Source: Thermus thermophilus (GTDB taxonomy: Bacteria > Deinococcota > Deinococci > Deinococcales > Thermaceae). Taken from it: a stretch of DNA of 64,000 nucleotides. The stretch spans positions 1,426,001 to 1,490,000 of the forward strand of contig NZ_AP025158.1 of NCBI RefSeq assembly GCF_019974155.1, read 5' to 3'. This document shows, in pieces, positions 1-64,000 of the stretch (positions are counted from its first letter, which is position 1; each line of letters begins with the position of its first letter). A model generated the notes under the pieces. The model did no database searches. It worked only from the letters and a program-made list of their open reading frames with translations, and was not told the origin of the DNA. A program made the translations under genes and the position numbers.

Positions 1-285
1 AGGCGGGGTTGTCCGCCTTGGGGCAGTGGGACGCAAGCCAGAGCGCCCCACCCCGGAAGTACACCCGCCACCCTCCGAGGTCCACCCGGTACCCCGCCCG
101 CAGGTGGTCCCGGTACTGCTCGGAAAGCCTGCGCCAAAGCTCCTGGGCCTCCTTTGTCCTGGGGCTTAGGGTGTAGCGCCAAGGGCCCGGCCCCGCCTCG
201 GTGTGGCTCCGGCTCTCGTAGAGGCGCCAGTCCTGGGCCAGGGCCAGGCCCAAGAGGGACAGGGCGAGGATCCACCAGCGGAGCA
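1..285 (-). CDS. Exported protein of unknown function, C-terminus outside the window
   Basis: Reading leftward from ATG at 285 there is an unbroken frame of 95 codons to the window edge. The N-terminus MLRWWILALSLLGLALAQDW looks like a Sec signal peptide with cleavage after ALA. The mature part is rich in Trp, Arg and Tyr and contains one Cys in the last visible stretch (LASHCPKAD). The next gene, also leftward, ends 25 bases upstream, so the two may be co-transcribed. I do not recognise the family. It is real coding sequence by codon use and signal peptide, but the function is unknown. Confidence 0.7.
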
Positions 286-309
286 TGGACCCATTTTATC
301 CAAACTTGG

Positions 310-1074
310 CTAACGGAGAAGGGAGAGCAGGGCCAAGACCGTCCCGATGGCGGCGAAGAGGAGCATGGCCTTGTTGAAGGCAGTATTGATCTCGCTCTTC
401 ACTTCCTGGCGGAGGGCTTCTATGCGTCCCTCCAGCCTGGTTTCCACCTGCTGGATGCGCCCCTCCAGCTTGGTCTCCACCTGCTGGATGCGCTCTTCCA
501 GCTTGGTTTCCACTTCCTGGATACGTCCTTCCAGCTTGGTCTCCACCTGCTGGATGCGCTCTTCCAGCTTGGTTTCCACTTCCTGGATACGTCCTTCCAG
601 CTTGGTCTCCACCTGCTGGATGCGCTCTTCCAGCCTGGTCTCCACTTCCTGGATACGCCCCTCCAGCTTGGTCTCCACCTGCTGGATGCGCTCTTCCAGC
701 CTGGTCTCCACTTCCTGGATACGCCCCTCCAGCTTGGTCTCCACCTGCTGGATGCGCTCTTCCAGCTTGGTCTCCACCTGCTGGACCCGAGCCTCCAACT
801 CGGACCGGACCCGCTGGATCTGGCCCTCCAACCTGTTCTCCGCCTGTTGGATCCGCCCCTCCAGCTCGGACCGGACCCGCCGGATCTCGCCCTCCAGCTT
901 GGCCTCCGTCTGCTGGATGCGGGCCTCCAGGCGAGCCGCCACGCCCTGCATCTCCTCTCGTAGCCCGTCAATGCGCCGGGAGAGGTCCTGGACCAAGGGC
1001 GGGAGCACCCGCACCGTGGTCTCCACGATCCCCTCCAACTTCTCCAGGCGTTCCAGGAGGTGGTCCTCAGGCAC
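310..1074 (-). CDS. Long coiled-coil protein with C-terminal membrane anchor (DUF1640-like)
   Basis: The 254-residue protein is almost entirely a predicted coiled coil built from 11-residue units such as RIQQVETKLEG and RIQEVETRLEE, roughly residues 50-220. The charged N-terminus is MPEDHLLERLEKLEG. The last 20 residues (AMLLFAAIGTVLALLSLLR) form one hydrophobic helix that would anchor it as a tail-anchored protein. Such proteins resemble DUF1640/CCDC90 coiled-coil proteins, whose bacterial role is not established. The repeats are nearly identical at DNA level (see the repeat feature), so length probably varies between strains. Read in the other strand and frames the region also gives long ORFs, which are shadows. 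Confidence 0.75.
   Translation of the reverse strand: MPEDHLLERLEKLEGIVETTVRVLPPLVQDLSRRIDGLREEMQGVAARLEARIQQTEAKLEGEIRRVRSELEGRIQQAENRLEGQIQRVRSELEARVQQVETKLEERIQQVETKLEGRIQEVETRLEERIQQVETKLEGRIQEVETRLEERIQQVETKLEGRIQEVETKLEERIQQVETKLEGRIQEVETKLEERIQQVETKLEGRIQQVETRLEGRIEALRQEVKSEINTAFNKAMLLFAAIGTVLALLSLLR
430..792. repeat. 66-bp tandem repeat (2 x 33 bp) inside the coiled-coil gene
   Basis: Units of 33 bp alternate in two versions, giving a 66-bp period repeated about five times. On the + strand each unit carries CTTGGTCTCCACCTGCTGG or a close variant. Adjacent 66-bp copies differ at only a few bases, which implies recent duplication or gene conversion. Each 33-bp unit encodes one 11-residue hendecad, so gain or loss of units keeps the frame and simply changes coiled-coil length. 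Confidence 0.85.
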
Positions 1075-1135
1075 GCCTTTATGCTACTGCACCCCCACTC
1101 CCGGCAGGGAGAGGGTGTGCTATGCTTCCATGGAG

Positions 1136-2509
1136 ATGAGCGCGCCCATCCGCTTCGGCACCGAAGGCTTCCGCGGGGTCATCGCCCGGGAGTTCACCTT
1201 CGCCACCCTCCACCGCCTGGCCGAGGCCTACGGCCGCCACCTCCTGGAGCGGGGCGGGGGGCTCGTGGTGGTGGGGCACGACACCCGCTTCCTCGCCGAC
1301 GCCTTCGCCCGGGCCCTGGCGGGCCACCTCGCGGGGATGGGCCTGAAGGTGGCCCTCCTCCAGGGCCCCGTCCCCACCCCCCTCCTCTCCTTCGCCGTGC
1401 GCCACCTTGGGGCGGTGGGCGGGGCCATGCTCACCGCAAGCCACAACCCGCCCCCCTACCTCGGGGTGAAGTTCAAGGACGCCACCGGGGGGCCCATTGC
1501 CCAGGAGGAGGCCAAGGCCATCGAGGCCCTGGTCCCCGAGGAGGCCCGGGCCCTGGAGGGGGCCTACGAGACCCTGGACCTCCGGGAGGCCTACTTTGAG
1601 GCCCTGAAGGCCCACCTGGACCTGAAGGCCCTCTCCGCCTTTCCCGGCGTCCTCTACCACGACAGCATGGGCGGGGCGGGGGCGGGCTTCCTCAAGGGCT
1701 TCCTCCGCCACGTGGGCCTGGAGATCCCCGTGAGGCCCATCCGGGAGGAGCCCCACCCCCTCTTCCACGGGGTGAACCCCGAGCCCATCCCCAAGAACCT
1801 GGGGGTGACCCTGGCGGTGCTGGGGCCCGAGACCCCCCCGAGCTTCGCCGTGGCCACGGACGGGGACGCGGACCGGGTGGGGGTGGTCCTCCCCGGCGGG
1901 ATCTTCTTCAACCCCCACCAGGTCCTCACCACCCTGGCCCTCTACCGCTTCCGCAAGGGCCATAAGGGCCGGGCGGTGAAGAACTTCGCCGTGACCTGGC
2001 TTTTGGACCGCCTGGGGGAACGGCTCGGCTTCGGGGTCACCACCACCCCGGTGGGCTTCAAGTGGATCAAGGAGGAGTTCCTCAAAGGGGACTGCTTCAT
2101 CGGCGGAGAAGAGTCCGGGGGCGTGGGGTACCCCGAGCACCTCCCCGAGCGGGACGGGATCCTCACAAGCCTCCTTCTCCTGGAGAGCGTGGCCGCCACG
2201 GGGAAGGACCTGGCCGAGCAGTTCAAGGAGGTGGAGGCCCTCGCGGGCCTCACCCACGCCTACGACCGCCTGGACCTCCCCTTGGAAGCCCCCCTGGACC
2301 TCACCCCCTTCCGCGAACCCCGCCCCCTGGCCGGCCTCACCCCCAAAGGGGTGGACACCCTGGACGGGGTGAAGTGGCTCTATGAAGAGGCCTGGGTCCT
2401 TTTCCGGGCCTCGGGCACGGAGCCCGTGGTGCGGATCTACGTGGAGGCCCAAAGCCCCGAGCTCGTCCGGGCGCTTCTGGAGGAGGCGCGGAAGCTCGTG
2501 GAAAGGTGA
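1136..2509 (+). CDS. Phosphoglucomutase/phosphomannomutase family enzyme
   Basis: Alpha-D-phosphohexomutase of 457 residues, the usual length, which interconverts hexose 1- and 6-phosphates through a phosphoserine. Visible motifs are the active-site loop TASHNPP (Ser102), the metal loop DGDADR (Asp242/244/246), the sugar loop GGEESGG and the C-terminal phosphate loop RASGTEP. I chose ATG 1136 (MSAPIRFGTEGFRG) because a TATGCT box lies at 1121-1126, which suits leaderless transcription; ATG 1130 is the alternative. It stands next to the UDP-sugar genes, so supplying glucose 1-phosphate for UDP-glucose is a likely job. Sequence alone does not separate glucose, mannose or glucosamine specificity. 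Confidence 0.9.
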   Translation: MSAPIRFGTEGFRGVIAREFTFATLHRLAEAYGRHLLERGGGLVVVGHDTRFLADAFARALAGHLAGMGLKVALLQGPVPTPLLSFAVRHLGAVGGAMLTASHNPPPYLGVKFKDATGGPIAQEEAKAIEALVPEEARALEGAYETLDLREAYFEALKAHLDLKALSAFPGVLYHDSMGGAGAGFLKGFLRHVGLEIPVRPIREEPHPLFHGVNPEPIPKNLGVTLAVLGPETPPSFAVATDGDADRVGVVLPGGIFFNPHQVLTTLALYRFRKGHKGRAVKNFAVTWLLDRLGERLGFGVTTTPVGFKWIKEEFLKGDCFIGGEESGGVGYPEHLPERDGILTSLLLLESVAATGKDLAEQFKEVEALAGLTHAYDRLDLPLEAPLDLTPFREPRPLAGLTPKGVDTLDGVKWLYEEAWVLFRASGTEPVVRIYVEAQSPELVRALLEEARKLVER

Positions 2510-2570
2510 GGTGCGCTTTTGGCCTGGCCCGCACCTCTTACGTGCTAGAACGGGGAAAGTAGAGGGAGCT

Positions 2571-3965
2571 ATGAAGGTTGCCGTCATTGGAACAGGCTAC
2601 GTCGGCCTCACCACCGCCCTAAGCCTCGCCTACGTGGGGCACGAGGTGGTGGGGGTGGACCTGGACGAGGGCAAGGTGGCCGGGCTTAAGCGGGGCGAGC
2701 CGCCTTTCTACGAGCCCCACGCTAAGGAGACCCTGGCCCTGGTGCGGGACCGGCTCTCCTTCACCACGCGGTACGAGGAGGCCATCCCCCAGGCGGAGGT
2801 GGTCTTCCTGGCCGTGGGCACCCCTTCCCTGGAGGACGGCTCCCCCGACCTCTCCCAGGTGCGGGAGGCCGCCTGGGCCATCGGGCGGCACCTGGGGGAG
2901 GGGTTCACCGTGGTGGTGAACAAGTCCACGGTGCCCGTGGGGAGCGGCAACTATGTGGAGGCCCTGGTGCGGAGGGCCTTTCGGGAGGCCCACGGGGGCG
3001 AGCCGGATGGCCGCTTAGCGGTGGCCTCCAACCCCGAGTTCCTGCGGGAGGGCCAGGCCCTCTACGACAGCCTCTACCCCGACCGCATCGTGGTGGGGGC
3101 CGAGGACAAACGGGCCCTGGAGGTGCTTAGGGAACTCTACGAGCCCATCCTGGAACAGAGCTTCGCCCCGCCTCCCTTCCTCCCCCGGCCCGAACACATG
3201 GGGGCGGTCCCCTTCGTGACCACAGACCTGGCCTCGGCGGAGCTCATCAAGTACGGGGCGAACGCCTTCCTCGCCCTCAAGATCAGCTTCATCAACGAGC
3301 TGGCCCGGCTGGCGGAGCGGGTGGGGGCGGACATCCGCGAGGTGGCCCGGGGCATCGGCCTGGACAGCCGCATCGGTCCCCGGTTCCTGCAGGCGGGGCT
3401 CGGCTGGGGGGGAAGCTGCTTCCCCAAGGACACGGCGGCCCTCCTCGCCATGGCCCGGGAGTACGGCCTTAGCCTTCCCATCACCGAGGCGGCCCGGGCG
3501 GTGAACTTCAGCCAGAGGGAGCTCCTGGTGGAAAAGCTCCTCGCCGAGCTCAAGACCCTGAAGGGCAGGACCATCGCCCTCCTCGGCCTCGCCTTCAAGC
3601 CCAACACCGACGACCTCCGGGAAAGCCCCGCCCTGGCCCTGGCGGAGCTTCTCCTAAAGCGGGGGGCCTTTGTGCGGGCCCACGACCCCGTGGCCCTCCC
3701 CCGGGCGAAGCGGGAGGTGGCCCTTCCCCTGGAGTACGCCGAGGACCCCAGGACCCTCCTGGAGGGGGCGGATGCCGTGGTCCTGGCCACGGACTGGCCC
3801 GAGTACCGCACCTGGCCCTGGGGGGAGCTCAAGGGATTTGTCCGCATCCCCCTGGTGGTGGACGGGAGGAACTTCCTGGACGGAAAGGCCTTGGCCGCCC
3901 TGGGGTACCGCTACGTGGGCCTGGGGGTGCCTGCCCTGGGTACCTTGGAGGGGGTGAGGGTCTAG
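2571..3965 (+). CDS. UDP-glucose 6-dehydrogenase
   Basis: Oxidises UDP-glucose to UDP-glucuronate with two NAD+. The 464-residue protein starts with the Rossmann motif [11 protein letters not shown], has the family loops VGTPS and NKSTVPVG, and the catalytic cysteine in GGSCFPKD (Cys283). The C-terminal UDP-binding domain includes [12 protein letters not shown]. The start ATG follows AGAGGGAG at 2561-2568. Its stop overlaps by one base the GTG of the UDP-glucuronate decarboxylase-like gene, so the two are translationally coupled and make consecutive pathway steps. First committed step of the polysaccharide cluster. Confidence 0.93.
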
Positions 3966-4915
3966 TGCGGGTCCTCCTCACGGGAGCTGCGGGGTTTTTG
4001 GGGAGCCACCTGGCGGAGCGCCTCCTCCGGGAGGGGCACGAGGTGGTGGGGGTGGACAACCTCTCCACGGGCCAGGGGCGGAACCTGGAACGCCTAAGGC
4101 GCCACCCGGGCTTCACCTTCCTCCGGGCGGACGTGGTCCAGCCCCTGGAGGTGGAGGGCCCCCTGGACTGGGTGCTCCACTTCGCCTCCCCCGCCTCCCC
4201 TCCCCGCTACCTCAAGCTCCCCATCGCCACCCTCCTGGTGAACGCCGAGGGCACCCGGCACCTCCTGGACCTGGCCCTGAGGAAGGGGGCCCGCTTCTTC
4301 CTCGCCTCCACCAGCGAGGTCTACGGCGACCCCCTGGTCCACCCCCAGCCCGAGACCTACTGGGGCAACGTGAACCCCATCGGCCCCCGGAGCATTTACG
4401 ATGAGGGCAAGCGCTACGCCGAGGCCCTGACCCTCGCCTACCACCGGGCGCACGGGGTCCCGGTCCGCATCGTGCGCATCTTCAACACGTACGGGCCCGG
4501 TATGGACCCCGAGGACGGCCGCGTGGTCTCCAACTTCATCGTCCAGGCCCTCCGGGGCGAGCCCCTCACCGTCTACGGGGACGGGAGCCAGACCCGCTCC
4601 TTCTGCTACGTGGACGACCTCATTGAAGGCGTCCGCCGCCTCATGGAGGTGGACTACCCCTACCCGGTGAACCTGGGGAACCCGGAGGAGTACGCGGTGC
4701 TGGAACTGGCCCGCCTGGTCAAGGAACTCACCCAAAGCCCCTCGGAGATCGTCTTCAAGCCCCTGCCCCAGGACGACCCCAAGCAGCGCCGCCCCGACAT
4801 CGCCCTGGCCAGAAGGCTCCTGGGCTGGGAGCCCAGGGTGCCCGTTCGGGAGGGACTGCGGAAGACCGTGGCCTACTTTAAGGAGATCGTCCGGGAATTG
4901 GGCCATGGAGGATAG
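3965..4915 (+). CDS. UDP-glucuronate decarboxylase (UDP-xylose synthase) type SDR
   Basis: Extended short-chain dehydrogenase of 316 residues. It has the NAD-binding motif [11 protein letters not shown] at residues 6-16, a catalytic STSEV segment, and YDEGK with Tyr145/Lys149. The phrase [11 protein letters not shown] is typical of UDP-xylose synthases rather than GalE epimerases, as is FNTYGPGM. The expected reaction is UDP-glucuronate to UDP-xylose plus CO2. It starts with GTG inside the stop of ugd, which fits a two-step route from UDP-glucose. A UDP-sugar 4-epimerase or dehydratase is the alternative. Confidence 0.85.
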
Positions 4916-6350
4916 GGCTCCAGGTAACGGGTTGCGGGCCCAGGTGCTGGGTGGAGGAGCTTACCTCGTCCTCCGGCAGGGGCTGGGGATAGCCCTAAGC
5001 CTTTTGGGCTTGACGTTGCTCCTTAAGCAAGTCGGCCCGAAAGAGTACGGACTGTACTCTCTGGTCCTGGGGATATACACCTATCTGTTCAGCGTAGGGC
5101 AGATGGGGGTCGGGGTCTATCTGGTGCGCCGGGAAGGCCGAAGCACCCCCGAAGATTTCCAGCAAGCCTTTACCTTTCTCGCGGTCTGGGGCACGGTGCT
5201 CGCCCTCCTGGTGACGGTCGCTCTTCCTCTCTTGGAGAGGTGGTTGGCCTTAGAGGCTTTCTCCGCCGTTGCCCTCGCCGTCTTCGCCGGGTTGCCCTTG
5301 GGGCTTGCCACGTTGCCCCTCTTGGCCTACCTAGAGCGCGAGCTGAATTTCAAAAGGGTCGCCCTGGTAGAGCTCGGAGGGCAACTCGTCTACTATGCGA
5401 TCGCCTTGCTCCTGGCCCACCGGGGCTTCGGTGTTTGGGCCCTAGTCTGGGGTTGGTGGGGCCAGCAGCTTTGGGTCTTCTTCCGTCTACGGAAGGCCGT
5501 CCCCATTCCCCTCCGTCCGTCGTGGGACTGGTGGAAGCTAAAGGACATGGTGGGCTATGGACTGGGTTTTTCCTCGTCCATCTGGGTTTGGCAACTACGA
5601 GGTCTAGTCGCTCCCTTGATCGTTGGAAAGTACTTGGGTCCGACGGAAGTGGGCTATATCGGGTTGGCCACACGTCTGGTGGAGTCCATCGCCTTCGTCA
5701 AGGCGGTCGCTTGGCGTGTTTCGGTTTCCGCTTTCGCCAGAGTGCAGAGCGATAAACCAAAACTCGCCAGAGCCATCGTGGAGGCGAGTGAGCTACAGGT
5801 GCTGGCAACGGGCCTTCCCCTCTTGGTGTTCACCTTCGTAGGGCCATATTTGGTCCCCAGCCTGCTCGGCCCGTCTTGGATGCCCGTGATCCTCCTCTTC
5901 CCCTTCATCGCTGTGGGTTACATCGTAAATGCAGTCTTTAACATGCACTCCTCGGCCCTCTACGTCCTGCGGCGCAACTTGGACGTGACGCTTTTTCACT
6001 TCTTTCATGTGGCGCTTTTTGCCCTCTCCTCCTGGGTAGGGGTCAGGGAGTGGGGCCTTTTAGGCTATGGATGGGCGGAGGTTTTGGCCCTCCTCAGCTA
6101 CGTGGTGGTCTCTAGGTACGCTGTTCGGGCAGTGGGGCCCCTGGACCAGAGGGTCGCCCTGTTGTGGGCTTCCTCGATAGGTATCGCCCTATTCTGGCAG
6201 TCCCTCGGGCTCTGGGCACTACTTCCTATGGCGGCGGTCTTCTTTGCCCCCTTCAGTCGGGCCAAGCTGGCCAAGCTTTGGAGAGAGGTCACGTCAAGCA
6301 CGACATCGGGTGTGAAGATCATGTTCCAGGAGGGCGAGCATGGAAAGTAG
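4905..6350 (+). CDS. Polysaccharide flippase, Wzx/MATE-like (lipopolysaccharide biosynthesis membrane protein)
   Basis: The 481-residue polytopic protein has about a dozen hydrophobic segments. The N-terminal region ([20 protein letters not shown], then [18 protein letters not shown]) is characteristic of the oligosaccharide flippase (RfbX/Wzx, MVF) family. It would move undecaprenyl-linked repeat units to the outer face. It overlaps the end of the decarboxylase gene by 11 bases and the following glycosyltransferase by 11, so it lies within a tight operon. Base composition begins to fall here compared with the two upstream genes, suggesting a transferred segment. Confidence 0.82.
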
Positions 6351-7413
6351 CGGCACTAAAACTCCCCTGGTCAGCATCGTCATCAACAACTACAACTACG
6401 GGCGTTTCCTAAAAGATGCCATCGAGAGCGCCCTGGGGCAGATCTATCCCCTCACCGAGGTCATCGTGGTGGACGACGGCTCCACCGATGACTCTCGCGA
6501 GGTGATAGCGGGCTACGGAGAGCGGGTGCGCGCGTTGTTCAAGGAGAACGGCGGGCAGGCTTCGGCCTTCAACGCGGGCTTCGCCCTCACCAAGGGGGAT
6601 GTCGTCATCTTCCTAGATGCGGACGACCTCCTCCTTCCTCACGCCGTGGAGAGGGCCATCGCGGTCTGGAAGCCTGAACTCTCTAAAGTCCAGTGGCGCC
6701 TCCAGCTTGTCACGGAGGACTTGCGTCCCTTGCCCGCCACCTGGCCGGGGGAGCGCCCCATGCCCTCGGGGAACTTTAGGGAGGTCGTCCTCAAGTGGGG
6801 CTACTACCCTTCGCCGCCCACAAGCGGCAACGCCTTCAGCCGCTGGTTTTTGGAAAAGATACTCCCCATGCCCGAGGCGGAGTGGCGGATCGCCGCAGAC
6901 TCCTACTTGCTCACGCTGGCTGCGGTATACGGAGAGGTAGTTTCCATTGACGAGGTGTTAGGGTACTATCGCTTGCACGGTGGAAACTTTTGGTACCTTG
7001 GCGAAGAAGATGCGGAAAAGTTAGAGCGCAAGTTGATTCAACAGCTAAAAATAAATCGCCTTCAGAAGACGCTCAGGCAGAATCACGTAATAGACGAAAG
7101 AACGAGGATCAGGGTTTACGCAAATCCCCTCGAGGCCAAGGCGGAGATGGCCGCTTCCCTCCTCTTTCCCCAGGACCCCTCTCTTAGGGCGAGCCGGGGG
7201 CTAACCGCTCTCCGGGGCATCTGGGCTGCGGCCCGATTCCCCTATATGCCCTCTTTTTGGTCCCGGCTCAGGTTGGCGCTCTGGTTTCTCCTCACGGCGC
7301 TTCTACCTAGACCAATAGCAAAAAAACTTGCCTTTATGGGCATCTACCCGGGCTCGAGGCCAAAGTGGTTAGTGAAGCTCTTTCGCGTAGCGGGTAAGTT
7401 GGGGAGTAGATGA
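6340..7413 (+). CDS. Glycosyltransferase family 2
   Basis: Inverting GT-A glycosyltransferase of 357 residues. The N-terminus VSIVINNYNYGRFLKDAIESAL is the nucleotide-sugar fold. DDGSTDDS at about residue 48 is the classic family 2 motif, and LDADDLLLP (around residue 90) is the DXD metal motif. The C-terminal third is basic with one hydrophobic stretch (LWFLLTALLP), so it may associate with the membrane. It overlaps both neighbours (flippase before, family 4 transferase after), placing it in the repeat-unit assembly operon. Donor and acceptor cannot be told from sequence. Confidence 0.88.
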   Translation: MESSGTKTPLVSIVINNYNYGRFLKDAIESALGQIYPLTEVIVVDDGSTDDSREVIAGYGERVRALFKENGGQASAFNAGFALTKGDVVIFLDADDLLLPHAVERAIAVWKPELSKVQWRLQLVTEDLRPLPATWPGERPMPSGNFREVVLKWGYYPSPPTSGNAFSRWFLEKILPMPEAEWRIAADSYLLTLAAVYGEVVSIDEVLGYYRLHGGNFWYLGEEDAEKLERKLIQQLKINRLQKTLRQNHVIDERTRIRVYANPLEAKAEMAASLLFPQDPSLRASRGLTALRGIWAAARFPYMPSFWSRLRLALWFLLTALLPRPIAKKLAFMGIYPGSRPKWLVKLFRVAGKLGSR

Positions 7414-8534
7414 GGATCGCCCTTTTTCTACCCTCCTTGGATGGCGGCGGCGCCGAGAGGATAAACCTTCTTCTCGCCACGGGTTTTCTTCAAAAGGGCG
7501 CACAGGTGGATCTGGTGTTGGCCAGGGCTCAAGGGCCTTACCTTGAAATGGTCCCTCGAGGCGTCAACCTGATCGATCTAAGGGCATCCAGGGTGCTGAC
7601 ATCTTTCCCTGCCTTGGTGTCCTACCTGAAGAGAGAAAACCCTTTTGTCTTGCTTTCCTCGCTGAGCCACGCCAACGTTGTGGCGGTCTGGGCGCGAGAA
7701 GTGGCACGAGTTCCAACAAAGGTGCTGGTCGCAGAGCATGTTCCCTTGAAAGCGAGCTACCGCAACAAGCATTTACGGTTGAACGAACAAATGGTGCGCT
7801 CCTTGATGGGCGGGGCCTACAGGAGGGCCGAGGCTGTCATAGCCGTTTCCAGGGGTCTTGGGAGGGAGCTGGTAGAGGGGTTCGGCCTTCCCAAGGACAA
7901 GATTCGGGTCATCTATAATCCCGTAATTCAGGACGAACTTTTCGAGAAGGCCAAAGAACCTGTTGAACATCCGTGGCTACTGCCTGGAGGGCCGCCTGTT
8001 TTTTTAGCCGTGGGCCGCTTGGTCGCGGAAAAAAACTTTGAACTTTTGATCCGGGCCTTCGCCAGGGTCAGGAGGGAAAGGGAGTCCCGCCTCCTCGTTC
8101 TGGGAGAAGGGCCTGAGCGGGCTCGCCTCGAGGGCCTGGTGCGAAGCCTTGGGCTGGAGGAACACGTGGACATGCCGGGGTTTGTCCCCAACCCCTATCC
8201 CTATATGGCCAAGGCCTCGGCCCTGGTCTTGAGTTCCCTATACGAGGCTCTGCCCACGGTGCTCATAGAGGGGTTGGCCCTGGGGGTTCCCGTGGTGGCT
8301 ACTGACTGTCCCTATGGTCCTGCTGAGATCTTGGAGGGGGGAAGATGGGGTATACTAGTGCCCGTGGGAAACGAGGAGGCATTGGCTCAGGCCATGGTGG
8401 AGGTTCTCCTTAAGCCCCCCTCAGAGGGCGAGAGGAGGGTTGCTCGCGAGTCCGCCATAGAGAGATTCGGCCTCCGAAAGGCCGTGAGCGAATACTGGGA
8501 TATAATCCAAGAGATCACCAGAAATGCGAGTTAA
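7410..8534 (+). CDS. Glycosyltransferase family 4 (GT-B)
   Basis: Retaining GT-B glycosyltransferase of 374 residues. The N-terminal domain begins MRIALFLPSLDGGGAERIN, a usual family 4 opening. The C-terminal donor domain has AVGRLVAEKNFELLIRAF and the conserved SSLYEALPTVLIEGLALG segment, whose glutamates contact the nucleotide sugar. Four-base ATGA overlap with the family 2 gene. The hydrophilic protein probably acts at the cytoplasmic membrane on lipid-linked intermediates. Specificity is unknown. Confidence 0.87.
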   Translation: MRIALFLPSLDGGGAERINLLLATGFLQKGAQVDLVLARAQGPYLEMVPRGVNLIDLRASRVLTSFPALVSYLKRENPFVLLSSLSHANVVAVWAREVARVPTKVLVAEHVPLKASYRNKHLRLNEQMVRSLMGGAYRRAEAVIAVSRGLGRELVEGFGLPKDKIRVIYNPVIQDELFEKAKEPVEHPWLLPGGPPVFLAVGRLVAEKNFELLIRAFARVRRERESRLLVLGEGPERARLEGLVRSLGLEEHVDMPGFVPNPYPYMAKASALVLSSLYEALPTVLIEGLALGVPVVATDCPYGPAEILEGGRWGILVPVGNEEALAQAMVEVLLKPPSEGERRVARESAIERFGLRKAVSEYWDIIQEITRNAS

Positions 8535-10038
8535 AAGGGCGGTACTGTTTTTAATTGTAACATCAGCTTCTCTAGCCACCAGCGCCAGCCTTGCTGGGGT
8601 CCTTTCTCTTGAGCGATTAAGCGTGGCGCTTGCCATTCTAGGTTCGTTGTTGGCGTGGTACGTGGTTTTTACTTTGAAGGATGGGAATTTGGCCAGTTTT
8701 TCGTTTCTTTTTGCTACGTTCTTTGCTCTTTACACATTGAGTCCTACTTTAGAAGGTCTTTTAGCGGGCGTTGATAGCTTAGCATCCTCTAAAGAAGTAG
8801 AAAGCGTTCTTTGGGGTCGTGAGATTCCCTTGGGATTTATATCTGTTTTATCCAATGTGGCTTTGCTGGCTTTTGCTATAGGACTTTTAAAAAGTCATCT
8901 TACTAATGCCAACCTCTTTGGTGCGCCATTGAATAAAACTTGCCTTTCACCTCGGTTGCGAACATCATCGGACATGTACGCTTGGCTCTATTACCTGGGC
9001 ATAGGCGCTTTTCTCCTGGGAATGGTTCTTTCCTTGTTAGATCTAACGAGAGTAGGAGGTCTGCAAGCCATTATTACCCCTCGCGGAGAACGACTTGTGG
9101 CTCTAGCGGAGAATAGGGGAAGTCTGCCTAGTTCCCCTCTCGTCTTTTCGGGGCTCGCTGTGGCTATACTTGGCTGGATTTATGCAGGAAATAAAAGGTT
9201 TCGTGGCCTACTTTTGATGGCTTTGGTCGGTTTGTGGCTTGTTTACTTGCTTATACAGGGTGATCGTAGATTTATTCTTTACACCCTTCTAGTGGGACTG
9301 GGGGTTGCGCACGTTTACCGGGGCCTCTCTCTTAAGTTGAGTTTGAGAGTTCTTTTTGTGATAACTTTGGTTATTTTGCTGTTTTCCGCCTTTGGGAACG
9401 TGAGGTGGATGCTTCCGATGCTTCTCGGTGGTACGTTAAGCCTTAGAGATGCTGGGTCCTGGATCGCCGAAAACTTCTCTTGGTCTTGGTTTGCGCCCTC
9501 CTCCAATGAGTTTATGGGGCCTTACATCACTCTGATTGTGACCGCTACGGATCCTAATTGGTGGTCTCTAAGTGGGGCTCCTTTATGGGGAATAAGTTAT
9601 TTTTATGCACTACCCAATTTGCTTCCTCGTAGCCTTTATCCGGGTGAAAAATGGGAGTCTTTGAGTTTTAAGTTCAGCGATTATGTGTATGTCAGCTATT
9701 TACCCCTAGATTTTCCCTTCCCCATAGGCTTCGGTTTTAGCCCCCTAGCCGAAGCTTGTTTGAACTTTGGACTAAGCGCCTGGTCCCCTTTTGTGATTTT
9801 TCTCCTGTGGGGTTGGTTTTCGGGTCAATTAGAGACCTGGGTGCGAAAAGGCCCTTTGCCTTATCGGGGCATCGTTTATGCTCTCCTTCTTCCCCAAGCT
9901 TTCAATTTAAACCGGATAGATTTTGTATGGGCTTTCCAAGAAGCGATTTACTTTGTATTTATGGGCCTTCTTTTGCTGGCTTCGGCTCGCGTCTTTTACC
10001 TGAGCATGCGTAGAATGAGGATTTTACCAGGTGGGTAA
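8524..10038 (+). CDS. O-antigen/repeat-unit polymerase-like membrane protein (Wzy-type)
   Basis: The 504-residue protein has roughly a dozen hydrophobic helices and a larger loop in the second half (about residues 310-400), the layout of Wzy and related O-antigen polymerases. There is little motif-level conservation in this class, so the call rests on topology and on its place between glycosyltransferase genes in a cluster that has a flippase and a Wzz-like protein. It is markedly AT-richer than the surrounding DNA, uses codons rare in its neighbours (TTA, ATA, TTT) and has no CTCGAG motif, all signs of transfer. It overlaps the upstream gene by 11 bases. Confidence 0.72.
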   Translation: MRVKRAVLFLIVTSASLATSASLAGVLSLERLSVALAILGSLLAWYVVFTLKDGNLASFSFLFATFFALYTLSPTLEGLLAGVDSLASSKEVESVLWGREIPLGFISVLSNVALLAFAIGLLKSHLTNANLFGAPLNKTCLSPRLRTSSDMYAWLYYLGIGAFLLGMVLSLLDLTRVGGLQAIITPRGERLVALAENRGSLPSSPLVFSGLAVAILGWIYAGNKRFRGLLLMALVGLWLVYLLIQGDRRFILYTLLVGLGVAHVYRGLSLKLSLRVLFVITLVILLFSAFGNVRWMLPMLLGGTLSLRDAGSWIAENFSWSWFAPSSNEFMGPYITLIVTATDPNWWSLSGAPLWGISYFYALPNLLPRSLYPGEKWESLSFKFSDYVYVSYLPLDFPFPIGFGFSPLAEACLNFGLSAWSPFVIFLLWGWFSGQLETWVRKGPLPYRGIVYALLLPQAFNLNRIDFVWAFQEAIYFVFMGLLLLASARVFYLSMRRMRILPGG

Positions 10039-10042
10039 TGTT

Positions 10043-11191
10043 ATGGAAAAGAAAATCCTAATGCTGATTACCGGCCTGGCTCGCGGGGGTGCCGAAACCC
10101 AACTCTTGCTTCTTGCGTCCGGGTTGAAGCGCCGGGGGTGGCAGGTCCGGGTGGTCAGCATGTTGCCCCCGGAGGACTTCGCCGAGGAGTTGCGGGAAGG
10201 GGGAGTCCCCGTGGACTCCCTTGGCATGACCAGGGGCGTGCCCGACCCCAGGGCTTTGTGGCGGTTCTCCCGGGTCTTGCGCGAGTTCAGGCCCTCCGTG
10301 GTCCACGCCCACATGATCCACGCCAACCTCCTGGCCCGGCTTACACGCCTCTTCGTCCGAGTGCCTGTCCTGGTCTGCACGGCCCACAACACCATAGAAG
10401 TTGGCCGTGGGTTCCGCACGGAGTCGGCCGTGCACCTCGCTTACCGTCTCACGGACCCCCTTTGCGACCTCACCACCCAGGTGTCCCTGGAAGGCTACCG
10501 CCGCTACCTGGAGGGCAGAGCCGCTCCCCCAAAAAAGCTGAGGTATGTCCCCAATGCGGTAGACCTTGAGCGCTTCGCGCCCGACCCCGCCCTCAGGCAG
10601 GAGATGCGCAAGGCGCTCGGCCTCTCCGAGGAAGCCTTCCTCTGGCTCGCCGTGGGCAGGCTCGAGGAGGCCAAAGACTACCCTACCCTTCTACAGGCTT
10701 TCGCCCTGGTGGTGAAGACCCATCCTAAGGCGACTCTCTTCGTAGTGGGGAAGGGGATCCTGGAATCGTCGCTACGGGACCTGGTCCGGTCTTTAGGTCT
10801 AGAAGCCTCGGTTCGATTTTTGGGGTTGCGCAAGGACGTGCCCGCCCTGATGTGCGCAGCAGATGCTTATGTGCTCTCCTCTGCCTGGGAAGGGATGCCC
10901 ATGGTTCTTCTCGAGGCCCACGCTTCCGGTCTGCCCGTGGTCAGCACGGACGTGGGGGGAGTCCGGGAAGTGGTCAGGGACGGCGTTTCTGGCTACGTAG
11001 TGCCGCCCAGAGACCCGAGCGCCCTAGCCGAGGCAATGAAGAGGTTGCAAAGCTTACCCAAGGAAAAGCAGCTTAGCATGGGCGTTGAGGGTCGCAAATG
11101 GGTGGAAGAAAACTATAGTTTAGAAACGCTTTTGGGTCGGTGGGAAGCCCTTTATAAAGATCTTTACCAGAAGAAGTGCGATCTAAAATGA
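10043..11191 (+). CDS. Glycosyltransferase family 4 (GT-B)
   Basis: GT-B enzyme of about 382 residues. N-terminal LMLITGLARGGAETQLLLLA is the typical acceptor-domain start. HAHMIHANLLARL and CTAHNT follow. The donor domain has VGRLEEAKDYPTLLQAF and SSAWEGMPMVLLEAHASGLP with the conserved E-x7-E pattern. ATG 10043 is preferred; an in-frame GTG at 10031 overlaps the polymerase stop. GC content returns to the Thermus norm in this gene, so the AT-rich island ends at its left edge. Sugar specificity unknown. Confidence 0.87.
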   Translation: MEKKILMLITGLARGGAETQLLLLASGLKRRGWQVRVVSMLPPEDFAEELREGGVPVDSLGMTRGVPDPRALWRFSRVLREFRPSVVHAHMIHANLLARLTRLFVRVPVLVCTAHNTIEVGRGFRTESAVHLAYRLTDPLCDLTTQVSLEGYRRYLEGRAAPPKKLRYVPNAVDLERFAPDPALRQEMRKALGLSEEAFLWLAVGRLEEAKDYPTLLQAFALVVKTHPKATLFVVGKGILESSLRDLVRSLGLEASVRFLGLRKDVPALMCAADAYVLSSAWEGMPMVLLEAHASGLPVVSTDVGGVREVVRDGVSGYVVPPRDPSALAEAMKRLQSLPKEKQLSMGVEGRKWVEENYSLETLLGRWEALYKDLYQKKCDLK

Positions 11192-12312
11192 AAAAAATTG
11201 CAATCATTGTCCCCTATGCCCCCACGTTTCTCCACTTTCGTGGTCCCCTGGTAAAGTACCTAAGGGAGCAAGGGCATGATCTTGCCCTGTTCGCCCCGGA
11301 CTGGACACCCGAGCTACGGCGGGCCGTGGAGGGTTTTTCCCAAGGCAATGTTGAGAGCTACCCCCTGGACCGAACGGGCGTGAACCCTCTTGGAGACCTC
11401 AGAACTCTGGCTGCCTTAACCTTCTCTTTCCTCCGCTTAAGTCCCAAGGTGGTTTTGACCTTCCAGCCCAAGCCCAACGTCTACGGCATCCTGGCGGCGG
11501 CCCTGGCGCGGGTGCCTCTACGAGCGGCGGTGGTGGAGGGGCTGGGTTTTGCCTTCACCCCCGGGGAGGACACGCTAAAGAAGCGGCTGGTGAGGGCGGT
11601 CCTCAAGGTGCTCTACCGCTTAAGCTTCGCCTTCGCCCACAAGGTGTTCTTCCTCAATCCGGACGACCTCCAGGAGTTCGTCTCCCAGGGCCTGGTGCGG
11701 CCGGAAAAGGCAGTCCTTCTGGGGGGCATTGGGGTGCCCCTGGAGGAGTGGCCCCCCGCCCCGCCACACCTTAAGCCCCTCACTTTCACCCTCATCGCTC
11801 GGCTTTTGAAGGAGAAGGGCGTGCGGGAGTTCGCCGAGGCAGCCCGCCGGGTCAAGGCCAAGCACCCCAAGGCGCGCTTCCTCCTCATTGGCCCTCTGGA
11901 CACCAACCCTGGCGCGATTCCCGAGGAGGAGGTACGCTCTTGGGTGGAGGAAGGGGTGTTGGAGTGGATTCCCTGGACGGACGACGTCCGGCCTTACCTC
12001 CGGCAGACGAGCGTCTACGTGCTTCCTTCTTATAGGGAGGGCGTGCCCCGCTCTACCCAGGAGGCCCTGGCCATGGCCCGGCCCGTGATCACCACGGACG
12101 CCCCGGGGTGCCGGGAGACGGTGGTGGACGGGGTCAACGGCTTTCTGGTACCCCCTCGGGACCCAGAAGCCTTGGCAGAGGCCATGGAGCGTTTCATCCA
12201 AGACCCTTCCCTGGTGGAGCGGATGGGGCGGGAAAGCCGTAAGCTAGCCGAGGAGCGCTTTGACGCCCACAAGATCAATGCTCGCCTTCTGAGCGAGCTT
12301 GGAATAAAATGA
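11188..12312 (+). CDS. Glycosyltransferase family 4 (PglA/WcfI-like)
   Basis: GT-B glycosyltransferase of 374 residues. It opens MKKIAIIVPYAPTFLHFRGP and includes TFQPKPNVYG and VVEGLGFAFTP, a combination seen in the family 4 group that acts directly after PglC-type transferases (PglA-like). The donor domain has IARLLKEKGVREFAEAA and PSYREGVPRSTQEALAMARP. ATGA overlap with the preceding gene defines the start at 11188; an upstream GTG at 11176 is less likely. It lies directly before the initiating sugar transferase, consistent with adding the second sugar. Confidence 0.85.
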   Translation: MKKIAIIVPYAPTFLHFRGPLVKYLREQGHDLALFAPDWTPELRRAVEGFSQGNVESYPLDRTGVNPLGDLRTLAALTFSFLRLSPKVVLTFQPKPNVYGILAAALARVPLRAAVVEGLGFAFTPGEDTLKKRLVRAVLKVLYRLSFAFAHKVFFLNPDDLQEFVSQGLVRPEKAVLLGGIGVPLEEWPPAPPHLKPLTFTLIARLLKEKGVREFAEAARRVKAKHPKARFLLIGPLDTNPGAIPEEEVRSWVEEGVLEWIPWTDDVRPYLRQTSVYVLPSYREGVPRSTQEALAMARPVITTDAPGCRETVVDGVNGFLVPPRDPEALAEAMERFIQDPSLVERMGRESRKLAEERFDAHKINARLLSELGIK

Positions 12313-12986
12313 ACCCCGTGTGCCTCCTCCGTTCGCCGACGCTGAAGCGCCTTTTGGACCTGCTGGGGGCCTCTTTTGGCCTCATCGCCTTTGGTCCCCT
12401 GATGCTTTACCTCGCCTTCAGGGTCTGGCGGGAGATGGGGAGACCCGTGCTCTTCCGGCAGGTGCGGCCTGGCCTCCACGGCAAGCCCTTTGTGATGTAC
12501 AAGTTCCGCACCATGACGGATGAGCGGGACGCCGAGGGGAACCTTCTGCCGGACGAAAAGCGCCTCACCCCTTTGGGTAGGTTTCTGCGGGAGCACAGCC
12601 TGGACGAGCTTCCCGAGCTCGTCAACGTGCTCAAAGGGGAGATGAGCCTGGTGGGCCCGAGGCCTCTCCTGATGGAGTACCTGGAGCGGTACACCCCGGA
12701 GCAGGCCCGGCGCCACGAGGTGAAGCCGGGCATCACCGGCTGGGCGCAGGTGAACGGGAGGAACGCGCTCTCGTGGGAAGAGAAGTTCAAGCTTGACGTG
12801 TGGTACGTGGACAACTGGAACCTGCTTTTGGATATTAAAATCCTCCTCATGACCCTGGTGAAGGTGCTGCGGCGGGAGGGGATTAGCGCCGAGGGCCACG
12901 CTACCATGCCGGAGTTCAGGGGAACTCAGCGGGGGCTTCAGGTAGTTCAAAAGAAGGAGGTAACCGATGAAGCAAAAAGCGGTTAA
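12309..12986 (+). CDS. Initiating sugar-phosphate transferase (PglC-like bacterial sugar transferase)
   Basis: Monotopic phosphoglycosyltransferase of 225 residues, which moves a sugar 1-phosphate from a UDP-sugar to undecaprenyl phosphate and starts the repeat unit. One N-terminal hydrophobic re-entrant helix (DLLGASFGLIAFGPLMLYLA) is followed by KFRTMTDE, the catalytic Asp-Glu pair in LDELPELVNVLKGEMSLVGP and PGITGWAQVNGRN. It lacks the extra membrane helices of WbaP, so it is the short PglC type. ATGA overlap with the previous gene. With the dehydratase and aminotransferase further on, the likely substrate is a UDP-diamino- or 4-amino-trideoxy sugar. Confidence 0.9.
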   Translation: MNPVCLLRSPTLKRLLDLLGASFGLIAFGPLMLYLAFRVWREMGRPVLFRQVRPGLHGKPFVMYKFRTMTDERDAEGNLLPDEKRLTPLGRFLREHSLDELPELVNVLKGEMSLVGPRPLLMEYLERYTPEQARRHEVKPGITGWAQVNGRNALSWEEKFKLDVWYVDNWNLLLDIKILLMTLVKVLRREGISAEGHATMPEFRGTQRGLQVVQKKEVTDEAKSG

Positions 12987-13974
12987 CATTCTCTTCACAA
13001 GTGCAGGCCGTAGGGTTCAACTCCTACGTGCCTTCAAGCAGGCTTACGCAGACTTGGGGTTGAAAGGGCGTATCGTGGCTACCGACATAGATCCGTTAGC
13101 GCCAGCACTTCGAGTAGTAGACCGCTCTTATCTTGTTCCTCCAGTTTCTGATCCGGATTACGTTCCTGCACTTGTAGAAATTTGCCAAAAAGAGAAAATT
13201 CATCTCTTGTTTCCTCTAATAGATCCTGATATCCCTGTTTTGGCCCGAAACCGCCTAGCATTAGAAGCAACGGGCGCCCGCGTAATGGTCGTGCCGGAGG
13301 AATCAGCTTTAATTGCAGCAGATAAATGGGCTACATATAAGTTTTTCGTCAAAAACGGTGTTCCCACTCCCCGCTCCTGGCTTCCCCAAGACATTCGGAA
13401 AGAAGAAAGTTTGCGCTTTCCTTTGGTCGTTAAGCCCAGATTTGGAAGCGCAGGAAAAAGTGTCTTTAAAGCCCACAACACCCAAGAACTCTCCTTTTTC
13501 TTAGATTATGTCTCAGATCCGATCATTCAAGAGTACACATCCGGACCAGAAATCACCACAGATATAATATGCGATGCGGAGGGAAACGTTTTGGGTTTTG
13601 TTTCCCGGCAACGAATTGAGGTTCGCTCTGGCGAGGTCGCAAAGGGAAAAACCGTATACGATCCGCAAGTGGCAGAGTACAGTTTGCATATTGCCAAAGC
13701 GCTTGGCGCCATTGGCCCCATAAACGTCCAGTGTTTCCTACATGAAGGAAAACCTCTGTTTACAGAAATCAACGCACGGTTCGGAGGAGGTGCTCCCTTG
13801 GGCATTGCTGCAGGTGTTCTCTCACCTCATTGGTACCTAGCCCAAGCCGCAGGCCTTCCTTTAGAAATTCCGCCCTTAGGCACCTACAAGGTCAACCTCT
13901 ATATGACACGATTTGATGAGGCCTTTTTCTTAACTCGGGAGGAGTATGAGCAAACTCCGAGCCATCGTCTTTGA
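12967..13974 (+). CDS. ATP-grasp ligase-like protein
   Basis: The 335-residue protein has an N-terminal pre-ATP-grasp Rossmann region (NILFTSAGRRVQLLRAF, then VATDIDPLAPALRV) and an ATP-grasp domain. It shows PLVVKPRFGSAGKSV for nucleotide binding and NVQCFLHEGKPLFTEINARFGGGAP with the Glu/Asn metal ligands. ATP-grasp enzymes join a carboxylate to an amine through an acyl phosphate. Here it sits between the PglC-like and DegT-like genes, where a PglD-type N-acyltransferase would be expected. I infer it may acylate the 4-amino group with an amino acid or similar acid. AT-rich and without CTCGAG motifs, so probably acquired with the HAD gene it overlaps. Confidence 0.8.
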   Translation: MKQKAVNILFTSAGRRVQLLRAFKQAYADLGLKGRIVATDIDPLAPALRVVDRSYLVPPVSDPDYVPALVEICQKEKIHLLFPLIDPDIPVLARNRLALEATGARVMVVPEESALIAADKWATYKFFVKNGVPTPRSWLPQDIRKEESLRFPLVVKPRFGSAGKSVFKAHNTQELSFFLDYVSDPIIQEYTSGPEITTDIICDAEGNVLGFVSRQRIEVRSGEVAKGKTVYDPQVAEYSLHIAKALGAIGPINVQCFLHEGKPLFTEINARFGGGAPLGIAAGVLSPHWYLAQAAGLPLEIPPLGTYKVNLYMTRFDEAFFLTREEYEQTPSHRL

Positions 13975-14650
13975 CCTAGACGACACCCTCTACCCCGAGT
14001 ATAGTTACGTCAGAAGTGGCTTCTGCGCTGTGGCTCAATGGGCTGAAAAAGAACTTGGGATACCGTCCTCCGAAACCTTTACGGAACTTCTCCAGCTTTT
14101 CCTAAAAGGTGTACGCGGAAACACTTTTAACCGCTGGTTGGAGTCCCGCGGTATCTGCAGTAAGGACTTAGTCTGCCGGATGGTTCAAGTTTACAGAAAC
14201 CACCCTCCGCAAATTCGGCCCTACCCAGAGGTTGAAATCATCTTGACTAACCTCCGAAGGACTTACAAACTTGGGATTGTTACCGATGGACATATGGCGG
14301 TTCAGCAAAAAAAGCTAGAGAGCCTTTCCATCAGTCATCTATTTGATGCCATTGTTTTCTCCGACGAGTTGGGGAGAGAAAACTGGAAACCCAGTCACCA
14401 TCCCTTCAAAGTGGTCCTTGAGCGGCTGGGTGTCTCCGGATTCGAAGCAGTCTATGTAGGCGATAATCCACAAAAGGATTTCCTCGGTGCCAAGCAGGTA
14501 GGTATGCGAACTATCCGTGTGCGCCGCGAAGAGGGCCTATACAGTTCCCTTGAACCTCCTTCCGCTGAGCATGCTCCTAACGTGGAAATAAAGACACTCC
14601 GAGAGATAGAAACTGCTCTTGAGCAACTTCTCGATGAAAAGTATCATTAG
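13946..14650 (+). CDS. HAD-superfamily hydrolase
   Basis: HAD phosphatase of 234 residues. Motif I is VFDLDDTLYPEYSY (nucleophile and acid Asp pair near residue 10), motif II the LGIVTDGH segment, motif III Lys in ENWKPSHHPF, and motif IV VYVGDNPQKDF. The helical cap between motifs I and II places it in subclass IA. It overlaps the ATP-grasp gene by 29 bases and shares its AT-rich composition, so the two moved together. The substrate is probably a phosphorylated precursor in the sugar or acyl-donor pathway; this is inference. Confidence 0.82.
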   Translation: MSKLRAIVFDLDDTLYPEYSYVRSGFCAVAQWAEKELGIPSSETFTELLQLFLKGVRGNTFNRWLESRGICSKDLVCRMVQVYRNHPPQIRPYPEVEIILTNLRRTYKLGIVTDGHMAVQQKKLESLSISHLFDAIVFSDELGRENWKPSHHPFKVVLERLGVSGFEAVYVGDNPQKDFLGAKQVGMRTIRVRREEGLYSSLEPPSAEHAPNVEIKTLREIETALEQLLDEKYH

Positions 14651-14662
14651 GAGTGAAGGCAG

Positions 14663-15790
14663 ATGAAGCGCATCTACCTTTCCTCTCCACACCTCTCCGG
14701 CCTCGAGGTCCAGTTCCTCCAAGAAGCCTTGGAGTCAGGCTGGATCGCCCCTCTTGGCCCCCAGGTGGAAGCCTTTGAGCAGGAGTTTGCCGAGGTGGTG
14801 GGTGCCCCCTATGCTCTGGCTCTGAGCTCGGGCACGGCCGCCATCCATCTGGCCCTGATCCTGGCCGGGGTGGGCCCCGGGGACGAGGTGGCGGTTTCCA
14901 CCCTTACCTTTGCCGCCAGCGCCTTCCCCGTGCTCTACTTGGGCGCCAAGCCTGTGTTCGTGGATAGCGAACGCACCTCCTGGAACATGGATCCAGGCCT
15001 CCTCGCCGAGTTCCTGGAGGCCCGGGCCAAGAAGGGGAAGCTTCCCAAGGCAGTGGTGCTGGTGCACCTTTACGGCCAAAGCGCGGACATAGACGCCATT
15101 CAAGGCCTTTGCCAAGAGTATGGGCTGACCCTTATTGAGGATGCGGCGGAAGCTTTGGGGAGCACCTACAAGGGCAAAAGCCCAGGCACCTTCGGCTTCG
15201 CAGGTATATTTTCTTTTAACGGCAACAAGATCATCACCACCTCAGGTGGGGGCATGTTGGTTTCCAATGACGAGAAGCTCATTGCCCACGCCCGGAAGCT
15301 CGCCACCCAGGCCCGGGAGCCGGTGCCCTGGTACGAGCACCGGGAGGTGGGGTACAACTACCGCATGAGCAACCTCCTGGCGGCGGTGGGGCGGGCGCAA
15401 CTAAGGACCCTGGAGGAGCGAGTGCAAGCCCGGCGGCGCATCTACGAACGCTACGTGGCCGGGCTTTCTGACCTTCCAGGCCTTTCCTTCCAGCCCGAGG
15501 CCCCTTGGGGAAGGCACACCCGCTGGCTCACGGTGATGCTTGTGGACCGGGAGGCCTTTGGCCGGGGCCCGGAAGAGATCCGGCAGGCCCTCGAGGGGCT
15601 AGGCATTGAAACCCGGCCCGTATGGAAGCCCCTTCACCTCCAGCCCGTTTTCCACGGGGCGGAAACCGTAGGGGGCGGCGTTGCGGAAGACCTCTTTGCC
15701 CGGGGTCTTTGCCTCCCTTCCGGCTCCTCCCTCACCCCTGAGGAGCAGGACCGGGTCATAGAGGCCATTCGGTCCCTGGCGGAGACTTAG
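14663..15790 (+). CDS. DegT/DnrJ/EryC1-family sugar aminotransferase (PglE-like)
   Basis: PLP-dependent aminotransferase of 375 residues that converts a UDP-4-keto-6-deoxy sugar to the 4-amino sugar. Motifs are SSGTAAIHLALILAGVGPGDE, IEDAAEALGSTYKG (Asp contacts the pyridine nitrogen) and FSFNGNKIITTSGGGML with the PLP lysine at Lys189. It has the family's usual length. The GC content and CCTCGAGG motif return exactly here after the AT-rich ATP-grasp/HAD pair, marking the right edge of that island. It works after the 4,6-dehydratase encoded just downstream. Confidence 0.9.
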   Translation: MKRIYLSSPHLSGLEVQFLQEALESGWIAPLGPQVEAFEQEFAEVVGAPYALALSSGTAAIHLALILAGVGPGDEVAVSTLTFAASAFPVLYLGAKPVFVDSERTSWNMDPGLLAEFLEARAKKGKLPKAVVLVHLYGQSADIDAIQGLCQEYGLTLIEDAAEALGSTYKGKSPGTFGFAGIFSFNGNKIITTSGGGMLVSNDEKLIAHARKLATQAREPVPWYEHREVGYNYRMSNLLAAVGRAQLRTLEERVQARRRIYERYVAGLSDLPGLSFQPEAPWGRHTRWLTVMLVDREAFGRGPEEIRQALEGLGIETRPVWKPLHLQPVFHGAETVGGGVAEDLFARGLCLPSGSSLTPEEQDRVIEAIRSLAET

Positions 15791-15834
15791 GCCACGTTCG
15801 GATTTCCCCTTCCCCCCCTCTTGAAGGGGGTAGC

Positions 15835-17701
15835 ATGATTCCCGGTATGCGCGGGGCTATTAAGTTTTTGGTAGACCTTCTTCTCTGGACCCTGGCCGCG
15901 CCCTTGGCGTTCCTCCTGCGCCTCGAGGGCCTCCCTCCTGAGTATCAAGCTTCCCTTTGGGTCTACACCCTCCTCGGCCTTCCGGTGAAGGCCCTCCTCA
16001 TCGCCCTCTTCGGCCTCCACCGCCAGGCCTGGAGCCGGGTGGGGGTTCGGGACCTGGTACGGCTCGCCTTGGCCGTGGGTCTGGGGGGCGCCATCCTCTT
16101 TGTCTTCGGTCTTCTCTTAGACGGCTTCCTCCCCGTGCCGCGAAGCGTGCCCCTGATCTCCAGCGCCCTGGCCTTCCTGGCCATGGGGGGGGGTGCGCCT
16201 TGGGGTGCGCCTCTACTGGGAAGAGAAAAAGGGCAGGGGCAAGGGAGGAACCAAAAAGCGGGTCCTCGTCGTGGGGGCTGGGGAGGCGGGCACCATGGTG
16301 GTCCGGGAGATGCTCCGCCACCCGGAGGCGGGCCTTTACCCTGTGGGCTTTCTGGACGACGACCCCAACAAGCGGGGCCAGACCATCGCTGGGGTCCGGG
16401 TAGTTGGCGCTTTGGACGACCTTCCCCGGGCGGTTCGGGCCCTGGAAGTGGACGAGGTCCTGGTGGCCATTCCCTCGGCCCCCGGTTCCGTGGTGCGCAA
16501 GGTGGTGGAGTTGGCCCGCGCGGTGGGGGTGTCCTACCGGATCTTGCCAGGAATTCACGAGATCCTCTCGGGCCGGGTGGGGCTTTCGCAGATCCGGGAA
16601 GTGCGGGTGGAAGACCTTCTCCGCAGGGAGCCTGTGCGGCTCAACCTGGAAGAGATTGCGGGCTACCTGGAAGGCCGGGTGGTTCTCGTCACCGGGGCCG
16701 GGGGCTCCATTGGAAGCGAGCTCGTACGCCAGGTGGCCCGCTTCCACCCCGAGCAAGTGGTCCTCCTGGGGCGGGGAGAGAACAGCCTTTTTTCCCTGGA
16801 GAAGGAGCTTGAGGCCCAGTGGCCTGAGCTGAGGTACAAGGTGGTGGTGGCCGACGTGCGGGACCAAGACCGGCTTCGCCGCGTTTTCCAGGCCTACAGG
16901 CCCCAGGTGGTCTTCCACGCCGCCGCCCACAAGCACGTGCCCCTAATGGAGGTCCAGCCCGATGAGGCCATCCTCAACAACGTGGGCGGAACGCACAACG
17001 TGGTGAAACTCTGCTTGGAGTTCGGCGTGGAGCGCCTGGTAAACATCTCCACCGACAAGGCGGTGAACCCCACTTCGGTGATGGGGGCGAGCAAGCGGGT
17101 GGCGGAGCAGGTGGTGGCTTGGGGGGCCTCGAGGGCTGCCCCGGGGCAGGTCTTCGTCTCCGTGCGCTTCGGCAACGTGCTGGGCAGCCGCGGAAGCGTG
17201 GTCCCCCTTTTCCTAGAGCAGATCAAGAGGGGTGGGCCGGTAACCGTGACCCATCCCGAGATGCGCCGCTACTTCATGACCATACCCGAGGCCGCCCAGC
17301 TTGTGCTTCAGGCCGGGGGCATGGGAGAAAACGGAAGGGTATACGTCCTGGACATGGGGGAGCCCGTGAGAATCCTTGACTTGGCCAAGGACCTCATCCG
17401 GCTCGCGGGTTTTGAGCCCTACCGGGACATAGACATCGTCTTTACCGGGGTTAGGCCAGGGGAGAAGCTCTTTGAAGAACTCCTCACCGCAGAGGAGGGA
17501 ACCGAAGCGAGCTACCACGAGAAGATATGGGTGGCTAAACCCAGCGCCCTCCCGCGGGAGTTCCCCAGGCTCCTAGAAGAGCTTGACCTGGCCGCCCGGC
17601 GCGGGGACGAGCGCCGAATCCGAGAACTTCTCAGGCAACTGATTCCCACTTACAAGCCGAACAGCATCCCTGCGGAAAAACTCCCTGAAGATCCCGTATA
17701 G
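15835..17701 (+). CDS. CapD/PglF-type UDP-sugar 4,6-dehydratase, split by a frameshift at a G9 run
   Basis: The N-terminal frame from ATG 15835 encodes four membrane helices (for example FLVDLLLWTLAAPLAFLLR). The second frame, from GTG 16193, encodes a Rossmann region (VLVVGAGEAGTMVV) and the SDR catalytic domain (TGAGGSIGSELV, STDKAVNPTSVMGASKR, with the Met-x3-Lys of this subgroup). Together they match a full PglF/WbpM-like enzyme of about 621 residues. The two frames meet at nine G bases at 16185-16193; eight G would fuse them as FLAMGGVRLGVRLYWEE. This could be phase variation, transcriptional slippage, a fixed mutation or a sequencing error. The ribosome-binding area (CCCCCT to AGGGGG, 15813-15830) can form a hairpin. 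Confidence 0.8.
16185..16193 (+). repeat. G9 homopolymer at the frame junction of the dehydratase gene
   Basis: ATG at 16183 is followed by nine consecutive G. The upstream frame reads on into a spurious extension. Dropping one G, or adding two, joins the membrane and catalytic halves. Homopolymeric G runs of this length are typical slippage sites for replication or transcription. Confidence 0.85.
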
Positions 17702-17711
17702 TGAGGCCGTT

Positions 17712-19604
17712 ATGGTGGAAACCCCAAGCGAAGAGCTTACCCTAAGGGATATTCTAGAAATCCTTAAGCGCCAGAAGGTTTGGATTCTCACCCTTCCCCT
17801 CCTCTTCGGCGCGGTGGCCCTCATCTACGGCTTCTTCATCGCCGAGCCCACCTACGCCTCCACCGCCACCCTAAGCGTGGCCCCGGTGCAGGTGCAGGCC
17901 CAGCTGGAGCAGAGGATCCAGGTGCAGCAGGCCACCCCCATCACCTTTGAGGGCCTGAAGGCCCTGGCCCTCTCCGAGGAGGTGGTGGGGGGGGTGTGGG
18001 AGGCCCTGAGGAAGGAGGGGAGGCTTCCCACCCGCTGGCAGGACCAGGGGAACCTCAGGGGCGTGGAGCGGATGCTCCGGGACCTTCAGGTGAAGGACAT
18101 CTCCCCTAGGGTCCAGGCGGCAAACCCCAACCAGGTGCCCCCCATCGTGGCGACCTTCACCGTCAAGGCTCCCGACCCCCAAGTGGCGGCCAAGGCGGCG
18201 AACCTCTGGGTGGAGGCGGTGAAGCGCAAGGTGAACGAGATCCCCCTGCAGCGCCTTAAGGCGAGCCTCCTGGCCCTCGAGGAGCAGGTGGCCCCCGCGG
18301 AGAAGGCCTACCGTGAGGCCCAGGCGAGGTGGGAGGCCTTCCAGAAGGCCACCACCCTCGCCCAGGACAAGGCGGAGCTGGAGGCCAAGACCGGGGAGCG
18401 GGTGAGCCTGGACCAGGAGCTTTCCGGCCTGGAGCGGGACCTTTCGGCGGTGCGGGGGCGGATAGAGGCCCTAAGCCGGGAGGCGGACCGCCAGGCCCGG
18501 CTCGTGCCCCTGAACACGAGCCCCGAGCAGCTCGCCATCATCGGCAAGCGCCTCCAGGAGGCCCAGACCGCCCTGAAGGGGGAGACGGAGAAGGCCCGGC
18601 AGGCCTACCTGGCGGCGGCCAAGGCCCTCGAGGCCTTCAAGGAAAGGGAACGGATCGCCGAGTGGCAAAATGAGTTAAATAGGCTTTCCGGACAGTTAGC
18701 GGAGATCGGGGTGCGTCTGGCCCAGATCGCCACCGAGCAAGCCTCCAGAGAAGCTTCCCTGAGGGAGGTGGAGGCCGCTTTGGCGAAAGAGCCAAAGGTC
18801 TTGGACGTGGTTCGCGAAGTCGTGGCCGACCCCGTCTTGGCCGCGGCCGTGGCCAAAGGAGACTTAAGCGCGCTGATAGGATTGAGGCTCAGCGTGCAGG
18901 AGGTCAATCCCGTTTACGCTCCCCTCCTTACCCAGGCGGTGAACCTTCGCAGTCAGATCAAGGCCCTGGAAGCCGAAGAGCAAGCCCTGCTTAAGGAGCA
19001 AGAAGCGATCTTCCAACGCATCTCTTCCCTCAAGAAGCTCCTGTCGGCCCAGGAGCGGGAGAAGGAGGCCATCACCCTGGAGTACAACACCAAGAAGGCC
19101 GCCTACGAGGCCCTCCGGTCCCGCTACGACCAGATCGCCACCCTCACCGCCCAGGACCTCGCCTTTGACAACCCCAACCCCGAGTACCAGCGCCTGCGCT
19201 CGGCCCTCATAGACGCCCAGGCGGAGGAGGCGAGGCTTCTTGCCAGGAAGGCGGCCCTTCAGGCCCGCATCGCCCAGGTGGACGCCCGCATCGGCATCCT
19301 CAAGGACCGGGTGGCCCGGGCCCAGGTGGAGCAGGACACCCTAAGCCAGGCCCTGGAGCTCGCCAAGAACGCCTACCTGGCCCTGGCCCAGAAGCGCACC
19401 GACTTAAATATCCAGATCGCCAGCAACCAGGAGGCCTGGGCCTCCATCCTGGCCCCCGCCTACCCCATCTACGAGAAGGTGGCGCCCAGGCGGGGTCTCC
19501 TCTTCGCCCTGGCTGTGGCCTTGGGCTTGATGCTTGGGGTGATGGCCGCCTTCATCGCCGAGGCCCTAAGGCCCCAGGAGGCCCCTTCCAGGGGAAGCGC
19601 ATGA
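17712..19604 (+). CDS. Wzz-like polysaccharide chain-length/co-polymerase protein
   Basis: The 630-residue protein has one membrane helix near each end (about residues 23-45, VWILTLPLLFGAVALIYGFF, and residues 595-618, LLFALAVALGLMLGVMAAF) and a long periplasmic coiled coil between them. This is the Wzz/polysaccharide co-polymerase architecture. PTYASTATLSV follows the first helix, as in the Wzz domain. There is no C-terminal tyrosine-kinase domain, so it is not a BY-kinase. Its periplasmic region is longer than classical Wzz. It ends the polysaccharide cluster and overlaps the following HEPN gene by ATGA. Confidence 0.8.
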   Translation: MVETPSEELTLRDILEILKRQKVWILTLPLLFGAVALIYGFFIAEPTYASTATLSVAPVQVQAQLEQRIQVQQATPITFEGLKALALSEEVVGGVWEALRKEGRLPTRWQDQGNLRGVERMLRDLQVKDISPRVQAANPNQVPPIVATFTVKAPDPQVAAKAANLWVEAVKRKVNEIPLQRLKASLLALEEQVAPAEKAYREAQARWEAFQKATTLAQDKAELEAKTGERVSLDQELSGLERDLSAVRGRIEALSREADRQARLVPLNTSPEQLAIIGKRLQEAQTALKGETEKARQAYLAAAKALEAFKERERIAEWQNELNRLSGQLAEIGVRLAQIATEQASREASLREVEAALAKEPKVLDVVREVVADPVLAAAVAKGDLSALIGLRLSVQEVNPVYAPLLTQAVNLRSQIKALEAEEQALLKEQEAIFQRISSLKKLLSAQEREKEAITLEYNTKKAAYEALRSRYDQIATLTAQDLAFDNPNPEYQRLRSALIDAQAEEARLLARKAALQARIAQVDARIGILKDRVARAQVEQDTLSQALELAKNAYLALAQKRTDLNIQIASNQEAWASILAPAYPIYEKVAPRRGLLFALAVALGLMLGVMAAFIAEALRPQEAPSRGSA

Positions 19605-19891
19605 ACCGGGCGCGCGACTGGATGCGGCAAGCCGAGCGGGACCTTGAGCACGCCCAAAAGAGCCTGGAGCTCGGCCACTGGGAATGGGCTTGCTTCGCCG
19701 CCCATCAGGCGGCGGAGAAAGCCCTCAAAGCAGTTTATTTCGCCTTGGGGGCCGAGGCCTTCGGCCACGCGCTCACCCACCTCTTGGCCGGCCTTCACGA
19801 ACGGCTCAGCCTGACCCCCGAGCTCAGGCGCTGCGCCCTGGTGTTGGATCGGCTCTACATCCCCACGCGCTATCCGGACAGCTGGCTCTAG
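19601..19891 (+). pseudogene. HEPN-domain protein, C-terminus lost by frameshift
   Basis: The 96-residue ORF MNRARDWMRQAERDLEHAQK has the HEPN four-helix signature, including the AAHQAAEKALKA helix and a YIPTRYPDSW tail. It stops with TAG at 19889. Just past this, in the -1 frame, the sequence continues as LDSYGEEEARDALLCAGEILR, the normal last helix of this family. One inserted base near 19880-19890 would restore it. HEPN proteins pair with MNT nucleotidyltransferases as toxin-antitoxin-like modules, and an MNT gene follows directly. Either this copy is truncated or the last helix is dispensable. Confidence 0.7.
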
Positions 19892-19918
19892 ACTCCTATG
19901 GAGAGGAGGAGGCCCGGG

Positions 19919-20287
19919 ATGCGCTCCTTTGTGCAGGAGAAATCCTACGGTCCGGTCAAAGTGTTCTGGCTGGACCGGGAGAGGCTGCTTCAGGCTCTTG
20001 AAGAAAAGGCGGCCGAGCTCCTCGCCACCTTCCCCGAGGTCCTCGCCGTGGTCCTCTTCGGCTCCTTGGCCCGGGGAGAGGCGACCCCGCGGAGCGACGC
20101 CGACCTCCTCCTTCTCGTGGGGGAGGCTCCCCCCTTCCTGGAGCGCCCCGGGCGTTACCTTCCCCTCTTCGCCGATCTGGGTTTTCCCGTGGACCTTTTG
20201 GTCTACACCCCGAAGGAGGCCGAGGCCAATCCCCTGGCGCGGCGGGCCCTGACGGAGGGCCGGGTTCTGGCCGAGCGGAAGGGCTAA
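19919..20287 (+). CDS. MNT-type minimal nucleotidyltransferase (HEPN partner)
   Basis: The 122-residue protein has the polymerase-beta-like signature FGSLARGEATPRSDADLLLL (GS-x10-DxD, around residue 50). In HEPN/MNT systems the nucleotidyltransferase adds AMP to the HEPN toxin and neutralises it. ATG 19919 follows GAGGAGG with good spacing and gives MRSFVQEKSYGPVKVFWLD; ATG 19898 and GTG 19961 are alternatives. It overlaps in another frame the remnant of the HEPN C-terminus. The stop meets that of the convergent gene. Confidence 0.82.
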   Translation: MRSFVQEKSYGPVKVFWLDRERLLQALEEKAAELLATFPEVLAVVLFGSLARGEATPRSDADLLLLVGEAPPFLERPGRYLPLFADLGFPVDLLVYTPKEAEANPLARRALTEGRVLAERKG

Positions 20288-20508
20288 AGGCGGGCCGCTT
20301 CCTCCAACGCCCTCTCGGCCTCCTCCATGTACCGGTCCCAGGGGATGAGGGCGTAGCCCCCCTCCTTCCGAGCGGCGTAGTAGGGAAGGTCCAGGGAGAG
20401 GGAGGTTCGCACCTCGAGGTGTTCCCGCACCAGGGCGGGGAGGGGTTTGGGGAAAACCTTGGGGCGCCTCAAGCGCTCTAGGAGAAGGGCCAAACGCAAG
20501 GGGGCCAT
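20284..20508 (-). CDS. Small protein of unknown function downstream of the VWA gene
   Basis: The 74-residue protein [19 protein letters not shown] is basic at the N-terminus and acidic and helical at the C-terminus (YMEEAERALEEAARL). Its start touches the VWA gene's stop, so it would be translated last in the MoxR-MNT-VWA operon. No domain is recognised. Codon use is normal, and the tight junction favours a real gene. Confidence 0.5.
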   Translation of the reverse strand: MAPLRLALLLERLRRPKVFPKPLPALVREHLEVRTSLSLDLPYYAARKEGGYALIPWDRYMEEAERALEEAARL

Positions 20509-21731
20509 CAGTTCCTCCGCACCTTCTTGTTGAGGAAGTCCAGGAGGAGGTACTTGCCGATGTTCCTGGGGCTCGTGAGGTAGGCCTTGCCCCGGGTGAT
20601 CTGGGAAAGCTTCTTCACGAAGGCGAGAAGCTCGGGCTCCCGGGCAAGCATAAAGGTGTGGATGGGGATCCCTTCCCGCCTCGCCAGGGTGGCCTCCTTG
20701 AGGGTCTCGGCGAGGATCAAGGGGTCCAGGCCCCAGGCGTTTTTGTAGATCTCCCCGCTCGGGAGGGTTAAGGCCGAGGGCTTGCCGTCGGTGATGAGGA
20801 TGATCTGCTTCATCTCCCCGCCCATCTTCCTAAGGAGGGTCCGGGCGAGCTCCAGGCCCGCCTTGGTGTTGGTGTGGTAGGGCCCCACCTGGGCCAGGGG
20901 GAGCTTGGCCAGGGGGATCTCCTCGGCGGTGTCGTGGAAGAGGACGAAGCGGACCCGGTCGCCGGGGTACTGGGTGCGGATGAGGTGGGCGAGGGCGAGG
21001 GCCACTTTCTTCGCCGGGGTGAAGCGGTCCTCCCCGTAGAGGATCATGGAGTGGGAGCAGTCCAGGAGGACCACGGTGCTCATGCTGGCGGTGTACTCGG
21101 CGAGGTCTATGACCAGATCCTCGTGGGAAAGGCCTTCCAGCCCCTTGGCCACGGCCTTCTTGAGGGTCTCGGGGACGTTGAGCTCCAAGGGGTCTCCCCA
21201 CTCCCAGGGCTTGGTCTCCCCCGTCTTCTCCACCCCGGGGGCGTGGTGGGGGGTGGGGTGGAGGCCCGGGGGGTTGCGGCCCAGGGCCCCGAGGAGCTCC
21301 CGGAGGCTTTTCAGGCCCAGGAAGTCCGAGGCCTTCTCCGTGAGCTCCAGGCGGGCCTCCCCCGCCTCGCCCCGGTACCCCCCTTGGGCGGGCTCCGTGG
21401 GGTCTTCCCCGGGAAGGCGCAGGTAGCCCGCCTCCTGGAGTTTCCGGATCATCCCCTGGATGGCCTGGTAGAGCCTCGTCTCCTCCTTGCGGTCGGCGAA
21501 GCGGGCCTCGCGGAGCCAGTCCTCGGGGACGAGCTCGTTCTTGAGGAGGGCCTGGAGGAGGGCGTCGTAGAGGTCCTCGAGGGTGGGGGCGCGGTTAGGG
21601 TCCGGGTCGTAGCGCTGGAAGGGGTCGGAAAACCCCGAGTCCAGGAGGAAGTCCTCCAGGAGGGAGAGGATCTCCTCGGGGGAAAGCTCTTCCAGGCCGC
21701 CTTCGTAGCGGCTATAGCGGATGGCCTTCAT
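20508..21731 (-). CDS. VWA-domain protein, CoxE/YehP-like partner of the MoxR ATPase
   Basis: The 407-residue protein has a C-terminal von Willebrand factor A domain. The MIDAS motif is [17 protein letters not shown] (DxSxS), followed by [11 protein letters not shown] containing a MIDAS Asp. The N-terminal half is acidic and helical ([18 protein letters not shown]). The chosen ATG follows AGGAGGT; an upstream GTG gives two extra residues. MoxR ATPases and VWA proteins work as pairs in remodelling or metal-insertion reactions, and the MoxR gene lies just upstream on the same strand. The client is unknown. Confidence 0.85.
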
Positions 21732-21747
21732 CGCCACCTCCTAAGCT

Positions 21748-22050
21748 CTAGAACTCGGCCCATAGGACCCCTTCGCTAAGCACCCGCTCCCGGAAGGCGG
21801 GGTCGGCCTCGGCGAGGTCCACGAGGTCCACCCGCCGCACCACGGGGGCCTCCTCCAGGGCCTCCCGGAGGAGGGGCAGGAGGGGAGCGAGGGGGGTGGG
21901 AGAGAGGAGGGCGAGGTCCAGGTCGGAGGCCCGCCGCCCCTCCCATCGGGCGAAGGAGCCGAAGAGGAATAGCCTCGTCCCCGTGCCCTGGAGGTAGGGC
22001 CTCAGGGCCTTTAGGACCGCCTCCTTGTCCCGGTCTAGGCTAGTTGCCAT
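21748..22050 (-). CDS. MNT-type minimal nucleotidyltransferase
   Basis: The 100-residue protein [19 protein letters not shown] contains [20 protein letters not shown], the GS-x10-DxD nucleotidyltransferase motif. It begins inside the end of the MoxR gene (11-base overlap) and is followed by the VWA gene, so it is part of that operon. No HEPN partner lies next to it, which is unusual for this family. It could modify the VWA or MoxR protein, or be a stray antitoxin. Confidence 0.78.
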
Positions 22051-23434
22051 AGCTCCTCGGGCGCTCCGCCGCCTGGTAGCTCGCCTCGCCCCGGGAGAGC
22101 TTCCGCCGCCCCACGAGGCCCTCCAGGATGAACTCCCCGGCGGAAAGCAAAACCTCAGGGGCTTCCCCCTCGGCCAGGGCCCTCGCCGCCTCCAGAAGCC
22201 CCGGGACCCCGGCCATGGCCCTAAGGGCCTCCTCCACGTCCCCTTCGGGCAGGGTGAGGAGGTTCCCCTCCTCAAAGTGGGCCACGATGGGCTCGGTCCT
22301 CAGGCGGTAGCGGGGGAGGACCAGGCCGAAGGCCCTTTGCACGATCTCCCGCGCCACCCTCTCCGCCCCCTGGAGCTCCCCCTCGTACTCCAGTTCCAGC
22401 TTTCCGGTGATGGCGGGAAGCCCCTGGTAGAGGTCCAGAGGCCTCGCCACGGGCCTTCCTCCGTAAAGGAGGGCCCTTCTTTCGGCGCTTGCCGCCACCA
22501 CCTCCAAAAGGCTGATGGCGAGGCGCTGGGAGACCCCCGCCGTCTGGTCCACGCGGCGGTCCTCCCGGGCGGCGAAGGCCACGGCCTCCACGGAAAGCCT
22601 CACCCACTCCGGGACCAGGACCCCCTCCGGCACGTAGGCCTCCTGGGCGCTGATCCGGGCGCCCTCCTCCAGGGAGCGGGGGTAGTGGGTGCGGATCTCG
22701 CTCCCGATGCGGTCCTTGAGGGGGGTCACGATCCTGCCCCGGGCGGTGTAGTCCTGGGGGTTGGCGGTGAAGACGAGCCAGACGTCCAGGGGAAGCCGGA
22801 GGGGGTAGCCCCGGATCTGGACGTCGCCCTCCTCGAGGATGTTGAAGAGGGCCACCTGCACCTTGGGGGCGAGGTCGGCGAGCTCGTTCACGGCGAAGAT
22901 CCCCCGGTTGGCCCGGGGCAGGAGGCCGTAGTGGATGCTCTCCAAGTCCGCCATCCCCGTGCCCCGCCTGGCCGCCTTGATGGGGTCCATGTCCCCGAGG
23001 AGGTCGGCCACGGTGGTGTCGGGGGTGGCGAGCTTCTCCACGTACCGGTCCTCCCGGGAAAGCCAGACGATGGGGGCGTCGTCCCCGGCCTCCTCCAGAA
23101 GGCGCTTCCCCTCGGGGGAGATGGGAAAGAGGGGGTTGTCGCGAAGCTCCGTGGCGAGGGCGGGGACCTCCTCATCCAGGAGGCCTGTGAGGCTTCGCAG
23201 GATCCGGCTTTTCGCCTGGCCCCGGGTGCCGAGGAGGATGAAGTTCTGCTTGGCGAGGATGGCCTGGACCAGGGCGGGGATCACCGTATCCTCGTAGCCG
23301 TGGATGCCGGGGAAGAGCTTCTCCCCGCGCCTGAGCTTCTCCCGGAGGTTCTCCCGGGCCTCGTCCTTCACGGTGCGGCGGAGCTTCTCCAGGGGGTAGG
23401 TGCGCCTGAGTTCGCCTAGGGTCTTGGCCTTCAC
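22040..23434 (-). CDS. MoxR-type AAA+ ATPase (magnesium-chelatase ChlI-like)
   Basis: AAA+ ATPase of 464 residues. It has a Walker A variant [13 protein letters not shown] near residue 60, Walker [12 protein letters not shown], and an N-terminal extension. The body resembles Mg-chelatase subunit I, including [19 protein letters not shown]. Note the P-loop GTRGQAKSR, with Lys-Ser retained. It would act with the VWA protein downstream. The GTG start at 23434 lies seven bases after a TAGACT box, consistent with a leaderless mRNA. Confidence 0.85.
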
Positions 23435-23441
23435 CCTTCCC

Positions 23442-23447
23442 AGTCTA
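23442..23447 (-). promoter_or_regulatory. -10 box of a leaderless promoter for the MoxR operon
   Basis: TAGACT on the minus strand, seven bases before the GTG start, would place the transcript start at or next to the initiation codon. This is the common Thermus leaderless arrangement. No clear -35 box is seen. Confidence 0.5.
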
Positions 23448-23507
23448 GGGGAAGGGGTGGGCGGGGTGTGTGCCCTGGGTTCCCCTAGGGCGTGGGATAA
23501 TAAGGGG

Positions 23508-23555
23508 GTGAACCGGGCCCGGGACTGGCTGGCCTTCGTGGAGGAAAAGCTTTGA
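23508..23555 (+). pseudogene. HEPN gene remnant (first 15 codons)
   Basis: GTG 23508 opens [15 protein letters not shown] then TGA. The first seven residues match the start of the HEPN gene at 19601 (MNRARDW). The remainder of the HEPN gene is missing, and the stop overlaps the TTG start of an MNT gene. A deletion has fused the HEPN start to the partner gene junction. A GATAAT box lies just before the GTG. Confidence 0.55.
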
Positions 23556-23705
23556 CCCGCGTCTTCCGCTTTGACCCCAAGGCCCGCCTTAAGGAGGTGG
23601 CCGAGGCGGCAAGGGCCTTAGGGGAGCGCCCCGAGGTCCTCGCCGTGGTCCTCTTCGGCTCCCAGGCCCGGGGGGAGGCCACCGCCTTCAGCGACGCCGA
23701 CCTGG

Positions 23706-25292
23706 TCAAGTAGAGCGCACATTAGCGCACTCCGGCCCCCCACCAGGATGAGGACCTAAGCAACCCCTCCACCCCTCCCACGATCCCCCGAAGAGGATGG
23801 GCTTGAGGCGAGAGAGGTCCCTCGGCACCTCGCGCCCGAGGAGGGGAAGGAAGGTGCTTGCCCTCAGGACCCGCCAGGGATTGGCGCCAAGGAAGTTCCT
23901 TCCCTCGGTTGACCCCTCTTGGCTCCCCGGTGAGCCCTGAAGGCTTGAAAGCAAGGAGAGGTGGCGCTTCGCCCTCCCGATCTCCCGGGAAAGCCTGCGC
24001 CTGAGGTAGGGGTTTCGTTCCTGCGCTTTCTTGGCTCGCAGTTCCCGGACTCTGGAGGCGTAGAAGCCCTGGACGTGACCCCTGAAGCGTTCGTCCCGGA
24101 GAAGCTTCCCGTAGCCTTTGGGGAGCTTCTCCTTGAACCCTAAGGCTCTCCTTCCGATCACGTACGCGGCGGCCGCGTCCTTGGACAGGGAAAGCTGCGG
24201 GGCGTACTTCAGCATCCCGATGGTGGAGGTGTCCTGGGGGTTCACCTCCACCACCTGGATCCCTCTCTTCCGGGCCAAGGAGTGGACCTTCCGGAGAAGG
24301 GAAGCGTAGGCGAAGCGGTGGGCCTTCCTCCTGAAAGTCCTCCCCGAGCCGTCCCCTCTCCTCCCCTTGAGAAGGTGCTTCAGGCGCTCGGTGGCGATGG
24401 CTACCCCGTGTTCCAGAGCCAGAGAAACTACCTGGTGCGCCACCTTCCAGAGGATAAGCTCCTTGGCCCCCCTGTCCTTCGCGCGGTCCACCTCCTCCAG
24501 GGAGAGGGTAAGGTGGCGCCTCAGGTTCCCGTCAGGGGAGACGAGGGCCAAGGCGAGGTGGTAGGGGTCGGCGTTGATGTCTATGCCCAGGACCCCGTTC
24601 TCCTTCGTGGCCACGAGGGGAGCGGGCTCCTCCTCCCAGGTGAAGGTGGCGTAGACCTTTCCTTCCCGCAAGGAGAGGGCCACGTTGTAGGGGAGGGAGG
24701 CGTACGCCCTCTGGAGGAGGGCGTTGAGGTTCGGGTGAGAGGTCTTCACCAGGGCGTGGGCGTAGCTTCCGTCTCCGAGGTTGATCCGGAGCCATAAGGC
24801 TCCGTCCTTGACGAAGAGCCTCAGGTTGAGGTTGCCCCCCTTGGTTTTGTCCCCACGGGAGTAGAGGAGGCCCTGGCGCCGCTCCCTCCACTCCCGCTTG
24901 AGCCTCTTCAGGGGCTTACCGGAGAGGTGCCCCCGCTTCAGGGTCTCAAAGAGCTTCCTCCCCCCAAAGACGACCCTCCGGGGGTCTTCTCCTCTCTCCC
25001 GGGCGGAGTCCAGGAGGGCTTGGGCCTTCAAGATGGCGTCGTCGGCGTAGCGGGTGTTGAGGCGGAAGAGGACACAGAGGGGGCCATCTTCCCGCTTGAG
25101 GGCTTCCCGGCTCCATCCCTCAAGCAAGCGGTTGTAGGCGTAGCGCACGGCGGCGGAGAAGCGGCGCATGAGGTCCAGGGTGGCCTTGTGGTCTTCTCCG
25201 GAAGGGAAGACGAGGAGGGCTTGGACTCCGGTGAAGGCTTTCGCCCTCTTCTGCGAGGTACGCTTGCGCATGACTTTGGGCTTGGCCTTCAC
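23706..25292 (-). CDS. TnpB-family RNA-guided nuclease homologue without a recognisable zinc finger
   Basis: About 528 residues. RuvC motifs are visible: VLGIDINADPYHLALAL (first Asp), VAIATERLK (Glu) and SLSKDAAAAYVIGRRAL (last Asp). Basic helical N-terminal and C-terminal regions flank them. Canonical TnpB proteins carry a CxxC...CxxC zinc ribbon between the Glu and last Asp motifs; here that segment reads VNPQDTSTIGMLKYAPQLSL with no cysteines. This matches the TnpB-related subgroup found in thermophiles. GTG 25292 follows AGGAGG, with TATACT further upstream. Catalysis looks intact; function is inferred from the family. Confidence 0.85.
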   Translation of the reverse strand: MKAKPKVMRKRTSQKRAKAFTGVQALLVFPSGEDHKATLDLMRRFSAAVRYAYNRLLEGWSREALKREDGPLCVLFRLNTRYADDAILKAQALLDSARERGEDPRRVVFGGRKLFETLKRGHLSGKPLKRLKREWRERRQGLLYSRGDKTKGGNLNLRLFVKDGALWLRINLGDGSYAHALVKTSHPNLNALLQRAYASLPYNVALSLREGKVYATFTWEEEPAPLVATKENGVLGIDINADPYHLALALVSPDGNLRRHLTLSLEEVDRAKDRGAKELILWKVAHQVVSLALEHGVAIATERLKHLLKGRRGDGSGRTFRRKAHRFAYASLLRKVHSLARKRGIQVVEVNPQDTSTIGMLKYAPQLSLSKDAAAAYVIGRRALGFKEKLPKGYGKLLRDERFRGHVQGFYASRVRELRAKKAQERNPYLRRRLSREIGRAKRHLSLLSSLQGSPGSQEGSTEGRNFLGANPWRVLRASTFLPLLGREVPRDLSRLKPILFGGSWEGWRGCLGPHPGGGPECANVRST

Positions 25293-25311
25293 CTGGGGCC
25301 TCCTGTGGAGC

Positions 25312-25317
25312 AGTATA
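25312..25317 (-). promoter_or_regulatory. -10 box for tnpB
   Basis: TATACT on the minus strand, 19 bases before the GTG start of tnpB, with AGGAGG between. The spacing allows a short leader with a ribosome-binding site. Confidence 0.45.
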
Positions 25318-25659
25318 CCGGTTCGGGACTTTTCGTATGTCGCGGGGGCTCGCTGGGATGAGGTGGCGGGTAGTGAGAGCACGTGAGCGCTGGGGTAAAG
25401 TGGTGTGCGCTATTTCCCAACTGTTTGCACCTCCTCGTCCCCCTCCGGGACACCCCTCTTTCCTTCCCCGAAAGGCTCGTGCGCTACCGCCCGGAAGGGG
25501 TGCGCCGGGTGGAGGTCTTCCCTTACACCCTGAGCGAGGCCGTGGCGGGCCTCAAGGGGGGTTTCGGCATGGTCCCGGCCGCCCTCAGGGAAGGAAAGCT
25601 CCTCTTTGAACGGGAGGGGGCCTGGGAGGCCCTCCGCCGCCTAGCCTAACGCCCTTCTC

Positions 25660-26226
25660 ATGCCTCGAGGGTATCTTGGCGGCGTGGAGATTCACGGCAC
25701 CACCATCCTCGCCGTCCGCAAGGACGGGGTCACCGCCCTCGCGGGGGACGGCCAGGTCACCTTCGGCCAGACCGTGCTCAAGCGGGGGGCGGTGAAGGTG
25801 CGGAAGCTGGAGGTGGGGGAGGGCGTCCTCGTGGGCTTCGCCGGGGGCGTGGCCGACGCCCTGGCCCTTCTGGAGCGCTTTGAGGAACGGCTCAAGGAGG
25901 CCAAGGGGAACCTCCTGAAAGGAGCGGTGGAGACCGCCAAGCTCTGGCGCACCGACCGGGTCCTCCGCCACCTCCAGGCCATGATCGTGGCCGCCGACCG
26001 GGAGAGCATGGTCCTCCTCTCGGGAAGCGGGGAGGTGATCGCCCCGGAGGAGCCCCTTTTGGCGGTGGGAAGTGGTGGCCCCTACGCTCTCGCCGCCGCC
26101 AAGGCCCTTTACCGGCACACGGGGCTTTCCGCCAAGGAGATCGCCACGGAGGCCCTAAGGATCGCCGCCGAGGTGGACCTCTACACCTCGGGCCAGGTGA
26201 CCGTCCTCACCCTGGGGGAGGCATGA
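25660..26226 (+). CDS. hslV: ATP-dependent protease peptidase subunit HslV
   Basis: N-terminal nucleophile (Ntn) peptidase of the HslUV proteasome-like complex, 188 residues. The propeptide MPRGYLGGVEIHG precedes the mature N-terminal Thr14 (TTILAV), which is the catalytic residue. GDGQVTFGQTVLK and VGFAGGVADALALLERFE are family blocks, and VGSGGPYALAAAKAL is near the end. Mature subunits form stacked hexamers capped by HslU. It overlaps hslU by four bases (ATGA). The start ATG has no strong ribosome-binding site but is supported by the propeptide length. Confidence 0.96.
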   Translation: MPRGYLGGVEIHGTTILAVRKDGVTALAGDGQVTFGQTVLKRGAVKVRKLEVGEGVLVGFAGGVADALALLERFEERLKEAKGNLLKGAVETAKLWRTDRVLRHLQAMIVAADRESMVLLSGSGEVIAPEEPLLAVGSGGPYALAAAKALYRHTGLSAKEIATEALRIAAEVDLYTSGQVTVLTLGEA

Positions 26227-27473
26227 ACCTGACGCCCGCCGAGATCGTCCGGGAGCTCTCCAAGCACATCGTGGGCCAGGAGGCGGCCAAGCGCGCCGTG
26301 GCCGTGGCCTTAAGGAACCGCTACCGCCGCAAGAAGCTCCCCCCGGAGATCGCCCGGGAGGTCACCCCCAAGAACATCCTCATGATCGGGCCCACGGGGG
26401 TGGGGAAGACGGAGATCGCCCGCCGCCTCGCCCGCCTGGCCGGGGCCCCCTTCGTGAAGGTGGAGGCCACCAAGTTCACCGAGGTGGGGTACGTGGGCCG
26501 GGACGTGGACTCCATCGTCCGCGACCTGGCGGAGGCGAGCTATGGGCTCGTGCTGGAGGAGATGAAGAAGAAGGTGGAGGAAAAGGCCCTGGCCCTCGCC
26601 GAGGAGGAGCTCGCCACCCTGCTTCGCACCTCGGTGGCCGAGGTGCGCTCGGGCCGCCTGGACGGCCACTTCGTGGAGGTCCAGGTGGAGGAGGAGGTGG
26701 CCCTCCCCTTCGTGGGGGTCCTGGGAGGGGAGGCCTTCGGGGGGATGGGGGAGATGCTCAAAGGCCTCCTTCCCAAGCGGCCCGTGCGCAAGCGGATGAC
26801 GGTGAAGGAGGCCCGGGAGGTGCTCAAGAACCAGCACGCCGAGCGCCTTATAGACAAGGAGGAGCTCAAGGAAGAGGCGAGGCGCCGCGCCCAGGAGGAG
26901 GGGATCGTCTTCATTGACGAGATTGACAAGATCGCCCGCCGGGAGGGCGCCGTGGGGCCGGACGTCTCCGGGGAAGGGGTGCAGCGGGACCTCCTCCCCA
27001 TCGTGGAGGGGACGGTGGTCTCCACGAGGATTGGCCCCATCTCCACGGAGCACGTCCTCTTCATCGCCGCCGGGGCCTTCCACGTGGCCAAGCCCTCCGA
27101 CCTGATCCCCGAGCTCCAGGGGCGGTTTCCCATCAGGGTGGAGCTTTCCCCCTTGGGCCCCGAGGAGTTCTACCGCATCCTCAAGGAGCCGGAGAACTCC
27201 CTCATCCGCCAGTACACGGAGCTCCTTAAGGCGGACGGCACGGAGCTCGTCTTTGAGGACGAGGCCCTTTGGGCCATCGCCAAGGCGGCCCACCGGGCGA
27301 ACCAAGAGCTGGAGGACATCGGCGCAAGGCGGCTCGCCACGGTTTTGGAGAAGGTCCTGGAAGAGGTGAGCTTCCAAACGGACCTCGGCCGGGTGGAGAT
27401 CACCCGGGCCTACGTGGAGAAGCGGCTGGAGGCGGTCTTCGCCTCCCCGGACCTCACCCGCTTCGTGCTGTGA
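26223..27473 (+). CDS. hslU: ATP-dependent protease ATPase subunit HslU
   Basis: AAA+ unfoldase of 416 residues that feeds proteins to HslV. Walker A is GPTGVGKTE (residues 56-64), Walker B is [12 protein letters not shown], and an intermediate I-domain lies between. Sensor residues include GRFPIRVELSPL and the arginine in DIGARRL. The C-terminus ends RFVL, the hydrophobic tail that docks in the HslV pocket. Translationally coupled to hslV. Confidence 0.96.
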   Translation: MNLTPAEIVRELSKHIVGQEAAKRAVAVALRNRYRRKKLPPEIAREVTPKNILMIGPTGVGKTEIARRLARLAGAPFVKVEATKFTEVGYVGRDVDSIVRDLAEASYGLVLEEMKKKVEEKALALAEEELATLLRTSVAEVRSGRLDGHFVEVQVEEEVALPFVGVLGGEAFGGMGEMLKGLLPKRPVRKRMTVKEAREVLKNQHAERLIDKEELKEEARRRAQEEGIVFIDEIDKIARREGAVGPDVSGEGVQRDLLPIVEGTVVSTRIGPISTEHVLFIAAGAFHVAKPSDLIPELQGRFPIRVELSPLGPEEFYRILKEPENSLIRQYTELLKADGTELVFEDEALWAIAKAAHRANQELEDIGARRLATVLEKVLEEVSFQTDLGRVEITRAYVEKRLEAVFASPDLTRFVL

Positions 27474-27494
27474 AGGCTATGTAAGGAGGTAAGG

Positions 27495-28562
27495 ATGCGC
27501 TGGCTGTTGGTGGTCGCAGGACTGCTCGCCGCCGGGGGGCTCGCCCAGACGCCGCCTCCCCCCGCGGCCCAGACGGCGGAACAGAACCCCTTAAGGCTCG
27601 GGGTCCAGCTCTACGCCTTGGGCCGGTACGACGCGGCCCTCACCCTCTTTGAGCGGGCCCTAAAAGCGAACCCCCAGGACCCCGAGGCCCTCTACTGGCT
27701 CGCCCGGACCCAGCTCAAACTGGGGCTCGTGAACCCTGCCCTGGAAAACGGCAAGACCCTCGTGGCCCGCAACCCCCGCTACCAGAGGGGCTACATGGTC
27801 CTCTCCGAGGCCTACATGGCCCTCTACCGGCAGGCGGAGGACCGGGAGCGGAGCAAGGGCTACCTGGAGCAGGCCCTTTCCGTCCTCAAGGACGCCGAGC
27901 GGATCAACCCCCGCTACGCTCCCCTCCACCTGCAGCGGGGCCTGGTCTACGCCCTTATGGGCGAGCGGGACAAGGCGGAGGCCTCCCTCAAGCAGGCCCT
28001 GGCCCTCGAGGACACCCCCGAGATCCGCTCCGCCCTGGCGGAGCTCTACCTCTCCATGGGCCGCCTGGACGAGGCCCTGGCCCAGTACGCCAAGGCCCTG
28101 GAGCAAGCCCCTAAGGACCTAGACCTGCGGGTGCGGTACGCCTCCGCCCTCCTCCTCAAGGGGAAGGCGGAGGAGGCGGCCCGGGTATTGGAGGAGGGGC
28201 ACCGGATCAAGCCCTTGAACGCCGAGGGCTGGTACACCCTGGGCCAGGCCTACCTCGCCCTGGGACGGACCGAGGAGGCGGGGGTGGCCCTGGAAAACGC
28301 CGTGGCCCTCGCCCCCTTGCGCTTCCCCGCCGCCTACTACTACCTGGGGCAGGTCTATCTGGCCCTCGGGGACTACCCGAAGGCGAAAAGCCGCCTCACG
28401 GTGGCGGTGCGCCTCGAGCCCAAGAGGGCGGAGTACCGCTATGGCCTCTGCCTGGCGAACGAGAAGCTCGGGGACAAGGAGGGGGCCCGCTACCAGTGCC
28501 GGGAGGCCCTGAAGCTTAAGCCGGACTACAAGGAGGCCGAAGAGGTGCTGAAGCGCCTCTAA
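27495..28562 (+). CDS. Exported tetratricopeptide-repeat protein
   Basis: A signal peptide (MRWLLVVAGLLAAGGLAQ) is followed by about eight TPR units across residues 30-350, for example RYDAALTLFERALKANPQD and RLDEALAQYAKALEQAPKD. A perfect ribosome-binding site (AAGGAGGTAAGG) precedes the ATG. TPR proteins are scaffolds for protein-protein contacts; exported forms often serve envelope assembly. The partner is not evident. The stop overlaps the end of convergent tatA. Confidence 0.85.
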   Translation: MRWLLVVAGLLAAGGLAQTPPPPAAQTAEQNPLRLGVQLYALGRYDAALTLFERALKANPQDPEALYWLARTQLKLGLVNPALENGKTLVARNPRYQRGYMVLSEAYMALYRQAEDRERSKGYLEQALSVLKDAERINPRYAPLHLQRGLVYALMGERDKAEASLKQALALEDTPEIRSALAELYLSMGRLDEALAQYAKALEQAPKDLDLRVRYASALLLKGKAEEAARVLEEGHRIKPLNAEGWYTLGQAYLALGRTEEAGVALENAVALAPLRFPAAYYYLGQVYLALGDYPKAKSRLTVAVRLEPKRAEYRYGLCLANEKLGDKEGARYQCREALKLKPDYKEAEEVLKRL

Positions 28563-28720
28563 GCCTTGGGCTCCTCCTTCTTCTCCTCCTCCTGGATCCC
28601 TTTCTTAAACTCCCGGGCCGCCTGGCCGATGCCACGGGCGAGCTCGGGAAGCTTTTTGGCGCCGAAGAGGAGGAGGATGACGAGAAGGATGAGGATGATC
28701 TCCATGGGTCCGAGGTGCAT
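28559..28720 (-). CDS. tatA: Twin-arginine translocase subunit TatA
   Basis: The 53-residue protein MHLGPMEIILILLVILLLFG has a single N-terminal membrane helix, the FGAKKLPELARGIG hinge and amphipathic helix, and a short acidic/basic tail (EEEKKEEPKA). This is the complete TatA/E layout, which forms the pore of the Tat exporter for folded proteins. ATG 28720 is preferred over ATG 28705 because it supplies the usual residues before the helix. No tatC is adjacent. Confidence 0.92.
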   Translation of the reverse strand: MHLGPMEIILILLVILLLFGAKKLPELARGIGQAAREFKKGIQEEEKKEEPKA

Positions 28721-28790
28721 GGCCCCATACTACCACGCCTTGACCCGCCAGGCGGCAAGGGCTATGCTGACGGGTGGGCGGCCGAAGCCC

Positions 28791-28867
28791 CGGGGCGTAG
28801 CGCAGGCCGGTAGCGCACCTGCTTTGGGAGCAGGGGGTCGCCCGTTCAAATCGGGCCGCCCCGACCA
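28791..28867 (+). tRNA. tRNA-Pro (TGG)
   Basis: Acceptor CGGGGCG pairs with CGCCCCG at the 3' end. The anticodon stem-loop is TGCTTTGGGAGCA with anticodon TGG, and the T-loop is GTTCAAAT. CCA is encoded at 28865-28867. It is the first of three tRNA genes in tandem, one base apart from tRNA-Gly. Confidence 0.96.
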
Positions 28868-28868
28868 C

Positions 28869-28945
28869 GCGGGAGTAGCTCAGCTTGGTAGAGCATCGGC
28901 CTTCCAAGCCGAGGGTCGCGGGTTCGAATCCCGTCTCCCGCTCCA
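28869..28945 (+). tRNA. tRNA-Gly (TCC)
   Basis: Acceptor GCGGGAG pairs with CTCCCGC. The anticodon arm is CGGCCTTCCAAGCCG, anticodon TCC; the T-arm is CGGGTTCGAATCCCG. CCA is encoded. Co-transcribed with tRNA-Pro and probably tRNA-Arg. Confidence 0.96.
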
Positions 28946-28950
28946 GCCGG

Positions 28951-28971
28951 GCCGGGGCTAAAAGCCCCGGC
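28951..28971 (+). terminator. Stem-loop between tRNA-Gly and tRNA-Arg
   Basis: GCCGGGGCT and AGCCCCGGC form a nine-pair stem with an AAA loop. There is only a weak T run after it (CTCCCTGTTT), so it could be a partial terminator or a processing signal in the tRNA transcript. Confidence 0.5.
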
Positions 28972-28980
28972 TCCCTGTTT

Positions 28981-29056
28981 GGGCCCGTAGCTCAGTGGAC
29001 AGAGCAGCCGCCTTCTAAGCGGTAGGTCGGGGGTTCGAATCCCTCCGGGCCCGCCA
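28981..29056 (+). tRNA. tRNA-Arg (TCT), integration site of the mobile element
   Basis: Acceptor GGGCCCG pairs with CGGGCCC. The anticodon arm is CCGCCTTCTAAGCGG, anticodon TCT; CCA is encoded at 29054-29056. The last 46 bases (29011-29056) recur exactly at 42198-42243, showing that the 3' end of the gene is the attachment core. The intact gene remains at the left border. Confidence 0.96.
29011..29056 (+). repeat. attL core (3' part of tRNA-Arg)
   Basis: 46-bp direct repeat, identical to 42198-42243, running from CCTTCTAAGCGG (anticodon loop) to CCGGGCCCGCCA. The integrase gene begins 77 bases away, as usual for tyrosine-recombinase elements. Confidence 0.9.
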
Positions 29057-29091
29057 CCTTCTGAAGGCAATACTTTCCTTTAGGAAAGCGA

Positions 29092-29154
29092 GGGGCCTCG
29101 AGGGGGGTGTTAGCGAATGGTTAGCTTATCCTTCAGGCCTCCCCTCGAGGCCCC
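29092..29154. repeat. 14-bp inverted repeat around the integrase stop
   Basis: GGGGCCTCGAGGGG at 29092-29105 and CCCCTCGAGGCCCC at 29141-29154 are perfect inverted copies separated by 35 bases. The loop contains the integrase stop codon and the GTTAGC arm site. It may terminate the leftward integrase transcript before it opposes the tRNA operon. Confidence 0.55.
29109..29130. promoter_or_regulatory. Candidate integrase/excisionase arm site (left)
   Basis: GTTAGC, five bases, then GTTAGCTTATC. The same arrangement with a different spacer recurs near the right end at 42074-42095. Paired direct repeats close to each attachment core are typical arm-type sites for tyrosine recombinases or accessory proteins. 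Confidence 0.6.
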
Positions 29155-30323
29155 ACCATGTCTTCCGGGTCAAGGACCCACCCCTGCCGCTCCTCCTTGA
29201 GGAGGTGGCGGTAAATCCCCAGGGTGATGTTGGGGTTGGCGTGGCCCATGCGCTCCGCCACCAGCTCCAGGGGGGCGCCGTTGGCCAGGAGGAAGCTCCC
29301 GTAGGTGTGCCTCAGGTCGTGGACCCGCACCGGGGGGAGGCCGAGGCGGGCCGTGATGCGGCGGAGGGTGTGGTTCAGGGCGTTGAGGTCCAGGGGCCTG
29401 TCCCCCGCGTTGCCGGGGAAGACCCAGGCCTCCGGGGAGAGGGGCCCCCCGAGGCGGGCTTCCCACCAGGCCCGGTACTCCCGGAGGCGGGCCAGGGTGG
29501 CGTGGGGGATGGGGACGGCCCGCCGCCCCGAGGCCGTCTTGGGCTGGGAGAGGATGGCCTGCTTCCCATCGGAGACCCAGGTGCGGCGCACGTGGAGGAG
29601 GCCGGCCTCGAGGTCCACGTCCCCCCACCGCAGGGCCAGGACCTCCCCCTTGCGCAGGCCGCAGGCCAGGCAGAGGCGCAGGGCCAGGGCGGTGCGGGGG
29701 TCGGGGTGGGCGTCTAGGGCCTCGAGGAGGCGCGCGGCCTCCTCCCGCTCCAGGGTCCTCCCCGCCTTTTCCCGCGCCTCCCCCCGGGGCACCCGCACCT
29801 TCACCGGGGCCACGGGGTTGCGGGCCACCAGCTCGAGGCTCAAGGCCTCCTCAAAGAGGGCGTGAAGCTTCTCCCGCACCTTCCGCACGGTGCGGGGGGA
29901 AAGCCCCCGCTCCAGGAGGGCGTCCACCACGCCCCGGACGTGGGCGGGCTGGACGGCCCCGAGCCGGAGGAGGCCGAGGGGGTCTTTGGCGGAGGGGTCC
30001 TTGAGGGAGGGAAGGGCGTAGGCCAGCTCCTGGCGGTAGAGGGCCAAGGTCCTGGGGCGCACCTCCCGGGCCTTCGCCTGAAGCCACCGCTCCGCCCAGT
30101 CCCGCAGGGTGATGCTCTCCGGGGGGGCGAGGAGGCCCCGGAAGTGCTTCAGGGCCATCTCCGCCCGCCACGCCTCCGCCTCCTTCTTGGTGGGGAAGGA
30201 CCGGGTGAGCTTGCGGGGCCTCCCCGTGGCCGGGTCGTGGCCCACGGTGATCTGGGCCACCCAGCGCTTCCGCCCCTTGTGGAAGAAGACCGTGCCGGTG
30301 CCCTTGGTGGAACGCCTGGCCAT
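29133..30323 (-). CDS. Tyrosine-family site-specific integrase
   Basis: Integrase of 396 residues. The N-terminal arm-binding region (TGTVFFHKGRKRWVAQITVG) and SAM-like core (LRDWAERWLQAKAREVRPRT) precede the catalytic domain. Catalytic residues are Arg in CGLRKGEV, Lys in QPKTASGRR, HDLRHTYGSF and the nucleophile Tyr in NITLGIYRH. ATG 30323 follows GGAGGGGAGG; a longer ORF starting at 30374 has no such site. It excises and integrates the element at tRNA-Arg. An IS4-type insertion begins 37 bases upstream of the start and separates the gene from its original upstream DNA. Confidence 0.95.
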   Translation of the reverse strand: MARRSTKGTGTVFFHKGRKRWVAQITVGHDPATGRPRKLTRSFPTKKEAEAWRAEMALKHFRGLLAPPESITLRDWAERWLQAKAREVRPRTLALYRQELAYALPSLKDPSAKDPLGLLRLGAVQPAHVRGVVDALLERGLSPRTVRKVREKLHALFEEALSLELVARNPVAPVKVRVPRGEAREKAGRTLEREEAARLLEALDAHPDPRTALALRLCLACGLRKGEVLALRWGDVDLEAGLLHVRRTWVSDGKQAILSQPKTASGRRAVPIPHATLARLREYRAWWEARLGGPLSPEAWVFPGNAGDRPLDLNALNHTLRRITARLGLPPVRVHDLRHTYGSFLLANGAPLELVAERMGHANPNITLGIYRHLLKEERQGWVLDPEDMVGPRGEA

Positions 30324-30359
30324 CCTCCCCTCCTCCCGCGCCTTCCCATTATGCTCCCC

Positions 30360-31533
30360 CTGAGCTCTCATCACTTTGAGGGCTGGGGCTTGACAAGGGA
30401 AGAGAAGAGGGGGGTAAGTAAGGTGTGCCGCCCACCACCCCCCTTTCCCAAGTTATCACCCTCTGGGTCCATAAGGTCTTCGCCTCCCTCAGGAAAACCA
30501 TCCGCTCCAACCTCGCCCTCTTCCTGTCCACCCTCCTCACTACCCCCCTGGACCCCACCCTCTCCGACCTCGCCCGCAGAACCCCCCTCCCCACCCTGGC
30601 CCAAAGCCGCCTCAATCGCCTCTGGCGCTTCCTCCATCACCCCACCCTGCAAGACCCCTGGGCCCTCACCGAAGCCCTCCTCCCCCTCCTCGTCCCTCGT
30701 TTCCCCAAAGACCGCCCCCTCCCCCTCATCGTGGACTGGACCTTCACAGAGGACGGTAGGCACCAAGCCCTGGTGGCCGCCCTTCCCCTCAAGGGAAGGG
30801 CCCTGGTGGTGGCCTTCGCTCTTCACCCCCTCTCCCCTTTCCCCAGTCAAAACCGGGTGGAGGAGGAGTTCCTCCACCGCCTGGGCCGCGCCGTCCAGGA
30901 CCTGGGATATACCCCCCTCTTCCTCCTGGACCGCGGCTTTGACCGGGTCTCCCTGATGCGAAAGCTCCAGGGGTGGGGCATGGGCTTCCTCATCCGCCTG
31001 CGGCAGAACCGGGAGGTGGAACCCCAAGGGGGGAAGCGCCTTCCCCTGAAGGAGGGCTACCAGCGTGTGGTCCACCCCCTGCGGGAGGAGGTCCGCCTTT
31101 TCGGACACGGTGGGGAGGGGGTAGAAGTCACCCTCCTGGTGTACCCAGGGGGTCGGGATCCCTGGTATCTGGCCTATTCGGGCCCTTTTGGGGGGGAGCC
31201 GCCCTATGGGTGGCGGATGTGGATTGAAGAGGGGTTTAGGGACCTGAAGGGGCAGGGGTTTGGGCTGGACCGCCATCGGCTGCGGACGGGGGCGAGCCTC
31301 AGGGGGTGGTTATGGCTTCTGGCCTTGGGGATGGCGCTCTTGGTCCTTCTGGGGGCGCGCTTGCAGGGCAGGGAATGGCTTCCCCGGCTTCTGGCCCATC
31401 CCGAGCGGCAAAGCCTCTTCCGTCTGGGCCGGATCGCCCTGGCCCAGGGGCCCCCGCCTTGGAGGGAAGCAGTGGTGGAGGAGCTGGTCAGGTTGCTTCA
31501 GGAACTGGGGGGAGGAAAGTGATGAGAGCTCAG
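30360..31533 (+). mobile_element. IS4-type insertion sequence, complete
   Basis: 1,174 bp with perfect 18-bp terminal inverted repeats (CTGAGCTCTCATCACTTT at 30360-30377, complement at 31516-31533). A 9-bp target duplication ATGCTCCCC flanks it at 30351-30359 and 31534-31542. Perfect ends and duplication show a recent insertion. It lies in the region upstream of the integrase gene. Confidence 0.92.
30425..31522 (+). CDS. IS4-family DDE transposase
   Basis: The 365-residue protein carries IVDWTFTEDG (first Asp), FLLDRGFDRV (second Asp) and WIEEGFRDLKGQGFGLD (Glu, the Y-(2)-R-(3)-E-(6)-K-like signature). The frame runs nearly from one terminal repeat to the other, as in compact IS4 elements. 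It starts at GTG 30425 without a strong ribosome-binding site, so an alternative start is possible. No disruption is seen, so it is probably active. Confidence 0.88.
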   Translation: MPPTTPLSQVITLWVHKVFASLRKTIRSNLALFLSTLLTTPLDPTLSDLARRTPLPTLAQSRLNRLWRFLHHPTLQDPWALTEALLPLLVPRFPKDRPLPLIVDWTFTEDGRHQALVAALPLKGRALVVAFALHPLSPFPSQNRVEEEFLHRLGRAVQDLGYTPLFLLDRGFDRVSLMRKLQGWGMGFLIRLRQNREVEPQGGKRLPLKEGYQRVVHPLREEVRLFGHGGEGVEVTLLVYPGGRDPWYLAYSGPFGGEPPYGWRMWIEEGFRDLKGQGFGLDRHRLRTGASLRGWLWLLALGMALLVLLGARLQGREWLPRLLAHPERQSLFRLGRIALAQGPPPWREAVVEELVRLLQELGGGK

Positions 31534-31676
31534 ATGCTCCCCCTCTTGCCCCCAGGGCGGGGGCCTGCTACCCTGGCCTCATGGCCCACAAGCGAATACC
31601 CCTCGAGGCCTGAGGCGCTTCCTTGGGGGGGACGCGGCCCTGGGAGGGCCCGGGGCGCGGTCGTGGGAGGTGCGTG

Positions 31677-32669
31677 GTGGGCATCCCTTGGTACTTTCAC
31701 CGCTCCCGTCTTTGGGAACAGGACTGCTCCACTACCCTGAAGTGGCTGTGGGGCCTGTGGAGCTACTACAGGGGGCTTTACGAGAGGCCCCTCGAGGAGG
31801 GCGAGACCCGGGAGGACCGGGAGGAGGAGCTTCTGGAGTTCTGGTGCGACGGGTGGCTTGACCTCTTCAACCTCCTGGAGGCGGCTTGGCGCAAAGGGTG
31901 CGGGTGGGAGGAGGCGCGCCGCTTCCTCGAGGAGGCCCTGACCTACCCGCCCTTCCTCCGGGACGTGGAGTATTGGCCTGGCTGGATGGAGGCCTTCTTC
32001 CTCCACGCGGAGGCCCACGGGAAGGAGGTGGCCCCCGAGGCCCGGGCCAACCTGCTGGTGCACATGGGCAAGCGCGCCCCCCGGGTCCTGGTCCTGCGCT
32101 CCCCGAAGGGGCTAAAGCCTCCTCCGCCCACCCCTCCTCTTCGGCGCCTCGAGGCCTTCTGGAGGAGGTTGGCCAAGGCCCCCGTCCCGGAGGTGGAGGT
32201 GGACTTCTACGGGGGCCTGGCCACCCTCCTGGGCCTCTACCTCTACCCGGAGGAGGCGGAGGCCGCCCTGGCCCTGGGGCGGGAGGTGGCCGGGAGGCGG
32301 TGGCCCTGGCCCCTGCCCCCGAGCTTCCGCGTCTGGCTTCAGGGGGAAGGCCGCCTCCTCTACCCCTACCACCCCCTCCTGGTGGCCCGGAGGCGGGCGG
32401 CCTTCGCCTGGGAGTACCTGGCCCACGTGAGGCCGTCCCCGGGGCTTTGGGAACGCCCCTTTCAGGACCTCCTTCCGCCCCTGGAGGTGGCGGCCAGGAC
32501 CCACCCCGGGGAGGCGGGGGAGGTGGCCCGCGCCCTTCTCGCCCGGGGGGAGGAGGTGAGGGCGGCCCTCGTGAGGGGGGGGAGGGAGGAGGACGCGGCC
32601 CTTCTGGAGCGCCTTCTGGAGCCCTTCGCCCCTCTAGCCCGCCCCTCCCTCCCGGGTGGGGGCGCCTAG
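31677..32669 (+). CDS. Protein of unknown function in the integrative element
   Basis: About 330 residues, starting MGIPWYFHRSRLWEQDC at GTG 31677 (or 31674) after GGGAGGTG. It is rich in Trp, Leu and Glu, with helical acidic stretches (LLEFWCDGWLDLFNLLEAAW) and no signal peptide or membrane segment. A repeat-like feel (alpha-helical pairs) is apparent but I recognise no family. It overlaps by 36 bases the convergent methyltransferase gene. It is the first rightward gene after the integrase and may belong to the element's maintenance functions. Confidence 0.6.
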   Translation: MGIPWYFHRSRLWEQDCSTTLKWLWGLWSYYRGLYERPLEEGETREDREEELLEFWCDGWLDLFNLLEAAWRKGCGWEEARRFLEEALTYPPFLRDVEYWPGWMEAFFLHAEAHGKEVAPEARANLLVHMGKRAPRVLVLRSPKGLKPPPPTPPLRRLEAFWRRLAKAPVPEVEVDFYGGLATLLGLYLYPEEAEAALALGREVAGRRWPWPLPPSFRVWLQGEGRLLYPYHPLLVARRRAAFAWEYLAHVRPSPGLWERPFQDLLPPLEVAARTHPGEAGEVARALLARGEEVRAALVRGGREEDAALLERLLEPFAPLARPSLPGGGA

Positions 32670-33338
32670 GAGGGGGGCCTGAAGGAGGGTGCTTTGCAGG
32701 CGCTTCCGGGCCACCTCGTACCAGGAGGCTTCCCGCTCCACCCCGATAAACCCCCGCCCGAGCCTCAGGGCCGCCTCCCCCGTGCTCCCCGAGCCCATGA
32801 AGGGGTCCAAGACCACCTCCCCGGGCCTCGAGGCCAGCTCCACCAGCCAGGCCATCACGCTCACCGGCTTCTGGTGGGGGTGGCCCGTGGCCTCCCCGTC
32901 CCGCCCCGGGCGGGGGGCGGTGGCCAGGTGGAGGTCCTTCCCCTTCCCGGGCAGGGGGCGGAGGGCCAGGACGGGCTCAAAGGCGTAGACGGGCCCCGTG
33001 GGCCTGGGCCGGGGGTCCGGCTTCCCCCAGATGAGGAGCCTCCAGGGAAGCCCCCGCTCCCGGGCGAAGGCCAGGGCCTCCTCGAGGCGGCTTTGGGGGA
33101 GGAAGAAGACCACGGGGCCTTTGGCCACCCTCAGGGCCTCGGGAAGCCAGCCCAGGCTGAAGGCGTCCCAGGGCTCCACCACCTTGCGGGCGTAGGGGTT
33201 CGCCACCTGGCCCGGCTCCGGGCGCTTCCAGGCCCCGGTGCCATAAGGGGGGTCGGTGATGACCGCGTCCACGCTCCCCGTCTTGAGGCGGGCGAGGGCC
33301 TCGAGGGCGTCCTCCCGGTAGAGCTCAAGCCTCCCCAT
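32634..33338 (-). CDS. Orphan DNA methyltransferase (beta-class, DPPY)
   Basis: Amino-methyltransferase of 234 residues. Catalytic motif IV ITDPPYGTG (Asp29-Tyr32) precedes the S-adenosylmethionine motif DPFMGSGSTGEAAL (about residue 195), the beta-class order. HPHQKPVSVMAWLV is also typical of the family. DPPY marks an adenine-N6 or cytosine-N4 enzyme. No restriction enzyme is adjacent, so it may protect the element from host restriction or mark it. The target is unknown. It overlaps the upstream small gene by 14 bases. Confidence 0.9.
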   Translation of the reverse strand: MGRLELYREDALEALARLKTGSVDAVITDPPYGTGAWKRPEPGQVANPYARKVVEPWDAFSLGWLPEALRVAKGPVVFFLPQSRLEEALAFARERGLPWRLLIWGKPDPRPRPTGPVYAFEPVLALRPLPGKGKDLHLATAPRPGRDGEATGHPHQKPVSVMAWLVELASRPGEVVLDPFMGSGSTGEAALRLGRGFIGVEREASWYEVARKRLQSTLLQAPLLGAPTREGGAG

Positions 33339-33735
33339 CCTCCTCCCCCTTCGGAAGGGCGGGCTGAGGGGCGTCCTCGAGGTGGGGAAGGCGGGCCACC
33401 TCGTAGACGGCCCTCGCCTTGGCGTACCCTCCGGGGTCCTCCGGGGGCGGGGGAGGCTCGTCCAGGCCGTACACGTCCCGCTTGATGAGCCAGATTACAT
33501 GGGGGTCTATTTGGAGAGGCAGGGGCTTGCCTCGAGGCCCCCCCTTGGCGGCCTCCTCCGCCTCCATCTCCGCGTAGGCCGCCCGGTAGGCGGCGGCGAT
33601 GGTGGCCAGGGCGTGGGTGGCCTTGAGGACGGTCTGGGGGTCGTCCGAGTCCAGGAGCCTCGAGGTCTTGCGGATGGCCGCCCAGAACCGCCGCACCAGG
33701 CTCTTACGGGAGCCGTACTTCTCCCGCTTCCGCAC
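33325..33735 (-). CDS. Unknown 136-residue element protein
   Basis: The protein MRKREKYGSRKSLVRRFW is basic at the N-terminus, then helical (LLDSDDPQTVLKATHALATI) and ends in a proline-rich acidic tail. The region IDPHVIWLIKRDVYGLD is the most structured part. Charge layout suggests nucleic-acid binding. It shares with the next upstream gene a pattern (basic start, then a helical alanine-rich segment) and may be a distant paralogue. It starts with GTG touching the upstream stop. No family recognised. Confidence 0.6.
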   Translation of the reverse strand: MRKREKYGSRKSLVRRFWAAIRKTSRLLDSDDPQTVLKATHALATIAAAYRAAYAEMEAEEAAKGGPRGKPLPLQIDPHVIWLIKRDVYGLDEPPPPPEDPGGYAKARAVYEVARLPHLEDAPQPALPKGEEDGEA

Positions 33736-33986
33736 TACTCCTTCTCCTCCTGGGAAAGCTTTCCCCTCGCGCGCCTGGCGATGGCGATGAGGGTTTCCCG
33801 GTCCTCATCGTCTAGGGAGGCCAGGAAGTAGGCGATGCTCAGGTCCGCCAAGGCCGCTCCCGCCTTCACCTTCAGGCCGTAGTCCGGGGAGAGGTGGAGC
33901 ACCACGCTGAGCTCCCGGAAGGCCTTGAAGAGCTCGTCCCGCAGGGCCAGCCGCTCTCTTTCGGGAACGCCGCGCTTTCGCCTCAT
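33735..33986 (-). CDS. Unknown 83-residue element protein
   Basis: MRRKRGVPERERLALRDEL begins a mostly helical protein with a central hydrophobic helix (GAALADLSIAYFLASL) and a charged C-terminus. ATGA-type overlap with the upstream 103-residue gene indicates co-translation within the leftward element operon. No domain recognised; a small DNA-binding or regulatory protein is possible. Confidence 0.6.
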   Translation of the reverse strand: MRRKRGVPERERLALRDELFKAFRELSVVLHLSPDYGLKVKAGAALADLSIAYFLASLDDEDRETLIAIARRARGKLSQEEKE

Positions 33987-34294
33987 GGCCGCTCCTCAGG
34001 AAGCTTCACCCGGGCCTCCTCCCGGGCCAGGGGGCCAGCCTCCACCTCGAGGCCCTGCCTCAAGGCGGCGGCGGCCAGGGCCAGGACCACGGGCCCGGCC
34101 CTGCGCCGGTCCTCCAGGAGGAAGGCCAGCCGGCCACCTCCCAGGGGCTTCACCCCGCGCACCCCCGCCTTGCGGAGGCCCTCGAGGGGCCACGCCGGGC
34201 CCTCCCCCTCCGCCAGCACCACCACCTCCGGCCCGTCCAGGGCCAGGGGATGGGCCTCAATCCACACCTTCCGCGCCTTCGGTGTTCCTTCCAC
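33983..34294 (-). CDS. Unknown 103-residue element protein
   Basis: MEGTPKARKVWIEAHPLAL opens an alpha/beta protein with VVVLAEGEGPAWPLEGL and VVLALAAAALRQGLEVEAG. The alternation of strands and helices suggests a compact globular domain, but no motif is recognised. It overlaps the following gene by four bases and lies 27 bases after the gene upstream. Confidence 0.55.
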   Translation of the reverse strand: MEGTPKARKVWIEAHPLALDGPEVVVLAEGEGPAWPLEGLRKAGVRGVKPLGGGRLAFLLEDRRRAGPVVLALAAAALRQGLEVEAGPLAREEARVKLPEERP

Positions 34295-34321
34295 GGCTTC
34301 CTCCGGGTCAACCTCCGGGGC

Positions 34322-34618
34322 TCAGGCCTCCGGCCTCGCCCCTTCTCCGAGCCCCAGGCGCACCTTCTCCAGGAGGAGAAGCCCGCCCGGAAGGCCCCAA
34401 CGCCTCACCGCCTCCGCCACCACCGCCGCAAGCCCAGGGGGAAGCTCCCCCTTGGGGGCCTCGAGGGCCAGGAGGGCCAGGACCTCCCCCCAGCCCCGGG
34501 CCCAGGCTTCGAGGGCCGGGTCCTCCTTGGGCAGGAGGAGCAGGAGGCGGCCCCCCTCCACCCGCAAGACCCCTCCGCGCGCGGCGATGGCCTCTAAGAG
34601 CCTCCTCAGCTCAGGCAT
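34322..34618 (-). CDS. Small protein with TubC-N-like docking-domain character
   Basis: 98 residues. The pattern LLEAIAARGGVLRVEGGRL followed by LEAWARGWGEVLALL resembles the TubC N-terminal docking fold (helix, beta hairpin, helix) that also occurs in small proteins next to replication genes on plasmids and phages. The match is by pattern only. It overlaps the upstream gene by eight bases within the leftward operon. Confidence 0.5.
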   Translation of the reverse strand: MPELRRLLEAIAARGGVLRVEGGRLLLLLPKEDPALEAWARGWGEVLALLALEAPKGELPPGLAAVVAEAVRRWGLPGGLLLLEKVRLGLGEGARPEA

Positions 34619-34946
34619 TCCTCACCTCCCGCCTCGCCCGGTCCCACACCCGGGCCAGGCGCTCCAACCGGGGCGGGTCCCCCGCCCAGACCCCCCAAAG
34701 CTCCACCTCCCGGGCCTCGGGGAAGGCCTCCTCGAGGACGGCCAACCGCTCCATAAGCCACTCCTCCCAGGAGGAGGCCCCGCCCCAGGCCCGGGCGTGG
34801 GCCTGAAGGTCCTCCTCGGGGGGCAGGAGGAGGCCCCAGTAGGCCACCACGTCCCCCACCACCACCCGGAGGCGGGGGGGCTTGAAGGCCCGGAGCTTGG
34901 CCACCAGGGCGGGGAGGTGGGGGCGGAGGGCCTGCCAGGCGTTCAT
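34611..34946 (-). CDS. Unknown 111-residue element protein
   Basis: MNAWQALRPHLPALVAKL begins a Trp-rich protein with LRVVVGDVVAYWGLLLPPEED and many acidic residues. It overlaps the RepA-like gene stop by four bases, so it is co-translated with the replication module and may be an accessory replication or copy-control factor. No family recognised. Confidence 0.55.
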   Translation of the reverse strand: MNAWQALRPHLPALVAKLRAFKPPRLRVVVGDVVAYWGLLLPPEEDLQAHARAWGGASSWEEWLMERLAVLEEAFPEAREVELWGVWAGDPPRLERLARVWDRARREVRNA

Positions 34947-36121
34947 ATCTCCACCTCCGGGCCCTCGAGGCTTGGGGGGGCTTCGCCCCCAGGGTTTTCC
35001 GCAAGACCAGGCACTTCCGCAAGGGGGTTTGCGGAAAACTTTTGCCCTTCCTCATCGGCAAAATCCGTTTTCTGCAAAGCCGCACCATCACGTAAGGGGG
35101 TTTGCGGCAAACCCGCCGTCAGCTCCGAAGGAGCTACCTTGAGCCGGTAGGCCACCGCCCCCCCTTGCCCCCCAAGCGCCAGGCGCTCCACCGCCCCGGC
35201 CTTGACCAGGGCGCGAAGGGCCTCCTCCGTGGTCCGCTCCCCGGCGTTCGCCCGCTCCGCCACCAGGCGGATGACCTCTTTGCGGGGCTTGGGCCCTTCC
35301 TCCAGCACCTCGAGGACGGCCCGCTTCGCCAGCTCCAGCTTGGAGGGGCGGGCCTCCTCCTCGGGGAGGTCGGTCAGGGCGAACTCCAGGGTGTCCGGCC
35401 CCCAAACGCGCTCAATCCCCAGGGGGTCCATGAGGGGGGCCAAGTTGTTCTTGAGGGCGTCCAGCTTGAGCACGTCCCGCCCCCCGGTGAGCTTGGGGGG
35501 GACCCGGGTGAGGAGGAAGGCGCTCCGGGCTCCGGCCAGCTTGTAGAAGCTCCCCGCCACCCCCCGCTCCAGGGCGGTGAGCCCCTGGACGGGCTTGGGG
35601 GTGTGGTCCAGGAGGAGGACGGCGGGGCCCGCCCGGGCAATCTCCTTCAGGTAGGCCATGACCTCCGCCACGTGGTCGGAACGCCGGGGGTCCACGAAGG
35701 GGAAGGCCGCGCTCCAGGAGTCCAGGACCACCAGGGCCACCCCCTGGCGGGCCATCTCCAGGAGGGCCTTCAAGCCCTCCTCCCCCAGGCCCTTGGTGGG
35801 GTCTTGGGGCTCCAGGTAGCGGATGCGCCCTAGGGCCTCCCCGTTCACCCCGAGCCCGGCGGCCACCTTGGGGTACCAGGGGCCTTGCAGGCGGGGGTCC
35901 GTGTCGTAGTCCACGTGCAGGACCTCCCCTTGGACCACCTCCCGCTCCAGGAAGGGCACCCCGGCGGCCACGGCCACCTCGAGGGCCGCCACCAGGGTGG
36001 ACTTGCCCACCCCTCCCGGCCCCCCGAGAAGGGCCAGGGTCCCTTGGGCCACCATTCCCTCCCACAGCCAGGAGACCTCCAACCTGGGGGGAAGCTGGTG
36101 GGCGGGGATGACCCGGAACAC
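34943..36121 (-). CDS. RepA-like RecA-fold ATPase (AAA_25 replicative helicase family)
   Basis: The 392-residue protein has a RecA-type ATPase core: Walker A GGPGGVGKST (Lys40), VLHVDYDTD, Walker B VALVVLDSWSA and LLLDHTPKPV. Hexameric RepA helicases of plasmids and many Prim-Pol elements have this form. A winged-helix-like segment follows (LEVLEEGPKPRKEVIRLV). The last 45 residues or so (QTPLRDGAALQKTDF and on) are encoded by one arm of a long inverted repeat and look like an add-on. It starts GTG next to the PrimPol stop, so the pair is co-translated. Confidence 0.82.
   Translation of the reverse strand: MFRVIPAHQLPPRLEVSWLWEGMVAQGTLALLGGPGGVGKSTLVAALEVAVAAGVPFLEREVVQGEVLHVDYDTDPRLQGPWYPKVAAGLGVNGEALGRIRYLEPQDPTKGLGEEGLKALLEMARQGVALVVLDSWSAAFPFVDPRRSDHVAEVMAYLKEIARAGPAVLLLDHTPKPVQGLTALERGVAGSFYKLAGARSAFLLTRVPPKLTGGRDVLKLDALKNNLAPLMDPLGIERVWGPDTLEFALTDLPEEEARPSKLELAKRAVLEVLEEGPKPRKEVIRLVAERANAGERTTEEALRALVKAGAVERLALGGQGGAVAYRLKVAPSELTAGLPQTPLRDGAALQKTDFADEEGQKFSANPLAEVPGLAENPGGEAPPSLEGPEVEI
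34985..35112. repeat. Left arm of an imperfect inverted repeat with iteron-like words
   Basis: Inverted copy of 36137-36266, about 80% identical by eye over roughly 100 bp with a little more similarity outward. It contains GTTTTCCGCAAGAC, GTTTGCGGAAAAC, GTTTTCTGCAAAG and GTTTGCGGCAAAC, which are variants of one word on both strands. It encodes the tail of the RepA-like protein. Confidence 0.75.
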
Positions 36122-37039
36122 TCAGACCACCCCCCTCCTTTTCCGCAGGCCCCCTATACGATAGGGTGCGGCTTTGCGGAAAACGGATTTTCGCGATGGG
36201 GACGGCTCAGGTTTTCCGCAAACGGCCTTGCGGAAGACCCCCCCGTTTGCGGAAAACCCTGGGGGCTCGAGGGCCAGGGGGCGGGAGGTCCCCACCTCCA
36301 GCCCCCACCTCGCGGCGGCCCGGGCTTCGGGCTCGGGGAGTCCGGCCTCGAGGGCCGCCCCCACCAGGGCCTCCTCCGCCTCCCGGGGGTCCAGGCCGTG
36401 GGGGAGGAGCCCCCCGGCGGCCACGGCGTAGCGGATGAGGGTGTTGTGCCTCTGCCCCTCCGGGGTGCGGGCCACTTGGGCGGCGTAGGCCTCGAGGAGG
36501 GCCCTCAAACGCTTGGGGCTCGCCCCTTCCACCGGGGTCCAAACTTCCCTCGGGGGCGGCGGCGGGGGGAGGAGCTTCAGGAGGAGGTCCTGGGGCACCG
36601 GGGGAAGCTCCTCCGGCCTCACCAGGGGCACCTCCCAGGCGTAGGTCCTCCCGTCCTTGAGCCGGGTAGGGGCGGCCACCACGTAGGCCCGCCCCATGCC
36701 CCGGAGGTCCACCCCCTCGAGGGCCCGCACGCTGGCGGAAAGCCTCACCCCTTCGGGGAGGCGGAGGAAGACGTGGCGGCCTCCCTTGGGGGTCCTCTGC
36801 CGGGGGGCGCCCTCGAGGGCCGGGAAGGCTTGGCGTAGCGCCTCCCAGGCCTCAGGGGCATCAACGTCCAGCACCAGCACCTCGGGGCCGGGGAGGAGGC
36901 CCACCCCGCACTCGGGGCAGGCCCGCCACCAGGCCTCGAGGGTGGCCGCCTCCCGGGAGGCCTCCTTGAGCCCGTGGGGGGTGAGCCCCGGATGGGGGCG
37001 CTTCTCCCCGGGGAGGAGGGGCAGGACGGCGTACCCCAA
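36122..37039 (-). CDS. PrimPol primase-polymerase, 5' end altered by an IS630-type insertion
   Basis: Archaeo-eukaryotic-type primase/polymerase (Prim-Pol domain) of 305 residues. The start LGYAVLPLLPGEKRP, GVGLLPGPEVLVLDVDAPEAW (catalytic Asp58 and Asp60), TPKGGRHVFLRL (catalytic His) and VDLRGMGRAYVVAAPT are all conserved and close to TthPrimPol as I remember it. A helical accessory domain follows (TPEGQRHNTLIRYAVAAGG). The start shown is TTG. The frame is open upstream (RAASRYAALGYAV) up to the insertion, so about a dozen native N-terminal residues may be displaced. The tail (SANGGVFRKAVCGK) comes from the inverted repeat. Confidence 0.85.
   Translation of the reverse strand: MGYAVLPLLPGEKRPHPGLTPHGLKEASREAATLEAWWRACPECGVGLLPGPEVLVLDVDAPEAWEALRQAFPALEGAPRQRTPKGGRHVFLRLPEGVRLSASVRALEGVDLRGMGRAYVVAAPTRLKDGRTYAWEVPLVRPEELPPVPQDLLLKLLPPPPPPREVWTPVEGASPKRLRALLEAYAAQVARTPEGQRHNTLIRYAVAAGGLLPHGLDPREAEEALVGAALEAGLPEPEARAAARWGLEVGTSRPLALEPPGFSANGGVFRKAVCGKPEPSPSRKSVFRKAAPYRIGGLRKRRGVV
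36137..36266. repeat. Right arm of the inverted repeat with iteron-like words
   Basis: Words TTTTCCGCA (36139), TTTGCGGAAAAC (36173-36184), GTTTTCCGCAAAC (36211-36223) and GTTTGCGGAAAAC (36245-36257). The same DNA as the left arm but read on the opposite strand: it encodes the C-terminal tail of PrimPol. Candidate replication origin, with the RepA gene between the two arms. Confidence 0.75.
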
Positions 37040-37073
37040 GGCGGCGTAGCGCGAGGCCGCCCGTTGTGCTAAG

Positions 37074-37595
37074 CTAAGTGCCCTCCCCCAAGATTTTCAA
37101 CTCCACACCTCCCAGGGCCTTTAGGGCCTGCACTACCGCGTCCTTCAGCTCTTCAAGGCTCCCGTAGTGCCGCCTCGGCATCAAAAACCCCTTCACCCGC
37201 CGCCAGATGTTCTCCATGGGGTTCAAATGGGGGCTGTACCGCGGCAGGTAGGCCACCTCCAGCCCCCGCCCTCGCCACACCCCCCTCCTCCCCTCCATCC
37301 CACGGGACCGGTGGAAAGGCGCGTTGTCCAGGAAAACCTTCAGGGGCTTGGTCAACCCCTCGGCCACCCGGTCCAGATACCCCCGCACCACCTCCCACCG
37401 CACCGGCCCCTCCAAAAGGGCAAAGAAAAGCCGCTCCCCCTCCCGGCCCCGCACCAGGTGCCCCACCACGTTCACCCGCCCCTCCTTGCCCCACGCCCGC
37501 GGCACCCCCTTCGCCTCCCCCCTCCGGCACCAGGCGTACGTGGGAGGCAGGGTCAGGGCAAACCCGCTCTCGTCCAAGTACCCCACCTCCATCAC
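37074..37595 (-). CDS. IS630-family transposase, catalytic second frame
   Basis: 173 residues carrying the DDE domain: LDESGFALTLPPTYAWCRRG (first Asp), KVFLDNAPFHRSRG (second Asp) and YLPRYSPHLNPMENIWRRVK (Glu). It is in the -1 frame relative to the upstream helix-turn-helix frame. The slippery run GCAAAAAGGGGGC just before the first stop would give a fused protein through AKKGAQEGVMEVGYLDE. This two-frame design is common in IS630 elements. Confidence 0.85.
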   Translation of the reverse strand: MMEVGYLDESGFALTLPPTYAWCRRGEAKGVPRAWGKEGRVNVVGHLVRGREGERLFFALLEGPVRWEVVRGYLDRVAEGLTKPLKVFLDNAPFHRSRGMEGRRGVWRGRGLEVAYLPRYSPHLNPMENIWRRVKGFLMPRRHYGSLEELKDAVVQALKALGGVELKILGEGT

Positions 37596-38067
37596 CCCCT
37601 CCTGAGCCCCCTTTTTGCCTCCTCTTCCTCCTTCACAAAGGCTTCCACCTCCTCCGCCTCCGGTCTACCCCTGGGCACGTACCGCGTCCGTCTCCACACA
37701 TACCCCATGGCCCTGAGGTGCCGGGCCACCACCTTGGGGGCCAGGCGGACCCCGAAGCGCTCGGCTATGGCCTCCGCAAGCTGCGGGGCGGTCCAGACCC
37801 GATCTTCCGCCAGTTTCTCCTCCACGAAGGCGGCCATCTCCGGGGTGAACTTCCTGGGGGCTCCCGGGGGTTTGCGGTAGACGAGGCCTTGGAGGCCCTC
37901 CCTCAGGAAGCGCCTGAGGACGAGGTAGACGGTGGTGCGGTCCTTGTGGAAGTGCTGGGCGATCTTTGGGGCGGTCCAGCCCTGGGCGGCCAGGCGGACC
38001 ATCCTCCTCAGGGGTCAGCTGGATCCGAAGGGGGGCTGCCATGTTGAGATGATAAAGGATTGGCACT
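37077..38067 (-). mobile_element. IS630/Tc1-type insertion sequence
   Basis: About 991 bp with imperfect terminal repeats beginning AGTGCC and sharing TCAAC at position 21-25, flanked by the TA target duplication (37075-37076 and 38068-38069). It sits immediately upstream of the PrimPol reading frame and has replaced its natural upstream region. It contains two transposase frames. Confidence 0.8.
37592..38002 (-). CDS. IS630-family transposase, DNA-binding first frame
   Basis: 136 residues with two helix-turn-helix domains: LAAQGWTAPKIAQHFHKDRT and a second (WTAPQLAEAIAERFGV). Ends after EEEEAKRGLRRG. The likely native start, MAAPLRIQLTPEE at 38042, is in a different frame from MVRLAAQGW, so an indel near 38000 may have damaged the 5' end. 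The ORF could still start at GTG or ATG near 38002. Works with the catalytic frame through -1 frameshifting. Confidence 0.75.
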   Translation of the reverse strand: MVRLAAQGWTAPKIAQHFHKDRTTVYLVLRRFLREGLQGLVYRKPPGAPRKFTPEMAAFVEEKLAEDRVWTAPQLAEAIAERFGVRLAPKVVARHLRAMGYVWRRTRYVPRGRPEAEEVEAFVKEEEEAKRGLRRG

Positions 38068-38069
38068 TA

Positions 38070-38451
38070 GCCGGTCCCCGTGCGGGTGGTGGCGGAAGGG
38101 GGGCTTGCCGCCTACCTGGCCTCGAACCCCGCCCAGGGCAGGGCCTACCTCCGGGTGCGGGTGCCCACGGGGACGGGGCCCTGGACCTGGGGGAGCCCCG
38201 GGGGGAGGCGGAGGCCAGGCTTCCGGCCACGGGGGTGGGGGTCCTGGTGCGTTGAGGATAGACGCCCGTCGGGGCAAGGCCCACTTGAAAGGTCTTAGGG
38301 CGGGCACCCCCTTTCCCGGAGCCCTCAACCCTGGACCCCTATCTCCACGGGCACCCGCCCCGGACCGCCACCCCCCCTCTCCACCGTCTTCCCACACAAG
38401 AGGTCTACCCTTAGGGTCGCCAGGGGAGGTCCCTGGCAGAGGAGGTAAGAG
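38070..38451. other. 382-bp stretch without a convincing gene
   Basis: On the + strand the frames AEGGLAAYLASNPAQGRAYL and, shifted, EARLPATGVGVLVR then stop look like a decayed C-terminus of a protein whose 5' part is gone, possibly removed when the IS630 element inserted. The right half is pyrimidine-rich and ends with a strong ribosome-binding site (GAGGAGG) for the exported protein at 38452. No promoter is clear. Confidence 0.4.
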
Positions 38452-39039
38452 ATGAAAGGAAACGCGCGCTTTTTGAGCCTTCTGGCCCTTCTGTCCCTGT
38501 CGGCGCTGGCCCAGCCCGGTCCCCCGCCCCCGGGGAACCCTCCCCCGCCTCCTGCGGCCCCCCAAGCGGCCCCCTACCAGGACTACCGCCATATGGTAAG
38601 GGCCCAGCGGGAGGTCGCCCGGGCACAGTACCTGGCGGGCCTTGTCCGTCCTTCCCCCCTCAAGGGTGAGGCCGATGGCCTGCTCAGGTGGGCCCAGGGG
38701 CTCCAGACCCAGGACCCCTTCCGGGCCAAGGAGCTCGCCGCCGCCGCGGCCAATATCTACGAAGGCCTTCTCCTGGTGGAGGGGGCTCCCTATCCCCCGG
38801 TTCCACGGGGCCCCGAGGGGTGGTCCAGGGCCTACGAGGCCCCCTACCGGGCCCAAGAGGCCATCGCCCGAACCGAGATGGAGGCGGTCTACTACCGGGT
38901 CAATAACCCCCTGGTGCGCAGGCTCCTCGAGGAGGCCAAGCGCCTCCTCTCCCAAGGGAACGACCTGGCCAAGGCCGAGGCCGCCCACCGCCTGGCCCGC
39001 GCGGCCCATCACCTGATCAAGGCGGAGAGGGGCTTCTAA
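38452..39039 (+). CDS. Exported protein, first gene of the cargo operon
   Basis: 195 residues with a Sec signal peptide (FLSLLALLSLSALAQ), a proline-rich linker (PPPPGNPPPPPAAP) and a helical domain of about 150 residues (YRHMVRAQREVARAQYLAGL). No Cys after the signal, so soluble periplasmic. The ribosome-binding site GAGGAGG is strong. No family recognised; the helical mature part with alternating Arg/Glu could be a ligand- or stress-sensing four-helix bundle. It leads an operon with a two-component system. Confidence 0.7.
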   Translation: MKGNARFLSLLALLSLSALAQPGPPPPGNPPPPPAAPQAAPYQDYRHMVRAQREVARAQYLAGLVRPSPLKGEADGLLRWAQGLQTQDPFRAKELAAAAANIYEGLLLVEGAPYPPVPRGPEGWSRAYEAPYRAQEAIARTEMEAVYYRVNNPLVRRLLEEAKRLLSQGNDLAKAEAAHRLARAAHHLIKAERGF

Positions 39040-39097
39040 AAGGGCTCCGAGGGGTCCCTCCTGTGGGGCCCCTCGCCCTTACCGGAAGGGGATGGAG

Positions 39098-39532
39098 ATG
39101 AACAGGACCCCCTTGAGCAAAGCCCTCATCCTGGCAGGGGGCCTTCTGGCCTTGGCCGCCTGCGCGCCCTACCAACCCGGCCCCTGGCCGAGGCCCCTGG
39201 GGCCAAAAGGGCTCGAGCACTTCCTGGAACTTCTCTTGAGCCTCTTGCTCCTCGGCCTTCTGGTCCTAGCGACCGTCTGGCTCCTCGGCCAGATCCGTCG
39301 GGGAGGTGGGAGGGCAGAGGTCTTTCCCCCTTTGCGCCCAAGGAGCCTCCTCGTCCCGCGGCTTACCGCCTTGCGGGAACAGGCCGCCTCCTTGCCCCGG
39401 GAAAAGGGGGAGCGGGTCATGGCCCTGGTGGTGGAGGCCTGGGAGGCCTGGGGCAGGGGGGAGGTGGAGCGGGCAGAGGCCCTGACGGCCCGGGCCGAGG
39501 CCCTGCTTGACCTCCTGCGGGACCAGGCCTAG
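39098..39532 (+). CDS. Membrane lipoprotein-like protein of the cargo operon
   Basis: About 144 residues. The N-terminus MNRTPLSKALILAGGLLALAAC has a lipobox-like LAAC, followed after a short linker by a hydrophobic helix (LELLLSLLLLGLLVLATVWLL) and a soluble helical part (VMALVVEAWEAWGRGEVERAE). An ATG six bases upstream (39092) is an alternative start. Two bases separate its stop from the next ATG. Function unknown; the envelope location fits input to the sensor kinase. Confidence 0.65.
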   Translation: MNRTPLSKALILAGGLLALAACAPYQPGPWPRPLGPKGLEHFLELLLSLLLLGLLVLATVWLLGQIRRGGGRAEVFPPLRPRSLLVPRLTALREQAASLPREKGERVMALVVEAWEAWGRGEVERAEALTARAEALLDLLRDQA

Positions 39533-39533
39533 A

Positions 39534-40025
39534 ATGCCAAGGACCGTGGAAGGGGGAAGGGCGCGGCGCAGACCCGTATTCGCCCTCCTGGGCATGGCCT
39601 CCGTCCTGCTCTTTCTAGCCTGGGGGCAGGCGCCCTCCCCTCTTCCCCCCGAGGCGGCCTTTGAACGGGTGAGGGCCTACCTAGGCGGGGGGAGCCTGGA
39701 CGAGGTGTACAAGTACGCCTACGGCCCCAAGCCCAAGGAGGGCTGGACCGTCTATGAGTTCGGGCTTCCGGGGGTGGAGGTGTGGCTGGAGGTCGGAAGC
39801 CTTAGGGTGGTGCTGTACCGGCCCAAGAAGCCTCCCAAGCACCTCGCCGAGCCCCACCTTCCCTTCCCCCAGGTCCTCTCGCGGGTGCGGGCCCGGTACG
39901 GGGAGCCCTGGAGGCTGGAGCTAAAGCCGAAACCCAAGGAGAGGCTCTTGGTCTGGGAGGCCAGGGGGCTTTTTGGCGAAGTCTGGCTGGAAGCCGCCAC
40001 GGGAAGGGAGGTGCTTCGGCGGTGA
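39534..40025 (+). CDS. Exported PepSY-like protein of the cargo operon
   Basis: 163 residues. An N-terminal membrane or signal helix (FALLGMASVLLFLAWGQA) is followed by two PepSY-like half-domains: LDEVYKYAYGPKPKEGWTVY and VWEARGLFGEVWLEAATGRE, the second with the usual V-D/E-x3-G ending. PepSY domains often inhibit proteases or report envelope state and are common beside two-component systems. Its TGA lies in the GTGA overlap with the response regulator start. Confidence 0.65.
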   Translation: MPRTVEGGRARRRPVFALLGMASVLLFLAWGQAPSPLPPEAAFERVRAYLGGGSLDEVYKYAYGPKPKEGWTVYEFGLPGVEVWLEVGSLRVVLYRPKKPPKHLAEPHLPFPQVLSRVRARYGEPWRLELKPKPKERLLVWEARGLFGEVWLEAATGREVLRR

Positions 40026-40678
40026 GGCTCTTGCTGGTGGAGGACGAGCCCGAGGTGCGCCGCCTGGTCAGGGAAGTCCTGGAGGAGGCGGGCTGGGCCG
40101 TGGACGAGGCCGCCGGGGTGGCCGAGGCTCTGGGACTCCTGGAGGCCTTCCCCTACGACCTCCTGGTGCTGGACCTGGCCCTGCCTGACGGGGACGGCCT
40201 GGAGGTTCTCCGCCTCGTCCGCTCCCGGGAGATGAGCCTGCCGGTCCTGGTCCTCACCGCCCGCGACGCCCCCCAGGCCCGGGTCCTGGGCCTGGAGGAG
40301 GGGGCCGACGACTACCTGGTGAAGCCCTTCTACCCCCAGGAGCTGGTGGCCCGGGCCCGGGCCCTCCTGCGGCGGAGCCGGGGCCTGGCCCACAACTGGC
40401 TGAGGCGGGGCCGGCTGGAGCTCGACCTGGAGGGGCGCCAGGCCTTCTGGGAGGGAAAGCCTGTGCGGCTTTCGGCCCGGGAGTACGCCCTTCTGGAGGC
40501 CCTGGCCCTTTGGGAGGGGGGGTTCGTTCCCCGGGAGCTCCTCTTGGAGAAGGTGTGGAACGGGGAGGAGAGCGTTGAGCCGCGCACCGTGGACACCTAC
40601 ATCAAGTACCTCCGCCGCAAGCTGGCCCCCGAGGCCATAGAGACCGCCCGCGGACTGGGGTACCGCTTCGTGGGATGA
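40022..40678 (+). CDS. OmpR/PhoB-family response regulator
   Basis: 218 residues. Receiver domain MRLLLVEDEPEVRRL with phospho-acceptor Asp51 (LLVLDLALPDGDG), the conserved Thr in VLTARDAP and Lys in DDYLVKPFYP. A C-terminal winged-helix domain follows, with EPRTVDTYIKYLRRKL and TARGLGYRF. It should bind DNA when phosphorylated by the adjacent kinase. GTG start overlaps the PepSY gene, and its stop overlaps the kinase start (ATGA). Confidence 0.94.
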   Translation: MRLLLVEDEPEVRRLVREVLEEAGWAVDEAAGVAEALGLLEAFPYDLLVLDLALPDGDGLEVLRLVRSREMSLPVLVLTARDAPQARVLGLEEGADDYLVKPFYPQELVARARALLRRSRGLAHNWLRRGRLELDLEGRQAFWEGKPVRLSAREYALLEALALWEGGFVPRELLLEKVWNGEESVEPRTVDTYIKYLRRKLAPEAIETARGLGYRFVG

Positions 40679-41877
40679 GCCTGCGTGCCCGCTTCGCTCT
40701 CTACGCCTTCGGGGTGGTGGCCCTGACCCTCCTGGTTTCGGGCCTGGCCCTACAGAAGGCCCTCTGGTTCTTCCTCCTGCGCCAGGTGGACCGGGAGCTT
40801 TGGAACCTGCTGGACACCTCCCTCGCCAACCTGCGGCCCGACGAGGAAGGGGTCTTGCGCCTGGACCTGGATGCGGAGCTCTTCGCCTCCTTAAGGCCCG
40901 ACACCCTGGTGCTGGTGGTGGGCCCCCAGGGGCTCCAGGACGCCCTGGGGATCCTGCCCCCCCTGGACCGACTGGAGGCCCTGACCCGGGGGGAGGCCGG
41001 GGACTACCGGGTCCAGGCCCGGACGGCGGACGGGGTGAGGGTGCTCGCCGCCCGCCACCTTGGGGAGCTTCGGGAGTTGGCGTCCCTGGTGGACCGGCTC
41101 CTGCCCGTGGTCCTCCTCCTCGCAGGGGGGACGGCCCTCCTCTCGGCGCTTTTCCTCTCCTCCCGGGCCCTCGCCCCCCTGAGCCAGGCCACCCGGGCCG
41201 CCCTGGACCTCGCCCGGGACCGGGCCTGGAACCGGCGCCTCCCCCTTCCCCTTGTCCAGGACGAGGTGGCCCAGATGTTGGAAGCCTTCAACCAGGTCTT
41301 GGATACCTTGGAGGGAGCCCTGGACGCTGAGCGGCGCTTCGCCCAGGAGGCCGCCCACGCCCTCCGCACCCCGCTGACGGTGCTCCTGGGCCATCTGGAA
41401 CGGGGCAGGGTGGAGGAAGCCAGGGCCCAGGCCAGACGACTTGGGGAACTGGTAGAGCAGCTCCTCTTCCTGGCCCGGTCCGAGGCGGACGCCCTGGCAT
41501 GTGCCCCCCTGGAACTGGACACCCTGGTCTTCACTGAGGCCGAGTCCCTGCGCCCCGCCTTCCAGGCCAGGGGGTTGCGGCTTCTCCTGGACCTCCCAGA
41601 GGAACCCGCCCGGGTCCTGGCCAACGAGCAGGCCCTCCGGGCCATGGTGGTGGCCCTGCTGGAAAACGCCCTGCAGCACACCGCCAAGGGGGGAACGGTC
41701 CGGGTGGAGGTGCGGGGGAGCGAGCTTCGGGTGCAGAACGCCCCGAGCCACCCCCAGCCGGGCACAGGCCTCGGGCTCAGGCTGGTGAACACCCTGGTGC
41801 GGGCCCAGGGGGGAAGCCTCCAGACGACAGAAGACGGGCAGGGGTTTCAGGTGACCCTCCGCCTCGCCAAAGGCTAG
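40675..41877 (+). CDS. Sensor histidine kinase
   Basis: 400 residues, partner of the response regulator. Two membrane helices (FALYAFGVVALTLLVSGLAL and LLPVVLLLAGGTALLSALFL) enclose a periplasmic sensor of about 110 residues. HAMP-like linker and phospho-acceptor H box FAQEAAHALRTPLTVLLGHL (His228) follow, then N box ENALQHTAKGGTVRVEV and G box GTGLGLRLVN. The catalytic domain is somewhat compact. It ends the cargo operon near the right attachment site. Confidence 0.93.
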   Translation: MSLRARFALYAFGVVALTLLVSGLALQKALWFFLLRQVDRELWNLLDTSLANLRPDEEGVLRLDLDAELFASLRPDTLVLVVGPQGLQDALGILPPLDRLEALTRGEAGDYRVQARTADGVRVLAARHLGELRELASLVDRLLPVVLLLAGGTALLSALFLSSRALAPLSQATRAALDLARDRAWNRRLPLPLVQDEVAQMLEAFNQVLDTLEGALDAERRFAQEAAHALRTPLTVLLGHLERGRVEEARAQARRLGELVEQLLFLARSEADALACAPLELDTLVFTEAESLRPAFQARGLRLLLDLPEEPARVLANEQALRAMVVALLENALQHTAKGGTVRVEVRGSELRVQNAPSHPQPGTGLGLRLVNTLVRAQGGSLQTTEDGQGFQVTLRLAKG

Positions 41878-42197
41878 CGGGCCGTCCTTCCCCCCGGTCA
41901 AGGGTGAGGCCCCTCTGATAAGAAATCCTCCTGATCCTGTTCCCCAGTGCTCCCAGGCCACTCGTAGAAGAGGACACGGCCAGCGCGACGTTCTCGTGAT
42001 AAGGGAAAAGCCTACGGGGAGTTCTTATAAGGATACAGCGGGCGTTTTTTGTTGTGGCTTCAACCCTCGGGATGTTAGCTAACTGTTAGCTTATCGGGTG
42101 AATCAGGGGGGAGGTATGGGGATAAGTCAGGGAAGAAAATGCGCTGAGAATGGGCATTGTGGAAGAAGAGGGACGGGGAGGGATGGATGGGTACGCT
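41878..42197. other. Right-end noncoding region of the integrative element
   Basis: 320 bp, AT-richer than its surroundings, without a gene. It holds several GATAAG/CTTATC words (near 41918, 41998, 42024, 42090 and 42121) and the GTTAGC arm site. A run CGGGCGTTTTTT at 42037-42050 lacks a convincing stem. The words may be binding sites for an excisionase-like factor. Confidence 0.5.
42074..42095. promoter_or_regulatory. Candidate integrase/excisionase arm site (right)
   Basis: GTTAGC, five bases, then GTTAGCTTATC, in the same orientation as the left site at 29109-29130; the spacers differ (GAATG left, TAACT right). Confidence 0.6.
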
Positions 42198-42243
42198 CCT
42201 TCTAAGCGGTAGGTCGGGGGTTCGAATCCCTCCGGGCCCGCCA
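42198..42243 (+). repeat. attR core (partial tRNA-Arg)
   Basis: Exact 46-bp copy of the tRNA-Arg 3' part. No 5' half of a tRNA precedes it, so it is not a gene. It marks the right border of the element. Confidence 0.92.
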
Positions 42244-42248
42244 GGCCC

Positions 42249-42276
42249 GCCCTCCCCCACCGGGGGAGGGCGTTTT
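42249..42276 (+). terminator. Rho-independent terminator, originally of the tRNA operon
   Basis: GCCCTCCCCC and GGGGGAGGGC form a ten-pair stem with an ACC loop, followed by GTTTT. It lies six bases after attR, so before integration it would have ended the tRNA-Pro/Gly/Arg transcript. The element has separated the two. Confidence 0.8.
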
Positions 42277-42356
42277 CACCCCAGGGTGGCTTGCGCCAGC
42301 CTGAGCCCCAGCAAAAGGTCCCCGAGGAGCTTCTCTTGGGCCAGCCGGGCCAAAGA

Positions 42357-44933
42357 TCACCCCGCGTTCCTGAGGCCCGCCGCCACGCCCAGGATGGAGA
42401 GGAGAAGGGCCCGCTTCAGGGCTTCGTCCTCCTTGCCCCCGGGGGCCCGGTAACGGCGGAGAAGCTCCACCTGGACGATGTTGATGGGGTCCACGTAAGG
42501 GTTACGGAGCCGGATCTGCCGCTCCAGGGTCCTCTGGTTGTGGAGAAGGGGGGCCTGGAAGACGGCCTCCAAAAGGGCCACGGTACGGGCGTGTTCCTCC
42601 GTAAGCCGGCGGTAGAAGAACCTCAGGGGCTCGGGGACCAGGCGCAGATAGAGGCGGGCCACCCCCATATCCGCCTTGGCGAGGGCCATGGCCGCGGCCT
42701 CCAGGGTGGAAGCGAAGAAGGGCCAGTCCCGGTACATCTCCCGGAGGAGGTCCAAAGGAAGGACCTCCAAAGCGGAGAGGCCGTACCAGCCGGGCAGCAG
42801 GACCCGGACCTGGGTCCAGGCCATGACCCAGGGGATGGCCCGGAGGTCCCGGATGTCCCGCACCCGCCCCCGGCGGTACACGGGGCGGCTGGCGATGGGA
42901 AGCTCCCCGATCTCCCGGATGGGGGTGAAGGCCTCAAAGAAGTCAAAGAACCCCTCCTCTTGGAGGAGGGCGCGGTAGCGGCGGGTGCTCTCCTCCGCCG
43001 CCTGGGCCAGGGCCTCCCGCCAGCGCGCCTCGGGCTCCCGGCCGGGGCCCAGGGCCGCCAGGGCGAAGTGGTACAGCATCTGCTCCAGGTGGCGCACGGC
43101 GAGGTCGGGGTGGCCGTACCGGTCCGCCAGGGCCTCCCCCTGCTCCGTGAGGCGGATCCTCCGCCCCACGCTCCGGGGCGGGAGGCTCGCGATGGCCCGG
43201 CCCGCGGGGCCCCCGCCCCTCGCCGTGGAGGTCCCCCGGCCGTGGAAGAAGTAGACGGGAAGCCCCACCTCCTCCCCCACCCGGCTCAAAGCCTCCTGGG
43301 CCTCGTAAAGGGCGAGGTTGGCCATGAGGAAGCCCGCGTCCTTGTTGGAGTCGGAGTAGCCGATCATCACCTCCACCCCGCCCCGCCCCCGGGCGTGGGC
43401 CAGGAAGATGGGGTTCTCCAGGAGGCGGCGGAGCACCCCGGGGGCCCGCCTCAGGTCCTCCAGGGTCTCAAAGAGGGGGACCACGTCAAAGGGGAGGGGG
43501 CGGCCTGGGCGGTAAAGCCCCACCTCCCGGGCGAGGAGGAAGACGGCGAGGAGGTCCTCCGGGTGGTGGGTCATGGAGACCACGTGGGCCCCCTTGTCCC
43601 GCCAGGCCCGGAGGGCCTCCAGGGCCACCCTTAGGGCCTCCCCCTCCGGGGCCTCCCCCACGGGGAGGAGGGGGCGGGCGGTCTTAAGCTCCTCGGTGAG
43701 GAGGCGCTCCCGTTCCTCCTGGGGAAGGGCGAGGAAGTCGGGGTGGACCCCGCCCGCCCGGAGGAGCTCGGCCGCGGCCTCAAGGAGCCTCCCCGACTCC
43801 TCCCTGAGGTCCAGGGGGGCGAGCTCCAGGCCGAAGGCGGAAAGGCGGGCCTCCAAAGGGCCCAAGAAGGCCTCGGCCACCCGGCCAAGCCCCACCTCCC
43901 TAAGCCCCCGCTCCGCCGCCTTGAGGGCGGCGAGAAGCCCCTCCGTGGTGGCCTCCTCCCGCTCCAAGGCCCGGTACAGGGCGGCAAAGTAGCGGCGGTA
44001 GGGCTCCCCCATGAAGCGCTCCACCCCCTCTCCCCTCTCCCGCACCTCCCGGGGAGCGGGGACGCGGGTCTCGGCCAGGGAGAGGTCGCGCACGAGGTCC
44101 TCGAGGGCCTCCAGAAACCGCCTCCGGGCCACCTCCCGGGCGTAGCGCCCGGCGAAGGCGGTGACCTCGGGGGTGACGAAGGGGTTGCCGTCCCGGTCGC
44201 CGCCGATCCAGCTCCTGAAGCGCACGGGGCTTTTCAGGCGGGGTCTTCGCCCGTACACCCTCTCCAGGGCGGCCTCGAGGCCCGCCACCACCCGGGGCAC
44301 GGCCTCCCACAGGGTGGTGGGCAGGTAGTAAAGCCCCCCCTTGATCTCGTCCTCCACCGTGGGGCGGGCCTTGCGCACCTCCTCCGTGGCGTAGAGGAGG
44401 GCCACCCGGGCGGCGAGCCTTTCCTTCTCCCCCGCCTCCAGCTCCCTCTGCAGGGCCTCGAGGTGGTGGCGCAGGGTGCGGCGCCGGGTCTCCGTGGGGT
44501 GGGCGGTGAAGGTGAGGAGGAGCTCCAGGCGGTTCAGGTGGGCCTCGGCCTCCTCCAGGGAAAGCCCCCGCTCCTTAAGCGCCTTGGCCAGGGCCAGGAA
44601 GCCCTCGGGCCTGGGGTTTTCCAGGGTCTCGGCCTGGGCCCGCAAGCGGTTCACCCGCACCCGGTGGCGCTCCTCCGCCAGGTTCACCAGGTGGAAGTAG
44701 TGGGTGAAGGCCCGCACCAAGGCCTCGGCCTCCTCGGTGGAAAGCCCCTCCACCCGGGCCAAAAGGGCCTCTCCCGCCGCCTCGTCCCCCTGGCGGCGGG
44801 CCTTGGCGAGGGCCCGCACCTCCTCCACCAGGGCGAAGAAGCGCTCCCCGGAGAGGGTCCGGATGGCCTCCCCGAGGAGGCGGCCGAGGAGGTCCACCTC
44901 GGCCTTGAGGAGGGCGAAGGGGTCCTGGCTCAC
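42357..44933 (-). CDS. ppc: Phosphoenolpyruvate carboxylase
   Basis: Carboxylates PEP to oxaloacetate to refill the citric acid cycle. 858 residues, slightly short of the usual 880-950. Catalytic segments are [20 protein letters not shown] (catalytic His), [26 protein letters not shown] and [19 protein letters not shown]. The C-terminus ends [15 protein letters not shown], matching the family's xNTG-like tail. It starts with GTG in a four-base overlap with ymdB. In-frame beyond its TGA, 25 more sense codons follow to a second TGA. Confidence 0.95.
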
Positions 44934-45688
44934 GGCTCCTCCCAGACGTAGGGGCTTATGGCCACGGGCCTTCCCCCCTCAAAGACGAGCTCCGTGGCGT
45001 GGAGGCGGGCCTTGCCCTGGGCGGCGCGGAAGGGCTGGGGGCGCCCCGTGAGGAAGCGGGCGAGGAAGGTCTCCACCTCGCCCCCGATGATGGAGTGGTA
45101 GGTCCCGGTCATGCCCACGTCGGTCTGGTAGAGGGTGCCCTTGGGCAGGCGGGTGGCGTCCAGGGTGGGGACGTGGGTGTGGGTACCGAGGACCGCGCTG
45201 GCCCTGCCGTCCAGGTAGTAGGCCAGGGCCATCTTCTCGCTCGTGGCCTCGGCGTGCACCTCCACCACCACGTAGTCCGCCTTTTCCACCTCCAAGAGGC
45301 GGTCTAAGGCGCGGAAGGGGTCGTCCAGGGGGTCCATGAAGACCCGGCCCATCACCTGGGTGAAGAGGAGGCTCTCCCCGCCCACCTCCAGCCGCCAAAA
45401 CCCCTTGCCCGGGGTCCCCGGCGGGTAGTTGAGGGGGCGCACCACGGGCTCGGACTCTAGGAGGGCGTAGACCTCCTTGTGGTCCCAGGCGTGGTTCCCC
45501 AAGGAGACGAGGTCCACCCCGGCCTCGCGCAGGAGGCGGTAGCTACGCCGGTCCAGGCCCTTGCCTCTTGCGGCGTTTTCCCCGTTGGCGATGACCAGGT
45601 CGTAGCGGTCGCGAATGTCCGGGAGGTGGAGGCCCACCGCCCGGAGGCCCGGCTCGGCCATCACGTCCCCGATGAAGAGAACCCGCAT
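44930..45688 (-). CDS. YmdB-family metallophosphoesterase (TIGR00282)
   Basis: 252 residues. Metallophosphatase motifs [37 protein letters not shown] and [15 protein letters not shown] give a two-metal site. Homologues hydrolyse 2',3'-cyclic nucleotides and influence motility/biofilm decisions in Bacillus (YmdB). ATG 45688 ([14 protein letters not shown]) lies in a perfect 15-bp palindrome and eight bases after a TATAAT box, so the mRNA is probably leaderless. It is co-translated with ppc. Confidence 0.88.
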
Positions 45689-45714
45689 GGGGGCATTATA
45701 TGCCCCCATGCGGG
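45682..45714. promoter_or_regulatory. Perfect 15-bp palindrome over the ymdB start and -10 box
   Basis: CCCGCATGGGGGCAT, three bases, then its exact complement. On the minus strand the centre contains TATAAT and the outer edge the ATG of ymdB. It could be an operator overlapping the promoter, or an RNA hairpin hiding the start codon if transcripts begin upstream. Confidence 0.65.
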
Positions 45715-45895
45715 AGGCCCCCGGTCAACCCACCTGGACATAGGCGTGGCCCTTAGCCTGGAGCTCGCCCAGGGCCCCACGCCCGAGGGGACCCACCTGA
45801 GAACGTCCCCGGAGCGGAGCCGGTCCATGGGAATAGGGTTCTCATTCCACCCGCTCAAGGGGGATATAAGGGGGGAGTCCCTCCGTGTCAAGGGT

Positions 45896-46126
45896 CTAGG
45901 CCTGCCGCCGCTGGAGGAGGTAGACGACCCCATACCCGATGGCCGCCAGGATGAGGACGGGCACGGCGTACTTGAGGAGGAGGAAGATTAGGTCGGAGAG
46001 GGCGAGGAGGACCCTGCCCAGGAAGGTGAAGACCCACCCCCCGAGCCAGAAGGCGAGGAGGACCCCCACGACCACCAAAAGCCCCAGCACCACCCACTCC
46101 AGGATGTCCCTCAGCGTGCGCTCCAT
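45896..46126 (-). CDS. Small membrane protein of unknown function
   Basis: 76 residues starting MERTLRDILEWVVLGLLVVV with two or three membrane helices (including FLLLKYAVPVLILAAIGYGV) and a basic tail (LLQRRQA). It is divergent from recO, with 22 bases between the starts. An upstream in-frame ATG (46141) would add five residues. No family recognised. Confidence 0.65.
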   Translation of the reverse strand: MERTLRDILEWVVLGLLVVVGVLLAFWLGGWVFTFLGRVLLALSDLIFLLLKYAVPVLILAAIGYGVVYLLQRRQA

Positions 46127-46148
46127 GGCTCCAGCATACACTGGAAAG

Positions 46149-46814
46149 GTGGAACGCTACCGGCTGGAAGAGGGCATCGTGGTGGGCCGGAAACCCCTGC
46201 CCCAGGGGGACCTCCTCCTCCGCCTGGTGACGCCCAGGGGGAGCCTCGAGGCGGTGGTCCGGAAGGGGCAAAGGCCCACGGGGCGTACGGGGAGGCTCTC
46301 CCTCTTCCACCACGTGCGCTTCCAGCTCTACGACAAGGGGGAAGGCCTCCCCACCCTGACCCAGGCGGAGCTTTTGGGCAGGCTCCACGGCCTCGAGGCG
46401 CCCCGCCGCTTCCTCCTCGCCGCCTTCCTCGCCGAGCTCGCCTACCGCCTGGCCTCCCCCGAGGCCGCCCCCAGGGTCTACCCCCTTTTGGTCTCGGGCC
46501 TTCGGGGGATCGCCAAACACGAGGACCCCCTCCTTCCCCTGGTCTGGGCGGGCTGGCGGGTGGCCAAGGCGGGGGGGATCGGGCCCAGCCTAGAAGGGGA
46601 AGGCCTCCGCCTAAAGGGGGGGAGGCTCGGGGAGGAGGGGGTCTACTTGGGGCGGGAGGGGGTGGAGGCCCTCAGGGCCACCCTCCGCCTCCCCGGGGCC
46701 CAGGCTCTTCCCCGCCTGGAAGGGGCGCCCCTAAACCGGCTCTTCCTGGCGCTCAAGGCCCACGCGGAGGAGGCCCTGGGGCCCTTGCGCTCGGCGGAGG
46801 CTATAGGGGTTTGA
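46149..46814 (+). CDS. recO: DNA repair protein RecO
   Basis: 221 residues. N-terminal OB fold (YRLEEGIVVGRKPLPQGDLL, then RGSLEAVVRKGQRP) and a helical C-terminal domain (APRRFLLAAFLAELAYRLA). RecO with RecR loads RecA on SSB-coated DNA and anneals strands. Thermus-type RecO lacks the zinc cysteines of some homologues, and none is seen here. GTG 46149 is preferred; an in-frame ATG at 46125 adds eight residues. The 3' end overlaps that of greA by 14 bases. Confidence 0.85.
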   Translation: MERYRLEEGIVVGRKPLPQGDLLLRLVTPRGSLEAVVRKGQRPTGRTGRLSLFHHVRFQLYDKGEGLPTLTQAELLGRLHGLEAPRRFLLAAFLAELAYRLASPEAAPRVYPLLVSGLRGIAKHEDPLLPLVWAGWRVAKAGGIGPSLEGEGLRLKGGRLGEEGVYLGREGVEALRATLRLPGAQALPRLEGAPLNRLFLALKAHAEEALGPLRSAEAIGV

Positions 46815-47271
46815 TCTCCAGGATGGTGTAGACCTGGGCGCCCTTCTTGCCCCGGATCTCCACCACGTCCCCCACCTTCTTGCCCAGAAGGGCCTGGCCC
46901 AGGGGGGACTCGTCGGAGATCTTGCCGCTGAAGATGTCCGCCTCGTGGCTGCCCACGATGGCGAGGGAAAGCCTCTCCCCGGTCTCGGTCTCCAGCTCCA
47001 CCTGGCAGCCCAGGGCCACCTGGTCGTAGGAGCCGTTCCCCTCCACGATGACCGCCCGGGCGAGGAGGTCCTCAAGCTGGGCGATGCGGGCCTCGTTCTG
47101 CCACATGGCCCGGCGGGCCTCGTCGTAGCCCGCGTTCTCCCTGAGGTCCCCCTCCTCCAGGGCCTGCTCAAAGTCGGCGGAGATCTCCTGGCGCTTCACC
47201 GTCTTCAGGTGGTTGAGCTCCTCCTGAAGGCGCCGGTAGCCTTCCGGGGTCAGGTAGACGGGCTTCTTCAT
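46801..47271 (-). CDS. greA: Transcription elongation factor GreA
   Basis: 156 residues. An N-terminal coiled coil (YLTPEGYRRLQEELNHLKTV, and the tip EEGDLRENAGYDEARR with acidic Asp42 and Glu45) enters the RNA polymerase secondary channel to stimulate transcript cleavage. The C-terminal FKBP-like domain includes ESPLGQALLGKKVGDVVE. The DLxEN tip separates it from the Thermus anti-Gre factor Gfh1. ATG 47271 follows GGGAGGAG. Confidence 0.93.
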   Translation of the reverse strand: MKKPVYLTPEGYRRLQEELNHLKTVKRQEISADFEQALEEGDLRENAGYDEARRAMWQNEARIAQLEDLLARAVIVEGNGSYDQVALGCQVELETETGERLSLAIVGSHEADIFSGKISDESPLGQALLGKKVGDVVEIRGKKGAQVYTILEIKPL

Positions 47272-47286
47272 GGGCTCCTCCCGTGC

Positions 47287-47320
47287 AAAAAGGGGCACCA
47301 GCCCAAGGCCTTTGGGCTGG
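47287..47320 (-). terminator. Terminator after pabC
   Basis: On the minus strand CCAGCCCAA and TTGGGCTGG form a nine-pair stem, followed by GTGCCCCTTTTTG. It lies between pabC and greA and would end the pab transcript while allowing some read-through to greA. No separate strong greA promoter is seen apart from TATACT at 47335-47340 inside the end of pabC. Confidence 0.7.
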
Positions 47321-47328
47321 CGGTACCG

Positions 47329-48069
47329 TTACTCAGTATAGCAGGCGGGGCGGAAGCGCTCTATGAGGGGAAGGAGCTCCACAGGGGGCGGCCCCACGGG
47401 GAGGAGGCCCACCCCGCTTCCCGCGAGGAGGAGGTGGCCCCGAAGCCCTTCCGGGCCCAGGCGAACCCGCTCCACCCGGAGGCCCAGGCCCCGGGCGGCC
47501 TCGGCCACCTTCTCCCGGGTGATCCCCTCGAGGCCCCCCTCCAGGAGGAAAAGCGTCCCCTCCCGGAAGAGGAGGGGGCTCGTGCGGCTCCCGTCCACCA
47601 CGTGGCCGGAGGCGTCCAGGAGGAGCCCCTCAAAGGCCCCCTCCTTCCGGGCCTCCTCCAGGGCCAGGCGGTAGGGGAGGTAGTTGCCCGTCTTGTAGCG
47701 GGCGAGGTCGGGGTGGACCCGGTAGCCCGTGAGCCGGACCCGGACCCCCTCCCGGTAGAGGGATGGGGGCAGGGGGGCGTAGGGCCTGGCCTCGGAGAGC
47801 CGCACCCCCTCCCCCACGGTGAGGCGGAGGCGGAGGCAGGGAGCGTCGGGAAAGGCCCGGAGGAGGGCCTCGAGGTCCTCGAGGAAGGCCTCGTCCCCCG
47901 GGTAGAAAAGCCCCAGGGCCAGGGCGTGGCGGCGGAGGCGGGCAAGGTGCTCCTCAAGCCAAAGGGGCCTTCCCCCTTCCGCCCGAAGCGTGGTGAAGAC
48001 GCTCGCCCCGTGGTAGAGGAAGGCCTCGGGGAGGTCTAGGGCGAGGGGCGTGCCGTTTAAAAGCCTCAT
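47329..48069 (-). CDS. pabC: Aminotransferase class IV, probable 4-amino-4-deoxychorismate lyase
   Basis: 246 residues. PLP enzyme of fold type IV; the PLP lysine is in LARYKTGNYLPYRLALEEA, and EGLLLDASGHVVDGSRTSPL and GGLEGITREKVAEAA are family blocks. It would release p-aminobenzoate from aminodeoxychorismate for folate. ATGA overlap with the fused PabAB gene upstream strongly supports this over a branched-chain aminotransferase. Confidence 0.86.
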   Translation of the reverse strand: MRLLNGTPLALDLPEAFLYHGASVFTTLRAEGGRPLWLEEHLARLRRHALALGLFYPGDEAFLEDLEALLRAFPDAPCLRLRLTVGEGVRLSEARPYAPLPPSLYREGVRVRLTGYRVHPDLARYKTGNYLPYRLALEEARKEGAFEGLLLDASGHVVDGSRTSPLLFREGTLFLLEGGLEGITREKVAEAARGLGLRVERVRLGPEGLRGHLLLAGSGVGLLPVGPPPVELLPLIERFRPACYTE

Positions 48070-49928
48070 CCCACCTCCAGGAACCGGGCGAGAAGGAGCA
48101 TGCCGTAAGGGGAAAGCAGGCTTTCCGGGTGGAACTGGACCCCATAGGCCCGCCTCCCGTCCCAGATGGCCATGGGCACGCCGTCTTCCGTCCAGGCGAG
48201 GAGCCTAAGCCTTGGGGGAAGGCGCCTTAAGGCCAGGGAGTGGTACCGGGCGAAGGGGGCGGGGGTCGGGATTCCCTTAAAGAGGCCCTCCCCGGTGTGG
48301 AAGACGGCGTGGGCCTCCCCGTGCACGGGGGCCTCCCGGTAGAGCTCCGCCCCCAGGGCCACCCCCAGGGCCTGGTGGCCCAGGCAGACCCCGAGGAGGG
48401 GAAGCCCCGCCGCCAAGGCCTTCTCCGTCCACTCCAGGACGCGCCCCGCGGTGAAGGGGTCCTTGGGCCCGGGGCCCACCACCAGGTGGGTGAAGCCCTT
48501 TAGGTCCGGGGCCTCCTCCTGGTCCACCACCAAGACCTCGGCCCCCAAGGCCCGCAGGTAGTCCACCAGGTTGTGGCTGAAGGAGTCCCGGTTCTCCAGG
48601 AAGAGGACCCGGGCCCCAAGGCGCCGGGGCGGGGGAGGCGGGCTCCAGGCCGAGGTGGGCTTGGGGGGAAGGGGCCTCTGCCCCGGCCTTCCCCTCTCCA
48701 GGGCCAGGAGGAGGCTTTGCGCCTTGTGGAGGGTCTCCTCGTACTCCCGCTCCGCCTCCGAGGCGATGACCACGCCCGCCCCCGCGGAGAAGAGGACCTC
48801 CTCCCCCACCCTCTGGAAGGAGCGGATGAGGAGGTTGAAGTCCGCCCCCCGCCCCGAGACGTACCCCAGGCTCCCCGTGTAGGCCCCCCGAGGCACGGGC
48901 TCCAGCTCCCTTATGGCCTCCATCACCGTCCCCTTGGGGGCCCCGGTGATCGTCCCCCCGGGGAAGAGGGCGGCGAAGACCTCCCCCAGGGAAGCGTCGG
49001 TGAAGCCCTCCACCTCGGAAACGAGGTGCATCACGTGGGCGTAGCGCTCCACGGTGAAAAGCTCCCGCACCCGCACCGTCCCCGGGCGGGCCACCCGGGC
49101 GAGGTCGTTCCGGAGGAGGTCCAGGAGCATCACGTGCTCCGCCCGCTCCTTGGGAGAGGCAAGGAGTTCTCCCTCTAAGGCCAGGTCCTCCGCCTCCGTC
49201 TTTCCCCTAGGCCGCGTGCCCGCGATGGGCCGGGCCAAGACCCTGGGGCCCACCTTCTTAAAGAGCCTCTCCGGGCTCCCCGAGACCACGGCCCACCCCT
49301 CCCCCTCCAAAAGCCCCATGAAGGGGGAGGGGTTCAGGGCGCGAAGCCTGGCGTAGAGGAGAAGGGGGTCCACGGGGCCCAGGAGGCGGAAGCGGTGGGA
49401 GAGGTTCACCTGGTAGACCACCCCGGCGCGGATCCTCTCCCGCACCTCCTCCACCCCGCGCAAGAAGGCCTCCCGGGGGAAGTCCGAGACCAGGGGGTGG
49501 CGGGGAAGGGGCGGGGGGGCGTAGGGAAGGGGCCGCAAGGGAAAGGAAGGGGCCTCCACGAGCTTCCCCTCGAGGAGGGCGAAGCCTTCCGGGTAGTAGA
49601 GGAAGAAGGCCTCGGGGAGGCCGGGGAGGGGCTCGTGGGTGGGAAGGCCCAGGTGGCGGGCGAACTCGTAGGCGAAAAACCCGATCCAGGCGGGGAAAAA
49701 CCTCTTACCCAGGCCCCTTTCTAGGTAGCGGAAGACCTCCCGGGCCTCCCCCACCCTCTTCCCGTCCAGGTAGAGCCTCCCCTCCCAGACCTCGAGGCGG
49801 TGCGCGGGCCTCACCCCGAGGAGGGAAAGCCGGGAAAAGGGCGTCCTCGGCCCCAAGGACTCCAGGAGGGCGGGCCTTAGGCCCAAGCGCCTGGCGGCGT
49901 GGTAGAGGCCCAAAAGACCCCCGGCCAC
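48066..49928 (-). CDS. pabB: Fused aminodeoxychorismate synthase, PabB-PabA type
   Basis: About 620 residues. The N-terminal two-thirds is the chorismate-binding PabB/TrpE domain (AGVVYQVNLSHRF, FPGGTITGAPKGTVMEAIRE). The C-terminal third is a class I glutamine amidotransferase with nucleophile GVCLGHQALGVALG and the VQFHPES triad. It makes 4-amino-4-deoxychorismate from chorismate and glutamine. GTG 49928 (MAGGLLGLYHAARRL) lies six bases after TATACT, so leaderless; the ORF extends further upstream without support. An anthranilate synthase role is possible but the pabC neighbour argues for folate. Confidence 0.88.
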   Translation of the reverse strand: MAGGLLGLYHAARRLGLRPALLESLGPRTPFSRLSLLGVRPAHRLEVWEGRLYLDGKRVGEAREVFRYLERGLGKRFFPAWIGFFAYEFARHLGLPTHEPLPGLPEAFFLYYPEGFALLEGKLVEAPSFPLRPLPYAPPPLPRHPLVSDFPREAFLRGVEEVRERIRAGVVYQVNLSHRFRLLGPVDPLLLYARLRALNPSPFMGLLEGEGWAVVSGSPERLFKKVGPRVLARPIAGTRPRGKTEAEDLALEGELLASPKERAEHVMLLDLLRNDLARVARPGTVRVRELFTVERYAHVMHLVSEVEGFTDASLGEVFAALFPGGTITGAPKGTVMEAIRELEPVPRGAYTGSLGYVSGRGADFNLLIRSFQRVGEEVLFSAGAGVVIASEAEREYEETLHKAQSLLLALERGRPGQRPLPPKPTSAWSPPPPPRRLGARVLFLENRDSFSHNLVDYLRALGAEVLVVDQEEAPDLKGFTHLVVGPGPKDPFTAGRVLEWTEKALAAGLPLLGVCLGHQALGVALGAELYREAPVHGEAHAVFHTGEGLFKGIPTPAPFARYHSLALRRLPPRLRLLAWTEDGVPMAIWDGRRAYGVQFHPESLLSPYGMLLLARFLEVG

Positions 49929-49934
49929 AGGCGC

Positions 49935-49942
49935 AGTATATT
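49935..49942. promoter_or_regulatory. Overlapping divergent -10 boxes (pabB and Uma2 gene)
   Basis: AGTATATT contains TATACT on the minus strand (six bases before the pabB GTG) and TATATT on the plus strand (ten bases before the Uma2 ATG). Sigma factor can occupy only one direction at a time, so the two promoters should compete. Confidence 0.55.
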
Positions 49943-49952
49943 GCGGGCAAGG

Positions 49953-50471
49953 ATGGACAAGCACCGCTTCACCGTGGAGGCCTACCGCAAGGCCCACGAG
50001 GCCGGGGCCTTACCCGAGCGGGTGGAGCTTCCGGAAGGGGAGGTTTACGCCGTATCGCCCATGGGGAAAGGGCACCGCCTCTACGTGATGCCCCTGGACC
50101 GGCTCTTCCAAAAGCCCCTGGGAAGCGAGGCCGCGGTCATGGTGCGGTGTCCCCTTCTCCTCTCCGGGACGTCCGAACCCGTGCTCGATCTCGTCCTCCT
50201 GCGCCCGCCCCTGGAGGCCTACCGGGAGAGGGACCCCGGGCCGGAAGACGCCCTTTTGGGGGTGGAGGTGGCCGAGACCGCCCTGGTCCAGGACCGCGCC
50301 CTCAAGCCTCCCCTCTAAAAGGCGGGCATCCCCGAGGCCTGGATTGTCCACCTGCTGGAGGAAGCGCTGGAAAGCTACGCCTTCCCTCACTACCTCCCCG
50401 AGCGCCACCCCAAGGGGGAAAAGGTGGCCCCCAAGGCCTTTCCTAGGAAGAAACTCGCCTGGTGGGTTTAG
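49953..50471 (+). pseudogene. Uma2-family (DUF820) nuclease-like gene with an in-frame stop
   Basis: MDKHRFTVEAYRKAHEAGAL through VELPEGEVYAVSPMGKGHRL and LDLVLLRPPLEAY resembles Uma2 proteins of the PD-(D/E)XK fold. After DRALKPPL there is TAA at 50316, then the same frame resumes as KAGIPEAWIVHLLEEALESY to LAWWV and TAG at 50469. Intact homologues read L-Y-x-K-A-G-I-P-E at this point. A substitution or small in-frame change has created the stop. The common EPD catalytic motif reads SEPVLDLVL, a further sign of decay. Confidence 0.75.
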
Positions 50472-53400
50472 TCCACGCTGAAGTAGCGGGCCTCGGGGTG
50501 GTGGACCACGAGGGCGCTGGTGGCGTGCTCCGGCTCCAGCTGGAAGTTCTCCGTGAGGCGCACCCCCACCCGGTGGAAGCCCATGAGCCGGTCCAGCTTG
50601 GCCTGGTCGGCGAGGTCGGGGCAGGCGGGGTAGCCGAAGGAGTAGCGGGCCCCCTGGTAGCCCTGCTGGAAGAGCTTCGGGATCTCGGTGGCGTCCTTGT
50701 GGGCGATGCCCCACATCTGCCGCATCCTCTTGTGCCAGTACTCCGCCAAGGCCTCGGTCATCTCCACGCTGAAGCCGTGGACGAAGAGGTAGTCCTGGTA
50801 GGCCCCGGACGCGAAGAGGGCCTGGGCCTTTCGGGAAGGGGCCTCCCCCATGGTGACGAGCTGGACCCCGAGGACGTCCCGGGCCCCCGCCCGGAAGGCC
50901 TCCTCGGGCATCCAGTCCGCCTCGTCCCCCAAAGGCGCGGCAAACCGGGGGCGGAAGTAGTCCACGAGGCTCAGGCCCCCGCCCTTCTGCCGGGGGAAGC
51001 GGAAGCGTTCCAGCACCTCCCCCGTCTCTGGGGAGAAGACGAGAAGCTCCTCCCCCTCCCGGGCCACGGGGAAGAAGCCGTAGAGGACCTTGGGCTCAAG
51101 CCACCCTTCCGCCATGGCCTCCTTGAGGAGCCTCCGGAAGACGGGCTCCGCCTCCCGCTCCACCAGGGCCTGCCACGCCTCCCGGTCCATCCCCTTGCGG
51201 CTATAGCCCCACTGGCCCCGGTAGAGGGCGAGCTTGTTGACGTAGTGGGCGATGGTGGCGAGGTCCAGCCCCTCCTCCACCCGCACGCCGAAGAAGGGGG
51301 GCCGGGGGATAAAGGGGGCCTCCCCCACGGGCCGGGGGCGGGGCGCCGCCTTGGGGGCCTCCCTCTTGGGCCTAGGGGGGGCCTTCCGGGTGAGCTCGGG
51401 AGGGGCGTGGCCCGTGAGCTCCTCCATGAGCCTCAGGCCCTCAAAGGCGTCCTCGGCGTAGTAGACGTTGGGGTAGATGGCCTTGAGCTCCTCCACGTAG
51501 CTCCGGGTGAGGGCGGCCCCGCCCAGGATCACGGGGAGGGTGTAGCCCCTATCCCGCATGTACTCCAGGTTCTCCTTCATCACCAGGGTGCTCTTCACCA
51601 GGAGGCCCGACATGCCCACGGCGTGGGGCTTGTGCGCCTCCACGGCCTTCAGGATCTCCTCAATGGGCACCTTGATCCCCAGGTTCACCACCCGGTAGCC
51701 GTTGTTGCTGAGGATGATGTCCACCAGGTTCTTGCCGATGTCGTGCACGTCCCCTTTGACGGTGGCGAGGACCAGGGTGCCCTTGCCCTCCCCCTTCTTC
51801 TCCATGTGGGGCTCGAGGTAGGCCACGGCCCGCTTCATCACCTCGGCGGCCTGGAGGACGAAGGGAAGCTGCATCTTCCCCGCCCCGAAGAGCTCCCCCA
51901 CCTCCTTCATCCCCGCGAGGAGGGGGCCGTTGATGAGGTCCAAGGGCTTGTGTCCCGCCTTTAGGGCCTCCTCCAGGTCGGCCTCGAGGCCCCCCTTCCT
52001 CCCCTCCACCACGCGGCGCTTGAGCCTCTCCAGAAGGGGCAGGGCCAGGAAGGCGTCCTCCTTCTGGGCGGGGTCTTCCTTGTGGGCCTCAAAGTAGGCC
52101 ATGAAGGCGAGGAGGGGGTCAAAGCCCTCCTTGCGGCGGTCGTAGATGAGGTCTAAGGCGAGGGCGTAGGCCTCCTCGGGGATCTGGCTTATGGGGAGGA
52201 TCTTCCCCGCGTCCACGATGGCCGCGGTGAGGCCCCTCTTCCTCGCCTCGTCCAGGAAGACGGAGTTGAGAACGCGCCTGGCCCGGGGCTTGAGCCCGAA
52301 GGAGACGTTGGAGACCCCGAGGATGAACCCCACCCCGGGAAGCCTCTCCCGTAGCTCCTCCAGGGCGAAGAGGGTCTCCTTGGCGAGAGGGCGGCTTTCC
52401 TCGTCCCCTTGGGTGATGGGAAAGGTGAGGAGGTCAAAGAGGAGGTCCTCGGGGCGGAAGCCGTGGTGCTCCGTGAGGCGCTCGTACATCCTGAGGGCCA
52501 CCCGCACCTTCTCCTGTTGGGTCTTGGCCATCCCCCTCTCGTCAATGGCGAGGACCACGAGGGCCGCCCCGTGGGCCTTGGCCAGGGAGGCCACCCGGTC
52601 AAAGCGCTCTAGGCCGTCCTCGAGGTTGGCGGAGTTCAGGAGGACCCGGCCCGGGAGGTGCTTGAGGGCGAGCTCCATGGCCTCGGGGGAGGTGGAGTCC
52701 ACCATGACGGGGACGGTGACGGCGGTGGCGAGGTGGGGAAGGAGCCACCGGAGGTCCTCAAGCTCGTCCCGCCCTGTCCAGGCCACGGAGAGGTCCAGGG
52801 CGTGGGCCCCCTCCTCCACCTGCTCCCGGGCGAGGGCGAGGAGGCCCTCGAGGTCGCGGGCGAAGAGCATCTCCCGGAAGCGCTTGCTCCCCGTGGCGTT
52901 GAGCCTCTCCCCCACGAGGAAAAGGCTCGCCTCTTGCCTCAGGGGCACCGCCTGGTACAAGGAGGCCACCTGGGGAGGGAAGCTTTCGGGCCTTGGCCTC
53001 GGGGTGAGGCCCTTCACCGCCTCGGCCACCTTTCGGATGTGCTCAGGGCCCGTGCCGCAGCACCCCCCCACAGCGTTCACCCCGTACTCGGCCACGAACT
53101 TGAGGTGCCACTTGGCGAGCTCCTCGGGGGTGAGGTCGTAGACCACCCTCCCCCCCTCGTTCCGGGGAAGGCCCGCGTTGGGGAGGCAGGAGACGAAGCG
53201 GGTGCTGTGCTCGGCGAAGTAGCGCACCTTGCTGTCCATGAGGTCGGGGCCCGTGGCGCAGTTCATCCCCACCACGTCTATGGGGAGGCTCTCCAGGGCG
53301 GCCAGGGCCGCCTGCTCGTCCGTGCCCACGAGCATCGTCCCCGTGGCCTCAAAGGTCACCTGGACCTGGAGGGGCACCTCCCGGCCCACCTCGGCCATGG

Positions 53401-54025
53401 CCTCCCGCACCGCCAAGACGGCGCAGCGCACCTGGAGGATGTCCTGGGCGGTCTCCAGGAGGATGAGGTCCACCCCGCCCCTAAGGAGCCCCCGGGCCGC
53501 CTCCTTATAGGCCCGGTGGAGCTCGTCCCAGGAGATCTGGCCCAGGGAGACGAGCTTGGTGCCCGGGCCCAAGGCCCCCGCCACGAAGGCCCCGTAGGGG
53601 TCGGCGGCCTCCCGGGCGATCTTGGCCCCGAGGAAGGCGAGCTCCTCCGCCTCCTCGCCAAGGCCGTACTCGGCGAGGACGTGGCGCAGGGCCCCGAAGG
53701 TGTTGGTCTCTATGACCTCGGCCCCGGCCTCGAGGTAGGCGAGGTGGATCTCCCGCACCACCTCGGGCCGGGTGCGGTTCAGGACCTCGGGGCAGCCGAA
53801 GTAGGCCTCCCCGCCGTAGTCCTCGGGGGTGAGGTCCTTTTTTTGGAGCTCGGTGCCCATGGCCCCGTCAAAGACCAAGGGCCTCTCCAGGAGGGCCTGG
53901 AGGTAGGGAAACTTCTTCGCCCGGGCCTCCTTGTTGTAGCCGAGGCGCACCAAGGGGGCGTCCCCCCAGCCCGCCCCCCCGAGGTGGTGGCGGCAGCCGG
54001 GGCTGCAGGCGTGGACCTCCACCAT
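50468..54025 (-). CDS. metH: Cobalamin-dependent methionine synthase
   Basis: 1,185 residues with the four MetH modules in order. Homocysteine domain (LVFDGAMGTELQKKDL; zinc cysteines in GMNCATGP and VGGCCGTGP), pterin domain (FLVGERLNATGSKRFREML), cobalamin domain (DVHDIGKNLVDIILSNNGYR, the DxHxxG ligand) and the C-terminal AdoMet reactivation domain (RFSFGYPACPDLADQ-like segment). Transfers methyl from methyltetrahydrofolate to homocysteine. ATG 54025 lies eight bases after TACACT. The first 30 residues include CSPGCRHH, an unusual Cys/His-rich extension. Confidence 0.96.
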   Translation of the reverse strand: MVEVHACSPGCRHHLGGAGWGDAPLVRLGYNKEARAKKFPYLQALLERPLVFDGAMGTELQKKDLTPEDYGGEAYFGCPEVLNRTRPEVVREIHLAYLEAGAEVIETNTFGALRHVLAEYGLGEEAEELAFLGAKIAREAADPYGAFVAGALGPGTKLVSLGQISWDELHRAYKEAARGLLRGGVDLILLETAQDILQVRCAVLAVREAMAEVGREVPLQVQVTFEATGTMLVGTDEQAALAALESLPIDVVGMNCATGPDLMDSKVRYFAEHSTRFVSCLPNAGLPRNEGGRVVYDLTPEELAKWHLKFVAEYGVNAVGGCCGTGPEHIRKVAEAVKGLTPRPRPESFPPQVASLYQAVPLRQEASLFLVGERLNATGSKRFREMLFARDLEGLLALAREQVEEGAHALDLSVAWTGRDELEDLRWLLPHLATAVTVPVMVDSTSPEAMELALKHLPGRVLLNSANLEDGLERFDRVASLAKAHGAALVVLAIDERGMAKTQQEKVRVALRMYERLTEHHGFRPEDLLFDLLTFPITQGDEESRPLAKETLFALEELRERLPGVGFILGVSNVSFGLKPRARRVLNSVFLDEARKRGLTAAIVDAGKILPISQIPEEAYALALDLIYDRRKEGFDPLLAFMAYFEAHKEDPAQKEDAFLALPLLERLKRRVVEGRKGGLEADLEEALKAGHKPLDLINGPLLAGMKEVGELFGAGKMQLPFVLQAAEVMKRAVAYLEPHMEKKGEGKGTLVLATVKGDVHDIGKNLVDIILSNNGYRVVNLGIKVPIEEILKAVEAHKPHAVGMSGLLVKSTLVMKENLEYMRDRGYTLPVILGGAALTRSYVEELKAIYPNVYYAEDAFEGLRLMEELTGHAPPELTRKAPPRPKREAPKAAPRPRPVGEAPFIPRPPFFGVRVEEGLDLATIAHYVNKLALYRGQWGYSRKGMDREAWQALVEREAEPVFRRLLKEAMAEGWLEPKVLYGFFPVAREGEELLVFSPETGEVLERFRFPRQKGGGLSLVDYFRPRFAAPLGDEADWMPEEAFRAGARDVLGVQLVTMGEAPSRKAQALFASGAYQDYLFVHGFSVEMTEALAEYWHKRMRQMWGIAHKDATEIPKLFQQGYQGARYSFGYPACPDLADQAKLDRLMGFHRVGVRLTENFQLEPEHATSALVVHHPEARYFSVD

Positions 54026-54033
54026 ATCCCGCT

Positions 54034-54039
54034 AGTGTA
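54034..54039 (-). promoter_or_regulatory. -10 box of leaderless metH promoter
   Basis: TACACT on the minus strand, eight bases before the ATG. Together with the TATGCT box 17 bases to the right on the other strand it forms a compact divergent promoter region of 42 bp. Confidence 0.5.
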
Positions 54040-54055
54040 GCGAACCGGGCGGGGC

Positions 54056-54061
54056 TATGCT
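54056..54061 (+). promoter_or_regulatory. -10 box of leaderless nicotinate phosphoribosyltransferase promoter
   Basis: TATGCT followed by six bases and then ATG 54068. There is no ribosome-binding site, which fits a leaderless transcript. Confidence 0.55.
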
Positions 54062-54067
54062 AGGCCC

Positions 54068-55588
54068 ATGGACCCCTTCGGCATCCTCTACACCGACCTC
54101 TACCAGCTCACCATGGGCCAGGTCTACTTCCGCATGGGCCTCCACGAGAAGGAGGCCCTCTTTGAGGCCTTCTACCGGAAAAACCCCGACTACGGGGCCC
54201 ACCAGGCGGGCTACACCGTCTTCGCCGGGCTGGACCCCTTCCTAAGCTGGATGGAGGAGGCCCGCTTCGGCGAGGAGGAGCTTGCCGCCCTCCGCAGCCT
54301 AAAGGGCCCCTCGGGGAAGCCCCTCTTCGCCGAGGACTACCTCCGCTACCTCAAGGCGATGGGGGGGTTTTCCGGCCTCACCCTAAGGGCCCTCCCCGAG
54401 GGGCGGGTGGCCCACCCCCAGGTGCCCCTGGTGAGCGTGGAAGGCCCCCTCCTTCAGGCCCAGCTCCTGGAGACCGCTCTCCTCAACCGCCTCAACTACG
54501 AGACCCTCATCGCCACCAAGGCGAGCCGGGTGCGGGAGGCGGCGGGGGAGGCTGTGGTCTTGGAGTTCGGCCTCCGCCGCGCCCCGGCCAAGGGCGGGGA
54601 GAGCGCCACCCGGGCGAGCCTCATCGGGGGGGCGAACCGCTCTAGCGCCGTGAGCCTCTCCCACCTCCTGGGCCTTCCCGCCTCCGGCACCCACGCCCAC
54701 AGCCTGGTCCAGGCCTTCATGGCCTTGGGCTACGGCGAGGAGGACGCCTTTCGGGCCTTCGCCGAGGTCTTCCCCGACGACACCATCCTCCTTTTGGACA
54801 CCGTGGACACCCTCCACTCGGGGCTTCCCCACGCCATCCGGGTCTTTGAGGAGCTTAGGCGCAAGGGGCATAGGCCCCTAGGGGTGCGCATAGACTCCGG
54901 GGACCTGGCCCACCTCGCCATCCAGGTGGCCAGGGAGCTGGACAAGGCGGGGTTTCCCGAGGTCGTCATCGTCCTCTCCGGGGACCTGGACGAGCTCGTC
55001 ATCTGGCAGATCAAAAGCCAAATCCTGGAGGAGGCCCCCCGCTACGGGGTGGACCCCGACCGCCTCCTCAAGCGCTTGGTCTACGGGGTGGGCACGAGGA
55101 TGGTGGTCTCCTGGGGCGCTCCGGCCCTGGGCGGGGTCTACAAGCTGGTGGCGGTGCGGGAAAACGGCACCTGGGCCCCGGCGATGAAGGTCTCCAACTC
55201 CCTGGAGAAGGTCCTAAACCCCGGGCACAAGCGGGTCTATCGGGTCTACGACGAGCGGGGCCTCGCCACCGCCGACCTCCTGGCCCTGGCCGAAGAGGAA
55301 GTGCGGGAGGACGCCCCCCTCACCCTCCGCCACCCCACGGACCCCACCAAAAGGCGCACCTTAAGGCCGGGAAGCTTCCGGCTCGAGCCCCTCCTGGAGG
55401 AGGTGTACCGGGGAAGGAGGCTCTTCCCTCCTCTCCCCCTGGAAGAGCTCAGGAAGCGCCGGGACCGGGACGTGGCCCTCCTGGACCCCGGGGTGCGGCG
55501 GCTCGTGAACCCCCACGTCTACCACGTCTCCCTCACGGAGAGGCTTTTCGCCCTGAAGGAGGAGCTGGTGCGGCGGCTTGGGGGCTAA
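54068..55588 (+). CDS. pncB: Nicotinate phosphoribosyltransferase
   Basis: 506 residues. Makes nicotinate mononucleotide from nicotinate and PRPP in NAD salvage. Recognised by [20 protein letters not shown], the histidine phosphorylation region [32 protein letters not shown] and a phosphate-binding [15 protein letters not shown]. It is of the longer bacterial/animal type. Divergent from metH. Confidence 0.94.
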
Positions 55589-55591
55589 GTA

Positions 55592-55619
55592 CCCCGCTCT
55601 GGCTTGCGCCAGAGCGGGG
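55592..55619. terminator. Stem-loop between convergent pncB and clpX
   Basis: CCCCGCTCTGGC and GCCAGAGCGGGG pair with a TTGC loop. On the minus strand, the clpX direction, TTTTGG precedes rather than follows the stem, and on the plus strand GGCCCCAAAA follows; there is no classical T run in either direction. Probably a bidirectional transcript end. Confidence 0.5.
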
Positions 55620-55686
55620 GCCCCAAAAGAGCCTTCGCAAAGCCCTACTTCCGGCGTCCCATGTGGCGAGGTCAAGGTGCGGGCCC

Positions 55687-56886
55687 TCAGGAGGCCTGCT
55701 TGAGCCGCGCCTCCTCCAGGGCCTTCAGGGGGTGGTCCAGGTGGGGGAGGTCAAAGACGATCTCCCGCACCCCGCTCCCCGGGGCCTCAAACATCAGGTC
55801 CACCATGGCCTTCTCCAGGATGGCCCTGAGGCCCCTCGCCCCCGTGCCCCGCTTGAGGGCGCGCCGGGCCACCTCCTTGAGGGCCGCCTGGGTGAAGCGG
55901 AGCTCTATCCCTTCCATGCGGAAGAGCTCCTGGTACTGCTTCACCAGGGCGTTTTTGGGCTCGGTGAGGATGCGCACCAGGTCGTCCTCGCCCAAGGGGT
56001 GGAGCTGGACGATGAGGGGGGCCCGGCCCACGAACTCGGGGATCATGCCGAACTTGATGAGGTCCTCGGGGATGACCTCCAGGGGCTCCTCCCGCTCCTT
56101 CCTCCCCCCGGTGAAGCCGATGGCCGTCTGGCCCACCCGGGCCTTGACGATGTTCTCCAGCCCCTCAAAGGCCCCGCCCAGGATGAAGAGGATGTTCTTG
56201 GTGTTCACCGGGATGAACTCCTGGTGGGGGTGCTTCCTTCCCCCCTGGGGCGGGACGTTGGCGATGGTCCCCTCAATGATCTTGAGGAGGGCCTGCTGCA
56301 CCCCTTCCCCGGAGACGTCCCGGGTGAGGGAGGGGTTTTCCGACTTGCGGGCGATCTTGTCAATCTCGTCAATGTAGACGATGCCCATCTCCGCCCGCTC
56401 CACGTCAAAGTCGGCGTTCTGCAGGAGGCGGAGGAGGACGTTCTCCACGTCCTCGCCCACGTACCCGGCCTCGGTGAGGGTGGTGGCGTCGGCGATGGCG
56501 AAGGGGACCTCCAGGAAGCGGGCCAGGGTCTCGGCGAGGAGGGTCTTGCCCGTGCCCGTGGGGCCGATGAGGAGGATGTTGGCCTTGCCGATCTCCGCCT
56601 CGGGGTGGAGGAGGCGCTTGTAGTGGTTGTAGACGGCCACGCTTAGGGCGCGCTTGGCCGCCTCCTGCCCCACCACGTACTGGTCCAGGTGGGCCTTGAT
56701 CTCCTGGGGCCGGGGGAGGCGGCTCGGCCCCTTGGGGGCGCGGCGCCCCTCCTGGGCCAGGAGCTCCTGGGCCCTTTCCACGCAGTCCTCGCAGATGTAG
56801 ACGTCCTCAATGGGGCTTTCCAGAAGCCGCCCCGTCTCGGGGGGGCGGAGGCCGCAGAAGCTGCAGTGGGGCCTAGGCCTCTTCAC
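55687..56886 (-). CDS. clpX: ATP-dependent Clp protease ATPase subunit ClpX
   Basis: 399 residues. N-terminal C4 zinc finger (CSFCG and CEDC), then AAA+ core with Walker [13 protein letters not shown], Walker [13 protein letters not shown], and the IGF-like loop for docking ClpP ([10 protein letters not shown]). Unfolds substrates and threads them into ClpP. It overlaps clpP by 14 bases. Confidence 0.96.
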
Positions 56887-57457
56887 GGGTCACCACCTGG
56901 TCAATGAGGCCGTATTCCAGGGCCTCCTGGGCCGAGAGGTAGTAGTCCCGGTCCGTGTCCTTCTCCACCTTCTCCAGGGGCTGACCGGTGTGCTTGGCCA
57001 GGATCTCGTTGAGGAGCCTCTTCGCCTTCAGGATCTCCTGGGCCTGGATGGCGATGTCGCTCGCCGTCCCCCGCACCCCGCCCCAGGGCTGGTGGATCAT
57101 GACCTTGGCGTGGGGAAGGGCGTAGCGGCGGCCCTTCTCCCCCGCCGCCAGGATCACCGCGGCCATGCTGGCCGCCAGGCCGATGACGATGGTGGACACG
57201 GGGGCCCGGACGAACTGCATGGTGTCGTAGATGGCGAGGCCCGCGTCCACCTCGCCCCCGGGGGAGTTGATGTAGAGCTTGATCTCCTGGTTGGGGTTCT
57301 GGGCGTCCAGGAAGAGGAGCTGGGCCACCACCACGTTGGCCACCTGGGCGTCTATGGGGGTGCCCAGGAAGATGATGCGGTCCTTGAGGAGGCGGGAGTA
57401 GATGTCGTAGACGCGCTCGCCGCGGGCCGTCTGCTCAATGACGTAGGGTATGACCAT
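56873..57457 (-). CDS. clpP: ATP-dependent Clp protease proteolytic subunit ClpP
   Basis: 194 residues. Serine protease with Ser97 (GLAASMAAV), His122 (MIHQPWGG) and Asp in the DTDRDYYLS segment. ATG 57457 ([20 protein letters not shown]) is the conserved start and follows TAAGGAT; the longer ORF upstream is not supported. Forms stacked heptamers with ClpX. Lies between tig and clpX, the common bacterial order tig-clpP-clpX. Confidence 0.96.
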
Positions 57458-57522
57458 ACCAATCCTTAGTTTAGCGGCAAACCCAGGGGGGAAACCCCCC
57501 TGGGCCACCATGCGCCAGGCCC

Positions 57523-58737
57523 TCAGCCCAGGGCCTTCAGGGCCTCCTGCACCGCCTTGTCCTGGCGGAGGCGCTCCTTAAGCCGGGCGAGGCCCTCCTC
57601 GCCGAACCGGCGGCGGAGGTCCTGGACGGAAACGCCGTAGGCCCGGGCCGCGGCCTGGAGGTAGGCCTGCCACTCCTCCTCGGAGACCTCGGGGTTGAGC
57701 TCCTCGGCGAGCTTCTCCCGGGCGAGGGCGATGCGGACCCGCTTCTCCGCCTCCTTGCGCAGATTCTCCTGGAACTTCTCCAGCTCCCCTTTCTCCTTCA
57801 GGGCCTCGAGGTAGGCCTCCAGGCCGATCCCCTGCCGGTAGAGGTCCTCGGCCAGGTGCTCCAGGAGGTGGCGCTCCTCCGCCCGGAGCATGGAAGGGGG
57901 GATCTCCACCTCCAGGCCCTCGGCGAGCTTCTCCAAGAAGGCCCGCTCCCTGACCTCCTCGTAGGCCCGCTCCGCCTGGCGCTTGAGGCTTTCCCGCACC
58001 CGGTTCTTGAGGTCCTCGAGGCTTTCCGCCTCCAGGGTCTTGGCGAACTCCTCGTCCAGCTCGGGGAGCTTCAGGGTCTTGACCTCGAGGACCTCGGTCC
58101 TGACCTCCCGCACCTTCTCGCCCCTCTCGTTCAGCACGGGGACCATGACCACGTCCCCCGCCTTCCTGCCGAGGAGGGCCTCCCGCACGTGGGGAAGGGC
58201 TTTGGCGAGGTCAATGGGGAACTCCACCCCCTCCTCGGTGCGGACGAAGAGGTGGTCCCCCTCCTGGGCCTCCCGCTCCACGGGGACGAGCTCGGCGTAG
58301 CGCTGGCGGAGCTCCTCCAGGGCCTTCTCCACCATCTCCTCGGTGACCTCGGGCGGGGAGACCTCCAAGGCGAAGCCCCGCCAGTCGGGAAGCCTCACCT
58401 CGGGGTAGTTCTCCACCTCGGCCACGTAGCGGAAGCCCTCCACCTCGCTCAGGTCCTGCTCCACCACGCGGGCGGCCACGGGGCTTAGGCCGAGCTCCCG
58501 CACCGCCTCGGGGTAGGTCTCCTCCACCAGGCGCTCCTTCAGGTCTTGGAGGAGCGCCTCCCGGCCCAGGCGGGCCTCCACCACCTTCAGGGGGGCCTTG
58601 CCCGGCCGGAAGCCGGGCACCCGCACCCGGGAGGCGAGGTCCTTAAGCAGGGCCTCGTAGCTCGCCTTCACCCGGTCGGCGGGCACCTCCACCCGCACCT
58701 TGACCAGATAGCCGGAACGCTCCAGGATCTCCGCCAC
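57523..58737 (-). CDS. tig: Trigger factor
   Basis: 404 residues. Ribosome-bound chaperone with prolyl isomerase domain. N-terminal ribosome-docking signature [17 protein letters not shown], central FKBP-like domain ([15 protein letters not shown] region) and helical C-terminal arms ([20 protein letters not shown]). Slightly shorter than the E. coli protein. First gene of the leftward tig-clpP-clpX group. Confidence 0.95.
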
Positions 58738-58774
58738 GTTTCACCTCGTCCCGATGAAGGGGGGGCCGCCCGGA

Positions 58775-58859
58775 TGGTGCGAGGAGCGGGACTTGAACCC
58801 GCACGGGTTGCCCCACCGGATCCTAAGTCCGGCGCGTCTACCGATTCCGCCATCCTCGC
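58775..58859 (-). tRNA. tRNA-Leu (TAG)
   Basis: On the minus strand GCGAGGA pairs with TCCTCGC, the anticodon arm is CCGGACTTAGGATCCGG with anticodon TAG, and there is a long variable arm (class II). CCA is encoded at 58777-58775. It lies 38 bases upstream of tig. Confidence 0.95.
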
Positions 58860-58876
58860 ATGGGGGCGACCCCCCC

Positions 58877-58903
58877 TTTAAAATACCACCCCTTTCGGGG
58901 TGG
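58877..58903 (-). terminator. Terminator after tRNA-His
   Basis: On the minus strand CCACCCC, GAAA loop, GGGGTGG, then TATTTTAAAG. It separates tRNA-His from tRNA-Leu. Confidence 0.65.
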
Positions 58904-58908
58904 CGGCT

Positions 58909-58986
58909 TGGGGTGAGCGATGGGACTTGAACCCACGACCCCCGGATCCACAGTCCGGTGCTCTAACCAGCTGAGCTACGCTCACC
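58909..58986 (-). tRNA. tRNA-His (GTG)
   Basis: Minus-strand acceptor GTGAGCG pairs with CGCTCAC. The extra G at -1 typical of tRNA-His is encoded at 58986. The anticodon arm CCGGACTGTGGATCCGG has anticodon GTG; CCA is encoded at the 3' end. Confidence 0.95.
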
Positions 58987-59013
58987 GCGCTCAGCATCCG
59001 CCATTCTACGGGG

Positions 59014-59349
59014 CTACTTCCCTTGCGTCAAGGCCTGGAGGCCGCCCTCGAGGCTCATGGCCTCGTACCCCTCGGCCTCGAGGTAGAGGGCCGCCACCTG
59101 GCTCAAGAGGCCCTTTTCGCAGACCAAGAGGAGGGGCCTGCGGGGCAGGCCGTGCTCCCCCTTCTGGATCTTCTCCAAAGGAACCCACTCGGCGGCGAAG
59201 GGGAGGGGCGTGCTCCTGCGGTCCGCAGGGCGGACGTCCACCACAAGGACGCCCTCCTCCAAGAGGGCGGGGAGCTCCTCGGGGCGCACCTTCCGCACGC
59301 CTTCCAGCCTACCCCGCCTCCCGCCCTCCGTCCAGCCCCAAGGCCCCAT
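59014..59349 (-). CDS. Rhodanese-domain protein
   Basis: 111 residues starting [18 protein letters not shown] single rhodanese domain with [20 protein letters not shown] and the active-site loop [11 protein letters not shown] (Cys in LVCEKG), [20 protein letters not shown] at the end. Such proteins carry sulfane sulfur. A start six codons upstream (59367) is possible. It is divergent from carB. The partner is unknown. Confidence 0.85.
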
Positions 59350-59418
59350 TGCATATTTATGCCACAACCCCTGGCCCTTGCCCGCGCCTTCATGCTATCC
59401 TCTTCCACCGGGTGCACG

Positions 59419-62400
59419 ATGCCGCCGCGGAAAGACCTGAAGAAGATCCTCATCATCGGTTCCGGGCCCATCACCATCGGCCAGGCGGCCGAGTTTGACT
59501 ACTCGGGAACCCAGGCGGTGAAGGCCTTGAGGGGGGCGGGCTACCGGGTGGTCCTGGTGAACTCCAACCCCGCCACCATCATGACCGACCCGGAACTCGC
59601 CGAAAAGACCTACATTGAGCCCCTGGACCTGGAACACCTGGAGGGCATCCTCGCCCGGGAAGCCCCCGACGCCCTCCTCCCCACCCTGGGGGGGCAGACG
59701 GGCCTTAACCTGGCCATGGCCCTCTACGAGGAGGGCATCCTGCAAAAATATGGCGTGGAGCTCATCGGGGCCAAGGCGGAGGCCATAAGGAAGGGCGAGG
59801 ACCGGGAGGCTTTCCAGGAGGCCATGCGCAGAATCGGCCTCGAGGTTCCCAGGGGACAGCTTGTGAGGAGCGTGGAGGAGGGCCTCCACTTCGCCCGGGA
59901 GGTGGGCTTCCCCGTGGTCGTCCGCCCCTCCTTCACCCTGGGGGGCACGGGGGGCGGCGTCGCCAGGAACGAGGCCGAGCTCAAGGAGGTGCTTGGACGG
60001 GGCCTCACCCTCTCCCCCGTCCACACCGCCCTCGTGGAGGAGTCGGTCCTGGGCTGGAAGGAGTTTGAGCTGGAGGTGATGCGGGACCACGCCGACACCG
60101 TCGTCATCATCACCAGCATTGAGAACGTGGACCCCATGGGCGTCCACACGGGGGACTCCATCACCGTGGCCCCGGCCCAGACCCTCTCCGACGTGGAGTA
60201 CCAGAGGATGCGGGACGCCGCCAAGGCCATCATCCGGGAGATCGGGGTGGAGACGGGGGGGTCCAACATCCAGTTCGCCGTGGACCCGAAGACGGGCCGC
60301 CAGGTGGTCATTGAGATGAACCCCCGGGTCTCCCGCTCAAGCGCCCTCGCCTCCAAGGCCACGGGCTTTCCCATCGCCAAGATCGCCGCCCTCCTCGCCG
60401 TGGGGTACCGCCTGGACGAGCTCCCCAACGACATCACCCGCAAGACCCCGGCCTCCTTTGAGCCCACCATTGACTACGTGGTGGTGAAGATCCCCCGCTT
60501 CGCCTTTGAGAAGTTCCGCCCCTTGAGGAACACCTTGGGGGAGCTCAAGGACGAGCTCACCACCCAGATGAAGTCCGTGGGGGAGGTGATGGCCATCGGC
60601 CGCACCTTCAAGGAGGCGCTGATGAAGGCCCTGAGGGGCCTGGAGCGGGACGTGAGGGCCCTCGCCGGGGTCAAGACGGAGGAGCTGGAGCAGAAGCTCT
60701 ACCCCAACCCCGACCGGATCTATGCCGTCATGGAGCTCCTTAGGCGGGGGATGCCCGTGGAGGAGCTTTACCAGGCCACCCGGATAGACCCCTGGTTCCT
60801 CCACCAGATGAAGGAGATCGTGGAGGCGGAGGAGTGGCTCAAGGGCCACCCCCCCAAGGACCGGGAGGACTGGCGCTTCTACAAGGGGCTTGGCCTCACC
60901 GACCGGAGGATCGGGGAGCTTTTGGGGAAGGGGGAAAAGGAGGTGCGGGCCGAGAGGAAGGCCCTAGGGGTGGGGCCCGTCTACAAGACGGTGGACACCT
61001 GCGCCGCCGAGTTTGAGGCCTACACCCCCTACCACTACTCCACCTACGAGCTGGAGGACGAGGTCTGGCCGTCGCAAAAGCCCAAGGTGGTGATCCTGGG
61101 CTCGGGGCCCATAAGGATCGGGCAGGGGGTGGAGTTTGACTACGCCACGGTCCACGCCGTCTGGGCCCTGAAGGAGGCGGGGTTTGAGACCATCATGGTG
61201 AACTCCAACCCCGAGACGGTTTCCACGGACTACGACACCGCGGACCGCCTCTACTTTGAGCCCTTGACCCTGGAGGACGTCCTCAACATCGTGGAGCACG
61301 AGAAGCCCCTGGGGGTCATCGCCACCTTGGGGGGGCAGACCCCCCTGAAGCTCGCCAAGGGCCTGGAGGAGGCCGGGGTGAGGCTCCTCGGCACCCCCTT
61401 TAGCGCCATCCACCAGGCGGAGGACCGGGAGGCCTTCCACGCCCTCTGCCAGAGGCTCGGGATCCCCCAGCCCGAGGGCCGGGTGGCCCAAAGCCCCGAG
61501 GAGGCCTTAAGGCTCGCCCCGGAGGTGGGCTTCCCCCTCCTCGTCCGCCCGAGCTACGTCCTGGGGGGGCGGGCCATGCAGGTGGTGCGGGACGAGGAGG
61601 AGCTTAAGCGCTACCTGGAGGAGGTCTACGCTCCCCTGGAGGAGAGGCCCTCCATCCTCCTGGACCGCTTCCTGGAAGGGGCCATAGAGCTGGACGTGGA
61701 CGCCCTCTCGGACGGGCAGGAGGTCATGGTGGCCGGGATCATGGAGCACGTGGAGCGGGCCGGGGTCCACTCCGGGGACTCGGCCACCCTCCTTCCCCCC
61801 GTCCACGTCCCCGAGGAGGCCCTGAAGAAGGTCCGGGCCTACACCCGCCGCCTGGCCTTGGCCCTCGGCGTGCGGGGGCTTCTCAACGTGCAGTACGCCG
61901 TGGTGGGGGAGGAGGTGTACGTCCTCGAGGCCAACCCCCGCGCCTCCCGCACCGTGCCCTTCGTCTCCAAGGCCATCGGCGTCCCCCTGGCCAAGCTCGC
62001 CGCCCTCATCGCCGTGGGCAAGACCCTAAAGGAGCTCGGGGTGCGCGACCTGGACCCCGTCCCCCCCTACTACGCCGCCAAGGAGGTGGTCATCCCCTGG
62101 ATCAAGTTCCCCGGGGTCATCCCCGAGCTCGGCCCGGAGATGCGCTCCACGGGGGAGAGCATGGGGATAGACCCGGACCCCTACCTCGCCTACTACAAGG
62201 CGGAGCTCGGGGCCGGGCAACGCCTCCCCCTCTCGGGCCGGGTGCGGTTCATCGGGGAGGGGCTGGAGGACCTCAAGGCCCTCTACCGGGAGGCGGGCTT
62301 CGCCCTCACCGAGGGGCAGGACTACGACCTCCTCATAAGCCCCGTCCCCGACCCCGAGCTGAGGCGGGCCGTGGAGCGGGGCCTCCCCTTCATCACCACC

Positions 62401-62505
62401 CGGGAGGGGGCGTGGTGGAGCCTGAAGGCCATCCTGCGCGCGCGGGAAAGCGGCCTTAGGGTGCAAAGCCTTCAGGACTGGCACCAGAAGGCCCCCCGGG
62501 GGTAG
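59419..62505 (+). CDS. carB: Carbamoyl-phosphate synthase large subunit
   Basis: 1,028 residues. Two homologous ATP-grasp halves, the first starting [20 protein letters not shown], the second [20 protein letters not shown], each with a [10 protein letters not shown] or [10 protein letters not shown] loop. The C-terminal methylglyoxal-synthase-like allosteric domain is about 120 residues, ending in the basic [10 protein letters not shown]. It lacks the very end of the E. coli protein. Produces carbamoyl phosphate for arginine and pyrimidines. carA is not adjacent. ATG 59419 is the conserved start; the in-frame ORF continues upstream across the rhodanese gene as a shadow. Confidence 0.97.
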
Positions 62506-62547
62506 GGTTCCGGGGCCCTCCCGGCCCCAAGCCCCCCGCCCTCCGTG

Positions 62548-62553
62548 TACAAT
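62548..62553 (+). promoter_or_regulatory. -10 box of leaderless promoter for the PII-like gene
   Basis: TACAAT, eight bases before ATG 62562, with no ribosome-binding site. Confidence 0.5.
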
Positions 62554-62561
62554 AGGCCCCA

Positions 62562-62891
62562 ATGAAGCTGGTCATCGCCATCGTCCAGGACACGGACGCC
62601 CCCGGGCTCACCAAGGCCCTCCTGGAGCGGGGCTTCCAGTCCACGAAGCTCGCCTCCACGGGGGGGTTTCTGAGGGAGGGGAACACCACCTTGCTCATCG
62701 GCCTGGAGGACGAGAAGGTCCCCGAGGTGCTGGAGCTCATCAAGGAGAAGTGCCGCACCCGCACCCGCCTCGTCTCCCGGGGCCTCCCCTTCGCCGAGGC
62801 CCCCGATCCCTTCCTGGTCCAGCCGGTGGAGGTGCAGGTGGGCGGCGCCGTGGTCTTCGTCCTGCCCGTGGAGCACTTCGTCAAGCTATGA
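62562..62891 (+). CDS. PII-like cyclic-di-AMP receptor (DarA/PstA family)
   Basis: 109 residues starting MKLVIAIVQDTDAPGLTKAL. The conserved STGGFLREGNTTLLIGLED segment forms the cyclic-di-AMP pocket loop, and VQPVEVQVGGAVVFVLPVEH is the C-terminal family block. Trimeric PII-like fold. It senses cyclic-di-AMP; the downstream target in Thermus is unknown. Its TGA overlaps the ATG of the thiol-disulfide gene, so the two are co-translated. Confidence 0.9.
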   Translation: MKLVIAIVQDTDAPGLTKALLERGFQSTKLASTGGFLREGNTTLLIGLEDEKVPEVLELIKEKCRTRTRLVSRGLPFAEAPDPFLVQPVEVQVGGAVVFVLPVEHFVKL

Positions 62892-63751
62892 GGCGCCTCG
62901 CCGTCCTCCTCCTCGGCCTGGGGGCCGCCTGGGCCCAGATCGCCGCCCCCCTGGAGCGCTTCTCCCCTGGGCCCCTGCCGGAAGGGGCCCGGGTCCAGAC
63001 GGAGGCCAGGTCCGGCCGCCTCTACGCCGTGCGCTACGAGGGCCCGGCGAACGCGAGCCTCATGGGCCGGATCCTCTCCGCGGCCACGGGGGTCCCGGGC
63101 CACGCCCAGGGCTTCGTGGCCTGGTACGGGAAGAACCAGGCCCTCCTCCGCCGGGGCCCCGTGGAGCTCAACGTGGAGGGCGCCTTCCTCCTCAAGCTCG
63201 CCGTGGGGGCCTGGGCCGAGATGGAGGTGCGCCCCCTCCTCACGGAGGAGGCCTTCTTCGGGAAGGACCGGCACGTCCTCGGGGAGAAGGGGGTGGTGGT
63301 CCGGGTCTTCTCCGACTTCCAGTGCCCCTACTGCCAGCGCCTCGCCCGGGAGGTCCTTCCCGCCCTTAAGGCCATGGCCCGGGAAGGGCGGCTCCGCCTC
63401 GCCTACCGCCACTTTCCCCTCTACGAGATCCACCCCGAGGCGGTGCCCGCGGCGGTGGCCAGCGAGTGCGCCGCGGCCCAGGGGGCCTTCTGGGCCTACC
63501 ACGACTTCCTCATGGCGGGGTCCGGGCGGGACTACCTGGCCCTGGCGGGGCGGCTCGGCTTGGACCCCAAGGCCTTCCAGGCCTGCCTCGAGGACCCCGC
63601 CTCCCGGGCCCCCGTGGAGGCGGACCGGGCGCTGGCGGAGAGGCTCGGCCTGCCCGGCACCCCCTCGGTCTTCGTGGGGCCCTTCCGGCTCCCGAACCCC
63701 TTTGACCTGGAGCGGTACCGGGACTACCTGGCCCTAGCCGAGGCCCTTTAG
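62888..63751 (+). CDS. Exported DsbA/thioredoxin-fold protein
   Basis: 287 residues. Signal peptide (LAVLLLGLGAAWA), an N-terminal domain of about 125 residues of unknown type (APLERFSPGPLPEGARVQTE) and a DsbA-like domain with FSDFQCPYCQRLAREVLPAL (Cys146-Pro-Tyr-Cys149), HFPLYEIHPEAVPAAVASEC and the cis-proline in GLPGTPSVFVG. It would form or isomerise disulfides in the periplasm. Co-translated with the cyclic-di-AMP receptor. Confidence 0.9.
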   Translation: MRRLAVLLLGLGAAWAQIAAPLERFSPGPLPEGARVQTEARSGRLYAVRYEGPANASLMGRILSAATGVPGHAQGFVAWYGKNQALLRRGPVELNVEGAFLLKLAVGAWAEMEVRPLLTEEAFFGKDRHVLGEKGVVVRVFSDFQCPYCQRLAREVLPALKAMAREGRLRLAYRHFPLYEIHPEAVPAAVASECAAAQGAFWAYHDFLMAGSGRDYLALAGRLGLDPKAFQACLEDPASRAPVEADRALAERLGLPGTPSVFVGPFRLPNPFDLERYRDYLALAEAL

Positions 63752-63771
63752 GCCTCCCGAGGAGGTGCGCC

Positions 63772-64000
63772 GTGGCGTGGCCGGGACCGCTATTGCTCAA
63801 AGACCGCAAAGGCCGGGCCTACCTGGTCTTCCCCAAGGAAGGGGGCGTCTTCCACCACCACAAGGGAAGCGTCCCCCACGAGGCCCTCCTCGAGGCGGGC
63901 CCCGGGGGGGTGGTGCGGACCCACCTGGGGGAGGAGCTTTCCGTCCACCGCCCAACCCTGGAGGAGTACCTCCTCCACATGAAGCGGAGCGCCACCCCCA
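63772..64000 (+). CDS. trmI: tRNA (adenine-58-N1)-methyltransferase TrmI, 5' part
   Basis: GTG 63772 after GGAGGTGC opens MAWPGPLLLKDRKGRAYLVF, PKEGGVFHHHKGSVPHEALL and ends at the window edge in LLHMKRSATP. This matches the N-terminal beta domain of T. thermophilus TrmI (from memory), which makes m1A58 in tRNA for growth at high temperature. The AdoMet domain lies outside the window. Confidence 0.9.
   Translation, partial: MAWPGPLLLKDRKGRAYLVFPKEGGVFHHHKGSVPHEALLEAGPGGVVRTHLGEELSVHRPTLEEYLLHMKRSATP

Follow-up and report, generated by a model that had tools for sequence, protein, structure and literature searches.

Mirror-image arms of iteron-like words at repA as a probable replication origin of a Thermus integrative element

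An integrative element of Thermus thermophilus carries two arms of a long inverted repeat at its repA gene, and we consider it likely, with a probability of roughly 0.7, that the two arms together form the replication origin of the element, each arm being a set of putative iterons for RepA. Directly seen in the sequences are the architecture of the arms, their mirror symmetry, the link between word and RepA, and a short core that turns up again in other replicons; binding, opening, priming, direction and core function are inferred. The idea of an origin had been put forward in a first-pass annotation of the same DNA, and it is now supported by the iteron-like words themselves, by the occurrence of mirrored arms at 12 of 13 RepA loci, and by the linkage of the words to RepA. 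If this reading is right, the PrimPol/RepA integrative elements of Thermus would gain an origin.

The stretch of DNA that was analysed (64 kb, referred to here as the window) contains the element, which is about 13.2 kb long and is integrated at a tRNA-Arg gene. It is bounded by a 46-bp direct repeat, attL (29012–29057) being the 3′ end of tRNA-Arg and attR (42198–42243) an exact copy of it. A tyrosine integrase gene lies at the left end (29133–30374, minus strand; Pfam PF00589, E 3e-27). The replication genes are repA (34943–36121, minus strand), which encodes an AAA_25 ATPase (PF13481, E 5e-22), and primPol (36122–37075, with an ORF at 36122–37039, minus strand), which encodes a Prim-Pol domain (PF09250, E 9e-31). 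An IS630-family element (about 37071–38067; ends TAAGTGCC/GGCACTTA; TA target) sits within the first codons of the gene and interrupts the N-terminus of PrimPol. No normal start codon is visible upstream of the interrupted primPol, and hence the PrimPol of the window copy may be inactive; given the loss of this N-terminus to IS630, the copy as a whole may be decayed. Between IS630 and attR (38452–41877) there are genes for small secreted-type proteins and for a pair of response regulator and sensor kinase; these may be cargo that the element carries.

The left arm (arm B, 34985–35112, plus strand) lies in the 3′ tail of repA. The right arm (arm A, 36137–36266, minus strand) lies in the 3′ tail of primPol, upstream of repA, and has the mirrored architecture. 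When the left arm was aligned locally with the reverse complement of the right arm, the score was 154; about 2,000 pairs drawn at random from the window gave at most 75. BLAST matched 34985–35111 with 36139–36266 at 81% identity over 128 bases (E 4.7e-25), which bears out the inverted copies described in the first-pass annotation, the coordinates of which were right to 1–2 bases. Besides these two, BLAST found no further good copies of the arm sequence in the genome.

The word TTTGCGGAAAAC occurs exactly four times in the 2.17-Mb genome, each time within the arms, while its reversed control does not occur at all. When up to two mismatches were allowed, each arm contained at least four words, again as first noted. 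In arm B these are B4 (34994–35005, minus strand), B2 (35067–35078, minus) and B1 (35101–35112, plus), each with one mismatch, and the exact word B3 (35028–35039, plus); a degenerate word (35012–35023, minus) stands at the place predicted by the mirrored spacing. Arm A has exact words at A4 (36173–36184, plus), A3 (36211–36222, minus) and A1 (36246–36257, plus), a word with two mismatches at A2 (36227–36238, plus), and an outer degenerate word with three, A5 (36138–36149, minus). The gap between B3 and B2 holds a core sequence, CCTTCCTCATCGGCAAAA (type I; 35046–35063, plus), and that between A4 and A3 holds CCGTCCCCATCGCGAAAA (36188–36205, minus; matching the core pattern at G000:C1:1462188-1462205). 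There is no long AT-rich stretch at the window arms; short A/T tracts bracket the core.

Searches for RepA in Thermus, in its family and in its class yielded 13 loci with the full gene. The truncated loci L068 and L069 were left out, and L075 and L076, the same element in two genomes, were counted once. Two mirror-oriented arms were found at 12 of these loci, in five genera (the window, L071–L077, L167–L170 and L183); the thirteenth, L182, has one clear arm and the second as traces only. Relatives devoid of the repeats had been named beforehand as the case that would tell against an origin, and no RepA relative with intact flanks was found without any arm. No relatives of RepA were detected among plasmids, phages, viral contigs and genome contigs, and none of the arm DNA among plasmids.

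The words of the upstream arm follow one layout, in which a word is followed after 19 bp by a second, after 16 bp by an inverted word, and after 38/41 bp by a further word; the other arm is its mirror image. In the window, the layout takes in 36246, 36227, 36211 and 36173 of arm A, and 35028/35067, 34994 and the degenerate 35012 of arm B. Multiple short words with regular spacing (19/16/38–41), flanking repA, are the mark of an iteron origin. It may be noted that the near-palindromic core misleads on orientation: the arms of L072–L075 were considered as direct repeats, which was ruled out by word order and spacing, both of which show them to be mirrored.

The pair of arms either flanks repA or lies entirely downstream of it. 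A spacing of 70 bp separates the two arms of L169, which are situated at the end of repA and beyond it; those of L071 follow the gene side by side. As both arms of L169 lie at or after the end of the gene, it is the pair of arms that is the conserved unit, and not its position around repA. These placements bear on the possibility that the words are operators for RepA or for a regulator, controlling the transcription of primPol–repA and the copy number, with the origin elsewhere. Plasmid initiators often repress their own genes, and arm A is suitably located, just upstream of the repA start. Arm B, however, is at the end of repA, as are both arms of L071 and L169 or beyond it, and two mirrored arms holding a core of oriC and plasmid origins exceed the needs of an operator. 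Operators with the origin elsewhere thus appear unlikely; operator and origin roles can coexist.

The arms had also been described as encoding the C-terminal tails of both replication proteins. This is correct for the window copy (RepA ORF 34943–36121, PrimPol ORF 36122–37039, both on the minus strand), but it does not hold throughout: the arms of L071 and L169 lie wholly or partly beyond the repA stop codon, and the arm-encoded peptides have no conserved sequence in common. Since the arms are non-coding in some relatives and the peptides are not conserved, the coding overlap looks incidental.

Every flank of a RepA locus has repeated words, which are common to both arms of an element and differ between RepA clades. 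The word is TTGGCCCAAAAT in L072, L075 and L167, TGTTCCAAAAC in L073 and L074, ATGCTCCAAAAC in L168, TGTCGTCAAATC in L071, ACTTCATCAAAT in L169, TTTGCGCTAAAT in L170, and GTTGCATCAAAT in L183. When L072 was compared with L073/L074, the PrimPols were 87–93% identical and the RepAs 39%, and the words were wholly different (TTGGCCCAAAAT versus TGTTCCAAAAC), even in the arm at PrimPol's own end. Words are common to L073 and L074, with RepAs 96% identical, and to L072 and L075, with RepAs 93% identical. As the words differ where the PrimPols are nearly identical but the RepAs divergent, they follow RepA and not PrimPol. Word specificity that tracks the initiator, as in iteron origins, is thus found across the elements. 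The similarity between the sequences of L072 and L074 ends at the first word of the arm, as if arm, repA and arm had been swapped between elements like a cassette. In L075 (8935–10200), the N-terminal half of PrimPol is replaced and joined to the usual C-terminal half, the arms and RepA.

We scanned 714 kb for the spacing of the arms, blind to the word, allowing up to 7 mismatches in 36. The scan detected the arms of the elements, three solo arms and one site in L081, an ICETh2-like element; there was no match in 26 chromosomal dnaA loci or in the rest of the window. Within the 64-kb window, only the two arms appeared at up to 7 mismatches, the next-best sites having at least 10; arm B matched at 34994 with spacing 18/16/39. 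Reversed sequence is unusable as a null here, since reversal preserves mirrored inverted repeats, and the specificity of the scan rests on the lack of matches elsewhere in the scanned DNA. The solo arms, which have no adjoining RepA, are in L067 (about 10052–10155), L108 (about 7024–7120) and L167 (452). That of L067 precedes a 192-aa gene and hicB.

The solo arms count in favour of a MITE- or REP-like mobile or palindromic repeat, and a mobile repeat inserted twice at gene ends had been offered as the alternative to an origin in the first-pass annotation. Such a repeat does not sit well with a genome that has only two good arm copies and no dispersed copies independent of the element, nor with orientation, spacing and location that are conserved in five genera while the word changes with RepA. 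The covariation of the word with RepA largely refutes this explanation, which we regard as extremely improbable.

RepA is a relative of the RSF1010 RepA helicase. Its closest solved helicase by sequence is 1g8y (E 6.7e-5), and its predicted fold matches 1nlf (RSF1010 RepA) with a TM score of 0.68 by target. The model (mean pLDDT 69) comprises a helicase core and a C-terminal winged helix at about residues 261–327, and the tail encoded by the arm is disordered in it. Because the words track RepA, the model has a winged helix and the protein is related to RSF1010 RepA, RepA is the likely reader of the words, which would be its binding sites. If so, the elements would provide a natural series of initiator–word pairs for studying DNA recognition by a winged-helix helicase.

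For the origin reading, we propose that each arm would serve as a nucleoprotein assembly site, with three or four 12-bp element-specific words around the core. On binding the words, RepA would open the core region and load as a helicase on the single-stranded DNA, and PrimPol or a host primase would make primers on the exposed strands. The mirror symmetry of the arms leads us to propose two oppositely directed complexes, which would give divergent synthesis, like the inverted ssiA/ssiB of RSF1010. For that plasmid, the mechanism involving RepA, RepB′, RepC and ssiA/ssiB has been described (PMC4234260, PMC6925257). The element resembles the oriV of RSF1010 (IncQ) in having a RepA-family helicase, a primase of the archaeo-eukaryotic (AEP) superfamily, iterons and two opposite hairpin-forming sites; both proteins are encoded in the window element, and its two mirrored, hairpin-forming arms are candidate priming sites. 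Unlike RSF1010, it is without a separate RepC, no gene for a RepC-like iteron-binding protein having been recognised among the element proteins scanned, and the winged helix is fused to the helicase instead. Moreover, each site in the window has its own iterons, and the sites are about 1 kb apart around repA and not adjacent in one oriV. A likeness to pRN1 lies in the Prim-Pol replication module and the C-terminal winged helix. In pRN1 a stem-loop of about 100 nt, the sequence of which varies between relatives, is located just after the replication gene orf904 (PMC4234260); pRN1 differs in having one stem-loop, no iterons and one fused protein. The double-stranded origin that was first suggested is unlikely in the rolling-circle sense, since the replication genes proved to include no HUH or Rep_trans nickase, and no such domain was detected in the element proteins scanned.

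Hairpins of inverted words around the core could act as priming sites. When single strands of the arms were folded as DNA, most of those tested folded better than shuffles (z −5.1, −2.8, −4.1, −4.5, −2.5), and the second arm of L074 gave z 0.2. Such folding is no evidence for a hairpin in the cell, because inverted protein-binding words give the same folding. It has a bearing, too, on whether nested hairpins might act as RNA in the 3′ ends of the primPol and repA messages, as an attenuator, a processing signal or an antisense target. This is improbable in our judgement: the core is followed by an A-run and not a T-run, so that it is no terminator, the two arms have opposite orientations to transcription, and the second arm of L074 does not share the folding. 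The core was itself tried as a terminator and rejected on the same A-run after the hairpin in the arms.

Clusters of inverted words also occur at parS-type sites, and the arms might accordingly be a centromere-like or incompatibility site for partition and copy control. We give this little credence, as ParA/ParB were not found in the element proteins scanned (a subset of the ORFs), the words track RepA, a ring ATPase, and the core is common to oriC and plasmid origins.

The element also resembles ICETh2 of T. thermophilus HB27, which likewise is integrated at a tRNA gene and carries int together with genes for PrimPol and a helicase; ICETh2 is at tRNA-Val, whereas the window element is at tRNA-Arg. 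Relatives of ICETh2 in which a P-loop protein replaces Hel have been noted, and no origin, iteron, inverted repeat or core-like sequence is described in that paper (PMC7693054). The ICETh2-like elements, with Hel in place of RepA, have no arm at the PrimPol end. In four of them (L079–L082), iterons (CCCCCGCAA or AACCACCGCA) and core-like sequences are present in the 3′ coding tail of the Hel gene. Excised copies of ICETh2 replicate little, and PrimPol is not needed for replication (PMC7693054). Against the arms being an origin stand these ICETh2 results, the interruption of PrimPol in the window, the solo arms without RepA, and the core itself, degenerate forms of which occur in some arms and many oriCs.

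Within the 38–41-bp gap between the inner words there is a conserved GC core of 15–18 bp. It is of two related types, CCTTCCTCATCGGCAAAA (type I) and the palindromic GCCGTCCAGGACGGC(AAAA). Over 27 Thermus genomes, the core pattern gave 21 matches, compared with about 10 for the reversed control. Matches beyond the arms lay in the iteron clusters of elements whose replication proteins are of other kinds (L086/L106, L103/L107, L097/L114), among them DUF7146 primase/DUF3987 helicase elements, and also in 10-kb plasmids and in one chromosomal oriC. Matches in L090 and L091 had no clear replicon context and were excluded from the evidence; exact matches inside genes (L085, L092, L094, L095) were taken as chance. 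The L114 element (7327–11437, at about 1.09 Mb in the same genome as the window) has a DUF3987 helicase, a PolA-like polymerase and its own ACCCGGCAA-like words and cores, and adjoins the same IS4-family transposase as window 30425–31522.

Thirteen pTT8-family plasmids have the core in a conserved block that follows the Rep gene. Four pTthSNM plasmids carry it at the 5′ end of REP, and a fifth, pTthSNM1-1f, at the record edge; REP regions of this group replicate in HB27 and drive working shuttle vectors (PMC12724237). When 40 kb of the HB27 megaplasmid pTT27 were scanned with the type I profile, the top match (19.5 bits) fell between repA and parA; nine iterons and an AT-rich stretch adjoin it, and 221 kb of background contained no match as good. 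This site was missed by the type II profile; the type I match was spotted by eye and then scored. That the core adjoins Rep genes and iterons in these plasmids and elements, and Hel genes in the ICETh2-like elements, is further support for an origin. Like the arms, Thermus oriC, pTT8 and pTT27 have a core belonging to this family, which lies next to the Rep gene or to initiator boxes, or between such boxes; but their boxes belong to DnaA or other Rep proteins and there is no mirrored arm pair. In the literature searched, we found no paper containing the core palindrome. As the core is common to other Thermus origins, it probably serves a host step, such as bending, melting or primosome entry, and not element-specific recognition. 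It may be recognised by a host factor, be a melting or bending element, or be convergent.

The core profiles were trained on cores of the elements and small plasmids only, and the type II profile was built without oriC sequences. Of 26 Thermus oriCs, 25 had the best type II match at one shared slot flanked by DnaA boxes, with a mean z of 2.4 against dinucleotide shuffles; the 26 are related to one another and so do not count as independent events. In G000 the DnaA boxes flanking the core are 44 bp apart, compared with 38–41 for the words in the arms. One of these oriCs, that of L135, has the perfect 15-bp palindrome. In the oriCs of related genera, the best match of the type I profile was in the slot in three of nine, which counts against the origin reading.

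We tentatively suggest, at somewhat less than even odds, that one origin core, set in a gap of some 40 bp between initiator boxes, is common to the host oriC and to Thermus mobile elements and plasmids whose initiators are unrelated, only the boxes being exchanged. If true, an unrecognised host initiation factor would dock at the shared core, and the two arms of the element would be mirrored imitations of the box–core–box unit of oriC. The origin reading, if right, also singles out a short sequence of the chromosomal Thermus oriC, present again in five or more further kinds of replicon, to which a host factor may bind. After dnaA in L115–L140, a variable palindromic insert between two DnaA boxes is followed by TTATCCACATATCCACA, and beyond this come DnaA-trio-like CTA repeats and a stretch of AT-rich DNA. 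The corresponding slot of the related genera holds a TCGATNCCNATG-like sequence.
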